Below are positions 1 through 51,842 of a stretch of 51,842 nucleotides of DNA, one piece after another; position 1 is the first letter of the stretch, and each line of letters starts with the position of its first letter. Where the stretch lies: positions 1,450,998 to 1,502,839 of the forward strand of contig NZ_LT904908.1 of the NCBI RefSeq assembly GCF_900199705.1, given 5' to 3'. This DNA comes from Collinsella provencensis. GTDB taxonomy: Bacteria > Actinomycetota > Coriobacteriia > Coriobacteriales > Coriobacteriaceae. The position numbers and the translations under genes are program-made. The notes beneath the pieces were generated by a model. The model saw only the letters and a program-made list of their open reading frames with translations. It searched no databases and had not been told where the DNA came from.

Positions 1-1
1 A

Positions 2-337
2 ACGGTCACGACGCTTGTTGCCATGATTCATGAGCTTGCAGTTTACGATTCGCATTTTGTGCATTTGCGCGCGTTGTCGCTTGATCAGGTGGAGCAAAGC
101 GTGCAGCGTATGGGTGCGCTTTCGGTTGATGAGATTGCAGCGCTGCCGGGTATTCAGGCAAAACGCGCACCGGTGATTCTTGCGGGTGCCGTTATCGTGC
201 GCGAGCTTATGCGCGCGGGCGGATACGATAGCTTGACGGTGAGTGAGAATAGCCTGCTTGCAGGGGTTGCTGCCACGGTATTCGAAGCGATTTGCGAAGG
301 GCGAACCGCGGTTGGCTGGATCCCGGAGCTTTCGTAG
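2..337 (+). CDS. Ppx/GppA family phosphatase, C-terminal fragment
   Basis: This is the end of an exopolyphosphatase / guanosine pentaphosphate phosphatase-type protein, which hydrolyses polyphosphate or pppGpp in the cytoplasm. The reading frame is open from base 2, and the first residues, TVTTLVA, fit the glycine/threonine-rich loop of this ASKHA-fold family. The stretch LPGIQAKRAPVILAGA is the family's typical distal motif (usually GxxxxRADVIxAG), followed by VRELM and SENSLLAG. The gene begins before the window, so its length and partner genes cannot be judged. The internal ATG at 23 is not the start, because family homology continues upstream of it. It ends about 110 bases before a repeat-rich gene-free region. 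The family assignment is fairly sure; polyphosphate versus pppGpp preference cannot be told. Confidence 0.85.
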   Translation, partial: TVTTLVAMIHELAVYDSHFVHLRALSLDQVEQSVQRMGALSVDEIAALPGIQAKRAPVILAGAVIVRELMRAGGYDSLTVSENSLLAGVAATVFEAICEGRTAVGWIPELS

Positions 338-472
338 TTGAATTTGGCCGATCGCTTTCTGCAGGTGGCATCCGCTGCCATTCACTGACCGCCATCACCT
401 GTGACTAATTGCTGTTGCCTATGGTTTCTTGCCATCGCCCGCGGTCAGTTGCCGTTACCTATGGCCAGCTGT

Positions 473-532
473 CGTTACCTATGGATTAATGCCTTTTGGA
501 GCTCTGAAAGCGCAGAGAATCATAGGCAACGG
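473..532. repeat. 60-bp dispersed palindromic repeat, copy 1
   Basis: The ends are near-inverted repeats: CGTTACCTATGGATT at the left and AATCATAGGCAACG at the right. The middle contains CCTTTTGGAGCTC and GCAGAGAA. Inverted copies or close relatives occur at 1117-1177, 34316-34375 and 50875-50933, always between genes. The copy at 50875 is in the opposite orientation and matches almost base for base over the core. To the left (439-472) the sequence GCGGTCAGTTGCCGTTACC is also shared with the 1117 copy, so the full unit may be longer. Confidence 0.7.
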
Positions 533-631
533 AAGAGTGCCATAGCTAATAGGGTGAAGGGCGGCAGAGAAGGTGGCCCTTTCCGAGCTGGAATTAAACC
601 TATGGATTGCGTTGTTGCCTACGATTGGTAG

Positions 632-678
632 CAGCTACCTACGGATTTTTCCAAAGTGCAGAAAGATGTATGCAACGG
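632..678. repeat. degenerate copy of the 60-bp palindromic repeat
   Basis: The sequence has the same order of landmarks as the better copies: CTACCTACGGATTTTT, CCAAAGTGCAGAAAG, then ATGCAACGG. It is more diverged, and its ends pair only partly. It lies about 100 bases from copy 1 in the same orientation. Confidence 0.4.
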
Positions 679-763
679 CAAAGAGAAAATGGGCGGGTTC
701 GTGCTCGTGTGCCAGACGCGGGCTTCGGATTTCAAATACTTTCCTCGTCGCGATTTGAGGAGA

Positions 764-959
764 TGGTCAATTTACCCCCAGATTGGGGTGTTCAGGTGTT
801 GTTTTGGGCTGCTTGCGCAGCGTCTCTCAGCCCATTTGGCGTGGACGGCTCCGTGAATCCTGCGGTTTTGTTGGCGAGGATTCTCGATGGGGTATCTCGG
901 AGGTAGTTTTTCAGACGAATTGGGCGCACGGACACCCCAGCCTGGGGGTAAATTAACCA
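764..959. mobile_element. MITE-like inverted-repeat element (about 196 bp)
   Basis: The left arm (764-792) and right arm (931-959) are inverted copies of each other. Both contain TTTACCCCCAG followed by TGGGGTGT when read inward, and 25 of 29 positions match by eye. Each arm also contains a small palindrome, CCCC-AG-NNTGGGG. The interior is GC-rich and has no gene. No clear target-site duplication was found. The design is that of a non-autonomous miniature element, but no second copy or matching transposase is in the window. Confidence 0.5.
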
Positions 960-1116
960 CTTTTCCAAAACGTCATGCAATCGCGTGCTGCTGCAGTCAT
1001 TTTTTCGGACAGTCGTCGTTTCCAATGAATGGGGTGCGTTGCTTTGCAGATGGTCGTTGGTTTTCCATCACTCGAAGCTGTTGTCTTGGTTGTCTGTTGT
1101 TACCTGCGGTCAGTTG

Positions 1117-1177
1117 CCGTTACCTATGAATTTCTTCCTTTTGAAGCTCTAAAAGTGCAGAAAATCATAGGTAATTG
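1117..1177. repeat. 60-bp dispersed palindromic repeat, copy 2
   Basis: It runs from CCGTTACCTATGAATTT to GAAAATCATAGGTAATTG, with CCTTTTGAAGCTCT and AAGTGCAG in the middle. It has the same orientation and interior as the copy at 473-532 and shares the flank GCGGTCAGTTG with it. Confidence 0.7.
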
Positions 1178-1211
1178 ACGGGCGACATAGATAACGGCAA
1201 CGGGTGCCCTT

Positions 1212-1289
1212 GAGTCCGTGCAAGGGGCACGGATCCTAGGGGCGATTGGTTATTCACTTGTTCCAAAGCTGGTAGGGGCGGTGGGACTC
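1212..1289. repeat. 78-bp direct repeat, left copy, with partial tRNA 3' end
   Basis: This segment is identical to 1391-1468 apart from a few substitutions (for example GGGGCACGG versus GGGGAACGG, and ATTCACTTG versus ATTCGCTTG). Its last 21 bases (1269-1289) reproduce the 3' end of the tRNA-Leu gene on the minus strand, including the CCA and part of the T arm. The copy stops inside the T stem, so this is a truncated tRNA, not a working gene. Confidence 0.8.
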
Positions 1290-1390
1290 CGCCCGGCTGC
1301 GCCGTGCGTTCCGCTTCGGGCCTTTCGGCCCTCGCGCGCTCCGCTGGGAAACGCTGCTGCGTTCCCGCAGCTCCGCGCCCTCTCGGGTTC

Positions 1391-1468
1391 GAGTCCGTGC
1401 AAGGGGAACGGATCCTAGGGGCGATTGGTTATTCGCTTGTTCCAAAGCTGGTAGGGGCGGTGGGACTC
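1391..1468. repeat. 78-bp direct repeat, right copy, overlapping tRNA-Leu
   Basis: This is the second copy of the repeat at 1212-1289. Here it runs into the intact tRNA-Leu gene. The 101 bp between the copies is very GC-rich, with short hairpins such as GGGCCTTTCGGCCC, and ends in GGGTTCGAGTCC, which looks like a T arm on the plus strand. Duplication of a tRNA 3' end is what site-specific integration at a tRNA leaves behind, but simple tandem duplication would give the same picture. Confidence 0.8.
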
Positions 1469-1533
1469 GAACCCACAATCCCGAAGGCCGAAGATTTTAA
1501 GTCTCCTGCGTATGCCAATTCCGCCACGCCCCC
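1449..1533 (-). tRNA. tRNA-Leu (anticodon TAA)
   Basis: Read on the minus strand, the gene starts GGGGGCG and ends CGCCCCT-A-CCA, which form the acceptor stem with one G-U pair. The anticodon stem GGAGA/TCTTC encloses the loop CTTAAAA, giving anticodon TAA. A long variable arm, the TTCGA loop and an encoded CCA are all present, as expected for a class II leucine tRNA of 85 bases. A TTACAC box about 13 bases upstream may be its -10 element. It is divergent from the second leucine tRNA. Confidence 0.93.
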
Positions 1534-1582
1534 ACAACGAGCAAGTGTAACACGCATCCTCAGTGCGATTAGAAAAAAGTTC

Positions 1583-1611
1583 TTGAATCAAAGGCATCGT
1601 TTGGTTAGTAT
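1583..1611 (+). promoter_or_regulatory. promoter of tRNA-Leu (CAG)
   Basis: TTGAAT and TAGTAT are separated by 17 bases and lie 11 bases before the first base of the mature tRNA. This is the spacing expected of a housekeeping sigma-factor promoter. Confidence 0.7.
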
Positions 1612-1621
1612 GTAACTCCAT

Positions 1622-1708
1622 GCGGGCGTGGCGGAATTGGCAGACGCGTATGGTTCAGGTCCATATGGGGGCAACCCCGTGAAGGTTCAAGTCCTTTCGC
1701 CCGCACCA
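1622..1708 (+). tRNA. tRNA-Leu (anticodon CAG)
   Basis: The acceptor strands GCGGGCG and CGCCCGC pair perfectly, followed by A and an encoded CCA. The anticodon stem TATGG/CCATA encloses TTCAGGT, giving anticodon CAG. A long variable arm and a TTCAAGT T-loop are present, making an 87-base class II leucine tRNA. It has its own promoter and a terminator right after it, so it is a single-gene transcription unit. Confidence 0.95.
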
Positions 1709-1718
1709 CCGAATTATG

Positions 1719-1748
1719 AAGGCTCCGGCAACGGGGCCTTTTCTTTTT
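1719..1748 (+). terminator. intrinsic terminator after tRNA-Leu (CAG)
   Basis: AAGGCTCCG pairs with CGGGGCCTT (one G-U) around a GCAA loop and is followed by TTCTTTTT. Confidence 0.8.
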
Positions 1749-1845
1749 CTCCAAACGTTTTTAGCTGTGCGAGTCATTCGCCTTTTCAGCTAAAATGACG
1801 CGTTTTTGCTTTATTAGCCCATCGCCAATATCTCCAAAAAACTGC

Positions 1846-1876
1846 TTGACCTTGCCGTCGCGTCAGGGTTTACCGT
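1846..1876 (+). promoter_or_regulatory. MerR-type promoter with 19-bp spacer and operator dyad
   Basis: TTGACC and TACCGT are separated by exactly 19 bases, longer than normal and typical of promoters that MerR-family proteins switch on by twisting the DNA. The spacer holds a dyad, ACCTTGCCG-TCG-CGTCAGGGT, with 7 of 9 paired positions matching. It lies just before the MerR gene at 1914, so autoregulation is likely. Confidence 0.65.
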
Positions 1877-1913
1877 AACCTTGACGGAAAGGCCTCGACA
1901 GAGGGGAGGGGCG

Positions 1914-2681
1914 ATGGCAAAGAGACGCTACAGCATCGGAGATGTATCTCGCATCAGCGGCGTTAGTGCACGGGCGCTGCGTCTGTACGAGCAAGCCGGC
2001 CTGCTCGAACCCGCACGTCGAGAAAACGGATACCGTAGCTATTCGGAAGCGGATATCAACCGCTTGCAGGAAATCCTTTTGCTTCGTCGCACGGGAGTTG
2101 CGGTTGCCGACATCAAACCTCTGCTGAGTGGTCCTGCGCATGAGCGCGAATTGTTCCTGAAACGCCATCTTGAGCAGCTTAAGCGGGAACGTCGAGAGCT
2201 TGATCGCCTCATTAATACCGTCGAAAAAACGATTGAATCTCAAGCGAAGGGAACATCCATGACAGATGAAGAGAAATTTGAAGGCATGAAGCGCTCTTTG
2301 GTTGACGAGAACGAGCGCGCGTACGGCGCTGAAGTGCGTGAGCGCTATGGCAATGCCGCGATTGAGGAAAGCAATCGCAAGATGCTCGGCCTGACTCAAG
2401 AGCAATTCGCCCGTTTCCGTGAGCTGGAGTCGAAGATTGTCGAAGAGCTTGAGCGCGCGGTGCGGGATGGCATCGATCCATTGGGCGAGGTCGGGGAGCG
2501 CATGTACGAAATGCATCGCGAATGGCTTGGCTTTACCTGGGGCTTTTATACTCCTGAGGCTCATTGCGGCTTGGCCGAAGGCTATGTGGCAGACGACCGT
2601 TTCCGCGCGTATTACGACCGAAACGTCGAAGGCTGTGCTAAATGGTTGCGCGATGCCATCTGCGCTCATGCTCACGAGTAA
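1914..2681 (+). CDS. MerR family regulator with TipAS-type ligand domain
   Basis: The protein is a 255-residue cytoplasmic activator of the TipA class. Residues 1-70 are a MerR winged helix (YSIGDVSRISGVSARALRLY, then the wing with GYRSYSE). A coiled dimer helix follows at about 75-110. The rest is a TipAS domain, with EWLGFTWGFYTPEAHCGLAEGY as its tell-tale segment (shown here only to place the family). Such proteins bind thiopeptide antibiotics or other hydrophobic drugs and turn on their own promoter. ATG 1914 was chosen over upstream TTG 1881 because GAGGGGAGGGG lies just before it and the MerR fold begins there. The spaced promoter at 1846 supports self-control. No drug pump is adjacent, so the target genes are unknown. 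Confidence 0.88.
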   Translation: MAKRRYSIGDVSRISGVSARALRLYEQAGLLEPARRENGYRSYSEADINRLQEILLLRRTGVAVADIKPLLSGPAHERELFLKRHLEQLKRERRELDRLINTVEKTIESQAKGTSMTDEEKFEGMKRSLVDENERAYGAEVRERYGNAAIEESNRKMLGLTQEQFARFRELESKIVEELERAVRDGIDPLGEVGERMYEMHREWLGFTWGFYTPEAHCGLAEGYVADDRFRAYYDRNVEGCAKWLRDAICAHAHE

Positions 2682-2926
2682 GGTGGAGTGATTTGCCTCG
2701 TCTTTTGCTGTTCGTAGTTGGAGCGTGTCGGAAGGTGACGGTGCCGGGGCGCGCTGGGTAAAACCGGCTCGCGAAACGTTGGCATTCAGCCGTGCCGACG
2801 CGCGAAAGAAGTATGTGAACGCCCCTTGAGTCCTCATCGTGCGCTACGCTTGTCGTATCTTGGGTACCAGACGAGTAGTCATATGTCGAAACAAGCAACC
2901 AGATGTCGAGCGAGCAGGGGGCAGCA

Positions 2927-3991
2927 ATGACTGAGAGAATCCGCGGCGTGAACCTGTCGGGCTGGTTTATTTTGGAACCGTGGGTGACGCCGTCGCTGTT
3001 TGCGGCAACGGGCGCTTCCAACGACGGAGAGCTCCAGTGCGTGCTGGGCGCCACCGCGTATAACGAGCGAATTCGCGAACATTACGAGACTTTTATCTCG
3101 GAAAACGACTTCAAGCGCATGTCTGCCATGGGTCTCAACGCGGTGCGCCTCCCAGTTCCGTGGTATGCCTTCGGCGTTCAGAACGAGCGTGAGTCCTACA
3201 TTCCCTGCATCGATTACATCGACCGCGCTATGGAGTGGGCTGGCAAATACGACATGAAGGTGCTTCTCGACCTCGCAACGGTCCCGGGCGGACAGGGCGA
3301 CTCGAACAGTTCTGCAACCACGCCCGATTCCATGGCGGACTGGCATTCCTCATCTAACGGCCGCGAAGTCGCCCTCGGCACGCTCGAGCGCTTGGCCGAG
3401 CGCTACGGTGCAAACGAGGCGCTGCTCGGCATCGAGTTGCTCGACTCGCCCCTCATGAGTATGCGCAAGAACCTATTCACTGTAACCGAGGGAATCCCCA
3501 GCCATTATCTGCGCAACTTCTACCGTGACGCCTACGATATCGTTCGCACGTATATGCCCACGCGCAAGATAATCGTGTTTTCCGCCTCGGGCAATCCCAG
3601 CGCGTGGAAGCGCTTTATGGCTTCTGACCACTTCCAAAACGTGGTCATGGACGTGCATCTGTATCACTATCGCGACGAAAACGCGCAGGACATCACAGCT
3701 CCTCAAGGGCTCAAAAATGCGCTCAATCGTAACAAGGCGATCATTCGAGATGCGAAAAAGGCCGGCTTTCCCGTGTTGGTGGGCGAGTGGTCGGGTGCGG
3801 CAGTGCTTGCCGGCTCGTCGATAACGCCCGAGGGGCAGCGCGCCTTTGAGCGCGTTTTCGTGTCCAATCAGCTTGCGACGTTCGATGCGGCAAACGGCTG
3901 GTTCTTCCAAACGTGGAAGACCGAGCGCCGCATTGCCGCATGGGACGCGCGTGTGGCGCTGGCTCCGCTCGAGCGCGCCATGATGGAGTAG
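2927..3991 (+). CDS. GH5-like glucanase fold, probable catalytic acid lost
   Basis: The protein (354 residues) aligns from memory with fungal-type exo-1,3-beta-glucanases of glycoside hydrolase family 5. Matches are GVNLSGWFILEPWVTPSLF near the start, DVHLYHY in the middle, VGEWSG with the nucleophile Glu287, and GWFFQTWKTE at the end. The conserved NEP that carries the acid/base glutamate reads DSP (Asp173-Ser174-Pro175), and the usual LHG before PG reads LAT. The fold and nucleophile therefore remain while the acid is gone. There is no signal peptide, so it should be cytoplasmic. The start at 2927 follows AGCAGGGGG; ATG 2903 is in frame but has a weaker site. It ends 6 bases before rsmI, so the two are probably cotranscribed. 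It may be a pseudoenzyme, a binding protein or an enzyme with altered chemistry. Confidence 0.8.
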   Translation: MTERIRGVNLSGWFILEPWVTPSLFAATGASNDGELQCVLGATAYNERIREHYETFISENDFKRMSAMGLNAVRLPVPWYAFGVQNERESYIPCIDYIDRAMEWAGKYDMKVLLDLATVPGGQGDSNSSATTPDSMADWHSSSNGREVALGTLERLAERYGANEALLGIELLDSPLMSMRKNLFTVTEGIPSHYLRNFYRDAYDIVRTYMPTRKIIVFSASGNPSAWKRFMASDHFQNVVMDVHLYHYRDENAQDITAPQGLKNALNRNKAIIRDAKKAGFPVLVGEWSGAAVLAGSSITPEGQRAFERVFVSNQLATFDAANGWFFQTWKTERRIAAWDARVALAPLERAMME

Positions 3992-3997
3992 CGTGCG

Positions 3998-5008
3998 ATG
4001 GGTATGGAGAGAGAGCAGATGATGGAGGGGCAGACGAGCGCGGAGTTTGATGCGGACGATCGCTCGGCGGCGAACGCAGGTCAAAGGGATGCCGACGCAC
4101 CCGCGAAGCACCCCGCCGGCATGTTGTCGATGGTCGGAACCCCCATCGGCAATCTGGGAGATCTTTCCCCGCGCGCGGCGGACGCGTTTCGCGCTGCCGA
4201 TGTGATTTGCTGCGAGGATACGCGTGTGACCTCGAAGCTCTTGGCGCATCTGGGTATTTCCAAACCGCTTATGCGCTGCGATGAAAACGTGATAGCTCAG
4301 CGTGCCCCCGAGCTGGTGGAGCGCGTGCTGGCGGGCGAGCGAATCGCTTTTGCCTCGGATGCCGGCATGCCGAGCGTGTCCGATCCGGGTCAAGTCCTTG
4401 TAGAGCAAGCGCGCGAGGCGGGGGCTTCCGTCGAGGTTATCCCCGGTCCTTCTGCGTGCGTGACGGCGTTGGTTTTGAGCGGTATTCCGTGCGACCAGTT
4501 CTTCTTTGAGGGCTTTTTGCCACGCAAGCACGGTGAGCGCGTGCGTCGCCTGCGTCGTTTGGCTCCCGTGCCCGGTGCGCTGATCTTTTACGAATCGCCG
4601 CATCGCGCAGAGGCATCGCTCGCTGCGATCGCCGAGGTTTTCCCTACACGCATGGTGGCACTTTGCCGCGAACTCACCAAGCTGCATGAGGAGGTGTTGC
4701 GTGCTCCTGCGCCCGAGCTGCTGGAAGCCGTTCGCGAGCGTGGCGAGCTCAAGGGCGAGATGGTGATCGTGGTCGCTGCGCCCAGTGCAGAAGAGCTTGA
4801 GGCTTGGGATTCTGCTGGCATTATTGCTGGTACGGGTTTTGCAGCAGTCCCCGCAACGGCAGAGGATCGCGATGCTGCTCTCACGGGTGCCATCAAGGAG
4901 GCGCTTGCTGCGGGTGACTCCGCAAACGCCATTGCCAAGCGTCTTTCTCAGCAGTTTTCAATGAAAAAGCGCGACGTGTACGCGCGCGTGCTAGAGCTGG
5001 TAGAATAG
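3998..5008 (+). CDS. rsmI: 16S rRNA (cytidine1402-2'-O)-methyltransferase RsmI
   Basis: RsmI uses S-adenosylmethionine to methylate the 2'-hydroxyl of C1402 in the decoding centre of 16S rRNA. The tetrapyrrole-methylase-like fold starts at about residue 44 with MVGTPIGNLGDLSPRA, followed by CCEDTRVT, ASDAGMPSVSDPG, IPGPSA and FYESPHR, all hallmarks of this family. The C-terminal 70 residues carry the usual small RsmI extension with an SANAIAKRLSQQ-type helix. A hydrophilic N-terminal tail of about 40 residues is longer than usual; GGAG lies 9 bases before ATG 3998, but later in-frame ATGs at 4004 or 4019 cannot be excluded. It sits 40 bases before metG, a common pairing in actinobacteria. Confidence 0.92.
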   Translation: MGMEREQMMEGQTSAEFDADDRSAANAGQRDADAPAKHPAGMLSMVGTPIGNLGDLSPRAADAFRAADVICCEDTRVTSKLLAHLGISKPLMRCDENVIAQRAPELVERVLAGERIAFASDAGMPSVSDPGQVLVEQAREAGASVEVIPGPSACVTALVLSGIPCDQFFFEGFLPRKHGERVRRLRRLAPVPGALIFYESPHRAEASLAAIAEVFPTRMVALCRELTKLHEEVLRAPAPELLEAVRERGELKGEMVIVVAAPSAEELEAWDSAGIIAGTGFAAVPATAEDRDAALTGAIKEALAAGDSANAIAKRLSQQFSMKKRDVYARVLELVE

Positions 5009-5048
5009 CACGTTGCACCAACACCGAGCAGGAAGGGACACGCGCGTC

Positions 5049-6638
5049 ATGAGCACGAAGCCATCCTATTACATCACCACCCCGATCTATTACGTGAACG
5101 CCGCGCCGCATCTGGGCACCGCGTACTCCACCATCATCGCCGACGTGCAGGCTCGCTATCGTCGCGCCACCGGTTACAACGTCAAGTTCCTCACCGGCAT
5201 GGACGAGCACGGCCAGAAGGTCGCCGAGGCCGCCGAGAAGCACGGCATGACGCCGCAGGAGTGGTGCGACAGCCAGGCGCCGCTGTTCAAGGAGCTGTGG
5301 GGCGAGCTCGAGATTTCCAATGACGACTTCATCCGCACCACTGAGGAGCGCCAGAATCGCGCCGTGCAGTACCTGTGGGAGCGTATGCAGGAGTCGGGTT
5401 ACATCTACAAGGGCAGCTACGACGGCTGGTACTGCGTGCCCGATGAGACCTTCTTCACCGAGACGCAGGTTGAAAAGGCGGACGAGGCGCGTGGCACCAA
5501 GGGCGCTCACCTGTGCCCCGACTGCGATCGCCCGCTCGAGCGTGTGCAGGAGGAGAGCTGGTTCTTTAAGCTTTCCGCCTTCCAGGACAGGCTGCTCAAG
5601 CTCTACGATGAGCATCCCGATTTCGTGCAGCCCGATTTCCGCATGAACGAGGTTCGTTCCTTTGTCGAGAGTGGCCTGCAGGACCTTTCCGTGAGCCGCA
5701 CCACCTTTGACTGGGGCATTCCCGTGCCGTTCGACGATGGCCACGTGACCTACGTGTGGTTTGACGCCCTGACCAACTACATGACTGCGGTGGGCTACGG
5801 TGCCGATGGTGACGAGGCCGCGGCCGACTTTGCCTATCGCTGGCCCGCGCACACGCACATCGTGGGCAAGGACATCATCCGCTTCCACTGCGTGATTTGG
5901 CCCGCCATGCTCATGGCGCTGGGCGAGGCCCTGCCCGAGCACGTGTTTGCCCATGGCTTCCTCACCGTTAAAAACGAGGAGACCGGCAAGGCCGAGAAAA
6001 TGTCCAAGTCCCGTGGCAATGCCATCGCTCCGCGTGAGGTCATCGAGAAGCTCGGCGTCGAGGGCTACCGTTACTACTTCATGACCGACGTGACGCCCGG
6101 CACCGACGGCGCTATCAGCTTCGGTCGCATGGAGCAGGTCTACAACGCTGACCTGGCCAACAGCTGGGGCAACCTCATTTCCCGCTCTACCAACATGTGC
6201 ATCAAGTACTTTGAGGGACATACGCCCGAGCACACCGCTGGTGCGGAGAACCCGCTTTCCCAGGTGGCCGCCGGTCTGTTCGACCGCTATGCCGCAAAGA
6301 TGGATGCGCTGGCTTACGGCGACGCCGCAAAGGAGGTCATGGAGCTCATCCATGCCGCCAATCACTACATCGAGGATTCCGAGCCCTGGACGCTGGCAAA
6401 GGATCCTGCCAAGGCGGGTGAGCTTGCCGATGTGATTTGGAACCTGCTTGAGGCAATCCGTATTTCCGCGCACCTGCTCATGCCGCTCATGCCTTCCACG
6501 AGCACCGAGGCGCTGCGTCGCATCGGCTGCGAGGCGGAGGCTGGCACGGACGACCTGCGCGCCGCTTGCGCGTGGGGCCAGCTTGCCGCCGGTTTGCCGG
6601 TTGAGAAGGGCGACCCCCCGTTCCCGCGCCTGGTGTAA
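5049..6638 (+). CDS. metG: methionyl-tRNA synthetase
   Basis: The enzyme charges tRNA-Met with methionine, using ATP, in the cytoplasm. The class I signatures are clear: PHLGTAYS (HIGH motif) at residues 20-27 and KMSKS at 317-321. A shortened connective peptide lies at about 130-165, with CVPDE and CPDCD as a single zinc-knuckle remnant. At 529 residues it lacks the C-terminal EMAP/OB tRNA-binding domain seen in the longer forms. ATG 5049 was chosen over TTG 5013 because GGAAGGGA precedes it and MSTKPSYYITTPIYY is the normal beginning. Codon use is strongly biased, as in a highly expressed gene. A strong terminator follows. Confidence 0.96.
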   Translation: MSTKPSYYITTPIYYVNAAPHLGTAYSTIIADVQARYRRATGYNVKFLTGMDEHGQKVAEAAEKHGMTPQEWCDSQAPLFKELWGELEISNDDFIRTTEERQNRAVQYLWERMQESGYIYKGSYDGWYCVPDETFFTETQVEKADEARGTKGAHLCPDCDRPLERVQEESWFFKLSAFQDRLLKLYDEHPDFVQPDFRMNEVRSFVESGLQDLSVSRTTFDWGIPVPFDDGHVTYVWFDALTNYMTAVGYGADGDEAAADFAYRWPAHTHIVGKDIIRFHCVIWPAMLMALGEALPEHVFAHGFLTVKNEETGKAEKMSKSRGNAIAPREVIEKLGVEGYRYYFMTDVTPGTDGAISFGRMEQVYNADLANSWGNLISRSTNMCIKYFEGHTPEHTAGAENPLSQVAAGLFDRYAAKMDALAYGDAAKEVMELIHAANHYIEDSEPWTLAKDPAKAGELADVIWNLLEAIRISAHLLMPLMPSTSTEALRRIGCEAEAGTDDLRAACAWGQLAAGLPVEKGDPPFPRLV

Positions 6639-6655
6639 CCGTTGCTTGTAACGAG

Positions 6656-6690
6656 GCGGTCCAACACTGACGTTGGACCGCTTCTTTTTG
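6656..6690 (+). terminator. intrinsic terminator after metG
   Basis: GCGGTCCAAC pairs perfectly with GTTGGACCGC around ACTGAC and is followed by TTCTTTTTG. Confidence 0.9.
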
Positions 6691-6712
6691 TCAACCGGAC
6701 TTGTTGAAAACG

Positions 6713-6782
6713 TCTCTGGTCCGCTGCTCTCGGCGATTTTGCCGTATCGGCTGAGACGGCAAAATCGTCCGTTTGCCAGAGG
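6713..6782. other. nested inverted repeat without T-run
   Basis: CGATTTTGCCGT (6734-6745) pairs perfectly with ACGGCAAAATCG (6756-6767). An outer stem, CTCTGG/CCAGAG, closes it further out. No run of T follows, so it is not an ordinary terminator. It lies between the metG terminator and the repeat element at 6798, in a stretch with no gene. It could be part of an unknown small RNA or a protein-binding palindrome. Confidence 0.5.
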
Positions 6783-6797
6783 TCGCTGACGTTTCAC

Positions 6798-6940
6798 ATT
6801 TTTGACGGAAATGCATAAATATAGACGGCGAGCGTAAGTAGACGAGGAAACCCCGGACTTTTGAGCTGGGGTTTTCTTTTTCAAAAACACCCTATACTCG
6901 GGAAAGCCAAAACAAATTGCGCATATCCGTCATTTTTTGT
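6798..6940 (+). mobile_element. terminator-carrying inverted-repeat element, copy 1
   Basis: The element is 143 bp and has inverted ends: TTTTTGACGGAAATGCATAAAT at the left, and the complement of AAAATGACGGATATGCGCAATTT at the right. A second copy of the same length lies at 22332-22475 in the opposite orientation. When that copy is reverse-complemented, the landmarks line up in order: TGACGG, ATGCATAAAT, AGTAGA, ACC-stem, GGTTT, CTTTTCAAAAAC, TACTCGG, GCGCATA and CCG. The hairpin in the middle is an intrinsic terminator. It contains no gene. It fills most of the 464-base gap between metG and rsmA. Confidence 0.72.
6848..6880 (+). terminator. intrinsic terminator inside repeat element copy 1
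   Basis: AAACCCC pairs with GGGGTTT, and TTCTTTTTC follows. It would back up the metG terminator on the plus strand. Confidence 0.75.
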
Positions 6941-7102
6941 TTGAGCTTCGCATTTGAACGTTACTCGGCCCGTGTTTTGAGCCTTTCGAGCGCATTTTGA
7001 GATTGACTGGATATTTGAGCGCGGTTCGTGCATCGTTTTGTAGTGTTTTGGCCTATTGTTTTGCTGCAGCTTGATAGCCAGAACATTTTGAAAGGAGTGC
7101 GC

Positions 7103-7978
7103 ATGACAACATCCCCGTTGGCAAATCCCACTGCTACACGCGAGATGCTCGAGGCGTTTGGCCTGGCGACCAAGCACCGCTTGGGCCAGAACTTCCTCAT
7201 CGACAATCATGTGATTGCACACATCATGGAGCTGGCTGAGCTGACGGGCGTCGAACGTGTGCTCGAGGTTGGTCCCGGTATCGGTACCCTGACGCTCGCG
7301 TTGGTGCAAGAGGCTGCTCATGTGACGTCCATCGAGATGGATACCGAGCTTGAGCAGGTGCTTTCGGCACACGCCATGGACCACCCCAATTTTTCGTTCA
7401 TCATGGGTGACGCGCTCAAAGTGCCTCAAGAGGCAATCGTTGCGGCAAGCGGTGGCGAGGCGCCCACGGTCTTGGTCGCCAACCTGCCGTATAACGTGGC
7501 TGCCACGATTATCCTGCAACTGTTCCAAACGATGCCGAGCCTCGAGCGTGCTGTCGTCATGGTGCAAAAGGAGGTTGCCGATCGTATTGCGGCAGCTCCG
7601 GGGTCCAAAACGTACGGCGCCTACACGGTCAAGCTCTCGCTATATGGTGAGGTGACGGGCCGCTTTGAAGTCCCGCCCCGTTGCTTTATGCCCGCTCCGC
7701 ACGTTGACTCCGCTGTGGTGCGTATCGATCGGGTGTCCGTGTTGGACGGAGATGCTTCCGCGCAGGTGGACGCCGCAGAGATCGCCCGTGTGGTGGACGC
7801 TGCGTTTGCCCAGCGTCGCAAGACGATTCGCAACTCCATGAGTTCAAACGGCTTTAACAAGGATGCGCTCGACGCGGCATTTGCGGCGTGCGGGATTGCC
7901 CCCACGACGCGAGCAGAACAGCTTTCTACCGCCGAGTTCATTGCCTTGGCAAAAGCGCTGGCTGGACAGGCGGCATAG
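7103..7978 (+). CDS. rsmA: 16S rRNA (adenine1518/1519-N6)-dimethyltransferase RsmA
   Basis: This enzyme dimethylates two adjacent adenines in the last helix of 16S rRNA, a late step in small-subunit assembly. Family motifs are in order: HRLGQNFLID near the start, VLEVGPGIGTLTLAL (SAM binding), NLPYNVA (catalytic motif IV), MVQKEVADRI, and the C-terminal helical domain with FAQRRKTIRNS. ATG 7103 was chosen because AAAGGAG lies 7 bases upstream and the protein then begins like its relatives; an upstream in-frame ATG at 7028 has no ribosome site. The protein is 291 residues, a normal length. It overlaps closely with tatD (3 bases between stop and start), a common pairing. Loss of the enzyme in other bacteria gives kasugamycin resistance (ksgA). 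Confidence 0.95.
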   Translation: MTTSPLANPTATREMLEAFGLATKHRLGQNFLIDNHVIAHIMELAELTGVERVLEVGPGIGTLTLALVQEAAHVTSIEMDTELEQVLSAHAMDHPNFSFIMGDALKVPQEAIVAASGGEAPTVLVANLPYNVAATIILQLFQTMPSLERAVVMVQKEVADRIAAAPGSKTYGAYTVKLSLYGEVTGRFEVPPRCFMPAPHVDSAVVRIDRVSVLDGDASAQVDAAEIARVVDAAFAQRRKTIRNSMSSNGFNKDALDAAFAACGIAPTTRAEQLSTAEFIALAKALAGQAA

Positions 7979-7981
7979 ACA

Positions 7982-9049
7982 ATGGCAGCAGATTCTAACG
8001 TGGATATGTTGAACGCTTGGCACCCGTTGACGTTTGCAAAAAAGAAAAAGGTGTTTGAGCTACCACGTCCGCTAGCTCCGATTTTCGACACTCACGCTCA
8101 CCTGCGTTCATTTTGGGGCGAAGATAAAGATGCAGCTGCAGTGCTCACGCGGGCGTACGCGGCGGGTGTACGCCGCGTTGTAACGCTTTACGACCCCATT
8201 TCTGACGTCAGTGAAGAAACGCCTGATGTCCAGGGGTTTTCAGCATGGCTGAAAACCGTTATCACAGAGGCGAAGACCGGGCGAGGGGATGTTTCTCCGC
8301 GAGAGGACGTCCTACAGGGTGAGGGTACCGCGCTGGGTGTGTTTGCCGAGCAGGGCGGTACTGTAGCGCAAGACGCGCGCGCAACCTCAATCCCTCAAGT
8401 TCAGTATCTCGTTGGTGCGCATCCGTATGGCGCTCCGGACTATTCCGACGAGCATGACGCGCAGATTGAGTCTGCGCTGGATGACCCGCTTTGTGCGGGC
8501 ATAGGCGAAATCGGGCTCGATTACCACTTTGACGCCGACGACAACGTCGAGGCTGCGCCGCACGGCCTGCAAATGGAGGTCATGGCACGTCAACTTGAGA
8601 TTGCAATTCGTCATAACGTACCCGTTGAGCTGCACATTCGCAACGACGCGGATGACGAGCGACGCGAGGCACACGCAGATGCGCTCAAAGTGCTTCGAGA
8701 GGTTGGTGTACCCCAAGCTGGATGCGTGCTCCATTGCTTTGGCGAGGACCGCGTCACCATGGAGCAGTTCTTGGAGATGGGCTGCCACATCGCCTTCGGC
8801 GGGGCGGCGACGTTCAAGCGAAACGATGCGGCGCGTGAAGCGTTCGCAGCATGTCCGCTCGACCGTCTGCTGCTCGAAACGGACTGTCCGTACATGGCAC
8901 CCGAGCCCTTGCGCGGTTTGGAATGCGAGCCTGCTATGATTGCTCAGACGGAAGACGTTCTCATCTATGATCGAGCTGACCGAACGGGAGAGTTGCCCGA
9001 GCAGATCGCCCGAGCGATTTGGAGTACGTCGACGGCGTTATTTGCGTAG
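7982..9049 (+). CDS. TatD family metal-dependent DNase
   Basis: The protein has the TIM-barrel amidohydrolase fold of TatD nucleases, which remove nucleotides from DNA 3' ends and help in repair and DNA turnover. Motifs are FDTHAHL near residue 38 (first metal pair), VGAHPYGAP, IGEIGLDYHFD, VELHIRNDADD, VLHCFGED, and ETDCPYMAPEPLRG near the C terminus. At 355 residues it is about 90 longer than usual. The excess is an N-terminal tail of 30 residues and a polar insertion at about residues 70-125 before the VGAHP strand. It starts 3 bases after rsmA and is probably cotranscribed with it. The true substrate is not established for most members. Confidence 0.88.
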   Translation: MAADSNVDMLNAWHPLTFAKKKKVFELPRPLAPIFDTHAHLRSFWGEDKDAAAVLTRAYAAGVRRVVTLYDPISDVSEETPDVQGFSAWLKTVITEAKTGRGDVSPREDVLQGEGTALGVFAEQGGTVAQDARATSIPQVQYLVGAHPYGAPDYSDEHDAQIESALDDPLCAGIGEIGLDYHFDADDNVEAAPHGLQMEVMARQLEIAIRHNVPVELHIRNDADDERREAHADALKVLREVGVPQAGCVLHCFGEDRVTMEQFLEMGCHIAFGGAATFKRNDAAREAFAACPLDRLLLETDCPYMAPEPLRGLECEPAMIAQTEDVLIYDRADRTGELPEQIARAIWSTSTALFA

Positions 9050-9091
9050 GAGTTTGCATAGACCCGCGTGCGAACGTGTTGGGAGATAGGT

Positions 9092-9505
9092 ATGAGCAGC
9101 AAGGAAAGCAAAAAGAAGCTGACGCCCGAGGAGCGTGCAGAGCAGGATGCCAAGGCGATGGAAAGCGCTCGCAGGCTGCGTGAACGTCGCGAGGCAGCGC
9201 GTGGCGAAGCGCCTATCGACCGCGACATCCACCTCTCACTGCCGTTGACGCGCGTGTTCATTCCGCTCATCCTGCTTACGCTGGTCATGTATGGCGTCAC
9301 GCGGTTTGCCATGTCCAGCCACAACACCGAGCTCTTCCGAATTTCCGGTATTGCGACGACGGTGCTCTTCATCACGGCATTTGTGGTGTGGTTCGTTTCG
9401 CGTCATCAGGCGAAGAAACTCACGGAAGAAATGCGCGGTCCAAAAGAGCGGTCCGAGGAAAAGCCCAAGAAGAAGCTGCTCAAGGGCAAGCGCAAAGACG
9501 GATAA
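9092..9505 (+). CDS. small two-helix membrane protein, unknown function
   Basis: I do not recognise this 137-residue protein. Residues 1-50 are highly charged and helical (many KES, EER and RRLRERRE stretches). Two hydrophobic helices follow, at about 56-75 (LTRVFIPLILLTLVMYGV) and 88-107 (IATTVLFITAFVVWFV), and then a lysine-rich tail. Both ends should face the cytoplasm. ATG 9092 follows GGGAGATAGGT and is preferred over ATG 9068. It lies 42 bases after tatD on the same strand, so it is likely the last gene of the rsmA-tatD unit, and it converges with dacA. Confidence 0.7.
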   Translation: MSSKESKKKLTPEERAEQDAKAMESARRLRERREAARGEAPIDRDIHLSLPLTRVFIPLILLTLVMYGVTRFAMSSHNTELFRISGIATTVLFITAFVVWFVSRHQAKKLTEEMRGPKERSEEKPKKKLLKGKRKDG

Positions 9506-9523
9506 AAGCGAGCGGCGTTCGCG

Positions 9524-10903
9524 CTACTCTTCCGGATTCCAGTTGTCGCACGCAAGTGGATCGGGCGCTTCGCAGTAAACGGAGCTTTCCGCCGTGCTCG
9601 GTTCGCCTTTGAAGAACCTGATTAAGCGGTCGAACTGAATCATCAGCGAATCAAAAAGTGTCGGCTCTTCGACGGGTTCTGCGGTCACGAGTTCGACGCT
9701 GCCCACTTCAACACCGTCTTGCGTGTAGGTGACTGCGCCGGCACTCGCCCCGCGCTTCACCGTGCCAGAATAGTCTTTGAGGTCGACGCTTTGCTCAAGC
9801 GGTCCTGCTAGGCTGAAAACTGAAACGGTCGCATCGGGATTGTCAGCCGTCACGCGAACGGTCTTGTCGGTCCAGTCAAGGCAGGTCGCCTCAGCGACAA
9901 GAGGTTTACCGCCATAGGTTGCATTGGTGTTTACCAGCGGTATTTCGGCTAGATGGTCGTAGTACCAGTTGGCAAGCGCGAGCGTGTCGCCAAAGCGCTC
10001 CTCGCTGGTCTCGTCTCCGAATACGGCGACGTACACCTCGCCACCGTTTTCGCGCGAGAATGCACCCACGAAGCAGCGCTTCGCTTCGTACGTCGACCCT
10101 GTTTTACCGCCGATGTTGCCCTGCTGACCCTGGATCTCGTTCCTGACGGTCAACTCGACGGTTCGCTCGGTGCCGTCGGCTGAGGTGACGTGCATGTCGG
10201 TGCGGTCGCTGTTGTTGATCCTGCGGAAATCGTCATTTTTCATCGCGGCGGCGTAGATGGTCAAGATGTCGCGTGCGGTCGAATGGAGGTCGCCCTCCCA
10301 GCCGTTGAAGTCCAGACCGTGCGGGTTCTCAAACAGGGTGTCGGTGCAACCGAGCTCCTGGGCGCGTTTGTTCATGGCATCGACGAACGTTTGGAATGGA
10401 TTGTTCGACGAGGGGTCGATGTGCGCTCCGACCGTTGTGGCGATGGCCATGGCGGCATCGTTGCCGCTGTGCACCATGAGGCCCGTGAGCGCCTCTTCCA
10501 TGGTGAGCGTGTCACCTTCCTGGAGCTTTACATTCGACTCGCCTACGGTCGCCGCGGCATGGTCGACGGTCACGATGTCGGTGAGCTCGCAGTTCTCGAG
10601 GGCGAGCAGGGCGGTCATGACCTTGGTAGTCGATGCGATTCGGATAGGTGCGTCTGCGTCGCGCTCGAACAAGACGGTTCCGTCCTGCGTCATGAGCATG
10701 GCGTGAGGACAGACGAGATCAGGCAGCTCGGAGGCATCGATACCGCGTTCTTCAGCGGTTTTTCCCAAGATGATGTCGGACGTGCGCACTTCTCCGAGCG
10801 CAGGCACGGGGGAGGCGGCGATCGCCAGCGCGGTGGCAAGGGAGAGAGCTAGGATGCGCAGGGTGACGGTGCGACAATCAGTCGAAGTGCGTTTGAGAAG
10901 CAC
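9524..10903 (-). CDS. D-alanyl-D-alanine carboxypeptidase (PBP5/6-like)
   Basis: This is a serine-type D,D-carboxypeptidase that trims the terminal D-alanine of peptidoglycan stem peptides outside the membrane. A signal peptide covers residues 1-37 (RILALSLATALAIAA core, cut near ALG). The three active-site motifs are S91-TTK, SGN at 146-148 and KTG at 267-269. A beta-rich domain follows from about 320, and an amphipathic helix near the end (SLMIQFDRLIRFF) may tether it to the membrane. It starts with GTG 10903 behind GAAAGG. It is divergent from a VanR-like regulator gene, so control by that system is plausible. DacA, DacF or a VanY-like role cannot be separated from sequence alone. Confidence 0.92.
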   Translation of the reverse strand: MLLKRTSTDCRTVTLRILALSLATALAIAASPVPALGEVRTSDIILGKTAEERGIDASELPDLVCPHAMLMTQDGTVLFERDADAPIRIASTTKVMTALLALENCELTDIVTVDHAAATVGESNVKLQEGDTLTMEEALTGLMVHSGNDAAMAIATTVGAHIDPSSNNPFQTFVDAMNKRAQELGCTDTLFENPHGLDFNGWEGDLHSTARDILTIYAAAMKNDDFRRINNSDRTDMHVTSADGTERTVELTVRNEIQGQQGNIGGKTGSTYEAKRCFVGAFSRENGGEVYVAVFGDETSEERFGDTLALANWYYDHLAEIPLVNTNATYGGKPLVAEATCLDWTDKTVRVTADNPDATVSVFSLAGPLEQSVDLKDYSGTVKRGASAGAVTYTQDGVEVGSVELVTAEPVEEPTLFDSLMIQFDRLIRFFKGEPSTAESSVYCEAPDPLACDNWNPEE

Positions 10904-10982
10904 GATGCGCCTTTCTAGGTAAGCGATTTTTCACTGAGACGAGCATAGCAGTTGGCTGCATGTGTTTGGGCGACGCGCTCTG

Positions 10983-10998
10983 CTTAAAACTCGCTTAA
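10983..10998 (+). promoter_or_regulatory. 11-bp direct repeat between dacA-like and vanR-like genes
   Basis: CTTAA occurs at 10983 and again at 10994, exactly 11 bases apart. This is the spacing OmpR/PhoB-type regulators prefer. It lies in the divergent region in front of both the carboxypeptidase and the response regulator. It is suggestive only, as the motif is short. Confidence 0.4.
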
Positions 10999-11065
10999 CG
11001 TGTGAGATATGGAGGGTGAGGGGCGGGTGTTCGGCCATAATAGCGTTGGGCGAAAGGAGCACGAC

Positions 11066-11779
11066 GTGGAGACACCGCGCATCCTCGTTGTTGACGACGA
11101 GAAGACCATTACCGACCTTGTGGGGATTTACCTGCGCAATGAGGGCTACGATGTGACGCTGGCATATTCCGGCGCCGATGCTGCGCGCTTGATTTTGGAG
11201 CAGGAGTTCGACCTGGCGGTGTTGGACATCATGCTTCCCGATGTCGACGGTTTTGAGCTGTTGCGGACGATTCGAACTGAGCGGACGTATCCGGTCATTA
11301 TGCTTACCGCGCGAGACAGCCAGGCCGACAAGATCGAGGGGCTGACGCTGGGCGCCGATGACTACATGGTCAAGCCCTTCCGCCCGCTTGAGCTGGTGGC
11401 GCGCTGCAAGGCTCAGCTGCGCAGGTACACCAGCTACGGTACGCGCGATCAGGCGGCGGGTGCCGAAGTTGACGGCCCTATCATTTCGTTCAACGGTCTT
11501 GAGATCAATCGCGATGCGCACAGCGTGACCGTAGACGAGAAGCCGGTGCGTTGCACGCCGCTCGAATATTCCATCCTGTTATATCTGGCGGAGCATCGCG
11601 GCAGCGTGGTTCCTGTTGAGGAGTTGTTCCGTGCCGTGTGGGACGAGGAGTTCATGGCGGGTTCCAACAACACCGTGATGGTGCACATTCGTCACCTGCG
11701 CGAGAAGATCGGTGACGACGCGCAGAACCCGCGGTTCATCAAGAACATATGGGGCGTGGGGTACACGATCGAGGGGTAG
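11066..11779 (+). CDS. VanR-like response regulator (OmpR/PhoB class)
   Basis: This 237-residue DNA-binding regulator has a receiver domain at 1-120 with the acidic pair Asp10-Asp11, phospho-acceptor Asp54 (AVLDIMLPD), Thr81 and Lys103 (MVKPF). A winged-helix DNA-binding domain follows at about 135-237 (CTPLEYSILLYLAEH, then HIRHLREKIGDD and NIWGVGYTIEG). It most resembles VanR-type regulators. GTG 11066 was chosen because GAAAGGAG precedes it; ATG 11009 is in frame but lies in what looks like the promoter. No kinase gene is next to it. A VanS-like kinase lies at 17291, after a five-kilobase export cassette, and is the likely partner. Confidence 0.9.
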   Translation: METPRILVVDDEKTITDLVGIYLRNEGYDVTLAYSGADAARLILEQEFDLAVLDIMLPDVDGFELLRTIRTERTYPVIMLTARDSQADKIEGLTLGADDYMVKPFRPLELVARCKAQLRRYTSYGTRDQAAGAEVDGPIISFNGLEINRDAHSVTVDEKPVRCTPLEYSILLYLAEHRGSVVPVEELFRAVWDEEFMAGSNNTVMVHIRHLREKIGDDAQNPRFIKNIWGVGYTIEG

Positions 11780-11796
11780 TAAAACCCAATTTGTTT

Positions 11797-11825
11797 GAGC
11801 CGGTTTAACGACCGGCTCTTTTGTA
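11797..11825 (+). terminator. intrinsic terminator after the VanR-like gene
   Basis: GAGCCGGT pairs perfectly with ACCGGCTC around TTAACG and is followed by TTTTGT. Confidence 0.85.
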
Positions 11826-12005
11826 TCGTGAAATCTGGCATTCAATCTATTTGTCGTCGGGGGCGCTCCGTCAACGAAGTTTAAGACCGCTAAAAGAAGT
11901 TAAAAGAAATCAACAGCGCTAAAAACGTTTCGATGTGTTTGGCTCCGTTTCGCTTTGTTTGGGCTTATTGACGCGTAAGCGCTGACAGGTGGACGAGCCC
12001 GATAA

Positions 12006-12581
12006 CTACTGCTCCGTTACGGTGCGGGTGGAGCGGATGAGGCGTTCGAGGGCGTCGTTGACTTCGGTGATGGTGACGTCGCCCCCCTTGCCGCTCAACC
12101 ACGACGTGTAGGCGTGCAGCATGCCTCCCACCACATAGTCTGTTATAAAAAAGATAAACGGCATCTCGTCGGGATATTCGACGGTCAACTTGCTGATCAT
12201 CTGCTCGCGCAGGCGTTCTTCAAGTAGCGCAATGACGGGCAGTAGTTTTTTGCAGAACACTAGACGGTGGAGCAAGTCACTGTTTTCAATCAGGAAGGCG
12301 CCGATGCGGTCGAGGATGGGTCGGGGATTTTGAAGAAACGACGAGTCCATGACTTCCTCGAGAATCACCGTGAGGCGCTGTACAAGCTTCTCGGTAAGAG
12401 ATGACTCAAGATCATGAATCCCGTCGTAATGCGCGTAAAACGTCCCGCGATTGAGATCCGCCCTGCGCGTGACGTCGGTCACGCTGATCTTCTCCGCATC
12501 TTTTTCTGAGAGCAGTTCAAGATACGCCTCCTCAAGCAGGCGAATCGACCTTAATGCATTCCTGTTTTTCTTCTCTTCCAT
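12006..12581 (-). CDS. TetR/AcrR family repressor
   Basis: This 191-residue one-component repressor has a helix-turn-helix at about residues 25-50 (ISVTDVTRRADLNRGTFYAHY) and a helical ligand-binding part with hydrophobic stretches such as MPFIFFITDYVVGGML. ATG 12581 follows GAGG by 6 bases; the 22 residues upstream in the open frame do not look like the family. It is divergent from the MMPL exporter gene at 12890, the classical arrangement for a repressor of a drug or lipid exporter, and the 308-base gap between them should hold its operator. The inducer is unknown. Confidence 0.88.
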   Translation of the reverse strand: MEEKKNRNALRSIRLLEEAYLELLSEKDAEKISVTDVTRRADLNRGTFYAHYDGIHDLESSLTEKLVQRLTVILEEVMDSSFLQNPRPILDRIGAFLIENSDLLHRLVFCKKLLPVIALLEERLREQMISKLTVEYPDEMPFIFFITDYVVGGMLHAYTSWLSGKGGDVTITEVNDALERLIRSTRTVTEQ

Positions 12582-12889
12582 GGCGTACCTCGCGAATCGA
12601 ATAAACCGACGTTGCGTACTGTACCCATATTGTACGTAATTCAACAAGTGTGTGGAATATTACTTTCTCTTGCACACTGAGACGACGCTTTGAATCATTC
12701 TGATTTGAAATCGAACGTTTTAACACAGAAATAAAGCAAACTGTCGCAATCTATACAGCTTTCCCATGAGGCGTTCTATTCTTTTTCGTCGTCTAGAAAA
12801 GCGAAAGAGCGGGGGTATAAAGCCTCTCGTGTCTTTTTTCCATCACATGTTCGTATTCGAATGAGTGTAGACAAGGAGGCCTATCAACG

Positions 12890-14974
12890 ATGGAGAAGTT
12901 CTTCCGAGAGGTGTTGCGGCGCAGAAAGCTGGTGATCTCTGCGTTCGCCGTGCTTGCAATAGCGTGCGCAATCTGTATCCCGCAGGTTGCCATCGATGCA
13001 AACATGAGCGACTACCTGCCCGAGAGCGCGAAATCGAGCCAGGATCTCAAGGATATGAAAGAGATTTACGGCAACGATATCGCCAACGCGCGTATCTACG
13101 TTACCGGCATTTCGCAGGCGGACGCCGAGCATTTTGCGGATACCTTGCGTTCCGAGGATCAGGTTATCTCGGTGTCGTGGCTCGGCGATGCGGTTGATCT
13201 TCACCAGCCGCTCGGCGTGCAGAATCAGGATTTGATTGAAGAGTGGCACAAGGCCGACGACGAGGGTTACCTGTATTCGCTCGTCCTGCCTGACGATGTT
13301 GAACAGGCGACCATCGATCAGTTTCGTTCCGAGGCGGAGGCGATTGACGGTGCACAGACCGTTGCAATCGACGGTTCCGCGGCCTCAACCGCGTACAACA
13401 TGTCGACCATCAGCTCGGACATGACGCGCATTATGGCCATCGCCATCGTCGTGGTGTTCCTCATCGTGTTGCTTAACACCACAAGCTACCTGCATCCCGT
13501 GGTGATGCTGCTGACTATCGGCGTTGCCATTGTGCTCAACATGGGCACCAACATCTTCCGCGGCACCATTTCGAACATCACGCAATTGGTGGCGAGCGTG
13601 CTGCAGCTGGCTGTTTCGATGGACTACTCCATCGTGCTGTTGACCAACTTCGGCCGCGCCCGCGAGACCACCGACGACCAGTTTGAGGCCATGGTCCAGG
13701 CCATGACACAGTCGTTCTCGGTCATTTTGTCCTCCGCGGCGGTCACGTTCTTCGGCTTCCTTTCCCTTGCCGCCATGCAGTTCCAAATCGGTGCCGATAT
13801 GGGTATCGCTCTTGCAAAGGGCATTGTGTGCTCGTTCTTCTCAATCATCCTGCTCATGCCCTGCATTCTCTACAACATGAGACACGTGGTGGAGAAGACG
13901 ACTCACAAGCCGTTTATCAGGTCGTTTAAGGGTCTGACGAACGTTTGCACCAAATCTGCCGGCGTGGCCTTTGCCATCGCCGTCGTTATCGCCGTGCCGT
14001 GCCTCGTGGCTTCGAGTCGCGTGGACTTTACCTACAGCGAGTCGGCAAACTTGGCCGCCGACGCTCCGGTGAAGACGGACGGACATGTTATCGACGAGGC
14101 GTTCGGCGAGTCCCAGGTCTGGGCCGTCATGGTGCCTGAGGGCCATTGGGCAGAGGAGAAAGCGCTCGTAGACGAGCTGAAGGAGCTGCCGACCACTAAG
14201 ACGATCCTCTCTTATGACACCATCGCCACCGCCGCGTTGCCCTCGGGTCTTGGCGATGAGAGCGAGGTGAGTCAGTTGCTGAACGACGGTTGGAGCCGCA
14301 TCGTGCTCACGTCGAATATCCCAGATGAATCCGACGAGGCGTACGGCCTGGTGGACACCGTGCGTGGCCTGTGCGAGGAGCATTTTGGCGACGACTACAA
14401 GCTCGTGGGCAACACGGTGAGCTACTACGACATTCGCTCGGTCACGAGCTCGGATAACACACTCGTGAAAGTGGCCTCGATTTTGGCTATCGGCGCAGTG
14501 CTGCTCGTCATGTTCAAATCGGTTTCGATTCCGGTGATTTTGATCAGCGCCATTGAGGTTTCGATTTGGATTAACGAGGCGGTCCCGTATTTCACCGGCG
14601 ACACGATCAACTTCGTCGCCTTCCTGGTGATCGATGCCGTTCAGCTGGGCGCTGCGGTTGACTACGCCATCATCTACACCGAGGAGTACCTCAAGCTTCG
14701 CCGCGAGATGCCCAAACGCGAGGCTTCGGTGCTGGCTATCGAACACACCGCTCAGCCCATTTTGACGTCGAGTTCCATTTTGATTCTGGCTTGTCTGGGC
14801 ATCACGTTCAGCGTTTCGAGTCCCATGATTCAGCAGGTAGGCATGCTGATTGCGCGCGGTGCGCTGATTTCGGTCATATTGATTTTCTTCGTGCTGCCGC
14901 TGCTGTTCCGCATGCTCGATGGCTTTGTGCGCCATACGAGCTACAAGATTGGTTTCTATCAAGGAGGATGTTAG
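12890..14974 (+). CDS. MMPL/RND family exporter
   Basis: This 694-residue inner-membrane transporter is of the MMPL type, a proton-driven RND relative that moves lipids or hydrophobic compounds. It has the expected two-fold layout: a first helix at 14-31, an extracytoplasmic domain to about 175, five helices at about 180-320 with AVSMDYSIVLLTNF as the conserved proton-relay helix, a helix near 350, a second outer domain, and five more helices from 520 to 685 with AAVDYAIIYTEEY as the matching helix. AAGGAGG lies 11 bases before ATG 12890. The next gene starts 2 bases after it, and its ribosome site lies inside this gene's last codons, so translation is coupled. The substrate is not known. Confidence 0.92.
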   Translation: MEKFFREVLRRRKLVISAFAVLAIACAICIPQVAIDANMSDYLPESAKSSQDLKDMKEIYGNDIANARIYVTGISQADAEHFADTLRSEDQVISVSWLGDAVDLHQPLGVQNQDLIEEWHKADDEGYLYSLVLPDDVEQATIDQFRSEAEAIDGAQTVAIDGSAASTAYNMSTISSDMTRIMAIAIVVVFLIVLLNTTSYLHPVVMLLTIGVAIVLNMGTNIFRGTISNITQLVASVLQLAVSMDYSIVLLTNFGRARETTDDQFEAMVQAMTQSFSVILSSAAVTFFGFLSLAAMQFQIGADMGIALAKGIVCSFFSIILLMPCILYNMRHVVEKTTHKPFIRSFKGLTNVCTKSAGVAFAIAVVIAVPCLVASSRVDFTYSESANLAADAPVKTDGHVIDEAFGESQVWAVMVPEGHWAEEKALVDELKELPTTKTILSYDTIATAALPSGLGDESEVSQLLNDGWSRIVLTSNIPDESDEAYGLVDTVRGLCEEHFGDDYKLVGNTVSYYDIRSVTSSDNTLVKVASILAIGAVLLVMFKSVSIPVILISAIEVSIWINEAVPYFTGDTINFVAFLVIDAVQLGAAVDYAIIYTEEYLKLRREMPKREASVLAIEHTAQPILTSSSILILACLGITFSVSSPMIQQVGMLIARGALISVILIFFVLPLLFRMLDGFVRHTSYKIGFYQGGC

Positions 14975-14976
14975 AT

Positions 14977-17157
14977 ATGAGTAAGAAGGCCAATGCGATG
15001 AACAATACGAAGGTGAAGCATTCGACGGTGAGGCCGGTGATCGGTCGCACGCTGACCGTGGGCGCTGTGAGTACGATTATGGGCATCACCTCATGTTTCC
15101 CGTTCGGTGCCACGCAGGCAATCGCCGAGACGCTCAACAACGGAAGCGATGCGTCTGAGAGCGCAGGGCAAAAGCAGGCTTCGAAGACTGCGAAGAACGA
15201 GGTCGTGTATACCAAGACCGATGCGAGCGGCTCCAAGCAAGGCGTCTACGTGGTCAACAAGTTCCAGACGGCAGCTGAAACAGACATCGAGGATCCCGGC
15301 ACCTATACCAACGTCACCAACTTGTCGACCACCGAGGAGCTTTCTGACGAGGATGGCTCCGTTGCGTTCACAACGCCCGAGGGTGTGCCGTTCTATTACC
15401 AGGGCGATCTTGATGCAGAGACTACCACGCTGCCGTGGGAGGTCGAGGTGAGCTACACGCTCGACGGCAAGAGCATCTCCGCCGAGGACCTGGCTGGTAA
15501 GTCGGGTGATTTGGATATGGAGCTCAAGATCACGGGCGTTGACGACGACTCCGCAACCGCCGATTTTGCCAAGAGCTTTTTGATGCAGGCACAAGGAACG
15601 TTTGACAACGATACGTTTGAGCTCGATGACGCGGGAGACGCTACTATCGCCGAGGTGGGCAGCCAGACGCTCGTCACGTTCCTGCAGCTTCCAGGCACGA
15701 ATGGCGACTATCACATCAAGGGTCATGTGACGGATTTCTCCTACTCCGGCTGGCAGATCAGCGCCATGCCGCTTGAGCTAGCACTCGATCTCAACAGCTT
15801 CGACACCTCAGAGCTCACAGACGCCATTGATGAGCTCATCAACGCGAGCGACCAGCTTGCCGACGGCGCGGGAAAACTTTCCGATGGCGCCGAACAGCTC
15901 GATGCGGGTGTTTCCGCGCTTCAGACCAAAGGAACGAGTCAAGTTGCGAGCGGCGCGCAGGGCCTGTTAGCTGCGCTGAATGGCCAGCAGGCGAATTTGG
16001 CGGCGCTGGAGGATGGGTCGCAGCAGGTCGCTGATGGCGTGAACGTCCTTACCACCACACTGGGCACGAGCCTTCCCAATACACTCGCGCAGGCTCAACA
16101 GGGTGTTAACGGAATGAAGGCGCAACTTGGTGTTATTCAGGGCAAGATGGATGCCATCAATCAGGGCGCTGCAGGTCTGAGTCAGCTTTCCACGTCGATT
16201 GAAACTCACGGCAACTCTCTTGCGACCACATTAACCGGCATGCAGACCGTTATGGGTGGCTTGAGTGGTGAGCTCGTGACCGCAGGGACCGACGCGGCAA
16301 CAGCAGCTGGTCAGGCGGGTGCTGCCGCCACGAGTGCCCAAAGTGCTGCGACTTCCGCAGGCACCGTCGCGTCTGAGCTACAAGGGTTGCTTGATGGCGG
16401 CACGCTTACCCCCGAGCAGGAGGCTGTTGTCAGGAGTGCACTTTCCCACGCAAACGATGCCTCTACAAACGCGAGTGCTGCCGCTTCTTCGGCAGGCAGT
16501 GCCGCCTCGAGCGCTGAATCTTCTGCACAGACCGTGCAGGCAGCGGGGGAGAGCGCTCAGCAGGCGATGGGGTCGGATGCCGCCAAGAAATTGCAGGCTG
16601 ACGCCAAGAGCCTTGCGGGCGACCTGCAAACGCTCCAGACGAGCGCCGGTGGATTGATGACGAGCGCAAACGAGGTGCTTTCCGATTCGAATACCCTGCT
16701 TGCCAATGCGGACACGATGATCGGTTCCATCAATCAAAACCTGAGCGGATTATCGGGGCAGATGGGTCAGATCACCGCTTTGAACACGGGTGCATCTCAA
16801 GTTGCAGCTGGAACCGCGAGCTTGCGTCAGCAGCTCAGCGCTCCCTATGCCACCGACGGCTCCATGACTTTGTACGGTGGAGTTTCGAGCCTCGCCGCTG
16901 GCAGCAGCGCGCTTGATGCCAACGCGCAGACTGCGGCTGCCGGTGCGCAATCCGTCGCTTCCGGTGCCTCCCAGCTCGAGAGTGCGCTGAACACGCTGCG
17001 CGACAGCGTGCAAGGCATGGACCAGCAGGTCCTCGATGAGCTGCAGGGCAAGGTCGATGAGATGCTCGGAAAGGGTTATGAGCTGCATTCGTTCGTGGCC
17101 CCCTCCAATACCAACGTGAATGAGGTCGAATTCGTTTACGTGGTCGCTGGTATTTAA
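14977..17157 (+). CDS. secreted coiled-coil partner of the MMPL exporter (YhgE/Pip-like)
   Basis: This 726-residue protein has a short basic N terminus and one hydrophobic segment at about residues 20-50 that acts as signal or anchor. A beta-rich domain follows to about 280. A long alanine-, serine- and glutamine-rich coiled coil covers about 285-700, with the recurring LADGAGKLSDGAEQLDAG pattern known from YhgE/Pip proteins. Unlike classical YhgE it has no C-terminal membrane helices; the exporter at 12890 may take their place. The ribosome site AAGGAGG lies within the end of the exporter gene. The region around residues 435-550 is unusually rich in Ala and Ser (TSAQSAATSAGT type), a possible rod or glycosylated spacer. 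It is probably a structural subunit of the export complex. Confidence 0.75.
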   Translation: MSKKANAMNNTKVKHSTVRPVIGRTLTVGAVSTIMGITSCFPFGATQAIAETLNNGSDASESAGQKQASKTAKNEVVYTKTDASGSKQGVYVVNKFQTAAETDIEDPGTYTNVTNLSTTEELSDEDGSVAFTTPEGVPFYYQGDLDAETTTLPWEVEVSYTLDGKSISAEDLAGKSGDLDMELKITGVDDDSATADFAKSFLMQAQGTFDNDTFELDDAGDATIAEVGSQTLVTFLQLPGTNGDYHIKGHVTDFSYSGWQISAMPLELALDLNSFDTSELTDAIDELINASDQLADGAGKLSDGAEQLDAGVSALQTKGTSQVASGAQGLLAALNGQQANLAALEDGSQQVADGVNVLTTTLGTSLPNTLAQAQQGVNGMKAQLGVIQGKMDAINQGAAGLSQLSTSIETHGNSLATTLTGMQTVMGGLSGELVTAGTDAATAAGQAGAAATSAQSAATSAGTVASELQGLLDGGTLTPEQEAVVRSALSHANDASTNASAAASSAGSAASSAESSAQTVQAAGESAQQAMGSDAAKKLQADAKSLAGDLQTLQTSAGGLMTSANEVLSDSNTLLANADTMIGSINQNLSGLSGQMGQITALNTGASQVAAGTASLRQQLSAPYATDGSMTLYGGVSSLAAGSSALDANAQTAAAGAQSVASGASQLESALNTLRDSVQGMDQQVLDELQGKVDEMLGKGYELHSFVAPSNTNVNEVEFVYVVAGI

Positions 17158-17169
17158 GTAAGTCTTTCG

Positions 17170-17197
17170 TTTACGTGCGATGGGGCGTTCCTATACT
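17170..17197 (+). promoter_or_regulatory. promoter candidate before the VanS-like kinase
   Basis: TTTACG and TATACT lie 16 bases apart just after the export cassette. It would let the kinase gene be expressed apart from the TetR-controlled genes. Confidence 0.45.
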
Positions 17198-17290
17198 TGA
17201 GGGTATCGTCGAGTGGCAATGCTGCTTTGGTTTTCGGCTCCGTGGATTACGGCGGCGGGAGACGAGCGCATTGTTTTGGAACGGAGCGCC

Positions 17291-18841
17291 ATGCAATTCA
17301 AAGATAGGGACTTTCGAGGCTGGAACAAAAAAGAACAACACGCGCCGGTCAATCCCATGACGGGCGCGCCGGGAGGGTGGGGTTCGCAGACTGCGGGCCC
17401 CACGCCCGTTGAGGGCATGGGGCGGGCTACTGAGGCTGCGATTGTGGATGGGCGCCCGGAAGGCGAGACTGTGGATGGGCGTTCGGGGGTTCGAGTTGTC
17501 CCCTCGTCGGCCCCTTCGTCAGAGCCTGTACAGGAGTCGGGTTACTCCAACGAATGGAATGGGTTCCCTACATGGGATGCTAAGGCATCTCGGGACGAAA
17601 CGCCTCGGGACGAGCGCGCGTTTACCACATCGAACGCGTCGATGGACGAGCTTCTGGACAAGTTGCGCCCCGTTTTGGACAGCCGCTTGCTTGCCACCGT
17701 AGTGCTGGGCCTGCTCTCCTTCGTTGTGGTGGCGCGCGAGAGCATCCTCGTGTTTTTCATCGTCTTCATTGTGGGATACATGCTGCTCGACCGCTTTCTC
17801 ACCGTGCGCCGCTGTATCACGCTGGGCGGTTCCGCTTGGTTTCTTTTGGTGCTTCTGGGCGATCTGCTTAACCCTGGTGGCTCCCCGTTTTATATCAGCG
17901 TTGAATATCTTTTCATGTTCTGCGGTTTCTTGTTGGCGCTCGCGGTTTGCGGCGTGTTTTTCGCCGGACGCGCGTTTTACTACACGGGATTCGATCGCGG
18001 ACAGGAGGTTGCCGACCGAGCTATTGCCAAACATATCGTTGATCGTTTGATTGACAATCCTGAACACGTGGACAATCTCGACGGAACGTACCTGGAGGTT
18101 GAAGGTTCAATTAGTCGTGTGCGGGATCGTGAGCGCCAGGTTAACGATGCTTTGCGCGATGAGGCGCGCCGCAAGGACGATTTGGTTACGTACTTGGCGC
18201 ATGACCTCAAAACGCCGCTCGCCAGCGTGGTGGGCTATCTCTCGTTGCTTGAAGAGGCGACCGACTTGCCCGCCGAGCAGCGCATTCGCTTTACGGGCAT
18301 CGCGCTCGATAAGGCCCATCGCCTGGACGCGCTCATCGAGGAGTTCTTCGACATCACGCGCTTCGACTTCCACGATATCGTGCTTACGCGCGGCTACGTG
18401 GACCTTTCGTTGCTGCTCGCCCAGGTTGCCGACGAGTTCTATCCGATTCTTTCCGACCAGGGTAAGAGCGTGGAGGTCGACGCGCCTGCGCACCTTACGG
18501 TGCTCATCGACGGAGACAAGATGGCGCGCGTGTTCAACAACGTGCTCAAGAACGCGATTGCATACAGTTACGAGGGGTCCGTTATCCGCATCAGAGCCGT
18601 GCAGGATGGTACTGGTGTGATCGTGCAATTTGAGAACAGGGGCGATCCCATTCCCGCGCCCAAACTCGGGATGATTTTCGAGAAATTCTACCGTTTGGAT
18701 GCGGCACGCGCGACCAATCGCGGCGGGGCGGGCCTGGGCCTTGCTATTGCCAAGGAGATTGTGGCGGCGCATGGCGGCACGATCGCGTGCACCTCCGATC
18801 CCGAGCATACGGTTTTCACCATCGAACTTCCGGAAAAGTAG
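17291..18841 (+). CDS. VanS-like sensor histidine kinase
   Basis: This membrane sensor kinase has 516 residues. Residues 1-115 are polar, Gly/Pro-rich and probably disordered. Four hydrophobic helices follow at about 135-235, with almost no outer loop. A HAMP-like linker leads to the dimerisation domain with phospho-acceptor His304 (YLAHDLKTPLASVVGYL), which is very close to VanS. The ATPase domain shows NVLKNAIAYS (N box), FEKFYRLD (F box) and GGAGLGLAIAKEIV (G box). ATG 17291 follows ACGGAG; GTG 17213 is an in-frame alternative. No regulator is adjacent, and the VanR-like protein at 11066 is the natural partner. The sensed signal is unknown; lipid-linked or cell-wall cues would suit the short loops. 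Confidence 0.88.
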   Translation: MQFKDRDFRGWNKKEQHAPVNPMTGAPGGWGSQTAGPTPVEGMGRATEAAIVDGRPEGETVDGRSGVRVVPSSAPSSEPVQESGYSNEWNGFPTWDAKASRDETPRDERAFTTSNASMDELLDKLRPVLDSRLLATVVLGLLSFVVVARESILVFFIVFIVGYMLLDRFLTVRRCITLGGSAWFLLVLLGDLLNPGGSPFYISVEYLFMFCGFLLALAVCGVFFAGRAFYYTGFDRGQEVADRAIAKHIVDRLIDNPEHVDNLDGTYLEVEGSISRVRDRERQVNDALRDEARRKDDLVTYLAHDLKTPLASVVGYLSLLEEATDLPAEQRIRFTGIALDKAHRLDALIEEFFDITRFDFHDIVLTRGYVDLSLLLAQVADEFYPILSDQGKSVEVDAPAHLTVLIDGDKMARVFNNVLKNAIAYSYEGSVIRIRAVQDGTGVIVQFENRGDPIPAPKLGMIFEKFYRLDAARATNRGGAGLGLAIAKEIVAAHGGTIACTSDPEHTVFTIELPEK

Positions 18842-18912
18842 AGAATCGACGCGGGGTTTTGCCGCGATTGCCACGGGCCTTGTTGCATCGTTGAAGAATG
18901 CGGGTTTTCGCA

Positions 18913-18940
18913 TGCACAGGGTGGTAACGTCTCGTATACT
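18913..18940 (+). promoter_or_regulatory. promoter candidate before the transaldolase gene
   Basis: TGCACA and TATACT are 16 bases apart, 45 bases before the start codon. The -10 box is good; the -35 box is weak. Confidence 0.4.
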
Positions 18941-18984
18941 GGGATGCGAAGACGAGTAGGATCACCACGCGAAAGGATTACTCC

Positions 18985-19668
18985 ATGAAGTTCTTCATCG
19001 ACACTGCCGACCTGAATGAGATTGCCGAGGCCAAGAGCTGGGGTTGCCTGGCCGGCGTTACCACCAACCCGAGCCTGTATGCTCGCACCGGTGGTAAGCT
19101 CGCCGACTTCGAGCCGCATATGCTCAAGATTGCCGAGCTTTGCGAGGGCCTGCCTGTCTCCGCCGAATCCACCGCGTCCGACGCCGAGGGCATGATCGAG
19201 GAGGGCAAGCGCCTTGCCGCTCTCGCTCCCAACATCGTGGTGAAGTTGCCCGTGTGCGAGGCCGGCCTCAAGGCTTGCCGCGCCCTCGCCGACGCCGGCA
19301 TCCGCGTGAACATGACGCTCGTCTTCTCTGCTCCGCAGGCGCTGCTTGCCGCCAACGCGGGCGCTCGTTACATCTCCCCGTTCGTGGGTCGCTTCGATGA
19401 CATCGCCGAGGACGGTATTTCCCAGCTCGCCGACGTTGTCGCTTGCATCGGCAACTATGACTGGACCGGCAAGAACGTGGATGACGTCGTCGAGATCATC
19501 ACCGCTTCCGTGCGCACCCCGAACCACGTGACCCAGGCAGCGCTGCTCGGCGCCGACATCGCCACCGTGCCGTTCGGCGCGCTCAAGAAGTGCCTCAAGC
19601 ACCCGCTGACCGACCAGGGCCTCGCCAGCTTCGAGGCCGACTGGGCCAAGGTCGTCGCTCAGGCGTAA
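18985..19668 (+). CDS. transaldolase, short (MipB/TalC) type
   Basis: This 227-residue class I aldolase belongs to the small transaldolase / fructose-6-phosphate aldolase family. It forms a Schiff base through Lys87 (VVKLPV). Other motifs are FIDTADLNEI, GVTTNPSL, NMTLVFS and GARYISPFVGRFDD. The residue after SP is Phe133 within SPFVGR, the form found in transaldolases; true fructose-6-phosphate aldolases have Tyr at this place. Transaldolase activity in the non-oxidative pentose phosphate pathway is therefore favoured, and the transketolase genes directly after it agree. GAAAGGA precedes ATG 18985, and codon bias is strong. Confidence 0.93.
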   Translation: MKFFIDTADLNEIAEAKSWGCLAGVTTNPSLYARTGGKLADFEPHMLKIAELCEGLPVSAESTASDAEGMIEEGKRLAALAPNIVVKLPVCEAGLKACRALADAGIRVNMTLVFSAPQALLAANAGARYISPFVGRFDDIAEDGISQLADVVACIGNYDWTGKNVDDVVEIITASVRTPNHVTQAALLGADIATVPFGALKKCLKHPLTDQGLASFEADWAKVVAQA

Positions 19669-19686
19669 CAACCGTACGATATGTTT

Positions 19687-19722
19687 GCGGGGGCGGATGT
19701 TCCGCTCCCGCTCCGTTTTCTT
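19687..19722 (+). terminator. intrinsic terminator between transaldolase and transketolase genes
   Basis: GCGGGGGCGGA pairs with TCCGCTCCCGC (one G-U) and is followed by TCCGTTTTCTTTG. It may be only partly effective, since no clear new promoter is seen in the short gap. Confidence 0.7.
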
Positions 19723-19740
19723 TGTCCTAAGGAGGGCAAC

Positions 19741-20562
19741 ATGCGTGATGACGAGCTCGTCAAAGTTGCGCGCGCGGTTCGCCGTGGCATCGTGACCGGC
19801 GTTCACGCCGCGAAGTCCGGCCATCCGGGCGGTTCTTTGGGTGCTGCCGACATCTTCACCTATCTCTACTTCGAAGAGATGAACATCGACCCGTCCGATC
19901 CCCACAAGGCCGATCGCGATCGCTTTGTGCTGTCCAAGGGCCACTGTGCTCCGGGTCTGTACGCGGCTCTTGCCGAGCGCGGCTTCTTCCCCAAGGAGGA
20001 TCTGCTCTCACTGCGCCACATCGGCTGCCATCTGCAGGGTCATCCCAACATGGATGACACGCCTGGTGTTGACATGTCCACCGGTTCCCTCGGTCAGGGC
20101 GTCTCTGCTGGCGTTGGCATGGCACTTGCCGCCAAGCACTGGGGCGATACCTATCGCACGTATGTCCTGCTGGGCGACGGCGAGATCGAAGAGGGTCAGG
20201 TGTGGGAGGCCGCGATGTTCGCCGGCAACCACCAGCTCGACAATCTTGTGCTCATTGTTGACCACAACGGCCTGCAGATCGACGGCCCCATCGAGGAGGT
20301 CAACTCCGCGATGCCCATCGCCGACAAGTTCGCCGCGTTCAAGTTCCATGTGATCGAAGTCGCTGACGGCAACGACATGGCGCAGCTCCGCACTGCGTTT
20401 GACGAGGCCCGCACCGTTACGGGCAAGCCCGTGTGCATCGTGGCCGAGACGGTCAAGGGCAAGGGCGTCTCCTTCATGGAGAACCAGGTTGGTTGGCACG
20501 GTAAGGCCCCCAACGACGAGCAGTTCGAGCAGGCTATGGCCGAGCTTTCCGAGGAGGCGTAA
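19741..20562 (+). CDS. transketolase, N-terminal subunit
   Basis: This 273-residue chain binds thiamine diphosphate in a two-chain transketolase, which moves two-carbon units between sugar phosphates. Motifs are SGHPGGSLGAADI near the start, SKGHCAPGLYA, TGSLGQGVSAGVGMA, and the cofactor motif GDGEIEEGQVWEAAMFA with DNLVLIVDHNGLQIDG. AAGGAGGGCAAC lies directly before ATG 19741. The C-terminal chain starts three bases after this gene ends, and its ribosome site is inside the last codons here, giving coupled, equal synthesis. The split form is common in anaerobes and is not a broken gene. Confidence 0.95.
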   Translation: MRDDELVKVARAVRRGIVTGVHAAKSGHPGGSLGAADIFTYLYFEEMNIDPSDPHKADRDRFVLSKGHCAPGLYAALAERGFFPKEDLLSLRHIGCHLQGHPNMDDTPGVDMSTGSLGQGVSAGVGMALAAKHWGDTYRTYVLLGDGEIEEGQVWEAAMFAGNHQLDNLVLIVDHNGLQIDGPIEEVNSAMPIADKFAAFKFHVIEVADGNDMAQLRTAFDEARTVTGKPVCIVAETVKGKGVSFMENQVGWHGKAPNDEQFEQAMAELSEEA

Positions 20563-20565
20563 GAG

Positions 20566-21507
20566 ATGGCAGACGTGAAGAAGATCGCCACCCGTGCGAG
20601 CTACGGCGAGGCGCTGGTTGCGCTGGGTGCCGAGCACGATGACTTTGTGGTGCTGGACGCCGACCTTGCCGCTGCTACCCAGACGGGCAAGTTCAAGGCC
20701 GCATATCCTGACCGCTTCTTTGACGCGGGCATTGCCGAGAGCAACATGGTGGGCATTGCCGCTGGTATTGCCACCACTGGTCGCGTGGCTTTTGCGAGCA
20801 CCTTTGCCATGTTCGCCGCTGGTCGCGCGTTCGAGCAGATTCGCAACTCCGTTGGTTATCCGCACCTCAACGTGAAGATCGGCGCCACGCACGCGGGTAT
20901 TTCTGTGGGCGAGGACGGTGCGACCCATCAGTGCAACGAGGACGTCGCGCTCATGCGCACCATCCCCGGCATGACCGTGGTCGTTCCCGCCGACGACGTG
21001 GAGGCCAAGGCTGCCGTCCGCGCCGCTTATGAGACGGATGGTCCGTTCTACCTGCGCTTTGGCCGTTTGGCCGCTCCGGTTATCAACGACAACGAGGACT
21101 ACAAGTTCGAGCTCGGTCGCGGCATCGTGATGCGCGAGGGCACCGACGTGACCATCGTCGCCTGTGGTCTCATGGTTTCCGCGGCGCTCGAAGCCGCCGA
21201 GGCTCTGGCAGCCGAGGGCATTTCCGCCGAGGTCATCAACATGCACACCATCAAGCCGCTCGACGAGGACACTCTTGTGGCGAGCGCCTCCAAGACCGGC
21301 CGTGTGGTTACGGTTGAGGAGCATTCCGTGATCGGTGGTCTGGGCGAGGCCGTGTGCGGTGCCCTGGCCGAGAAGTGCCCCGTTCCGGTGAAGAAGGTTG
21401 GCATGTACGACGTGTTTGGCGAGTCCGGCCCTGCCGTTGACCTGTTGAACAAGTACGGTCTGAACGCCGAGGGTGTGGCCAGCGCGGTGCGTTCCATCAT
21501 GGCGTAG
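20566..21507 (+). CDS. transketolase, C-terminal subunit
   Basis: This 313-residue chain carries the pyrimidine-binding and C-terminal domains of transketolase. Signatures are FDAGIAESNMVGIAAG (catalytic Glu for the cofactor), TFAMFAAGRAFEQIRNS, GATHAGISVGEDGATHQ, and the C-terminal domain from about residue 180 with DVTIVACGLM and VEEHSVIGGLG. With the preceding gene and the transaldolase it supplies the whole non-oxidative pentose phosphate branch. GAGGAGG lies within the stop region of the upstream gene. A terminator follows. Confidence 0.95.
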   Translation: MADVKKIATRASYGEALVALGAEHDDFVVLDADLAAATQTGKFKAAYPDRFFDAGIAESNMVGIAAGIATTGRVAFASTFAMFAAGRAFEQIRNSVGYPHLNVKIGATHAGISVGEDGATHQCNEDVALMRTIPGMTVVVPADDVEAKAAVRAAYETDGPFYLRFGRLAAPVINDNEDYKFELGRGIVMREGTDVTIVACGLMVSAALEAAEALAAEGISAEVINMHTIKPLDEDTLVASASKTGRVVTVEEHSVIGGLGEAVCGALAEKCPVPVKKVGMYDVFGESGPAVDLLNKYGLNAEGVASAVRSIMA

Positions 21508-21534
21508 CATTTGCGTTTACACATGCGCTTGAAA

Positions 21535-21563
21535 GGCGGGCTCGCTTGCGGGCTCGCCTTTTG
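21535..21563 (+). terminator. intrinsic terminator after the transketolase genes
   Basis: GGCGGGCTC pairs with GGGCTCGCC through two G-U pairs and is followed by TTTTG. Confidence 0.7.
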
Positions 21564-21715
21564 TGATATGTGCCGGTGCAAGCGCGCATTATTGATGCAC
21601 GTCGGTGCGGGCTCGCATTTTGATACGCGCTGGTGCAGGCTCGTTTTTTGTATGTGCTGACGCGTGTCGGTGCGGGCTCGCATTTTTTGGCGCGTGCTGG
21701 TTTCTTTTGAGACGC
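21564..21715. repeat. degenerate tandem repeats derived from terminator-like sequence
   Basis: About four to five units of roughly 32 bases follow each other. GTCGGTGCGGGCTCGCATTT occurs exactly at 21601 and again at 21666, with a diverged unit, TGGTGCAGGCTCGTTTTTT, between them. The unit resembles the right half of the terminator just before it, as if that half had been duplicated repeatedly. No gene is seen. Confidence 0.55.
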
Positions 21716-21809
21716 GCTCAACCCATTGTTCGCATGTTTTGGTTTAATAAGGCCTAGTTGAAGTGCGGATAGATCCCTTCGAGCGCGTGAGAAGGGAAGG
21801 GGAGCTCAC

Positions 21810-22304
21810 ATGGATGAAGTCACAATCGAGATAGGCAGTCGCACCGATGCTTTTGCAATCCGTAAAGCCGTGTTCATGGATGAGCAGGGTTATGAAAATG
21901 AATACGATGCGATTGACGAGGACCCCTCGTGCATTCACGTGACGCTTTATGTGGGCGGCGAGCTTGTTGGGTGCTCGCGTTCGTTTCCTCGAGCGACGGA
22001 GCGTGTGCTTGCACAGGACGAACCTGAGTCGCCTGCCTGCGTGTTCGATGATGGAGCCACGGAGGAAACGATTTACGTGATGGGCCGCGTTGCCGTGCTT
22101 GCCGAGTGGCGTCGTCGCGGGCTTGCCAGCGTTATCGTTCGCGCCACTGAGGACGCGGCGCGCGATGCGGGTGCTCAGGTCATGAAGCTTCACGCGCAGG
22201 AATACGTGCGCGGCATGTACCTTAAGCTCGGTTACACGCAAATCAGCGAGGTCGATTACGAGGATGAGGGTCAGCCGCATCTTTGGATGGCCAAGAAGCT
22301 CTAA
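21810..22304 (+). CDS. GNAT family N-acetyltransferase (ElaA-like)
   Basis: This 164-residue acetyl-CoA-dependent acetyltransferase has EIGSRTDAFAIRKAVFMDEQGY at its start, typical of ElaA-type proteins, with the acetyl-CoA motif GRVAVLAEWRRRGLASVIV near residue 92 and the closing LHAQEYVRGMYLKLGY. GGGAAGGGGAGC precedes ATG 21810. It has no obvious operon partner. The substrate is not predictable. Confidence 0.85.
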   Translation: MDEVTIEIGSRTDAFAIRKAVFMDEQGYENEYDAIDEDPSCIHVTLYVGGELVGCSRSFPRATERVLAQDEPESPACVFDDGATEETIYVMGRVAVLAEWRRRGLASVIVRATEDAARDAGAQVMKLHAQEYVRGMYLKLGYTQISEVDYEDEGQPHLWMAKKL

Positions 22305-22331
22305 AGGTGGCCTCGTCGGCTGTCTCCGAAT

Positions 22332-22475
22332 CAAAAAATCCGGTTATGCGCAAATTATCTCGAGAGATCCGAGTAGAAGGCGTTTTTGAAAAGAAGAAAC
22401 CGCAGGTCAGAGATGTGCGGTTCCGCTTTCTACTTCGTCGGTTCCATTTGATTTATGCATAACCGTCATTTTTGC
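22332..22475 (-). mobile_element. terminator-carrying inverted-repeat element, copy 2
   Basis: The element is 144 bp, in opposite orientation to its relative at 6798-6940. Its ends are inverted: AAAAAATCCGGTTATGCGCA at the left and the complement of AAAATGACGGTTATGCATAA at the right. On the minus strand the central stem reads AACCGC/GCGGTT followed by TCTTCTTTTC. It lies 31 bases after the LuxR-type gene and would end that transcript. The stem sequence differs from copy 1 (CCCC/GGGG there, CCGC/GCGG here) with pairing kept. Confidence 0.72.
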
Positions 22476-22505
22476 ACGGAAATGCCTTCGAAGGCATGCT
22501 TGCGC

Positions 22506-23390
22506 CTATAAAACGGGCGGGACTGCGGTGCTCGCGGCGGCATCGTAGAGCTCTTCGCGTGAGGTGACGCCAATTTTCTCGTAGATGTGGCGTACGTGGG
22601 TTTTGACCGTTCCAGTTGAAATGCAAAGCTCCTCGCCAATTTCGCGATTTGTCTTGTGCTCGAGCAACAGCTTGAGAATCTCACCCTCGCGACGCGTGAG
22701 GTCGTGTTCCTGCGCAAAGGCGAGTGGCTGCATGTTGAGGACCTGCTGACGATTTTCCCGTACGCGTCGCCATAGGTAGATGGCGCCCGAGACGGTATAG
22801 ATGAGCCCGAGAGCTTCAAAGAAAATGCTGCGCAGCGTGTTTGAGGTAGAGATTATTTCCAAAATTTCGCATGTCGAATACACAATGGCGAAGAAAATTG
22901 CCGCTCTACCACGCGAGCGTTCAACGACATCGCGTTGACGCGCATAAATCCAAAATGCGCTGACAATTGTCCAAATCTGCAGTGTGTAGGGGAATATGAG
23001 GTCGGCGGCAACCCGGTAGAGATCGTTTTTGATGGACCATTCTGCAATGATGCCGACAAAGCACAGCAACCAAAATGCAGCTTCGACATTGGAGATGGGG
23101 TGGTCAAGCAAATCCCCCAGAATTGCTCGATACGTCAGGATAATGAGGGTGTTAAAGAGTGTGTACACGAACGGGTGGCCCGTTTGCATGTCTTGGAAAA
23201 GTCCTGCGAATTCTGGGATGAATTCGACCATCCATAGGAACATGATGTCGATGAGATATAGGCCGAAAAGCAGCGTGACCAAAAGATGCAGACGTTTTTT
23301 CCGGCGAATATACAATGCGCCAAATCCAACGAATACGGCGGCAGTGAGGAGCGTCAGCGCATAACTGTAGAAAAACAATGCGTAGGACAT
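22506..23390 (-). CDS. membrane-anchored LuxR family regulator
   Basis: This 294-residue protein has about seven hydrophobic helices in residues 1-215 (for example ALFFYSYALTLLTAAVFVGF at the start) and a cytoplasmic LuxR helix-turn-helix at about 228-290 (LTRREGEILKLLLEHKTNRE, then CISTGTVKTHVRHIYEKIGV). No receiver domain is present, so sensing is likely by the membrane part. ATG 23390 follows GAAAGGA; the 34 residues upstream in the open frame do not look like a membrane start. It is divergent from a Tat-exported amidohydrolase gene, an arrangement repeated many times in Coriobacteriia, where such regulators sit next to exported enzymes they probably control. Confidence 0.88.
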   Translation of the reverse strand: MSYALFFYSYALTLLTAAVFVGFGALYIRRKKRLHLLVTLLFGLYLIDIMFLWMVEFIPEFAGLFQDMQTGHPFVYTLFNTLIILTYRAILGDLLDHPISNVEAAFWLLCFVGIIAEWSIKNDLYRVAADLIFPYTLQIWTIVSAFWIYARQRDVVERSRGRAAIFFAIVYSTCEILEIISTSNTLRSIFFEALGLIYTVSGAIYLWRRVRENRQQVLNMQPLAFAQEHDLTRREGEILKLLLEHKTNREIGEELCISTGTVKTHVRHIYEKIGVTSREELYDAAASTAVPPVL

Positions 23391-23533
23391 GACAATCCTT
23401 TCGGCTTGAAACGCCTGGAGCAGGTTGGGATAATCTCGACCGTGCCCATCATAGAGAAGGGCGCTCAGCTTACGTTGCCTTGAACTCCACATGCAATAAG
23501 TGCAAACAGTATAACAAAACGCCTGTTAACCGT

Positions 23534-23555
23534 GGGTGTATATAAACATCTACCC
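23534..23555. promoter_or_regulatory. inverted repeat in the divergent LuxR/amidohydrolase region
   Basis: GGGTGTA and TCTACCC form an imperfect dyad with 8 bases between the arms. It lies between the two divergent genes and is the best candidate for the LuxR-type regulator's operator. Confidence 0.4.
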
Positions 23556-23674
23556 CCGTTCTAAACCATCTCAACCCTTTTGGTTTTTGGCATGACATAG
23601 ATACTCGTAAGCAACATGTTGTGGTGCATCCGAACTTAACCTTGCATCGGGTGCCCTATAGAAAGGGGTCAGAC

Positions 23675-25456
23675 ATGTTGGAGAAAGACGTTAGCAGGCG
23701 CTCGTTCATGGCCGGTTCCGCTGCGGTGGCAGGTGCCGCTGCGCTGGCAACGACGGGTTGCTCCAAGAACGAGGACGCGGGCAGCGCTCCGGTCGACGAC
23801 GGCAAGGCCACGCTCGTCTTCAAGAACGCCCACGTGCAGACCATGGTCTCCGAGGATGACGTTGCCGAGGCCGTCGCCGTTGCCGGCAACGAGATCGTCT
23901 ATGTTGGCGACACCGCGGGCGTCGAGGAGTTCATCGGCGACGATACCGAGGTCATCGACCTCGACGGCGCCTTCTTGGCCCCTGGCTTCATCGACAGCCA
24001 CATTCATGCTCCTGGTTCCTGGAACAACAAACTTTTCGCTATTTGCCTTGACGGTATGACCACCAACGAGGAGTACCTCGCCGAGGTCAAGCGCGTGGTC
24101 GAGGCCAATCCCGATAACGAGGCATATTGGGGCGGCACCTTCATGTTCAACGCCTACGAACTGCCCGACGGCTCCAACCCCGGACCGCTCGCGTCCGACC
24201 TCGACGCTATCTGCGCCGACAAGCCCATCCTTATCAATGACGTCTCGCATCACTGCCTGTGGGTCAACAGCAAGGCTCTTGAGCTCGGTGGTATCACTAA
24301 GGACACCCCCGATCCTGCAGGCGGTCTCATCTACCGCGATGCTGACGGCAATCCCACCGGCTGTCTGGCCGACAACGCCATGAATTCTGTGAACGCTGCA
24401 GTCAGCACCGCCTTTACTGAGGAGCAGACGGAGGAGGCCCTCTACAAGTTCATGGAGGAGGCCAACTCCTACGGCGTTACCGGCATGTGCAACATGGGCG
24501 ATGGCGGCGGTTTTGAGGCGAACAAGCTGTATCACAAGCTTGACGAGAAGGGTGACCTTACCGTTCGCTTCATGAACTCCACCACCACTTCTCCTGGCAT
24601 GGACCCCGATGACATTCTCAAGCAGATTCAGGATTCCAAGGAATTCGAGTCAGACATGGTTCACACGCAGCTCGCCAAGATCTTCTACGACGGCGTGACT
24701 GAGTCCGGCACCGCATATATGCTTGAGCCCTACCTGGAGTCCACCGGCTTGGGTTCCGACTGGTATGGCGAGCCCGTGTGGCCGCAGGAGGATTTCGCCG
24801 CTATGGTGAAGAAGTACGACGCCGCGGGCCTGCAGGTCCACGTGCACGCCATCGGCGACGGCGCGGTGCGCAACACCATTGATTCCTATCTGGCCGCCCT
24901 CGCCGAGAACGGCGATCGCGACCACCGCCACACCATCACGCATGTGTGCGCCATCACCGACGAGGACATCCAGCGCATGGCCGACAACGACATCATCGCG
25001 TCGCTGCAGTTCCTGTGGATGTACGGCGACCCGCTGTATGAGCTCGAGTGCTCCTACATCGGCAAGGAGCGCGCCGACGCCATGTACCCGGTCAAGAAGA
25101 TGTGGGACACCGGCGTTATGATCTCCGGCGCCTCCGACAACCCGGTGACCCCGTTCGTCGTGACCGACGAGATCGAGATCGGCGTGACCCGCAACAGCCC
25201 GTTCCCCGGCGAGGAAGACACCGACATGACCCGCTGGCCGGAGCAGGGCCTTACCGCGTACCAGATGCTCGAGGCTTACACCAAGCATTCCGCGTACCAG
25301 AACTTCTGGGAGGATTTGGTCGGCACTATTGAGGTTGGCAAGAAGGCCGACATCGTGGTCCTCGACCAGAACATCCTTGACGTCGACCCGGTGAAGATCA
25401 ACGACTCTAAGGTCCTCTACACCGTGTCCGACGGCCGCATTGTCTACAAGGGCTAA
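23675..25456 (+). CDS. Tat-exported lipoprotein amidohydrolase (YtcJ-like)
   Basis: This 593-residue metal-dependent hydrolase is anchored outside the cell. The N terminus has a twin-arginine signal (SRRSFM, Arg8-Arg9), a hydrophobic stretch, and a lipobox ending TTGC with Cys29 as the lipidated residue. The amidohydrolase-3 domain follows: LAPGFIDSHIHAPGSW (first metal pair), HVHAIGD, HRHTITHVCAI and SGASDNPVTPF. YtcJ-like enzymes split N-substituted formamides and related C-N bonds, but the substrate here is unknown. ATG 23675 follows GAAAGGGG. The gene stands alone on the plus strand and is divergent from the membrane LuxR regulator. High-expression codons suggest it is made in quantity. 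Confidence 0.88.
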   Translation: MLEKDVSRRSFMAGSAAVAGAAALATTGCSKNEDAGSAPVDDGKATLVFKNAHVQTMVSEDDVAEAVAVAGNEIVYVGDTAGVEEFIGDDTEVIDLDGAFLAPGFIDSHIHAPGSWNNKLFAICLDGMTTNEEYLAEVKRVVEANPDNEAYWGGTFMFNAYELPDGSNPGPLASDLDAICADKPILINDVSHHCLWVNSKALELGGITKDTPDPAGGLIYRDADGNPTGCLADNAMNSVNAAVSTAFTEEQTEEALYKFMEEANSYGVTGMCNMGDGGGFEANKLYHKLDEKGDLTVRFMNSTTTSPGMDPDDILKQIQDSKEFESDMVHTQLAKIFYDGVTESGTAYMLEPYLESTGLGSDWYGEPVWPQEDFAAMVKKYDAAGLQVHVHAIGDGAVRNTIDSYLAALAENGDRDHRHTITHVCAITDEDIQRMADNDIIASLQFLWMYGDPLYELECSYIGKERADAMYPVKKMWDTGVMISGASDNPVTPFVVTDEIEIGVTRNSPFPGEEDTDMTRWPEQGLTAYQMLEAYTKHSAYQNFWEDLVGTIEVGKKADIVVLDQNILDVDPVKINDSKVLYTVSDGRIVYKG

Positions 25457-25602
25457 CGCGACTATTCAGGCGGTTGGCGCGCTCGGATGCTGGGGATTCG
25501 CTGCCTCCAAGCCATGAAGCGCGCCGTCGCGACTGTGCCCTCACGTAAGGTGGGGGCAACCGCAAGGCTCGCGTTCTCGTTTCTCCAATCGCGAGACGCA
25601 TG

Positions 25603-25636
25603 AAAAAAGGGACGGCTCCATATGGAGTCGTCCCTT
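25603..25636 (-). terminator. intrinsic terminator after the SPFH-RHH gene pair
   Basis: AAGGGACGGCTCCA pairs with TGGAGTCGTCCCTT (one G-U). On the minus strand a run of six T follows, so it serves the genes ending at 25721. A weaker T-run on the other side may also stop the amidohydrolase transcript. Confidence 0.8.
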
Positions 25637-25720
25637 ATGCGTTTTGGGTTGTGCTGGATGTTCGAGCGGGTTGGAAAGGGGCGTGCGGAAAGAGGGGCGA
25701 GAAGAGATACAAGAAGGTGG

Positions 25721-25909
25721 TTATTCCGGTGAATCCGAGCGCTTTTCTACCGTACCGCCATTTTTCGGCAACCGTCCCGCACGCTTGAGCGCATCGCGCA
25801 AGATCCACTCGACCTGTCCGTTGGCGCTGCGCATCTCGTCATCGGCCCAGCGTTGGACCGCTTCCCACACAGCGGGGTCTATGCGAAGTGGATATTGCTT
25901 GCGTGCCAT
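25721..25909 (-). CDS. small ribbon-helix-helix (Arc-like) protein
   Basis: This 62-residue protein begins ARKQYPLRIDPAVWEAVQRW, the beta-strand and first helix of an Arc/MetJ fold, and continues with ANGQVEWILRDALKRAG as the second helix. A charged tail follows. Such proteins bind DNA as dimers; many are antitoxins, but no toxin gene is adjacent. It lies 27 bases after the SPFH protein gene on the same strand and shares its terminator, so the two are likely one operon. The ribosome site is weak, hinting at coupled translation. Confidence 0.75.
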   Translation of the reverse strand: MARKQYPLRIDPAVWEAVQRWADDEMRSANGQVEWILRDALKRAGRLPKNGGTVEKRSDSPE

Positions 25910-25936
25910 CGTCGTGCCCGTTCTTCGCGACGTACG

Positions 25937-26956
25937 TTAGTAGAGCGATCCTGCGTTGAGGACGGGATGAGGTTCTGCCTCGCCACATAGGACGACCATC
26001 AGGTTGCTTGCCATCTGGGCTTTGCGCTCCTCGTCAAGTTCGATGGTACCACCGGCTGCCATTTCCTTCACGGCCATATCCACCATGGAGACTGCACCTT
26101 CCACAATCTTCTTGCGCGCTGCGATGACTGCTTCCGCCTGCTGACGGCACAGCATGGCCTGGGCGATTTCGGGCGCGTAGGCAAGATGGGTGAGGCGCGC
26201 GTCGTCCACTTCGACGCCGGCAGCGGCCAAGCGCTGGGTGAGTTCGTGGCGCAGCGCGGCAGAGACTTCCTCGACGTTGGCGCGCAGCGTGATGGCTCCG
26301 GCGGCGTCGGAGGAGTCCTCGGCGTGGTCGTAGGCGTAGATGCTCGCCACGTGGCGGAGTGCGGTTTCGGCCTGCATGGTCACATAGCTCTGGTAATCGT
26401 CGACGTCGAAGAGCGCCTTGGCAGTATCGGCGACGTGCCATACCACGACCGTTGCGATCTCGATGGGGTTGCCCATCTTGTCGTTGACCTTGAGTCGTTC
26501 ACCGTTGAGCGTGCGCACACGGGTGGAGATGATGGTGGGGTTGCCCTTGGCGGCCTTCTGAGCTGCGGCTTTTGCCGCCTTGGAATCGCTCGTTTCGAGT
26601 TCGAGAATCTCCCCGAGGCCTGCCGAGCCTCCCATGCTCTTGCTGTAGAACGGGTTGGCCCAGAAAAAGCCCTCGTCGCGGACGGTGCCCACGTAGTTGC
26701 CGAACAGGATACACACGCGTGCCTGGCCGGGCTGCAGGGAGAAGAAGCCGTTGAGCGGCAAGAACCACAGGACGAACAGAACGATGCTCGCGGCCAAGAC
26801 GACGCCGTAGGGGAGGGACGGTTCGACATCGTCCGGAGTGGAGGCCAGTCCCGTAACGCTCCAGATAAACAGGCCGACGATGGCGACGAGCGCCACCAAG
26901 ACGGCGACGAGCATGCCGTAGCCCGACTTGACTTTGAGTTGCTTTTCCACGCTCAT
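25937..26956 (-). CDS. SPFH/Band-7 domain membrane protein
   Basis: This 339-residue protein has two hydrophobic helices at about 15-37 and 52-72 and a Band-7/prohibitin domain at about 80-270, with QPGQARVCILFGNYVGTVRD at its beginning and VVWHVADTAKALFDVDDYQSY later. A coiled region with AEAVIAARKKIVEGAV closes it. SPFH proteins form ring-like oligomers that organise membrane patches and bind proteases. ATG 26956 follows GAAAGGATC; the upstream open frame lacks any such site. It is followed by the small ribbon-helix-helix gene. Confidence 0.9.
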   Translation of the reverse strand: MSVEKQLKVKSGYGMLVAVLVALVAIVGLFIWSVTGLASTPDDVEPSLPYGVVLAASIVLFVLWFLPLNGFFSLQPGQARVCILFGNYVGTVRDEGFFWANPFYSKSMGGSAGLGEILELETSDSKAAKAAAQKAAKGNPTIISTRVRTLNGERLKVNDKMGNPIEIATVVVWHVADTAKALFDVDDYQSYVTMQAETALRHVASIYAYDHAEDSSDAAGAITLRANVEEVSAALRHELTQRLAAAGVEVDDARLTHLAYAPEIAQAMLCRQQAEAVIAARKKIVEGAVSMVDMAVKEMAAGGTIELDEERKAQMASNLMVVLCGEAEPHPVLNAGSLY

Positions 26957-27184
26957 TGAAGATCCTTTCGATCCAAACGCCCGCGTTTGCGTGACTGCCC
27001 GAGCGCTGCCCCTTACTTGGTGACGGAGAGGGGCGTCTCCAACAACACGCACCGAATGTGTTGATGAAAGCATTGTGATATCACATTGAAACCATGTCAA
27101 GAAAAATCGGGGGATTTGTGCGAGATCAAGGCGGTCTAGGAGAGCGATTCGATTTAGGGGGAGGAAGTTTTTTGGTGTTAGACG

Positions 27185-27392
27185 CGAAAAATGGCAAAAA
27201 ATGCCAGATTATGAGGTCGTGGGGATTGCGAGGCAATGCGAAAACGATGCCCCGTTGGGTTAGGGATAATAAGGCGAACTTTTTACCTGCGGGTTTTATG
27301 GCTGGCATCACATGGCGGAGAACGGGGGAGGTTTGATTGCCTTCATGGAAAGGTTCTCAGACCTCATAATCTGGCATTTTCTGCCATTTTCG
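27185..27392. mobile_element. MITE-like inverted-repeat element (about 208 bp)
   Basis: The arms at 27185-27218 and 27360-27392 are inverted copies: CGAAAAATGGCAAAAAATGC continuing to CAGATTATGAGGTC, against the same on the other strand with two differences. Each arm holds a small TGGCA/TGCCA palindrome. Weaker similarity extends outwards to a GTTTTT motif on both sides and inwards to an AGGCAAT motif. The interior has no gene. It lies between the SPFH gene and pflB, upstream of both, and could affect their promoters. Confidence 0.6.
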
Positions 27393-27567
27393 GCTCGTTG
27401 AGAAGAAAAACGATCGATGTTCGGTTTATGCGGGGTAAGAACGCATCGCAGAAACCGGAAGAACTTCATTCGTGCCGTCATTCGACGCACTGCGGTGTGC
27501 TATCCTGTCAGTGCGAATAAATCCTCGGCAGACGGTAGTTTTTTACTCGTAAACGGGTGTATTTGTT

Positions 27568-27592
27568 CGGTAAACGGTTACGCGTTTAACCG
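27568..27592 (+). promoter_or_regulatory. palindromic operator candidate before pflB
   Basis: CGGTAAACG and CGTTTAACCG flank GTTACG, forming an imperfect palindrome with one unpaired base. A related half site, CGTAAACGGG, lies 20 bases upstream. The remaining 290 bases between the inverted-repeat element and pflB hold no gene. The position suits a regulator of fermentation such as a catabolite- or redox-responsive repressor, but the protein is not known. Confidence 0.4.
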
Positions 27593-27684
27593 GCAAAATG
27601 AGGGGCGTTTACGTTTATCCGTTTTCGGGGATCCCATTGCGAGGCGTTTCGTCTCGCCGAGCACGACAGGAGCGTGGTCAGGTA

Positions 27685-29799
27685 ATGCAGGAGGCATGGG
27701 AAGGGTTCGAGGACGGCAATTGGACCAAAGAGGTCGACGTCCGCGACTTCATTCAGAAGAATTACACTCCGTATGAGGGCGATGAGTCGTTCCTCGCCGG
27801 CCCTACTGAGCGCACGACGAAGCTGTGGGACGACGTCATGGCTCTGCTGCTCAAGGAGCGCGAGCAGGGCGGTGTCCTCGACATGGACACCAAGGTCGTC
27901 ACGGGCATCGTGAGCCATCCGGCGGGCTACATCGACGCGGCGCACCCCGAGCGCGAGACCATCGTCGGCCTGCAGACCGACAAGCCGCTCAAGCGCGCGC
28001 TGCATGTCAACGGCGGTATCCGCATCGCCGCTCAGGCTGCCGCCCAGCATGGCTATGAGATCGATCCGGACGTTGTCGAGCGCTACACCTTTGAGCGCAA
28101 GACCCACAACGCGGGCGTTTTCGACGTGTATACACCCGAAATGCGCGCTTGCCGTTCCGCCCATATCATCACCGGTCTGCCCGACGGCTACGGCCGCGGC
28201 CGCATCATCGGCGACTACCGTCGCGTCGCTCTTTACGGTATCGACGCCCTCGTTGCCGACAAGCAGGCGCAGAAGGATTCCACCCCGCGTGTCATGACCG
28301 AGGCCAACATCCGCGACCGCGAGGAACTGCAGGAGCAGATCCGCGCCCTTGGCAAGCTCAAGATGATGGCCGACTTCTACGGCTTCGACATTTCCAAGCC
28401 GGCGAAGAACACGCAGGAGGCTATCCAGTGGATGTACTTCGCCTACCTTGCTGCCGTGAAGGAGCAGAACGGCGCCGCCATGTCCATTGGCCGTACCTCC
28501 ACCTTCATCGACATCTATGCTGAGCGCGACCTCGCCCGCGGCACCTTTACCGAGGAGCAGATCCAGGAGTTCGTCGACCACTTCATCATGAAGCTCCGCA
28601 TGGTCAAGTTCGCCCGTACCCCCGAGTACCAGAACCTGTTCTCCGGCGATCCGCAGTGGGTCACCGAGTCCATCGGCGGCATGGGTGTGGACGGCCGCAC
28701 CCTCGTCACCAAGATGAGCTACCGCTACCTGCACACGCTCGAGAATATGGGTACCTCTCCGGAGCCCAACCTCACCGTGCTGTGGAGCACGAGGCTTCCG
28801 CAGAACTTCAAGAACTTCTGCGCCAAGACCTCCATCGCCAGCTCGTCCATCCAGTACGAGAACGACGACCTCATGCGCGTGTACCACGGCGACGACTACG
28901 CCATCGCCTGCTGCGTGTCCTCCATGCGCGTGGGCAAGGAGATGCAGTTCTTCGGCGCCCGCGCCAACCTGGCCAAGTGCCTGCTCTATGCACTCAACGG
29001 TGGTGTGGACGAGGTTTCCGAGAAGCAGGTCGGCCCCAAGTATCGTCCGGTCGAGGGCGACACGCTTGATTACGATGACGTCATGAGCAAGTACTGCGAC
29101 ATGATGAAGTGGCTCGCTGGCGTGTATGTGAACTCGCTGAACATCATCCACTATATGCACGATAAGTACTGCTACGAGGCCATTCAGATGGCGCTTCACG
29201 ACAAGCACGTGCACCGTTGGTTCGCCACGGGCATCGCCGGCCTCTCCGTTGTGGCCGACTCGCTGTCCGCCATCAAGTACGCCAAGGTGCACCCCATCCG
29301 CAACGAGAACGGCACCATCGTGGACTTCGAGATCGAGGGCGACTTCCCCAAGTACGGCAACGATGACGACCGTGTCGACTCCATCGCTCACGACATCGTG
29401 CACCAGTTCATGGAGTACGTGCGCATGAACGACACGTACCGCAATTCCGTGCCGACCACCTCGGTTCTGACCATCACCTCCAACGTGGTGTACGGTAAGA
29501 AGACCGGTGCCACGCCCGACGGCCGTAAGGCCGGCGTGCCGTTTGCCCCGGGTGCCAACCCCATGCACAAGCGCGACAGCCACGGCGCCATCGCTTCGCT
29601 GAGCTCCGTGTCCAAGCTGCCGTTCCGCGACGCTCAGGACGGCATCTCCAACACCTTCTCCATCATCCCGGGCGCGCTCGGCAAGGAGGACCAGGTGCTC
29701 TTTGGCGACCTCGATTTGGACGACGTGTCCTTTGAGATGCCTGTTGCCTGCTGCGACTGCACGGATTCCTCCGCTCCTGAGGGTGCCGAGGACTGCTAA
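27685..29799 (+). CDS. pflB: pyruvate formate-lyase large chain lacking the glycyl-radical domain
   Basis: This glycyl-radical enzyme converts pyruvate and CoA to acetyl-CoA and formate. The 704-residue chain follows PflB from its start ([20 protein letters not shown]) through IACCVSSM with the catalytic pair Cys409-Cys410, to [19 protein letters not shown]. There it stops: the RVSGY glycyl-radical segment that closes normal PflB is missing. Instead it ends in a short tail with four cysteines (689, 690, 692 and 704). The missing domain is encoded by the separate gene at 29962. Nothing resembling that domain lies in any frame directly after the stop, so this is not a sequencing frameshift. ATG 27685 is chosen because homology starts there, with AGGAG somewhat far upstream. 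Codon use marks it as highly expressed. Confidence 0.93.
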
Positions 29800-29837
29800 G
29801 TAGCGGTTTCGATTTGCTTCCTCCGGTTATCTGTACG

Positions 29838-29866
29838 ATGACCGGAGGTGGCATAACTGATATAAT
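29838..29866 (+). promoter_or_regulatory. promoter candidate for the glycyl-radical subunit gene, with hairpin
   Basis: ATGACC and TATAAT are separated by 17 bases, and TGA before TATAAT makes an extended -10. The -35 region is part of a hairpin, CCTCCGGT/ACCGGAGG (29820-29848), that lacks a T-run. The small subunit could therefore be made independently of, or in excess over, pflB. Confidence 0.55.
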
Positions 29867-29961
29867 GTCAGTAACATTTACGACGTTGGCGGCGAGCTTA
29901 AGCGCGGGACGTGATGCGAACCGTAAAGCGAGTCGCCAAAACATACGATAAGGAGGACCCC

Positions 29962-30213
29962 ATGAAGGTCGCTGATATTCCCCAGACCCAGGCAGACAAC
30001 CTTGTGAGCATGCTCGACGCGTACGCCGAGAAGGGTGGCCACCACCTGAACGTCAACGTGTTCAATCGCGACACGCTGCTCGACGCCCAGGCTCATCCTG
30101 AGAAGTACCCGCAGCTCACCATCCGTGTTTCCGGCTATGCCGTGAACTTCCACAACCTTACCAAGGAGCAGCAGGACGAGGTCATTTCCCGTACCTTCCA
30201 CGAGAGCTTCTAA
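29962..30213 (+). CDS. stand-alone glycyl-radical subunit completing pyruvate formate-lyase
   Basis: This 83-residue protein is the last domain of pyruvate formate-lyase as its own gene. Residues 13-83 match the PflB/GrcA end: [35 protein letters not shown] with the radical Gly58, and [16 protein letters not shown]. Escherichia coli GrcA (YfiD) is about 127 residues, carries an extra N-terminal part and only repairs damaged PflB. Here the N-terminal part is absent and the large chain has no such domain, so this protein must supply the radical in normal catalysis. ATAAGGAGGACCCC stands directly before ATG 29962. It lies 162 bases after pflB, with promoter-like sequence in between, and ends at a strong terminator. 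Confidence 0.93.
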
Positions 30214-30247
30214 TTTATTGCTTTTGATTGAAAGCTTTGCGTTTTGA

Positions 30248-30287
30248 AAAGCCTGTCGGAGCCCAAGGGTTCCGACAGGCTTTTTCA
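30248..30287 (+). terminator. intrinsic terminator after the split pyruvate formate-lyase genes
   Basis: AAGCCTGTCGGA pairs with TCCGACAGGCTT across GCCCAAGGGT and is followed by TTTTC. Confidence 0.9.
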
Positions 30288-30418
30288 GAATGAAGGCTGG
30301 GCAGTTTAAGCAATGCATTTTTGAGGCAGGTTCAAAAATAAGGCGGCCAACGATTGTCGTGCTTTGCGGCGGGTTCAAAACAAGGCTGGCCATGATGGCC
30401 CTGTTTGCTGTGATGCCA

Positions 30419-30456
30419 AGAAGCCGACTGGCGCTTTGCGCCCGGTCGGCTTCTTT
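30419..30456 (-). terminator. two-way terminator hairpin
   Basis: AGAAGCCGACTGGCGC pairs with GCGCCCGGTCGGCTTCT around a short loop, with one mismatch. Short T-runs lie on both sides. It ends the minus-strand gene that stops at 30466. Between this and the terminator at 30248 there is only a diverged direct repeat (GGTTCAAAA...GGCCA at about 30330 and 30371). Confidence 0.7.
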
Positions 30457-30465
30457 GTCACGCGC

Positions 30466-31524
30466 TCAGATGCCAAGCGTTTTCCAGTCGATTAAAACCT
30501 CGCGGCGAAGGTCCTGCTCAACGCGTTGTTGCCGTTCGGTTTTGGGCTGAAACTTAATGTGGCGCTTTTGCTCGATAAGATGCTTGACGGCTTTGAAGCT
30601 GCATTCACTTGCGAGCTGTTTGAACGTGAGCGGAACAACGGGAATGTCCATGCTTTCCAGTGCGGCAAGTCGCTCGGCATCGGAAATGCCCGCCTCTTCA
30701 CTTGCATGTACGGACTTGCCGTGACATTCGATGTCAATTGCTGGGTGTTCGCCCGACGCCTCAAGGTAGATGTCCGCATAGCAGCATGAATGCTGGTAGA
30801 GCGCTCGTGCGCGATCGTTCAGTGGAATGCGGTAGTTGTTTTGGACAGAGAGGCCTTGTCCGCCAAATCGTCGCGGTAACCCAAGGAGTATCGATGCCTG
30901 AACTTCGAATGGAGAAGCGCAGACACCCGTGATATGCTCTGCGGCCCAACGCAGCTTTTTCGACCCGTGTCTTCCATCGAGCTGATTGGCGAATCGCTGC
31001 AGTTCTTCGATAGTGAGCAGGGGATCGCGCTTCCAGAGGCCAGTGTTGTTGTTTTGAGTATCCCGAACACGCTGCCAGCCAAATCCAAGGGGAAAGACGC
31101 CCTGTTGTTGGGTTTGTTGTAACCTAGATTCTGCTTCGCGCGTTGGTTGGAAAACCGCGAAGCTGCCGCAGAACTCATAGGCTGCCATAAGCAGGTGGAC
31201 GCGGGAAACGCAGCTTGCCATGGTGAATAGCGTGAATGCCGGCGTTGCCACGTCAAAGCCGTGATCTGTTTCTTGCAAGGTTCCAAATGGCAGCTCACCT
31301 GCAAGAACATGGGTTTTGAAAAGCACCGTTTTTGCTTGTTGACTTCGGGTGTTCGTAATGCGATGCAATGGCAGCCCAAGCAAGTCCTCAATAATCTTTT
31401 CTTTGCGGATTCTACGGCTCGCAACACCCGAAGAACCACTTACGATGGCTGGGTACAAAGCAAGAACTTGAGGTGGGACCCGATAATAACGAAAAGCAGT
31501 TGGTCCGCAGAGCGGCATGTCCAT
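30466..31524 (-). CDS. AbiEi-like / DUF559-like protein of unknown role
   Basis: This protein of about 352 residues joins two recognisable parts. The first half resembles AbiEi-type antitoxin or regulator proteins without their helix-turn-helix: GPTAFRYYRVPP, LGLPLHRIT, ELPFGTL and VATPAFTLFTMASCVS. The last third has the pattern of DUF559/Vsr-like nuclease folds: ADIYLEASGEHPAIDIECHG, then ERLAALESMDIPVVPLT. The acid in IDIECHG could be catalytic, but the full active site cannot be confirmed by eye. Codon use is less biased than in the neighbours and GC is lower, which fits a transferred gene. ATG 31524 follows GAGG; other in-frame starts are 31518 and 31542. A perfect inverted-repeat element begins 58 bases upstream. 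Confidence 0.6.
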   Translation of the reverse strand: MDMPLCGPTAFRYYRVPPQVLALYPAIVSGSSGVASRRIRKEKIIEDLLGLPLHRITNTRSQQAKTVLFKTHVLAGELPFGTLQETDHGFDVATPAFTLFTMASCVSRVHLLMAAYEFCGSFAVFQPTREAESRLQQTQQQGVFPLGFGWQRVRDTQNNNTGLWKRDPLLTIEELQRFANQLDGRHGSKKLRWAAEHITGVCASPFEVQASILLGLPRRFGGQGLSVQNNYRIPLNDRARALYQHSCCYADIYLEASGEHPAIDIECHGKSVHASEEAGISDAERLAALESMDIPVVPLTFKQLASECSFKAVKHLIEQKRHIKFQPKTERQQRVEQDLRREVLIDWKTLGI

Positions 31525-31581
31525 GACGAGCCTCGTTTTCATGACGATGGAATGCGTTTTCTGTAGATTGACGCCGTGCGT

Positions 31582-31742
31582 AAACAACTCGTTGCGAAAT
31601 TCTGAAGGTAAAACTGAGACTCATGAGTACAAGACGAATTAGATGCACTTGGCGTCAGATAATTCCCAGATAAACGCTTTAATAAAATAAAGTATACTTT
31701 AAGTTATTGAGTTTACCTTCAGAATTTCGCAACGAGTTGTTT
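31582..31742. mobile_element. MITE with perfect 31-bp inverted ends, copy 1
   Basis: The 161-bp element has ends that are perfect inverted copies over 31 bases (31582-31612 and 31712-31742). The end sequence is AAACAACTCGTTGCGAAATT continued by CTGAAGGTAAA. Relatives with the same ends lie at 34519-34679 and, inverted, at 49718-49870. The interior is AT-rich and holds a shared small palindrome, CTTTAATAAAATAAAG, followed by TATACTTT. There is no gene inside. Position near the start of the AbiEi-like gene may influence its expression. Confidence 0.85.
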
Positions 31743-31773
31743 TGAATCGAAAAAAAGATGAGATTCCGCACTG

Positions 31774-31806
31774 AAAAGGCGCTCCATTCCCGTTCGAATG
31801 GAGCGC
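31774..31806 (-). terminator. intrinsic terminator after the reductase-like pseudogene
   Basis: GCGCTCCATTC (31779-31789) pairs perfectly with GAATGGAGCGC (31796-31806). On the minus strand CTTTTC follows. The region 31525-31884 otherwise holds only the inverted-repeat element. Confidence 0.65.
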
Positions 31807-31884
31807 TCCCGCCCAGTTCAATATGACTTAGTTTATTTTGGCGACCTGCCTTGGTGCGATCAGAGTGTTTCTTCGTACCCGGAT

Positions 31885-32439
31885 CTACCGCCGCGTGTAA
31901 ACCAGGTCGGTCATACCGTTGTAGGAGCGCGTGTTTTGCAGATGCAGCTTGATTTCCTGCTCGCCGCCGTCAAATAGCCTGATGCCGGAACCCAAAAGCA
32001 CGGGAATTACGGTTATGTAGTAGAGGTCAATCAAGTTCGCTGCAACGAGTTGCTGTACCACGCTGGCACCGCCGCAAACCCAGATGTCCTTTCCAGACTG
32101 TTTCCGCAGTTCTTTTATCAGCTCGATGGGATTCATGCTTACAAAGCGAATGTTGTCAGAGAATGGGTTGGCGCATCCCGAGGAGGTGGCGTCCTTCCGA
32201 TGCGTAAAAACGTATGTCGTGAAGTTGTCGTATACCCATTCGCTGGGAGAAAGTTCGGTCACGATTTGATGATACGTATTCCACCCCATAAGGACCGTGT
32301 TGACGGATTGGACAAACTAGGAATAGGAATCGACCATCTCGTCATCGTCGCCCTGGCCGTTCAGCCAATCGACGCCGCCCTCGCTGTCGGCGATGTATCC
32401 GTCGAGGCTCATGGCGATAAAAAGGCTGATGTTTCTCAT
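31885..32439 (-). pseudogene. dihydrofolate reductase-like (RibD C-terminal) gene with internal stop
   Basis: The frame from ATG 32439 encodes MRNISLFIAMSLDGYIAD, a typical start of the RibD_C/DHFR-like family, and continues through VDWLNGQG to DSYS. A TAG codon at 32317-32319 interrupts it. Directly after the stop the same frame continues with FVQSVNTVLMGWNTYHQIV, then KDIWVCGGASVVQQLV and IPVLLGSGIRLF, all in family order. One base change (probably GAG to TAG) therefore splits a 184-residue protein after residue 40. Restart at the later ATG would lose the first strand of the nucleotide fold. A recent nonsense mutation is the simplest reading; a sequencing error is possible. It lies after the acetyltransferase and alcohol dehydrogenase genes on the same strand. 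Confidence 0.85.
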
Positions 32440-32560
32440 GGGAAATCTTTCTTGTTTGTAGGTAGTCGATTTTGCAGATGGAAAGCTCGCTTTAGCTTAC
32501 GGGCGGCGTGCGATGTTTATGCTCTCGCGCCATGCAATCGATGGACGCGTCGTTTCGTGT

Positions 32561-33010
32561 TCACGCAGGCAGCGTGTGATGTTCATGCTCCCATACCATG
32601 ACGTATTCGCTTTGGCCTGTGGCATCGTCGACGCCCTCGGATTCAATCGTGAATTGCTCGCGTTGGTAAAAACGTACTGCACGGTGATTTTCCTGGTAAA
32701 CGTGCAGGCTCAGGCGAGGTTTAAGCTGCTTTGCGTATTCGAGCAGTTGCCTGCCGACGCCATGCGACTGGGTGTCCTTTTGCACAAAGATTCCCTCGAT
32801 GTATTCGTCGGCAAGTCCGATAAACCCGTCAATCTGGTGCGTAGTATCGTTTACGTGTACGTAAATTTCCGCTTGAGGCAGCATGTCCTTGACGAGCTCA
32901 AAATTTCCCGTCCAATACTCTTGGGGAATAAAATCATGCGCTTGGATGTTCGTTTCAAGCCAAATCTGCATCACGGCAGGTAAATCGGTTGTATCGAATG
33001 CTCTGATCAC
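32561..33010 (-). CDS. GNAT family N-acetyltransferase (YjaB-like)
   Basis: This acetyltransferase of about 149 residues uses acetyl-CoA on an unknown substrate. It has IRAFDTTDLPAVMQIWLE at the start, GFIGLADEYIEGIFVQKD, the cofactor loop SHGVGRQLLEYAK, and HVYQENHRAVRFYQREQF. GTG 33010 gives the usual family beginning; TTG 33022 is an alternative four codons earlier. It starts 16 bases after the iron alcohol dehydrogenase gene and is probably cotranscribed. A short piece of its 3' end (about 24 bases, around 32568-32592) is repeated in diverged form just downstream at 32509-32533. Confidence 0.82.
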   Translation of the reverse strand: MIRAFDTTDLPAVMQIWLETNIQAHDFIPQEYWTGNFELVKDMLPQAEIYVHVNDTTHQIDGFIGLADEYIEGIFVQKDTQSHGVGRQLLEYAKQLKPRLSLHVYQENHRAVRFYQREQFTIESEGVDDATGQSEYVMVWEHEHHTLPA

Positions 33011-33026
33011 AAATACCTGCAAATCC

Positions 33027-34190
33027 TTACAGCGATGCCTGCAGGATCTCCAGGATATCCTGTTCGCTCAAGGGCGCATAGGCATCTTCGAGCCCCTCGT
33101 TGACGGCGATATGATGCGCCATCTCCGCAAGACGGCTGTCGTCGATGCCCACGTCGCGCAAGTGCATGGGCACCCCGAGCGACTCGAAGAACCGATACGT
33201 CTCGTCGATGGCGTGCTCCGCAATCTCATAGGGCGGCAGGCTCGCATCGATGCCGAACACGTTCACGCCGTACTTCACGAACCGTGGCAGCGTGTGCTCG
33301 TTCAAGATATGCCTCATCCAACGCGGCGTGATGATGGCCAAGCCCTCGCCGTGGACGATGTCGTAATGGCCGCTCAGCGCATGCTCGATGCCGTGGCATG
33401 GCCAACCGGATTCGCTGTTTCCCAGCGCCAGGATGCCGTTGCATCCATACGTGCAGCAGAGCATCATCTCGGCGCGCGCGGTGTAATCCTCGGGGTTGTC
33501 CAGGCACTTCTTGCCGTTGACTATCAAGCTCTTGATCATGGATTCGCAAAAACCGTCGTTCAACAGCGTGGAGTCCTCTACAAAGTATTGCTCCATCGTG
33601 TGGTTGATGGCGTCCACACACCCCGCTGCCGTCTGGCGCTTCGGCACCGAGAAGGTGTACGTGGGATCTAGGAACGAGACCGCGGGGAAGAGGTGGTCGT
33701 TCATATAGGAGAACTTGTCGTTCGTTTCGGTTCGAGAGATCACACCGTCGTTGTCGTATTCGCTGCCCGTTGCCGCCAGCGTGATGATGTCCACGATGGG
33801 CAGCGCCGCCGTGGTCTCAACGTTGTTGGAAATGAGTTCCCACAGGTCGCCGTCGTAGAGCGCGCCGCCCGCGATGGCCTTGGAGCAGTCCAGCACGCTG
33901 CCGCCTCCCACGGCGAGAATCACGTCGATGTCGTGCTCTTTGCAAATGCGCACGCCGTCGATCACGCTGGGATTGAATTTGGGGTTGGGCTGGATGCCGG
34001 GAAGCTCGAAGATCGCAAAATCCGCGAGCAGTTCCTTTACCTTGTCGTACAGCCCCAGCTTTTTTATGCTGCCGCCACCATACGTGAGCAGGACGTTATG
34101 GCCAAACTCGCCCATCACATCCGGAAGGCTGGAAATAACGCCCTCGCCAAAAATCAACCGGGTTGGGGTCTGGTAATCGAAGTTCTGCAT
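33027..34190 (-). CDS. iron-containing alcohol dehydrogenase (YqhD/BdhA type)
   Basis: This 387-residue group III alcohol dehydrogenase reduces aldehydes with NAD(P)H. The nucleotide loop is AVGGGSVLDCSKAIAGG at about residue 93. Iron ligands are expected in DAINHTMEQYF and in CHGIEHALSGHYDIVHGEGL, which gives the three-histidine signature. The TLAATGSEYDNDGV motif is also typical. ATG 34190 follows GAAAGGGGCATC and gives MQNFDYQTPTRLIFG, the usual start. It heads a minus-strand group with the acetyltransferase and the broken reductase gene. The substrate is not determined by the sequence; butyraldehyde- or methylglyoxal-type aldehydes are known for relatives. Confidence 0.9.
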   Translation of the reverse strand: MQNFDYQTPTRLIFGEGVISSLPDVMGEFGHNVLLTYGGGSIKKLGLYDKVKELLADFAIFELPGIQPNPKFNPSVIDGVRICKEHDIDVILAVGGGSVLDCSKAIAGGALYDGDLWELISNNVETTAALPIVDIITLAATGSEYDNDGVISRTETNDKFSYMNDHLFPAVSFLDPTYTFSVPKRQTAAGCVDAINHTMEQYFVEDSTLLNDGFCESMIKSLIVNGKKCLDNPEDYTARAEMMLCCTYGCNGILALGNSESGWPCHGIEHALSGHYDIVHGEGLAIITPRWMRHILNEHTLPRFVKYGVNVFGIDASLPPYEIAEHAIDETYRFFESLGVPMHLRDVGIDDSRLAEMAHHIAVNEGLEDAYAPLSEQDILEILQASL

Positions 34191-34315
34191 GATGCCCCTT
34201 TCAACGGCCACGTCCAAGCTGCATAGATTCATGTTACAGCGGATGGGCAATCGTGGCGTTGTCTATGGTTCCATGCGGTTGCCAATGGTCGGTCACTGTT
34301 TTCTATGTCCCAATG

Positions 34316-34375
34316 CCGTTGCCTATAATTTTCTTCACTTTGAAAGGTTGATAACGCAGAAAAGCATAGGGAACG
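34316..34375. repeat. 60-bp dispersed palindromic repeat, copy 3
   Basis: It runs from CCGTTGCCTATAATTTTC to AAAGCATAGGGAACGG with CACTTTGAAAGGTTGATAACG in the middle (21 bases shown in two landmarks: CACTTTGAAAGG and ACGCAGAA). The orientation is as at 473. Confidence 0.6.
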
Positions 34376-34518
34376 GTGATCGGGCGCAGGCAATACCGTG
34401 TCGGTATAGTCAACGACGCACTTTTACGGGCAATGGCGTGTTAGCTCAGGCAATGCCATACCGCTGCACGTCACGCCACGCCGCAAAACGTCACGCCGTG
34501 CTGCTACATGCCACCCTT

Positions 34519-34679
34519 AAACAGTTCGTTGCGAAATTCTGAAGGTAAACTGGAACCTCTTGTGTAGACGGCAATATTACTGGCACTTTCGACCTAGTTA
34601 TACCAGTTGGACGCTTTAATTTACTAAAGTGTACTTTGGATCTGATGCATTACCTTCAGAATTTCGCAACGAGTTGAAA
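34519..34679. mobile_element. MITE with 31-bp-type inverted ends, copy 2
   Basis: The left end reads AAACAGTTCGTTGCGAAATT then CTGAAGGTAAA, and the right end is its inverted partner with small differences. The interior is closest to the copy at 49718: CTTTCGACCTAGTTATACCA and ACGCTTTAATTTACTAAAGT line up with it. It is 161 bp, the same as copy 1. Confidence 0.82.
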
Positions 34680-34834
34680 ATACCGCCTTGCTATAGGCGA
34701 CAACGGGCCGGGGTGCCATGAAGCAACGCGTCGTCGCAACAAGCAACGGCGTGCCTGCGCAGGTAACAGAGCGCCGTACCAGCATTGCAGCAACGTGCTG
34801 CAATGCTATAGGTAATACCGCATAGCGCCGCCAT

Positions 34835-34869
34835 AAAAAACGCGCCGCCACCATAGGTAACGGCGCGCC
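34835..34869 (-). terminator. intrinsic terminator after the sugar kinase gene
   Basis: On the minus strand GCGCCG-TT-ACC pairs with GGT-GG-CGGCGC and a run of six T follows. Confidence 0.65.
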
Positions 34870-34917
34870 AGCATAGTTGACGCTGCGTGCCACAACACGC
34901 CACTGTGCAAAGTTGAT

Positions 34918-35955
34918 TTAGTAGTCGACGATGGAGAGCTGCGAGCCAGCCGCTGCGACGATTTCCTCGCTGGACAGATGGTTGATGCTGCCTGGAATCG
35001 TGGACTTGAGCGCACTCGACGTCAACGCGTAGTTGATGATGGTCGAGGATTTCCATTCGTTGCGCACGCCGTGGATCACGCCCGCGGCAAACGAGTCGCC
35101 GCATCCGGAGTGCTCGTCGTTGAGCACCTCACGCGAGGTCGAAAGGGTCGTCTCGCCTTCGCGTACCAGCAAGCCGCGCCATCTACCGATGCCACTCGCA
35201 GCTGTGGAGCGAATCTGAATCGCAACGGCTTCGCACTGGTAGCGGTCGCACAGCTCGAGCGCGATGTCCTGGTAGTAGTCGAGGAACCCGAATGTTGAGG
35301 TATGGTCGGGGTTGATGTTGGGGCGGGGGAACAGGCTCCAAATGTCCTGGTCAGATGCAATGCACACGTCGATGTAGGGTAGCAGACGCTCCCAGCTCTC
35401 GTGCGCGAGCGCGCGGTCCCACATGCGCGGACGGTAGTTGAGGTCGCAGAACGTCTTAACACCACGGCCCTTACAGGCAATAAGCGCATCCTCAACCGCT
35501 TTACTCAATTCAGGGCTGATGGCGGGCAACACGCCGGTGAAATAAAACGCGTCGACGCCGTTGAGCAGGCTATCCCAGTCGAAATCTTCGCGTTTGAGCA
35601 GGGACATGGGCGTGTATTCGCGGTCGTAAAGCACGGAGGAGCGCCTGATGCCGCTGCCTCGCTCAAAGTAGATGACGCCCATGCGCCCGGGTCCACGTGT
35701 CACACGCGTGACATCCACACCGGCGGCGAGCAGATTGGTGAGGCAGCGGTCGCCCAGGCGATTGTCCGAAATACAACTCGCATACGCCACGTTATCGCCC
35801 TGGTGCGCCAGGTCGATAGCGACCATCGCCTCGGCGCCATCGAACAGAACCTGCAGGTTGGCGGTCTGTTCAATGCGCTCGTGTCCTGTAGGGGAGAGGC
35901 GAAGCAGCAGTTCGCCGAAGCAGAGGATTTTATTTGAGTAGGAAAAAGCCGCCAT
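34918..35955 (-). CDS. PfkB family sugar kinase, probably 2-keto-3-deoxygluconate kinase
   Basis: This 345-residue ribokinase-fold enzyme phosphorylates a sugar or sugar acid with ATP. The substrate end shows CFGELLLRLSPTG and HQGDNVAYASCISDNRLGD. The catalytic loop is SGCGDSFAAGVIHG, with Asp as the base and Cys where Ala is usual. The overall pattern, with YFERGSGIRRSSVLYDRE and FCDLNYRPRMW, is that of KdgK-type kinases, which make 2-keto-3-deoxy-6-phosphogluconate from uronic acid breakdown. GAGAGGACC precedes ATG 35955. No KDPG aldolase gene is nearby, so the pathway is not shown to be complete here. Confidence 0.85.
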   Translation of the reverse strand: MAAFSYSNKILCFGELLLRLSPTGHERIEQTANLQVLFDGAEAMVAIDLAHQGDNVAYASCISDNRLGDRCLTNLLAAGVDVTRVTRGPGRMGVIYFERGSGIRRSSVLYDREYTPMSLLKREDFDWDSLLNGVDAFYFTGVLPAISPELSKAVEDALIACKGRGVKTFCDLNYRPRMWDRALAHESWERLLPYIDVCIASDQDIWSLFPRPNINPDHTSTFGFLDYYQDIALELCDRYQCEAVAIQIRSTAASGIGRWRGLLVREGETTLSTSREVLNDEHSGCGDSFAAGVIHGVRNEWKSSTIINYALTSSALKSTIPGSINHLSSEEIVAAAGSQLSIVDY

Positions 35956-36226
35956 TGGTCCTCTCCAAAAGATGGTTGGTACGTTCAACTCGAAGCGTGC
36001 GTTTCGAAAACACTGCCGCGCGGGTGAAGCGATCGGCTACATGGGCGAAGCGTTTGGGCGCATGGGTCGGGCCTAACCGCTCTGCCGCACGGGCTTGACC
36101 GCCCAAATGCATGGGCAACGCGCCCGGTTGCATGAGTCGAAGCGCTTGGTCACACGTCTCGTGTTAACGAAGAAACATTATATGACCGATTGATTGCCTT
36201 GAAACCACCCATGCAGTTTTTATGCA
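35956..36226. other. short degenerate repeats between two minus-strand genes
   Basis: No gene is seen. Words such as GCATGGGC, GAAGCG and CGGGCTTGACCG recur in loose tandem between 36000 and 36150, similar in character to the tracts around 34400 and 34750. Confidence 0.4.
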
Positions 36227-36799
36227 CTAGTAGCGCGGCTTGCGGATGCGCGTGACCTTCTTCGGCATGAGCTTTTTGACAAATGCAACACCATCTTTGG
36301 AAGAAACGCGGTCGGTTACCTTCTTGAACTGGATGCGGATGGGCGCAAAGCCCGCGTCGAGGTTCGCCTGTGCAAGCTTTTGTTGGCGCTTGCTGAGCTT
36401 GGCGTACCACGTGTCAAAGTCGGAGGGGATAGCGCACAGATAATCGTCGTTCTTAAGACGCAGCAAGAAAACCTCGGAAATTTCGTCCCACGGGGTGAAG
36501 CCCGAGGAAAGCGCCGAGGTGTTGTCGGTGATTCCCTCGGCGTCGATGCGGATGGCATTCCTGCGATGAACGAGCTTTCGCACGTTCATATAAATAAGAC
36601 CGAGCGCAACAGGGATGCCGCAATAGCCCATGCCGATGCGCATGACCATGGGGTTTTCCGCATAGGGCAGAGGTGCGAAGGCAGCCAGCAGTGCAGCCAC
36701 CAGCAGGCACACGCCCATAAAGATAATGAGGATGTGCAAGACGATGGGGTTACGGACTTCCAAAACATCGTCAGATCGATATGCCGTGGTTTCGTTCAT
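36227..36799 (-). CDS. STM3941-like small membrane protein
   Basis: This 190-residue protein has two hydrophobic helices at about 18-42 and 55-72 and a cytoplasmic part that fits a PH-like fold (AIRIDAEGITDNTSALSSGF, then PWDEISEVFLLRLKNDDYL). The layout matches the STM3941 family, whose function is unknown. AAGGAAGGG precedes ATG 36799. The last 20 residues are very basic (KKLMPKKVTRIRKPRY). It is divergent from the PTS locus. Confidence 0.65.
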   Translation of the reverse strand: MNETTAYRSDDVLEVRNPIVLHILIIFMGVCLLVAALLAAFAPLPYAENPMVMRIGMGYCGIPVALGLIYMNVRKLVHRRNAIRIDAEGITDNTSALSSGFTPWDEISEVFLLRLKNDDYLCAIPSDFDTWYAKLSKRQQKLAQANLDAGFAPIRIQFKKVTDRVSSKDGVAFVKKLMPKKVTRIRKPRY

Positions 36800-36882
36800 G
36801 GCCCTTCCTTAGAAATGTGGTGGTTCGATGTCGTGCACTGACATCATAGCAGGCTTGCCGTATTAAATGTGAAGAAACTATG

Positions 36883-36937
36883 GACGAATACACAAAATAA
36901 CGAAATATCAGCCTAAAAACGAACAAAAACACGAACA
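36883..36937 (+). promoter_or_regulatory. four ACGAA-type half sites before the PTS locus
   Basis: ACGAATA (36883), ACGAAAT (36900), ACGAACA (36919) and ACGAACA (36931) lie in an AT-rich stretch 150-210 bases before the PTS IIB gene. The two last are identical and 12 bases apart. Repeated half sites like these are typical of sugar-regulator binding regions. No regulator gene is linked. Confidence 0.4.
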
Positions 36938-37036
36938 TAAAATGAAGGAAATATGAATAGAAGGCGATATAACGGATTGTGCTGCAGAACTAAATGTGTG
37001 CAGACTATGATTCAGGTCGTGGAAAGGACGACCAAG

Positions 37037-37068
37037 CTAAGGCGAGGTTGTTCGCAAACTCGCTTTAG
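37037..37068 (+). other. hairpin in the leader of the PTS genes
   Basis: CTAAGGCGAGGTT pairs with AAACTCGCTTTAG, with one mismatch and one G-U, 23 bases before the IIB start. No T-run follows. It could affect message stability or act with an antiterminator, but it shows no known RAT motif. Confidence 0.5.
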
Positions 37069-37090
37069 TGAAGTTAGGAGAGGAGGAGAC

Positions 37091-37417
37091 ATGGCAGAGA
37101 AGAAGTTCATCGTGGGCGTGACCGCATGCCAGATCGGCATTGCGCACACCTTCATGGCGGCTGAATCCCTTACTCAGGCCATCGAGGCTCTCGGTTGCGA
37201 GGCCAAGATCGAGACCCAGGGTGCAACCGGCATGGAGAACGTGATCACCGACGAGGATCTTGCTCGTTGCGACGCCGCCATCATCGCGGCCGACGTGAAG
37301 ATCAAGAATCCCGAGCGTTTTGATCCGATTCCCACGCTTTCGTGCAAGACGAAAGAGGTCATGACCGTTCAGACCGCGAAGGGCGTGGTCGAAGAAGTAT
37401 TGGAGGCTATTTCCTAA
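37091..37417 (+). CDS. PTS fructose-type IIB component
   Basis: This 108-residue phosphocarrier domain accepts phosphate from IIA on Cys13 (VTACQIGIAHTFMAAESL) and passes it to the sugar entering through IIC. Usual fructose IIB proteins read CPTGIAHTFMA; here it is CQIGIAHTFMA. GGAGAGGAGGAG precedes ATG 37091. The stop codon overlaps the start of IIC (TAATG), so the two are translated together. The IIA component of the same type is 10 kb downstream at 47722. The sugar is not known; fructose itself, mannosylglycerate and other substrates are used by relatives. Confidence 0.92.
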   Translation: MAEKKFIVGVTACQIGIAHTFMAAESLTQAIEALGCEAKIETQGATGMENVITDEDLARCDAAIIAADVKIKNPERFDPIPTLSCKTKEVMTVQTAKGVVEEVLEAIS

Positions 37418-38538
37418 TGGCAGAGATCCAGCGCAAGGGTGCCAAGAAGAAGTCCCAGGCCCAGGTTGCTTGGGATGCCGTTCTTACTGGCATTTCCTAC
37501 ATGATTCCTTTCATCGTCGGTGGCGGCGTCCTGTGGGGCATCGCTAAGGCGATGGGCGGCTACAACATCGCCGCCGACATGGCCGAGCTCGACTACACGC
37601 AGTACACGCTCGCTATGGTCATCTACTCCATCGGTTCCGCCATCTTCAACGTGTGCGTGCCGATCATCGGTGCTTACATCGGTTGGGCTCTCGCTGATAA
37701 GCCCGGCCTCGCCCCCGGATTCGCCGTCGGTGTCATTTCCAACACCATCAAGGCCGGCTTCCTCGGCGCGGTCGTGGGCGGCCTCATCGCCGGCTATGTG
37801 ACCATCTGGATGAAGGACCTCTCCAAGAAGGTTCCTACTTCGGTTAACTCCGTCTTCCCGATCCTCCTGATCCCGGTGTTTTCCACTCTCGTGACCTCCC
37901 TGCTCATGTGGTACGTCGTGGGCGTGCCCATCGGCTGGTTCATGACCATGATCACCAATGCTCTGATGGACCTTCAGGGTGCCGGCGGCTTCGTCTTTGG
38001 TGCTGCCATCGGTGCCGGTATGTCCATTGACCAGGGTGGCCCGATCGGCAAGGCCGTCGCCCTCGTTGCCAACGGCCTCAACGCCGACGGTATCTTTGGC
38101 CCGGCTGCCTGCAAGATGTGCGGCGGCATGCAGAACCCGCTCGGCGTCTGCTTCGCCCAGATCATCGACCGCTTCACCGGCAAGAAGAAGTTCACCGAGA
38201 AGGAGCGTTCCACCACGGTCTCCGGCCTCGTGCTCGCTTGCTGCTACATCCAGGAGTACGTCATTCCGTTCCTCGTTCAGGATACCTGGCGCTGCCTCGT
38301 CCCCTGCATGCTCGGCGGTGCGCTCTCCGGTGGTCTCTGCGGCTACTTCGCGCTTGAGTCCGCGGCTGTTCACGGCGGCATCTTCGTTATCCCGATGATG
38401 AGCAACCCGCTGCAGTTCGTGCTCTTCTGGTTCGCTGGCGCTGCTGTTACCGGCATCCTCTACTTCCTGCTCCGCAAGCCTGTGGACCAGGACGCTGAGA
38501 TGGCTGGCAACGGTGTTCTCGATCAGCTCCTCGGCTAG
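37417..38538 (+). CDS. PTS fructose-type IIC permease component
   Basis: This 373-residue membrane protein carries the sugar across as it is phosphorylated. It has about nine hydrophobic helices. Family motifs are GISYMIPFIVGGGVLWGIA, LADKPGLAPGFAVG, GFLGAVVGGLIAGY and AAIGAGMSIDQGGPIGKAV. The cytoplasmic end is short. Its start codon overlaps the stop of IIB. A strong terminator follows, so IIB-IIC may form its own transcript. Confidence 0.92.
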   Translation: MAEIQRKGAKKKSQAQVAWDAVLTGISYMIPFIVGGGVLWGIAKAMGGYNIAADMAELDYTQYTLAMVIYSIGSAIFNVCVPIIGAYIGWALADKPGLAPGFAVGVISNTIKAGFLGAVVGGLIAGYVTIWMKDLSKKVPTSVNSVFPILLIPVFSTLVTSLLMWYVVGVPIGWFMTMITNALMDLQGAGGFVFGAAIGAGMSIDQGGPIGKAVALVANGLNADGIFGPAACKMCGGMQNPLGVCFAQIIDRFTGKKKFTEKERSTTVSGLVLACCYIQEYVIPFLVQDTWRCLVPCMLGGALSGGLCGYFALESAAVHGGIFVIPMMSNPLQFVLFWFAGAAVTGILYFLLRKPVDQDAEMAGNGVLDQLLG

Positions 38539-38552
38539 TTAGAAGCCTATGT

Positions 38553-38594
38553 ATCGGAGGGGCGCTTCGCCCGAAGCTCCCCTCCGATTTTTCT
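38553..38594 (+). terminator. intrinsic terminator after PTS IIC
   Basis: ATCGGAGGGG pairs perfectly with CCCCTCCGAT (both arms enclosing CGCTTCGCCCGAAGCT) and is followed by TTTTTC. Confidence 0.88.
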
Positions 38595-38751
38595 AACCGC
38601 CTGTGGAATATCGCGTTCACACATCCCCTCGTCGGACGCGGTATTTCAAAGGCGCAACGAAACGTATGAAAGGCCCTTGTTTAGCAGGGGATGACCCGTT
38701 GCGGCAAATTGTCATAAAAACGCGCATGCGCGATTGAAGAAGGAGAGGCAC

Positions 38752-39633
38752 ATGTACACATCGATGAAGGAAATGCTCGACCACGCGAACGAGAACAATT
38801 ACGCGGTCATGGCAATCAACTGCACCAACATGGAGCAGGCCCGCGCCATCTGCTACGCCGCCGCCGAAGAGGCTTCGCCGGTGATCATCAACGTTTCTCC
38901 GCGTCAGATGCTCGCCCACGCCACGCCCGAGATCATGGTTCCCATGATTCGCGCCATCGCCGAGCCGCTCGACGTGCCCATCGCCTTCAACCTCGATCAC
39001 GGTGACACCTACACCAACGTGTGCCGCTGCCTGCGCGCTGGCTTCTCTTCCGTCATGATCGACTCCTCTTCTTACGAGTTCGAGGAGAACATCCGCCGCA
39101 CGCGCATGGTGACCTCCGTTGCCCACGCCTATGGCGCGAGCGTCGAGGCCGAGCTCGGCCACGTGGGCGTTGCCGCCAACGGCGACGGCCAGACCTCCGA
39201 CATGTACACCAATGTCGAGCAGGCCGTCGAGTTCGCCGACCGCACGCACTGCGACTGCCTGGCCGTTGCCATCGGAACCGCTCACGGCGCGTATCCCGAC
39301 GATTTCGTTCCCCGTCTCGACTTCGACCGTCTTGCCGAGCTCAAGGCTGCCACCAAGATGCCGCTCGTGCTCCACGGTGGTTCCGGCGCGGGCGAGGAGA
39401 ACATCCGCCGCGTCGTCGAGCTGGGCATCAATAAGATTAACGTATGCACCGACCTGTTCAAGCATCAGCGCAAGGCCATGCACGCTAAGCTCAATGAGGA
39501 GCCCAATATCGACTACATGGATATCCAGATGTGGGGTGAGGATGCCGCTAAGGACTACATCAAGTCCTACATGCGCATGATCGGTTCTTCGGGTCGTTAC
39601 ACGTTCGATTACACGGGCGAGCAGTTCGACTAG
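38752..39633 (+). CDS. class II fructose/tagatose-bisphosphate aldolase family
   Basis: This 293-residue zinc aldolase splits or forms a ketose bisphosphate with dihydroxyacetone phosphate as one product. Zinc and active-site motifs are FNLDHGDTY, VEAELGHVG, AIGTAHGAY and LHGGSGAGEENI, closing with INVCTDLF. The protein is of the GatY/KbaY/FbaA type, and exact substrate choice cannot be read. AAGGAGAGGCAC lies before ATG 38752. Placed between PTS components and glycerate kinase, it probably handles the PTS product instead of general glycolysis. Confidence 0.9.
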   Translation: MYTSMKEMLDHANENNYAVMAINCTNMEQARAICYAAAEEASPVIINVSPRQMLAHATPEIMVPMIRAIAEPLDVPIAFNLDHGDTYTNVCRCLRAGFSSVMIDSSSYEFEENIRRTRMVTSVAHAYGASVEAELGHVGVAANGDGQTSDMYTNVEQAVEFADRTHCDCLAVAIGTAHGAYPDDFVPRLDFDRLAELKAATKMPLVLHGGSGAGEENIRRVVELGINKINVCTDLFKHQRKAMHAKLNEEPNIDYMDIQMWGEDAAKDYIKSYMRMIGSSGRYTFDYTGEQFD

Positions 39634-39660
39634 TTGCAGTTGCTTGGGGGCAGTCGGCAC

Positions 39661-40809
39661 ATGACGCGGTTTCTTTTCGCATCCGATTCGTTTAAGGGGA
39701 CGCTTTCGAGCGCTCAGATCGCCGAGATTCTCGAGGACGAGGCTCGCAAGGTGTTCCCCGAAGTTGAATGTGCCGCCCTGCCCATTGCCGACGGTGGCGA
39801 GGGCACGGTTGAAGCCGTGCTCGCCGCATGCGGCGGCGACTATGTGTCCGTGCTGGTAGAGGGGCCGCTTGGCGGTTCCGTCGAAGCATCGTACGGCATT
39901 TTGCCCGACGGCCGTTGCATCATCGAGCTGGCCGCCGCCTCTGGTATCACGCTGGTTGAGCGCGATCGCTTGAATCCGCTCCGCACATCCACGGTCGGTT
40001 TTGGTCAGCTGATTCGCCACGCTCTTGAGCATGGTGCGCGCTCCGTGTACCTGGCTTTGGGCGGAAGCGCCACCAACGACGGTGGCATGGGCGCCCTGCG
40101 CGCCCTGGGCGTTCGCTTCCTCGCTGCCCAAGGCAACGAGCTTTATGGCAGGGGAGAGGACCTCTCCAAAATCGCTTCCCTTGATGTTTCCGACCTCATG
40201 CCCGAGGTTGCCGAAGCCACGTTTATCGTGATGTGCGATGTGACCAATCCACTCGTGGGGCCCAAGGGCGCCACGGCGGTGTTCGGCCCTCAAAAGGGCG
40301 GCAGTGTTGAGCAGCTCGCTGAGCTTGAGCGCGGCATGATCAACTATGCGCAGGTCATCAAACGCACGCTGGGTGTGGATGTTGCCGACCTCGCGGGCGC
40401 GGGCGCGGCGGGCGGCATGGGTGCCGCGGCTGCCGCGTTTTTATCTGCAAACCTGGTCTCGGGCATCGACTGCCTGATGGACCTTGCTCATTTCGACGAT
40501 CTGCTCGCTCGGGCAGATTATTGCTTCACCGGCGAAGGGCGCGTTGACGCACAGTCCCTTGATGGCAAAGTGCTTTCGGGTGTTGCCCGTCGCTGCGCCT
40601 CGGCGTCAACGCCGCTCTACGTCATTACCGGTTCCATTTCGAATGATGCCCACCGCCTGCTCGATCGGGGTGTGACGGCGCTCTACCCTTGCGTCGATGC
40701 CTCCACGCCGCTCGAAGAGGCTCTGGCGCATGCCGAGGAGAATTACCGTCGTACTGCAGCCCGTGTGTTTAACGAGCTTTCGCGCCAAAACGCCGAGGAG
40801 GCGGAGTAA
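39661..40809 (+). CDS. glycerate kinase (GlxK/GarK type)
   Basis: This 382-residue kinase phosphorylates D-glycerate, typically to 2-phosphoglycerate, feeding lower glycolysis. Motifs are FASDSFKGTLSSAQIAE at the start, PIADGGEGTVEAV, ALGGSATNDGGMGAL, DVTNPLVGPKGAT and FTGEGRVDAQSLDGK. GGGGGCAG precedes ATG 39661. Its TAA stop overlaps the ATG of the acyl-CoA synthetase, so the two are translationally coupled, an unusual pairing that suggests a shared pathway. Confidence 0.92.
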   Translation: MTRFLFASDSFKGTLSSAQIAEILEDEARKVFPEVECAALPIADGGEGTVEAVLAACGGDYVSVLVEGPLGGSVEASYGILPDGRCIIELAAASGITLVERDRLNPLRTSTVGFGQLIRHALEHGARSVYLALGGSATNDGGMGALRALGVRFLAAQGNELYGRGEDLSKIASLDVSDLMPEVAEATFIVMCDVTNPLVGPKGATAVFGPQKGGSVEQLAELERGMINYAQVIKRTLGVDVADLAGAGAAGGMGAAAAAFLSANLVSGIDCLMDLAHFDDLLARADYCFTGEGRVDAQSLDGKVLSGVARRCASASTPLYVITGSISNDAHRLLDRGVTALYPCVDASTPLEEALAHAEENYRRTAARVFNELSRQNAEEAE

Positions 40810-42428
40810 TGATTACGGGAAGCGCATGCTGGAGCACCGCCTTACAGCGCGGCATGACCGAGCGCGTAATTGATGGGCGTACGTTCTATACGTTTGCGGA
40901 AATGCCCGAAACAATTTATGACGTACTTGCCCAGGCTGCTGCCGCGCATCCTGGTTCTATCGCCATCGTTGATGACGATGGCACGAGCTATACCTTTGCC
41001 AGGTTGCTGGAGCTCACCGACGGTATGGCAGCCTATCTCGCGCATCGCTACGGCGTGGGCGAGGGTGACCGCGTTGGCATGTTGTTGGGCGCGAGCATCG
41101 AGTTTTGCGCCATCTACTTTGCGTGCAGCAAGATCGGCGCCGTGGTCGTGCCGTTTTCCACCAAGTATCGCGAAAAGGAAATCGTGCAACTCCTGATCCA
41201 TGCCGAGCTCAAGGTGCTCCTCACTGATGCGCACGATGCACGTCGTGCGGGTGAGGCGATTCACGCTGTCGATACGGTTGAACTATGCGATCCATCGCTA
41301 GAGGGATTTCGTTTTGCGGGAGCATTGGAACCGCTGCCCGCGCCCACTCGCGCCGGTGGCTTGGCATCTCCCGCGGTCATGATGTACACCTCGGGCACCA
41401 CGTCGATGTCCAAGGCAGTGGTGCTCACCAACCTCAACGTGGTGCATGCCGCGCTCGTGTACCAGCGCCTCATGGGCACCACGGAGTTCGATCGCACGGT
41501 TATTCCGGTTCCCATTTACCATGTAACGGGTCTTATCGCCCTGCTCACACAGTTTGTTTACGCGGGTGCCTGTATCTATCTGCATCGTCGCTTCGACGCG
41601 CGCCGCCTACTCGAGTGCGTGCACGATGAGAACATCACCTACCTGCATGCCTCTCCCACGGCATTCGAAAAGCTGCTGCCCCTGCGCGATGAGTTCCCCG
41701 AGCTGCCTTCGCTGCGCGCCCTGCTTTCGGGATCGAGCTACGAGCCCGTGCCCAAGATGCGCGCGTTCCACGCGTGGCTTCCCGCTTGCGCGTTCCAGGT
41801 GGTATACGGCCTCACCGAGACCGCCTCACCCGCCCTGCTGTTCCCCTTTGATTCTCCTACCAGCATTTATGCCGGCGCAACGGGTAAGCCGTTCCCCGGC
41901 GTCGAGGCCTGCATCGTAGACGACGAGGGCAACGAGGTTGAAACCGGGGTGGTCGGAGAGCTGCTTTTGCGCGGCTCCTGCATTACCCCCGGGTATTTCA
42001 ACTGCGAGAAGACCGCGCTCAACGCGGACGGCTGGCTCGCCACAGGCGACATGGGATACGCCGATGCCCTTGGCATGGTGTGGGTCGTGGACCGCAAGAA
42101 GGACATGATCAACCGCGGTGGCGAGAAGGTCTGGTGCAGCTGTCTGGAGGAGACGCTCTGTGCTTTGTCCGGTGTGTGCGAGGCATGCGTCGCCGGCATT
42201 CCCGACGAGCTCTACGGCGAAGTTCCCGTGGCAGCAATCGTTCCAGAGCCGGATGCTGACCTCACCGAGGAGGGCATCATCGCCGCCATGCGCGAGCGCG
42301 TCGCCGGCTTTGAGGTGCCCGAGCACGTGATCTTTGCCGACTATATTCCGCAAACCGTAGGCGATAAGCCTAATCGTGCCGCCGTGAGGGCTGCCGTACT
42401 TGAACAGAAAGGGATGATCGCCCGATGA
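40809..42428 (+). CDS. acyl-CoA synthetase (AMP-forming)
   Basis: This 539-residue ligase of the ANL superfamily activates a carboxylic acid to its CoA ester through an acyl-adenylate. Motifs are MYTSGTTSMSKAVVLT (phosphate loop; the usual GxPKG is altered to SMSKA), VVYGLTETASP (A5), LATGDMGYADALGMVWVVDR (A7-A8), NRGGEKVW and the closing VGDKPNRAAVR with the catalytic lysine. The specificity for chain length is unknown. Start and stop overlap both neighbours (TAATG and ATGA), which marks a tight operon with glycerate kinase and the CoA-transferase. Confidence 0.9.
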   Translation: MITGSACWSTALQRGMTERVIDGRTFYTFAEMPETIYDVLAQAAAAHPGSIAIVDDDGTSYTFARLLELTDGMAAYLAHRYGVGEGDRVGMLLGASIEFCAIYFACSKIGAVVVPFSTKYREKEIVQLLIHAELKVLLTDAHDARRAGEAIHAVDTVELCDPSLEGFRFAGALEPLPAPTRAGGLASPAVMMYTSGTTSMSKAVVLTNLNVVHAALVYQRLMGTTEFDRTVIPVPIYHVTGLIALLTQFVYAGACIYLHRRFDARRLLECVHDENITYLHASPTAFEKLLPLRDEFPELPSLRALLSGSSYEPVPKMRAFHAWLPACAFQVVYGLTETASPALLFPFDSPTSIYAGATGKPFPGVEACIVDDEGNEVETGVVGELLLRGSCITPGYFNCEKTALNADGWLATGDMGYADALGMVWVVDRKKDMINRGGEKVWCSCLEETLCALSGVCEACVAGIPDELYGEVPVAAIVPEPDADLTEEGIIAAMRERVAGFEVPEHVIFADYIPQTVGDKPNRAAVRAAVLEQKGMIAR

Positions 42429-44005
42429 TCAAGGCGAATTTTGTAACTGCCGACGAGGTTGCCGCCTCGATTGAGGATGGTTCGACCATCGCGACGATCG
42501 GCATGACGCTCGTCTCCGCCTCCGAGACCAATCTCAAGGCCATTGAGCGTCGCTTCCTCGAAACGGGCCACCCCTGCAACTTGACGCTGATGCACTCCTG
42601 CGGCCAGTCCGACCGCGAGCGTGGCATTCAGCACTTTGCCCACGAGGGCCTGGTCACGCGCATCATCGGTTCTCACTGGGGCTTGCAGCCGCGTTGGATG
42701 GACATGATCGCCAACAACCAGGTCGAGGCCTACTGCCTGCCGCAGGGCCAGATCGCCCAGCTGTATCGCTCCATGGCCTGCGGCCTGCCCGGCAAGATGA
42801 GCAAGGTTGGACTGGGAACGTTCATCGACCCGCGCATCGAGGGCGGCAAGATGAACGACCGCACCCGTGAGCTTGAGGACATCACGCAGATCATCGAGGT
42901 CAACGGCGAAGAGTACATGTTCTACAACGCCGTGCCGCTCGATTACGTGTTCATCCGCGGCACCGTCTGCGACGAGATGGGTAACCTCACCACCACCGAA
43001 GAGGCCATGAAGCTCGAGGTCTTCAATGCGGTGCTCGCTGCCAAGCGCTTTGGCGGTCAGGTAATCGCCCAGGTTAAGCACGTTGTGAAGAACGGCACCA
43101 TCAATCCCAAGGACGTCACCGTCCCCGGTGTGTTCATCGACAAGATCGTGGTTTGCGACGATCCCGAGAACGACCATCGTCAGACCCATTCCTTCTACTA
43201 TGACGCTTCGTACTGCGGCCAGATGGTCGTGCCCGAGACGGCTATCGAGCCCGCGCCTTTCAACGAGCGCAAGTTCATCGCCCGCCGCGGCGTGATGGAG
43301 ATGTATCCGGGCTGCGTGGTCAACCTCGGCACCGGCATCCCCAATGACATGGTGGGTCGCGTGGCGCAGGAGGAGGGCATTTCCTCCGAGGTCATGATTA
43401 CCGTCGAGAGCGGCATCTACGGCGGCGTGCAGATGGGTGGCGTGGACTTTGGCATCGGCCAGAATCTCGTTGCCATGGTGAGTCACCCCGAGCAGTTCGA
43501 CTACTACGACGGCGCCGGCGTCGACGTGACGTACATGGGCCTCGGTGAGCTCGATGGCGAGGGCAACGTGAACTCCACCAAGATGGGTCCGCGCTGCACG
43601 GGTGCCGGCGGTTTTATCGACATCACCCAAAACGCCAAGAAGGTCGTGTTCCTGGGCACCTTTACCGCCCGCGGCGCGAAGTACCGCTTTGAAGACGGCA
43701 AGCTCCACATCGACCAAGAGGGTCAGATCAAGAAGATGGTCTCCAAGGTGGCGCAGCTCTCCTTCAACGGTCCGCAGTCCCGCGCCTCCGACCAGCAGGT
43801 GATCGTGGTCACCGAGCGCGCGGTGTTCGAGCTCGTTCCCGAGGGCGTCAAGCTCATCGAGATCGCACCGGGTATCGACCTGCAGACGCAGGTGCTCGAC
43901 ATGATGGACTTCACGCCCATCATCGCCGACGACCTCAAGGTCATGGACGCCTGCCTGTTCACGACCGATGGCCCTGCGGGGCTTATCGACTATCTGCAGG
44001 CGTAG
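42425..44005 (+). CDS. acyl-CoA:carboxylate CoA-transferase (propionate CoA-transferase type)
   Basis: This 526-residue family I transferase exchanges CoA between acids through a glutamyl-CoA enzyme. Both halves of the fold are in one chain. The catalytic glutamate is Glu328 in TVESGIYGGVQMGG, and FIDITQNAKKVVFLGTFTA is typical of Pct/YdiF enzymes. Relatives move CoA between acetyl-CoA and propionate, lactate, 3-hydroxybutyrate or butyrate. The start overlaps the stop of the acyl-CoA synthetase by four bases. With the next two genes it could run 3-hydroxybutyrate to acetoacetyl-CoA and acetyl-CoA, or the reverse. Confidence 0.92.
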   Translation: MIKANFVTADEVAASIEDGSTIATIGMTLVSASETNLKAIERRFLETGHPCNLTLMHSCGQSDRERGIQHFAHEGLVTRIIGSHWGLQPRWMDMIANNQVEAYCLPQGQIAQLYRSMACGLPGKMSKVGLGTFIDPRIEGGKMNDRTRELEDITQIIEVNGEEYMFYNAVPLDYVFIRGTVCDEMGNLTTTEEAMKLEVFNAVLAAKRFGGQVIAQVKHVVKNGTINPKDVTVPGVFIDKIVVCDDPENDHRQTHSFYYDASYCGQMVVPETAIEPAPFNERKFIARRGVMEMYPGCVVNLGTGIPNDMVGRVAQEEGISSEVMITVESGIYGGVQMGGVDFGIGQNLVAMVSHPEQFDYYDGAGVDVTYMGLGELDGEGNVNSTKMGPRCTGAGGFIDITQNAKKVVFLGTFTARGAKYRFEDGKLHIDQEGQIKKMVSKVAQLSFNGPQSRASDQQVIVVTERAVFELVPEGVKLIEIAPGIDLQTQVLDMMDFTPIIADDLKVMDACLFTTDGPAGLIDYLQA

Positions 44006-44109
44006 CGCTGCGGGCGAGGGTCACAACCCGCCGGCCCGCACCAAGACGGTTTTTCCACGCGCTCGCGTGCAAACACATAGATAACTTGTTCAGATGAAAG
44101 GAATGAACA

Positions 44110-44952
44110 ATGACCAAGGTAGCAGTTATCGGATCGGGTCTCATGGGCGGCGGCATCGCTCAGGCATGTGCAGTTGCGGGCTATGAGGTCGTCAACATCG
44201 ACATCGCGCAGGAGCCGCTCGACAAGGCCCGGGCCCTCGTTGCCAAGCTCATGAACGGCAAGGTTGCCAAGGGCAAGATGACCCAAGAGGCATGCGACGA
44301 GGTCCTCGGCCGCATGACCTACTCCACCGATTACGCCAACCTTGCCGATGCCAAGTTCGTCATCGAGGCCGTGCCCGAGCGCCTCGACTTCAAGCAGAGC
44401 ACGTTCGCCAAGATGGACGAGTTCGCCGACGAGGGCGCCGTGCTGCTCACCAACACCTCCGGCATCAACATCGACGACATCGCTGCTGCCACCAAGCGTC
44501 CCGAGTCCGTGCTCGGCATGCACTTCTTCTATCCCGCGCCCGTCATGAAGCTCGTCGAGCTCATCCGCGGCACGGCAACCACTGATGAGGCCTTTGCCGC
44601 TGCCCAGGAGCTCGCCGCGAAGATCGGCAAGACGAGTGTCACCGCTCCCAACCAGCCCGGCTTCATCGTCAACCGCATCATCGTTCCATATCAGAACGAG
44701 GGCGCTTTCCTGGTTTCCGAGGGCTGCACGCCCGAGGACGTGGACAACGGCATGAAGCTCGGCTGCAACCACCCGATGGGCCCCTGTGAGCTCATGGACT
44801 TCACCGGCATCGATGTCGTGTACGCCACCATGAAGGGCCTTTACGAGTCCTTCGGCGACGAGAAGTACCGTCCCTGCCCGCTGCTCAAGGAGATGATCGA
44901 TGCCGGTCATCTGGGCCGCAAGACCGGCCAGGGCTTCTACACCTACGAGTAA
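44110..44952 (+). CDS. 3-hydroxybutyryl-CoA dehydrogenase
   Basis: This 280-residue NAD(P)-dependent enzyme interconverts (S)-3-hydroxyacyl-CoA and acetoacetyl-CoA. The nucleotide motif VIGSGLMGGGIAQACA is at residues 6-21, and the catalytic His138 is in LGMHFFYPAPVMKLVE. The residue after HFF is Tyr141 where Asn is usual in the family, near the active site. NQPGFIVNRIIVPYQNEG and the C-terminal helical dimer domain with NHPMGPCELMDFTGID are normal. GAAAGGA precedes ATG 44110. The thiolase gene follows after a hairpin. No crotonase or butyryl-CoA dehydrogenase is in the window. Confidence 0.93.
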   Translation: MTKVAVIGSGLMGGGIAQACAVAGYEVVNIDIAQEPLDKARALVAKLMNGKVAKGKMTQEACDEVLGRMTYSTDYANLADAKFVIEAVPERLDFKQSTFAKMDEFADEGAVLLTNTSGINIDDIAAATKRPESVLGMHFFYPAPVMKLVELIRGTATTDEAFAAAQELAAKIGKTSVTAPNQPGFIVNRIIVPYQNEGAFLVSEGCTPEDVDNGMKLGCNHPMGPCELMDFTGIDVVYATMKGLYESFGDEKYRPCPLLKEMIDAGHLGRKTGQGFYTYE

Positions 44953-44966
44953 GCCATCTCGCACAT

Positions 44967-45047
44967 GCCGAGATCCGCGCGAGCGGTGCGCTCGATGCTC
45001 GTGCAAGCCTTCTGAGTGACCTTTCGCGCTTGCGCGGACCTCTCGGC
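44967..45047 (+). other. long stem-loop between the hydroxyacyl dehydrogenase and thiolase genes
   Basis: GCCGAGATCCGCGCGAGCG pairs with CGCTTGCGCGGA-CCT-CTCGGC over about 18 pairs with a small bulge. Only TTTT, some bases later, follows. It may shield or pause the message between the two genes and so set different levels for them. Confidence 0.55.
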
Positions 45048-45117
45048 TCCCGTTTTCGGACGTTGTTTTTATACCTGCTTCCGTTATTTGTTCTTCCTGC
45101 TGTTAGGAGTATGTTCC

Positions 45118-46320
45118 ATGGAAAAGAACGCAAACGATATCGTCATCGTCTCCGGTGCCCGTACCGCCGTTGGTAAGTTCGGCGGCAGCCTCAAGGGCAC
45201 ATCCGCCATCGATATGGGCGCCCTCGTGGTCGCCGAGGCCGTCAAGCGTGCTGGCATCGATCCCGCAGTGGTCGACGAATGCATCATCGGCCAGGTTGGC
45301 TCCTGGGGCGAGAACGGCTTCCTTGCCCGTTCGATCAGCCTCAAGGCCGGTCTGCCCAATGAGACCTGCGCCTATTCCGTCAACCGTCAGTGCGGTTCTG
45401 GTCTGCAGTCCATCGTCGACGGCATCATGGAAATCCAGACCGGTGCCAGCGAGGTCGTCGTTGCGGGCGGTTCCGAAAACCTCTCCCAGCTGCCCTACTA
45501 CGTGCCGAGCGCGCGCTGGGGCGCCCGCATGGGCCACAAGCAGTTCGAGGACGGCGTGATTGACATCCTCACCTGGCCGCTCGACATGTCCCACAACGGC
45601 GTGACCGCCGAGAACGTTGCCAAGAAGTACAACGTTTCCCGCGAGGAGCAGGACGCCTTCGCCGCCACGAGCCAGCAGCGCGCCTGCGCCGCCATCGAGG
45701 CCGGCGTGTACAGGGACGAGATCGTCCCCGTTGAACTCAAGGACCGCAAGGGCAACGTGACCCTGTTCGACACCGACGAGAATCCGCGTGCGGGCGTTAC
45801 CGCTGAGAGCCTCGCTCGCCTGAAGCCCTGCTTCGTGTTCGACGGCACCGGCACGGTTACCGCTGCTAACTCCTCCAGCCTGAATGACGCTGCGGCTGCC
45901 GTGGTCATCATGACCCGCGCTAAGGCCGAGGAGCTCGGCTGCACCCCCATGGTCGCCATTCGCGGCTATGCGGTTGCCGGCTTCGACGCGTCCCTCATGG
46001 GCTACTCGCCGTACTATTCCAGCAAGAAGCTCGCCGACAAGCTGGGCCTCAACCTTGCGGACATCGACATGGTCGAGATCAACGAGGCCTTCGCCAGTCA
46101 GGCTTACGCCGTCATGCGCGACCTCGGCCTCGATCACGACAAGGTGAACATCTACGGCGGCGGTATCTCCGTCGGCCACCCCATCGGAGCCACCGGCACC
46201 ATCCTGGCAATCAAGTGCGCCTACGAGCTGGCCGTCCGTCACCCCGAGAAGAAGGACGCCATGGTGTCCATGTGCATCGGCGGCGGCCAGGGCATCTCGA
46301 TGTACTTCACCGCTGAGTAA
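45118..46320 (+). CDS. acetyl-CoA acetyltransferase (thiolase)
   Basis: This 400-residue thiolase joins two acetyl-CoA to acetoacetyl-CoA or splits it. Nucleophile Cys92 is in SVNRQCGSGLQS, His354 in GGGISVGHPIGATG and the second Cys386 in MCIGGGQG. EINEAFASQAY is also typical. ATG 45118 with TTAGGAG upstream is favoured over ATG 45016. It pairs with the 3-hydroxybutyryl-CoA dehydrogenase before it. Confidence 0.95.
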   Translation: MEKNANDIVIVSGARTAVGKFGGSLKGTSAIDMGALVVAEAVKRAGIDPAVVDECIIGQVGSWGENGFLARSISLKAGLPNETCAYSVNRQCGSGLQSIVDGIMEIQTGASEVVVAGGSENLSQLPYYVPSARWGARMGHKQFEDGVIDILTWPLDMSHNGVTAENVAKKYNVSREEQDAFAATSQQRACAAIEAGVYRDEIVPVELKDRKGNVTLFDTDENPRAGVTAESLARLKPCFVFDGTGTVTAANSSSLNDAAAAVVIMTRAKAEELGCTPMVAIRGYAVAGFDASLMGYSPYYSSKKLADKLGLNLADIDMVEINEAFASQAYAVMRDLGLDHDKVNIYGGGISVGHPIGATGTILAIKCAYELAVRHPEKKDAMVSMCIGGGQGISMYFTAE

Positions 46321-46431
46321 GTTCTCCGTGTCGTTCCCGACGCGCTACCGCGCAAGCGGTGCCGCGGGGTTCTGCGGGGGACACCTATAAATCGGTTTTA
46401 TTAACGTTCGTCTCAACATAAGGAGATAGTA

Positions 46432-47622
46432 ATGGTCAATTTTGAGTATCTCGTTCCCACCAAGATCGTGTTCGGTAAGGAGACCGAGCTTGAGGCCGGT
46501 CGCCTGGTCAAGGAGTTCGGCGGCAGCAAGGCCCTCATTCACTGGGGCGGCGACTATGTGCGCACCACCGGTCTGCTCGATCGCGTCGAGGCCGGCCTGA
46601 AGGACGCGGGCGTCGAGTTCGTCGAGTTCGACGGCGTTGTGCCCAACCCGCGCCTGTCCCTCGTGAAGGAGGGTGTCGAGCTCTGCAAGAAGGAGGGCGT
46701 CGACTTCGTGCTCGCCATCGGCGGCGGCTCCGCCATCGACTCCTCCAAGGCCATTGCCTATGGTCTTGCCAACGACTTCGAGCTCGAGGACCTGTTCCTC
46801 GGCAAGGTTTCGACCACCAAGATCGCCAAGATCGGCGCTATTTCCACGCTCGCCGGCACCGGTTCTGAGACCTCGAACTCCACTGTCATCAACATCGACA
46901 CCATGGGCGACAAGATGCTCAAGCGCTCTTACAACCATGAGTGCGCTCGTCCGCTGTTCGCCATCATGAACCCAGAGCTCACCTATTCGTTGCCTGCGTA
47001 TCAGACCGCCGCTCCCGGCGCCGACATCATGATGCACACCATGGAGCGCTACTTCACGCTCGAGCAGCACACCGAGCTCACCGACGAGATTTCCGAGGGC
47101 CTGCTGCGCACGGTGAAGACCATGGTTCCCGAGGCGCTCGCCAACCCCAAGAGCTACGCCGCCCGCGCCAATCTGCTGCTCGCCGGCTCCAAGTCCCATG
47201 ACGGCCTGACCGGCCTGGGTTGCGTGGGCGACTTCGCCTGCCACGCCATCGAGCACGAGATCGGTGCCATGTTCGATGTCGCTCACGGCGCTGGTCTGAC
47301 CGCCATCTGGTCCAGCTGGGCCAAGTATGTCATCGACGTCGACCCGGTTCGTTTCGCCCAGTTCGCGGTGAACGTCTGGGGCGTTCAGAACGATTTCCAC
47401 GATCCCAAGGCAACCGGCCTGCGCGGCATCGAGGCTTGGGACCAGTGGTGCCACGCCATCGGCATGCCCACCACGCTCGGCGAGCTTGGCATCGAACCCA
47501 CCGACGAGCAGATTCACGAGATGGCTCAGGGCGCCGTCGACGCCCGCGGCGGCGACCACGCTGGCGCTTTCATGCAGCTGCACGTTGAGGACATCGAGAA
47601 CATCCTCAAGGCTGCCCGCTAA
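46432..47622 (+). CDS. iron-containing alcohol dehydrogenase (butanol dehydrogenase type)
   Basis: This 396-residue group III dehydrogenase interconverts aldehydes and alcohols with NAD(P)H. It starts MVNFEYLVPTKIVFGKE, with the nucleotide loop AIGGGSAIDSSKAIAYG and STLAGTGSETSNSTV. The iron-ligand segments are ADIMMHTMERYF and CHAIEHEIGAMFDVAHGAGL. It is a different gene from the related protein at 33027 and closer to BdhA-type butanol dehydrogenases. AAGGAGATAGTA precedes ATG 46432. In this locus it may dispose of an aldehyde from the aldolase reaction or serve as an electron sink. Confidence 0.93.
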   Translation: MVNFEYLVPTKIVFGKETELEAGRLVKEFGGSKALIHWGGDYVRTTGLLDRVEAGLKDAGVEFVEFDGVVPNPRLSLVKEGVELCKKEGVDFVLAIGGGSAIDSSKAIAYGLANDFELEDLFLGKVSTTKIAKIGAISTLAGTGSETSNSTVINIDTMGDKMLKRSYNHECARPLFAIMNPELTYSLPAYQTAAPGADIMMHTMERYFTLEQHTELTDEISEGLLRTVKTMVPEALANPKSYAARANLLLAGSKSHDGLTGLGCVGDFACHAIEHEIGAMFDVAHGAGLTAIWSSWAKYVIDVDPVRFAQFAVNVWGVQNDFHDPKATGLRGIEAWDQWCHAIGMPTTLGELGIEPTDEQIHEMAQGAVDARGGDHAGAFMQLHVEDIENILKAAR

Positions 47623-47721
47623 TATAGGAATGTGTTTGTAGTGTCCCTTGTGGACGGGGCGGCTCGTTTTGCGCGGGCCGCCCACTTGAATACCTCGGAT
47701 AACCTCGAAAGGATTGACCCC

Positions 47722-48180
47722 ATGATGGATTTCGTAAAACCCAACCAGGTTCTTCTCGACGTCGACTGCACCACCAAGGACGAGGTGCTCGCCCTGCTTT
47801 CCGCCAAGGCTCTTGAGCTTGGCATCACCGATGACGAGGCTGCCGTCAAGGCCGCCTTCGACGCGCGTGAGGCCGAGGGTACCACGGGCATGATGGACGG
47901 CTTCGCCGTGCCGCACGCCAAGACTGCTGCCATCAAGGATGCCGCGGTCATCGTGGTGCGTTTCGCTGCCCCCATCGCCGACTGGGAGTCCATCGACGGC
48001 TCCGAGATCACCGTGGGTATCGCCCTGCTCGTTCCCGAGGCCGAGGCCGGCAGCACGCACATCACGCTGCTCGCCCAGATTGCCCGCGCCCTTATGGACG
48101 AGGAGTTCCGCAATGTGATCCGCACCGCTACGGAGCCTTCTCAGATTTCCGAGCTGATCAATGAGCGTCTCGGCGATTAA
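47722..48180 (+). CDS. PTS fructose-type IIA component
   Basis: This 152-residue domain takes phosphate from HPr on His65 (MDGFAVPHAKTAAI) and hands it to IIB. The family region from FVKPNQVLLDV to ISELINERLGD is complete. GAAAGGATTGACC precedes ATG 47722. It is the only IIA in the window and fits the IIB-IIC genes 10 kb upstream, with the metabolic genes between them. The downstream carrier gene overlaps its last 20 bases. Confidence 0.92.
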   Translation: MMDFVKPNQVLLDVDCTTKDEVLALLSAKALELGITDDEAAVKAAFDAREAEGTTGMMDGFAVPHAKTAAIKDAAVIVVRFAAPIADWESIDGSEITVGIALLVPEAEAGSTHITLLAQIARALMDEEFRNVIRTATEPSQISELINERLGD

Positions 48181-49570
48181 CACATTGCCCGCGCAACAGC
48201 AGGTGAGCGCCGTTTCCGCCAAACGAGTTGTCGTTTTGGTAGTGGGCACGGCGCTCCTGCTTTTCTTGGGGCTCATTTACGCGTACTCCGTCCTGCTGGC
48301 TCCGCTTAAGGCCGAACATAACTGGCCGGTTTCGGGCATGACGCTCATCTTTGCGCTGTCCATTTCGTCGTTCACCATCGGTGGCCTGTTGGCGGGCCAG
48401 ATCGTGCGACGCAAGAAGACGCGCACGGGCTTTATCCTGGGTGCGGCGTTTTTGCTTGCTGGCTTTTTGGGCACTGCTGCCGCGACGGGCGACGGAAGTC
48501 TGGTGCAGGTATGCGTTACCTACGGCGTGCTGGCGAGCTTCGGCATCGGCGTGGTGTACAACATCGTTATTCCAGTCGTGAGCTGGTGGTTTCCCGATAA
48601 GCCCGGTCTTGCCCAGGGCGTGTGCCTCATGGGCTTTGGCATGGGCGGTTTTCTGCTGGGACCGGTGATTACGGGTCTGTACGCAAAAGTTGCCTGGCGT
48701 CCTGTGATTGCGCTGGTAGGAGCGGTGTTTGCGCTCATCATCGTGGTTTGTGCGTTTGTGATTCGCGTTCCTCGCGGCGAAGAGCTGGGTCTGTCTGGCG
48801 ATAGCGCCCAAGATAGGGGCGACCATGCGGATAGATGCACGGACAAATGCTCTGCGGCGAGTCGTATGAGTGCGGATCTCTCGACGAGTGCTTCTACGGT
48901 GCGCGATTCTGAGGCATGCGGTCTTGCAGCGCGCAAATCCGCAGTACACGAATCGGCTCCCCGTGTTTTGGGTGCCCGCGAATCGCTCGTGCAGATGTTC
49001 CATTCTCCGGTGTTTTACCTCGAGTTTTTGTTCCTGTTCTGTGTGGGTTCCAACGGTATGGGCATCACCGGTCTTGGCCGCGAGCTGCCGCTTTCGCTCG
49101 GTGTTGACGATATGGCCGCTGCGCTCATCATCGGTTTTGTGAACATCGGAAGCGGTTTTGGTCGTTTGGGCGGCGGTATGTTGCTCGATCGCTTGGGCAG
49201 CATCCGCACCATGCGCGGTATTGCGGTGATTGCAATGTTGGCCCCGCTTGCCATGGCGGCATCGCTTGCGCAAGTTAGCGTTGGCCTGCAGCTCATTGCG
49301 TGTTTGCTGTTCGGTCTTTCGTGGGGCGCTGCCATCGTGACCATGCCATTTATCACGCGCCGTGAGTGGGGACAGGAAAACCTTGCCCAGAACATGGCGA
49401 TTGTGAACACGTACAGCATCTTCGGTTCGATGGTGGGATCGTTTGGAGCGGGCATCCTTGCCGAGGCGTGTGGATCCTACATGCCGGTTCTTGCCATCAT
49501 GGGGGCGCTTGCAGTGGTGGCGCTGCTTATCGTTTCCCGCATGGGGCACCTGCGTAAACAGCGTGCATAG
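48161..49570 (+). CDS. MFS transporter, oxalate/formate antiporter (OFA) type
   Basis: This 469-residue major facilitator has twelve predicted helices with motifs close to OFA proteins: GTALLLFLGLIYAYSVLLAP at helix 1, GIGVVYNIVIPVVSWWFPDK and GLAQGVCLMGFGMGGFLLGP. The loop between helices 6 and 7 (about 205-275) is long, polar and Ser/Arg/Ala-rich, with less biased codons. Carriers of this type exchange monocarboxylates such as formate, oxalate, lactate or pyruvate. ATG 48161 lies inside the IIA gene, so translation is probably coupled. It could import or export an acid that the CoA enzymes handle. Confidence 0.85.
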   Translation: MSVSAINTLPAQQQVSAVSAKRVVVLVVGTALLLFLGLIYAYSVLLAPLKAEHNWPVSGMTLIFALSISSFTIGGLLAGQIVRRKKTRTGFILGAAFLLAGFLGTAAATGDGSLVQVCVTYGVLASFGIGVVYNIVIPVVSWWFPDKPGLAQGVCLMGFGMGGFLLGPVITGLYAKVAWRPVIALVGAVFALIIVVCAFVIRVPRGEELGLSGDSAQDRGDHADRCTDKCSAASRMSADLSTSASTVRDSEACGLAARKSAVHESAPRVLGARESLVQMFHSPVFYLEFLFLFCVGSNGMGITGLGRELPLSLGVDDMAAALIIGFVNIGSGFGRLGGGMLLDRLGSIRTMRGIAVIAMLAPLAMAASLAQVSVGLQLIACLLFGLSWGAAIVTMPFITRREWGQENLAQNMAIVNTYSIFGSMVGSFGAGILAEACGSYMPVLAIMGALAVVALLIVSRMGHLRKQRA

Positions 49571-49717
49571 CCTGTGCAGAACGCATGCATGCATTCTGCA
49601 CTCGTGCCCGACATGGTCAACGCCACTGGGGCCGCGCCCCCTTTTTTTCAGTGCGTTCTGCGTCTGTTTCCAGCATGGTAAATGTTGTTGGGATCGCTCC
49701 CGTTTACGGTGTGGTCA

Positions 49718-49870
49718 CATTCGTTTCGAAATTCTGAAGGTAAAACCTAAAGTCCAAAGTACACTTTATTAGAATAAAGCGCTCAACTGGTAAAACGAGA
49801 TCGAAAGTACCTGCAAAATCACTGTCTACTCAAGAAGTCCCGGTTTACCTTCAGAATTTCGCAACGAGTG
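49718..49870. mobile_element. MITE with 31-bp-type inverted ends, copy 3 (inverted)
   Basis: The left end reads CATTCGTTTCGAAATTCTGA continued by AGGTAAA, and the right end has TTTACCTTCAGAATTTCGCA then ACGAGTG. Reverse-complemented, the interior matches the copy at 34519, sharing TACTTTCGATCTCGTTTTAC-type and AATAAAGTGTACTTTGGA landmarks. It is 153 bp. It fills the gap between the MFS gene and the pyruvate formate-lyase activase gene. Confidence 0.82.
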
Positions 49871-50014
49871 AAGCGTTTCTCTAACATTCTTTTCGAAATC
49901 AGGGGATAACGCCTTTGGATTGCAGCGATTTTGCAACAAGAAGGGCGCTGCAGTTCCACTTACAGCTGTTGCGCTAAGCTTGAAGACGACATTCAAGCAA
50001 AGGAAGTGCTGAAT

Positions 50015-50839
50015 ATGGCAGATGTCGACATGGATCATACGGCGGGTTCGGCGCAGTCGCGTTATACCGTGGGACGCATTCATTCCATCGAAACTATGGG
50101 TACCGTGGATGGCCCGGGCATGCGCTTTGTAGTGTTTGTCCAGGGCTGTCCCATGCGTTGCGCGTATTGCCATAACCCCGATACCTGGGCTGTTGGACCT
50201 GACGTGGGCACCCCGATTACAGTTGAGAAGATCGCGGAAGAGTTCGAGAACAATCGCCCGTTTTATCGTTCGGGCGGCATCACGGTGACGGGCGGCGAGC
50301 CGTTGCTACAGCCCGAGTTTGTGGGTGACCTGTTTTACGCCATGCACGCCGACCCGCACGGTCGGGTGCATACCTGTCTAGATAGCTGCGGTTATGCGTA
50401 CAATCCAAAAAAGCCCGAGCGTTTTGAACGGGTTCTTTCCGAGACGGACCTCGTGCTGCTCGATATCAAACACAGCGATCCGGCGGGTCACAAGCAGCTT
50501 ACGGGATGTGACTCCGCGCGCATCTTGGCGTTTGGCGATGAACTCGCGCGTCGGCAGATTAAGGCGATCATTCGCCATGTGATCGTGCCGGGTATCACCG
50601 ACACCGAGGAAGAGTGCGAGGCGCTTGGTCGCCTTATCGCTCCGTGGCACAACGTGATCGGGTTGGAATTGTTGCCGTACCATACCATGGGCGTGGCGAA
50701 GTACGAGCGCCTTGGCATCGAGTATCCGCTCAAGGACACGCCCGCCATGGATAAGACTCGCATCCCCGTTTTGCGCGAGGCGGTTATTCGCGGGCTGCGT
50801 GCCGGTCGTGCTGAGGCGCATCGCTGCGCGGGCGCGTAA
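50015..50839 (+). CDS. pflA: pyruvate formate-lyase activating enzyme
   Basis: This 274-residue radical-SAM enzyme places the glycyl radical on pyruvate formate-lyase. The cluster motif is CPMRCAYC with Cys45, Cys49 and Cys52. GGITVTGGEPLLQPEFVGDL, LDIKHSDPAGHKQLTG and RHVIVPGITDTEEE are typical of PflA. AAGGAAGTGCTGAAT precedes ATG 50015. It stands alone, about 20 kb from the split lyase genes. In this organism its substrate should be Gly58 of the small subunit at 29962, not a residue in the large chain. Confidence 0.94.
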   Translation: MADVDMDHTAGSAQSRYTVGRIHSIETMGTVDGPGMRFVVFVQGCPMRCAYCHNPDTWAVGPDVGTPITVEKIAEEFENNRPFYRSGGITVTGGEPLLQPEFVGDLFYAMHADPHGRVHTCLDSCGYAYNPKKPERFERVLSETDLVLLDIKHSDPAGHKQLTGCDSARILAFGDELARRQIKAIIRHVIVPGITDTEEECEALGRLIAPWHNVIGLELLPYHTMGVAKYERLGIEYPLKDTPAMDKTRIPVLREAVIRGLRAGRAEAHRCAGA

Positions 50840-50874
50840 CGTTCGTCTCCTGAGCTAGTTCATACTTCCCGTTC

Positions 50875-50933
50875 AGTTGCCTATGGTTTTCTGCACTTTG
50901 GAGGCTTCAAAAGGCATTAATCCATAAGCAATA
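50875..50933. repeat. 60-bp dispersed palindromic repeat, copy 4 (inverted)
   Basis: It runs AGTTGCCTATGGTTTTCTGC, then ACTTTGGAGGCTTC, then AAAAGGCATTAATCCATAAG. It is the reverse complement of the type at 473-532, and CAAAAGGCATTAATCCATA is shared exactly. It is followed by a second fragment with TATAGGCAATGG. Confidence 0.7.
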
Positions 50934-51017
50934 GAGGGCGGGTATAGGCAATGGAGAACGAGTACAGATAACGTTGGGCCGAACGGGCGAGGGTAAATGC
51001 CGTCGCCCGTTCCACTG

Positions 51018-51842
51018 TTACAGATACTCGATCTGCGCACCCTCGGTGTCGCAGGTGAGGATATGCGTGTCGCACGCAGGGAACTGCTCGCGCAGGCGCA
51101 CTTGCAGGAACTTCGCCACGATGGTGTCGTCGGTCACGGTCATGAGCGTGGAGCCCGAGCCCGAGATCCAAAGCGTTCCCGCGCCGCCCTCGAGACACGT
51201 CGCGCGGATAGCGTCGTAGTCGGGGATGAGCGCACGGCGGTAGGGCTCCTGAAGGCGGTCGTCGCAGGCGTCGGCGATAAGTGCAAGGTCGCCGGTTTCC
51301 AAGCCGCGCGTCATGCCCGCGATGCGCCCCATCTGCCAGACCGCCGTCGACAGCGGCACCTGCTGCGGCACGACCTTGCGCGCGTCGCTCGTGTGGACCT
51401 CGTAGGGCGGGATGACGGTGAGGAACCGCAGGCGGTCGGAGACCTCGTAGCGCAGGCAGCGCGGGAGCCCGCCCTCGGGCGTGAACGAGCACACGGCTCC
51501 ACCCAGGATGGCGGGCGCAACGTTGTCGGGATGCCCCTCGACCGCCGTGGCGATGCGCACCAGCTCGGCACGGGCCACGGTGTGCCCGGTGAGTGCCGCA
51601 GCGGCCATGATGCCAGCGACGACGCAGGTGGAGCTGCTGCCCAGGCCGCGCGCCACGGGCACGTCGGTTTCGATATGCAGCTTGACGGGGAAGGGCTGCT
51701 CGCCCCACTCGCGCAGTGCGTCGACAAACGAAACGTAGACGAGGTTGTCCTCGTTTTGGAACTCCTCGGGACATCCGGTGATGCACAGCTCGTCGGCGCG
51801 CTCGAACGTGAAATGCGAGTACAGCGATACCGCCATTCCCAG
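51018..51842 (-). CDS. thrB: homoserine kinase, N terminus outside the window
   Basis: This GHMP-family kinase phosphorylates L-homoserine in threonine synthesis. The frame runs off the window end. The first visible residues, LGMAVSLYSHFTFE, are the usual position 20 or so of the protein, so about 20 residues are missing. PVARGLGSSSTCVVAGI is the ATP-binding loop, EGHPDNVAPAILGG the second family motif, and WISGSGSTLM the third. ATG 51836 is internal and not the start. Its upstream neighbours are outside the window. Confidence 0.9.
   Translation of the reverse strand: MGMAVSLYSHFTFERADELCITGCPEEFQNEDNLVYVSFVDALREWGEQPFPVKLHIETDVPVARGLGSSSTCVVAGIMAAAALTGHTVARAELVRIATAVEGHPDNVAPAILGGAVCSFTPEGGLPRCLRYEVSDRLRFLTVIPPYEVHTSDARKVVPQQVPLSTAVWQMGRIAGMTRGLETGDLALIADACDDRLQEPYRRALIPDYDAIRATCLEGGAGTLWISGSGSTLMTVTDDTIVAKFLQVRLREQFPACDTHILTCDTEGAQIEYL

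Follow-up and report, generated by a model that had tools for sequence, protein, structure and literature searches.

A possible sugar-acid catabolic gene cluster in Collinsella provencensis that joins a fructose-family PTS to coenzyme A-linked enzymes

The locus considered here raises the question of why the genes of a sugar phosphotransferase system (PTS) enclose an aldolase, a glycerate kinase and CoA-dependent enzymes that usually carry butyrate-related names, and which compounds such a cluster may handle. Re-reading of the window (the whole stretch of Collinsella provencensis DNA that was analysed, 51,842 nt) upheld the eleven genes of the original prediction in their order and coordinates, all on the plus strand. 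The fructose-family PTS is complete, with all three subunits above cut-off: IIB (37091..37417; PF02302 and TIGR00829) and IIC (37414..38538; TIGR01427, 250.6 bits, cut-off 157.55) are two separate genes overlapping by four bases (37414/37417), and IIA (47722..48180; PF00359; TIGR00848, 105.2 bits, cut-off 103.5) lies towards the other end. The cysteine of VTACQIGIAHT in IIB and the histidine of VPHAKT in IIA are presumably the active-site residues. Enclosed by these genes are a class II (DHAP) aldolase (38752..39633; PF01116, 312.6 bits), IolJ-like in one residue, the arginine of an SPRQ loop; a glycerate kinase (39661..40809; PF02595, 448.9 bits); an AMP-forming acyl-CoA synthetase (40809..42428; PF00501 and PF13193); a fused CoA-transferase of the YdiF/FadX type (42425..44005; PF01144; YdiF, PDB 2ahu, 5.6e-117); a 3-hydroxyacyl-CoA dehydrogenase with motifs NTSG and HFFYP (44110..44952; PF02737 and PF00725); a thiolase with motifs NRQC and HNG (45118..46320; PF00108 and PF02803); and an iron-containing alcohol dehydrogenase of the butanol dehydrogenase/YqhD class (46432..47622; PF00465; PDB 1vlj, 1.3e-73). 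An MFS carrier of the lactate/oxalate family (48161..49570; NF049980, 192 bits, below the cut-off of 320) comes last and overlaps IIA by 20 bases (48161/48180). The short overlaps predicted among the glycerate kinase, synthetase and transferase genes measure 1 base (40809) and 4 bases (42425/42428). Probable starts, read from the sequence, are ATG 38752 for the aldolase, ATG 39661 for the glycerate kinase (listed TTG 39634), ATG 45118 for the thiolase (listed GTG 45016) and ATG 47722 for IIA (listed GTG 47632). The Pfam scan took in ten of the eleven proteins, all above cut-off, and the MFS carrier was scanned against NCBIfam only. No match to the synthetase was obtained among solved structures at E 1e-60, and an Rfam scan of 33000-50200 was empty at the gathering score.

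Two readings had been offered in the original prediction: breakdown of a PTS-imported compound to a sugar part and a 3-hydroxy acid, or formation of 3-hydroxybutyrate as an electron sink. As predicted, crotonase is absent (no PF00378 match in the genome) and the cluster contains no butyryl-CoA dehydrogenase. The genome has no second thiolase above cut-off (the other match scores 24.2 bits, below it). A butyrate set elsewhere that shares the thiolase and dehydrogenase had been named as adverse to the prediction; these two results do not refute it. A butyrate or polyhydroxybutyrate route was rejected on the same grounds. The glycerate kinase is likewise the only PF02595 match in the genome.

Homologues of four of the enzymes lie in one gene run of Klebsiella pneumoniae: synthetase (34% identity), CoA-transferase (58%), thiolase (55%) and glycerate kinase (37%). 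According to Price et al. 2019 (PMC6365646), the cluster BWI76_RS23695-RS23730 of K. michiganensis M5al is important, by genetics, for growth on 2-deoxy-D-ribonate; the route proposed there leads from this acid to acetyl-CoA and glyceryl-CoA and then to glycerate, the thiolase cleavage step being itself a proposal, and the oxidative catabolism of deoxyribonate is reported from Pseudomonas, Burkholderia-like and Klebsiella strains. A route of this kind, ending in glycerate, would account for the presence of a glycerate kinase in the Collinsella cluster. The K. michiganensis cluster resembles it in its synthetase, CoA-transferase, 3-hydroxyacyl-CoA dehydrogenase step, thiolase, glycerate kinase and MFS carrier, but its 3-dehydrogenase belongs to the SDR family and is replaced in the window by a 3HCDH-family enzyme, and it has a lactonase and no PTS, aldolase or iron-containing alcohol dehydrogenase. 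Literature searches on deoxyribonate in gut or clostridial bacteria (with PMC9007349 consulted), on pentonic acid in Collinsella and on the E. coli aldolase YdjI gave no further lead.

Loci in which the CoA genes are accompanied by a PTS, an aldolase and an iron-containing alcohol dehydrogenase were termed type II. Seventeen were read and one more in part, comprising twelve from Coriobacteriia (the window and eleven others) and six from Bacillota (the sixth only partly read); the 17 rows form 12 groups at 95% CoA-transferase identity, and counts over them are not independent. IIB, IIC, aldolase, glycerate kinase, synthetase, CoA-transferase, dehydrogenase, thiolase and alcohol dehydrogenase occur together in all eleven other Coriobacteriia loci, with IIA in nine, and the glycerate kinase follows the alcohol dehydrogenase in four. 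In Bacillota, five loci have the genes in linked runs; glycerate kinase is missing from four of these and, over all type II loci, is encoded in 12/12 from Coriobacteriia and 2/6 from Bacillota. A PRD/EIIA-type regulator is present in all six Bacillota loci. Conservation in relatives, suggested earlier as a check, thus holds for Coriobacteriia and Bacillota but not for the window's own genus, where none of 34 other genomes has a CoA-transferase match.

In Lachnospiraceae and Bacillaceae, clusters termed type I (L056, L059, L060 and L009) have a synthetase, CoA-transferase, 3HCDH dehydrogenase and thiolase about 37-76% identical to those of the window (the L056 stretch stops before any thiolase), but carry an SSS symporter and an additional SDR and neither PTS nor aldolase; L009 alone of the four shares a glycerate kinase with the window. 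They are the nearest relatives of the CoA genes of type II, and their SDR, which shares 56% identity with the Klebsiella one, ties them to the Klebsiella pathway. At E 1e-8 this SDR has no counterpart in any type II stretch, neither the window nor the 17 others. The CoA enzyme that differs most between the types is the synthetase. After removal of rows below 80% of query length, type I was represented by 10 rows in the synthetase tree, 14 in the CoA-transferase tree, 11 in the thiolase set and 8 in the dehydrogenase set; the type II synthetases form one clade (99/98), and so do the type II CoA-transferases (99/98). Three loci labelled type I by their CoA-transferase (L062, L063, L064) have canonical-like thiolases (Leu, HMG) and probably belong to another pathway. 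In two more, L066 and L067, a distant CoA-transferase only was seen. All five were kept in the type I counts wherever rows exist.

The thiolase motifs of the window recur in the K. pneumoniae homologue, and two altered pocket residues are common to both enzymes, a pair found in none of eight outside controls. NRQC and HNG occur together in 17/17 type II and 8/11 type I rows (Klebsiella included), in neither of two PDB rows and in 0/8 outside thiolase controls. The dehydrogenase has a tyrosine near the catalytic histidine where asparagine is usual; HFFYP is present in 17/17 type II and 5/8 type I rows, and asparagine in 8/8 outside controls and in 6aa8. These residue changes, the Klebsiella homology and the glycerate kinase indicate that the acid is more likely polyhydroxylated than 3-hydroxybutyrate. 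Of the first reading, then, the direction of breakdown and, most likely, the 3-hydroxy acid stand, with a polyhydroxylated 2-deoxyaldonate the better candidate for the latter; the 3-hydroxybutyrate interpretation of the cluster is probably wrong. In gut genomes, NRQC/HNG and HFFYP might serve as a quick mark separating likely sugar-acid enzymes from butyrate enzymes.

We tentatively favour, at a shade below even chances, a cluster for sugar-acid catabolism whose two limbs meet at glycerate. In the first, a CoA-bound 2-deoxy-3-hydroxyaldonate route that we regard as likely, a 2-deoxy-3-hydroxyaldonate, probably a 2-deoxypentonate, would be activated by the synthetase (for priming) and the CoA-transferase; the dehydrogenase would oxidise C3 of the acyl-CoA, thiolase cleavage would give acetyl-CoA and glyceryl-CoA, and the CoA-transferase would free glycerate, ideally handing the CoA to a further acid molecule. 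Given the divergence of the synthetase between the types, the substrate of this limb may be an acid other than deoxyribonate. In the second limb, for which a carboxylate-bearing ketose has roughly an even chance of being the substrate class, the PTS might import and phosphorylate a keto-aldonate, e.g. a 5-keto-hexonate of the fructuronate, tagaturonate or 5-ketogluconate type, the aldolase might release DHAP and tartronate semialdehyde, and the alcohol dehydrogenase might reduce the latter to glycerate. Glycerate from both limbs would enter glycolysis through glycerate kinase. The Pseudomonas, Burkholderia-like and Klebsiella strains with oxidative deoxyribonate catabolism are aerobic or facultative; if the proposal is right, this catabolism reaches fermenting anaerobes of two phyla, with a PTS and an acid-ketose aldolase added, and 'butyrate-like' names such as 3-hydroxybutyryl-CoA dehydrogenase and acetyl-CoA acetyltransferase can mislead annotation. 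The cluster also gives a concrete list of substrates for trials.

The aldolase of the second limb is one of five PF01116 matches in the genome. Its loop arginine is found in 17/17 type II rows, in three of four related modules and in an IolJ-like aldolase (L137), which under the same protein accession is also encoded in an iolB-iolC-iolD operon; 15 other class II aldolases lack it. The use of arginine in place of Gly/Ser as an IolJ mark is a proposal of the present analysis, not an established definition. Aldehyde dehydrogenase matches in the genome are confined to two frames of the sizes of AdhE and ProA (names inferred from length), and the aldolase-derived aldehyde is therefore more likely reduced than oxidised; its oxidation to an acid was rejected for this reason. 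The PTS, aldolase and alcohol dehydrogenase also occur as four stand-alone modules without CoA genes and, in the stretch read, without glycerate kinase, indicating that these three can be a pathway by themselves. Titles and abstract openings revealed no cluster of PTS, aldolase, glycerate kinase and CoA genes, no PTS route for keto-gluconate or tartronate semialdehyde, and nothing relevant on sugar-acid class II aldolases. An aldolase search over 391 genomes of the class to which genome G062 belongs matched G062 alone, and in another family 2 of 206 genomes were matched.

Several points weaken the two-limb proposal: Klebsiella uses an SDR that no type II locus has, the cleavage step is only proposed in Klebsiella itself, one arginine is thin support for a carboxylate substrate, and we know of no established keto-hexonate uptake by a fructose-family PTS. 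Furthermore, four Bacillota loci (L005, L006, L055, L057) have regulator, PTS, aldolase and CoA genes together on a single strand, in runs that contain no second transporter, and lack glycerate kinase in the stretch read; this missing kinase, as in the stand-alone modules, also counts against the proposal, and the runs favour one substrate processed in series. The PTS would then import a higher-carbon 2-deoxy-ulosonic acid (formally C8) that yields DHAP, acetyl-CoA and glycerate, either with the aldolase acting first to give DHAP and a C5 acid-aldehyde, reduced by the alcohol dehydrogenase to 2-deoxypentonate for the CoA enzymes, or with the CoA enzymes shortening the acid before the aldolase produces DHAP and tartronate semialdehyde. 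Such a route, which would be a new fermentative sugar-acid pathway with a new class of PTS substrate, uses every gene, suits the PRD/EIIA-type regulator of these runs and the two aldehyde dehydrogenase frames, and is consistent with a single union of the genes, as the one-clade synthetases and CoA-transferases would have it. There are also records of class II aldolases acting on C8 acid ketoses: RefSeq names E. coli YdjH an octuluronate kinase and YdjI an octuluronate-1-phosphate aldolase. The ydj cluster, whose YdjH we take to be a PfkB-type kinase, resembles the window in having, by names, a class II aldolase along with dehydrogenases and transporters that would act on a ketose acid, but has neither CoA limb nor PTS, and YdjI lacks the loop arginine. 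This lack, the modules without CoA genes and the fact that no natural 2-deoxy-octulosonate is known to us make the serial route rather unlikely.

Less likely still is a link to inositol, in which the PTS would import 5-keto-2-deoxygluconate, the aldolase would give DHAP and malonate semialdehyde, and the alcohol dehydrogenase would make 3-hydroxypropionate for the CoA genes. Inositol catabolism by IolC and IolJ shares with the window a sugar-acid kinase and a class II aldolase that carries this loop arginine, and a PfkB kinase near the cluster gives a weak hit to the IolC model (79.6 bits, against a much higher cut-off of 300). However, the inositol operon seen has no PTS and no glycerate kinase, and a CoA-acylating semialdehyde dehydrogenase takes the place of the thiolase limb; formyl-CoA would have to arise from 3-hydroxypropionyl-CoA through the dehydrogenase and thiolase, for which we know of no precedent, the glycerate kinase is left unexplained, and in its motifs the thiolase agrees with the deoxyribonate-type enzyme of Klebsiella. 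Ordinary breakdown of a short-chain 3-hydroxy acid beside an unrelated PTS sugar operon is improbable: the enzymes would suffice to convert 3-hydroxybutyrate to acetyl-CoA, but their residues differ from those of acetyl-CoA acetyltransferase and 3-hydroxybutyryl-CoA dehydrogenase rows, a glycerate kinase lies in the cluster, and both halves are linked in two phyla. The second reading of the original prediction, that two acetyl-CoA yield 3-hydroxybutyrate for export by the MFS carrier, fits the family names and the monocarboxylate type of the carrier but is very improbable, since it explains neither the glycerate kinase nor the synthetase, which synthesis does not need and which is present in 17/17 type II loci read that far, the residues are unlike those of the corresponding rows and controls, and the carrier has no match in 5 of the 11 other Coriobacteriia loci.

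Separate regulation of the PTS and CoA genes, which had been listed as adverse to a common role, is possible. Between IIC and the aldolase, folding predicts a strong RNA hairpin and, after it, a run of U (38553..38588, plus strand), perhaps a terminator or attenuator; the folding energy of a 62-nt stretch here is -29.8 kcal/mol (z -5.4), and none of 200 shuffles was as stable. It was found by eye and folding and is not listed by a simple terminator scan; promoter and terminator scans gave no excess over shuffles. A strong hairpin at this place in 12/12 Coriobacteriia loci, the window counted, would allow separate control; against this, in 3 of 6 Bacillota loci a gap of 19-25 nt with no hairpin separates IIC from the aldolase.

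Two genes on the minus strand beside the cluster are also conserved. The PfkB kinase mentioned above (34918..35988) resembles 2-keto-3-deoxygluconate (KDG) kinase (PDB 2afb, 2.2e-60) and is encoded in 11/11 other Coriobacteriia loci, on the strand of the cluster in two of them (L068, L095). A role as Entner-Doudoroff KDG kinase is weakened in this genome by the lack of any match to KDPG aldolase (PF01081), which is present in 10/10 other genomes tested. The other gene, divergent from the cluster, encodes an STM3941-family protein (36227..36799; NF041635 above cut-off) that recurs in 11/11 other Coriobacteriia loci (37-62% identical) and in each of them is encoded on the opposite strand from the cluster.

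The cluster at 37091-49570 is best read as a sugar-acid cluster with two limbs joining at glycerate, one in which the CoA enzymes would degrade a 2-deoxyaldonate and one in which the PTS would supply a keto-aldonate. The main rival reading is that one substrate is handled in series. The gene content and order given in the original prediction are right, and all of the genes are present in place on the forward strand: PTS IIB and IIC, class II aldolase, glycerate kinase, AMP-forming acyl-CoA synthetase, fused CoA-transferase, 3-hydroxyacyl-CoA dehydrogenase (3HCDH), thiolase, iron-alcohol dehydrogenase (Fe-ADH), PTS IIA and a lactate/oxalate-family MFS carrier. The short overlaps it described were also found, 1 base between glycerate kinase and synthetase and 4 bases between synthetase and CoA-transferase, as were further ones of 4 bases (IIB/IIC) and, newly noticed, 20 bases (IIA/MFS). 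The residues which we take to be catalytic in these proteins, Cys of IIB, His of IIA, Cys-His-Cys of the thiolase and Ser-His-Asn of the dehydrogenase, look intact. The label of a 3-hydroxybutyryl-CoA pathway is not retained, since it was drawn from protein families and not from the nearest studied relatives of the enzymes. Searches of an open-access library, judged from listings, gave no description of the combined cluster, although one may exist nonetheless.

Homologous loci are of two types. Type I comprises synthetase, CoA-transferase, a short-chain dehydrogenase (SDR) and/or 3HCDH, and thiolase, without a PTS; its transporter, where seen, is an SSS symporter or an ABC transporter. Type II, to which the window belongs, comprises PTS, class II aldolase, synthetase, CoA-transferase, dehydrogenase, thiolase and Fe-ADH, without an SDR. 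The reading covered the CoA genes in seventeen type II loci, of which 12 are from Coriobacteriia (the window, L001, L002, L003, L004, L007, L012, L068, L090, L091, L094 and L095) and 5 from Bacillota (L005, L006, L014 with L053, L055 and L057); an eighteenth, L104 of Bacillota, was read from the thiolase onward only. The 17 form 12 groups at 95% CoA-transferase identity, with L001/L002/L091, L003/L004/L012 and L007/L090 being near-copies by this protein. Glycerate kinase is found in all 12 Coriobacteriia and 2 of the 6 Bacillota loci, IIA in 10/12 (it is absent from the stretches of L068 and L095) and 6/6, the PfkB kinase with an STM3941-type gene in 12/12 and 0/6, and a PRD-type regulator in all six Bacillota loci. 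In five of these six (L005, L006, L014/L053, L055 and L104, not L057) a further protein adjoins the aldolase, and its L006 copy carries a weak NERD (nuclease-related) domain. Both types occur together in genomes G215 (L055 and L056) and G105 (L057 and L058). In the synthetase tree and in the CoA-transferase tree alike, the type II rows fall into one group set against type I (support 99/98), which fits a single joining of PTS and CoA genes; in the tree of the aldolase, type II and the stand-alone modules were not resolved from each other. Such PTS-aldolase-Fe-ADH modules without CoA genes (L076, L077, L078 and the more distant L079) show that the PTS half is able to stand alone.

The closest studied set to the CoA genes is that of Klebsiella, which in K. 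pneumoniae runs synthetase, CoA-transferase, SDR, thiolase, MFS, gluconolactonase-like protein, MFS and glycerate kinase, with an IS element separating thiolase from MFS in locus L024. The window's proteins share 34% (synthetase), 58% (CoA-transferase), 55% (thiolase) and 37% (glycerate kinase) identity with those of K. pneumoniae, while the genetics come from K. michiganensis M5al. In the study of that strain, the corresponding cluster was important for deoxyribonate utilisation, but neither for use of deoxynucleosides or deoxynucleotides nor under any of the 92 other conditions (PMC6365646). Its authors proposed the conversion of deoxyribonyl-CoA to 3-ketodeoxyribonyl-CoA and then to glyceryl-CoA and acetyl-CoA, continuing through glycerate to 2-phosphoglycerate; the cleavage step is a proposal, for which the same study reports no direct evidence (PMC6365646). 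The SDRs of type I and of Klebsiella share 56% identity. As 3HCDH enzymes act on L-3-hydroxyacyl-CoA and FabG-like SDRs usually on the D form, the switch between SDR and 3HCDH suggests the opposite C3 configuration, and the type II acid may therefore be a threo, not an erythro, 2-deoxypentonate.

Residue changes in the thiolase and dehydrogenase might read the hydroxyl groups of the substrate. In the alignment, a Gln before the nucleophile Cys and an Asn after the pocket His are found in 25 of the 28 thiolase rows, namely 17/17 of type II and 8/11 of type I, Klebsiella among them. This pair is present in neither PDB row (8jg3, 8gqj) and in none of eight outside thiolases, one of which (L123) has the Gln only. 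The dehydrogenase carries NTSG/HFFYP instead of the canonical NTSS/HFFNP in 17/17 type II and 5/8 type I rows; the Asn of HFFNP is retained in all eight outside enzymes and in 6aa8, whereas NTSG alone is unspecific, being present in control L132. The outside enzymes were hand-picked from a plasmid collection, out of a list of 40 well-spread hits for each enzyme. L062, L063, L064 and L065 are further CoA-transferase/thiolase/synthetase clusters; the first three, the thiolase exceptions with Leu and Met at the pair positions and thus canonical-like motifs, probably degrade something else.

In the PTS limb, the aldolase has a loop Arg where fructose-bisphosphate aldolases carry Gly or Ser. This Arg was found in all 17 type II rows, in three of the four stand-alone modules (not L079) and in the IolJ-like L137, whose protein accession occurs also within an iolB-iolC-iolD operon. 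It is missing from all 15 further class II aldolases compared (GatY, YdjI, a pair of PTS-linked enzymes, 7ncc and ten found by search); L142, near-identical to 7ncc, likewise lacks it. Since the IolJ substrate has a carboxylate at the end away from the phosphate and the loop Arg is common to both, a similarly placed carboxylate is proposed for the substrate of the cluster aldolase. The aldolase would cleave a keto-hexonate to DHAP and tartronate semialdehyde, the latter would be reduced to glycerate, and this would be the substrate of the cluster's glycerate kinase, the only one in the genome. L079 (G216:C3), which also has genes for a PfkB kinase, an aldo-keto reductase, an RpiB/LacAB-type isomerase and a dehydrogenase, may have a different substrate, as its aldolase is without the loop Arg.

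Aldehyde dehydrogenase matches in the host genome are confined to two frames, one of 886 and one of 438 residues; as these are the lengths of AdhE and ProA, we infer those names from them. It is thus more likely that the aldehyde from the aldolase is reduced by the Fe-ADH rather than oxidised to an acid, and that the acid feeding the CoA limb enters the cell as such.

The PfkB kinase (34918-35988, reverse strand), closest among solved structures to 2-keto-3-deoxygluconate (KDG) kinase 2afb, could phosphorylate the acid of the PTS limb when a neighbouring permease, where present, imports it. A search for KDPG aldolase gave no match in the host genome and matches in 10/10 other genomes; if the enzyme is truly absent, as the search says, the kinase cannot serve the usual KDG breakdown here. 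E. coli YdjH and YdjI act on acid ketoses, and ydjH/ydjI (RefSeq names) are a precedent for such a kinase-aldolase pair. Also on the reverse strand are an STM3941-family protein (36227-36799) and, just past the kinase gene, a second YqhD-like Fe-ADH (33027-34250), which lies outside the conserved block and has about 28-35% identity to the Fe-ADHs of other clusters; three degenerate 20-bp tandem units (34455-34514) lie between it and the kinase gene. Pyruvate formate-lyase (27598-29799) and a pyruvate formate-lyase-activating enzyme (49931-50839), both on the forward strand, flank the cluster at a distance of about 20 kb from each other.

A strong hairpin of -29.8 kcal/mol was predicted by folding between IIC and the aldolase in the window, and none of 200 shuffles was as stable. 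A hairpin has this position in all 12 Coriobacteriia loci (in L007 by one fold, a scripted scan of the loci giving a weaker one only) and in L005 and L006; L055 has a weak hairpin only, and L014, L057 and L104, with gaps of 19-25 nt, have none. A clear U run is missing after many of these hairpins. The hairpin is a candidate terminator, and in Coriobacteriia the PTS and enzyme genes may differ in expression level or be expressed apart from each other.

The host genome (G000; 1.74 Mb, three contigs) carries the window at C3:1450998-1502839. It probably acquired the cluster, because the CoA-transferase query had no match in the 34 other genomes of its genus (E <= 0.001), and the 11 of 346 genomes of the class with a match (E <= 1e-180) were this one and ten from one other family, labelled Atopobiaceae in the tree (Olsenella, Thermophilibacter and Tractidigestivibacter among those named). 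Eight of these ten genomes were read at length, three of which correspond to the records of L003, L004 and L007, with G418 and G523 left out. The CoA-transferase tree places the window next to the other 11 rows from Coriobacteriia; these group together with a support of 86/84, short of the tool's star. Among the 299 genomes of the family to which the Lachnospiraceae-type G062 belongs, 10 match, G062 included (E <= 1e-150); the glycerate kinase of G062 is apparently split over two frames (L052, G062:C47:8197-9347).
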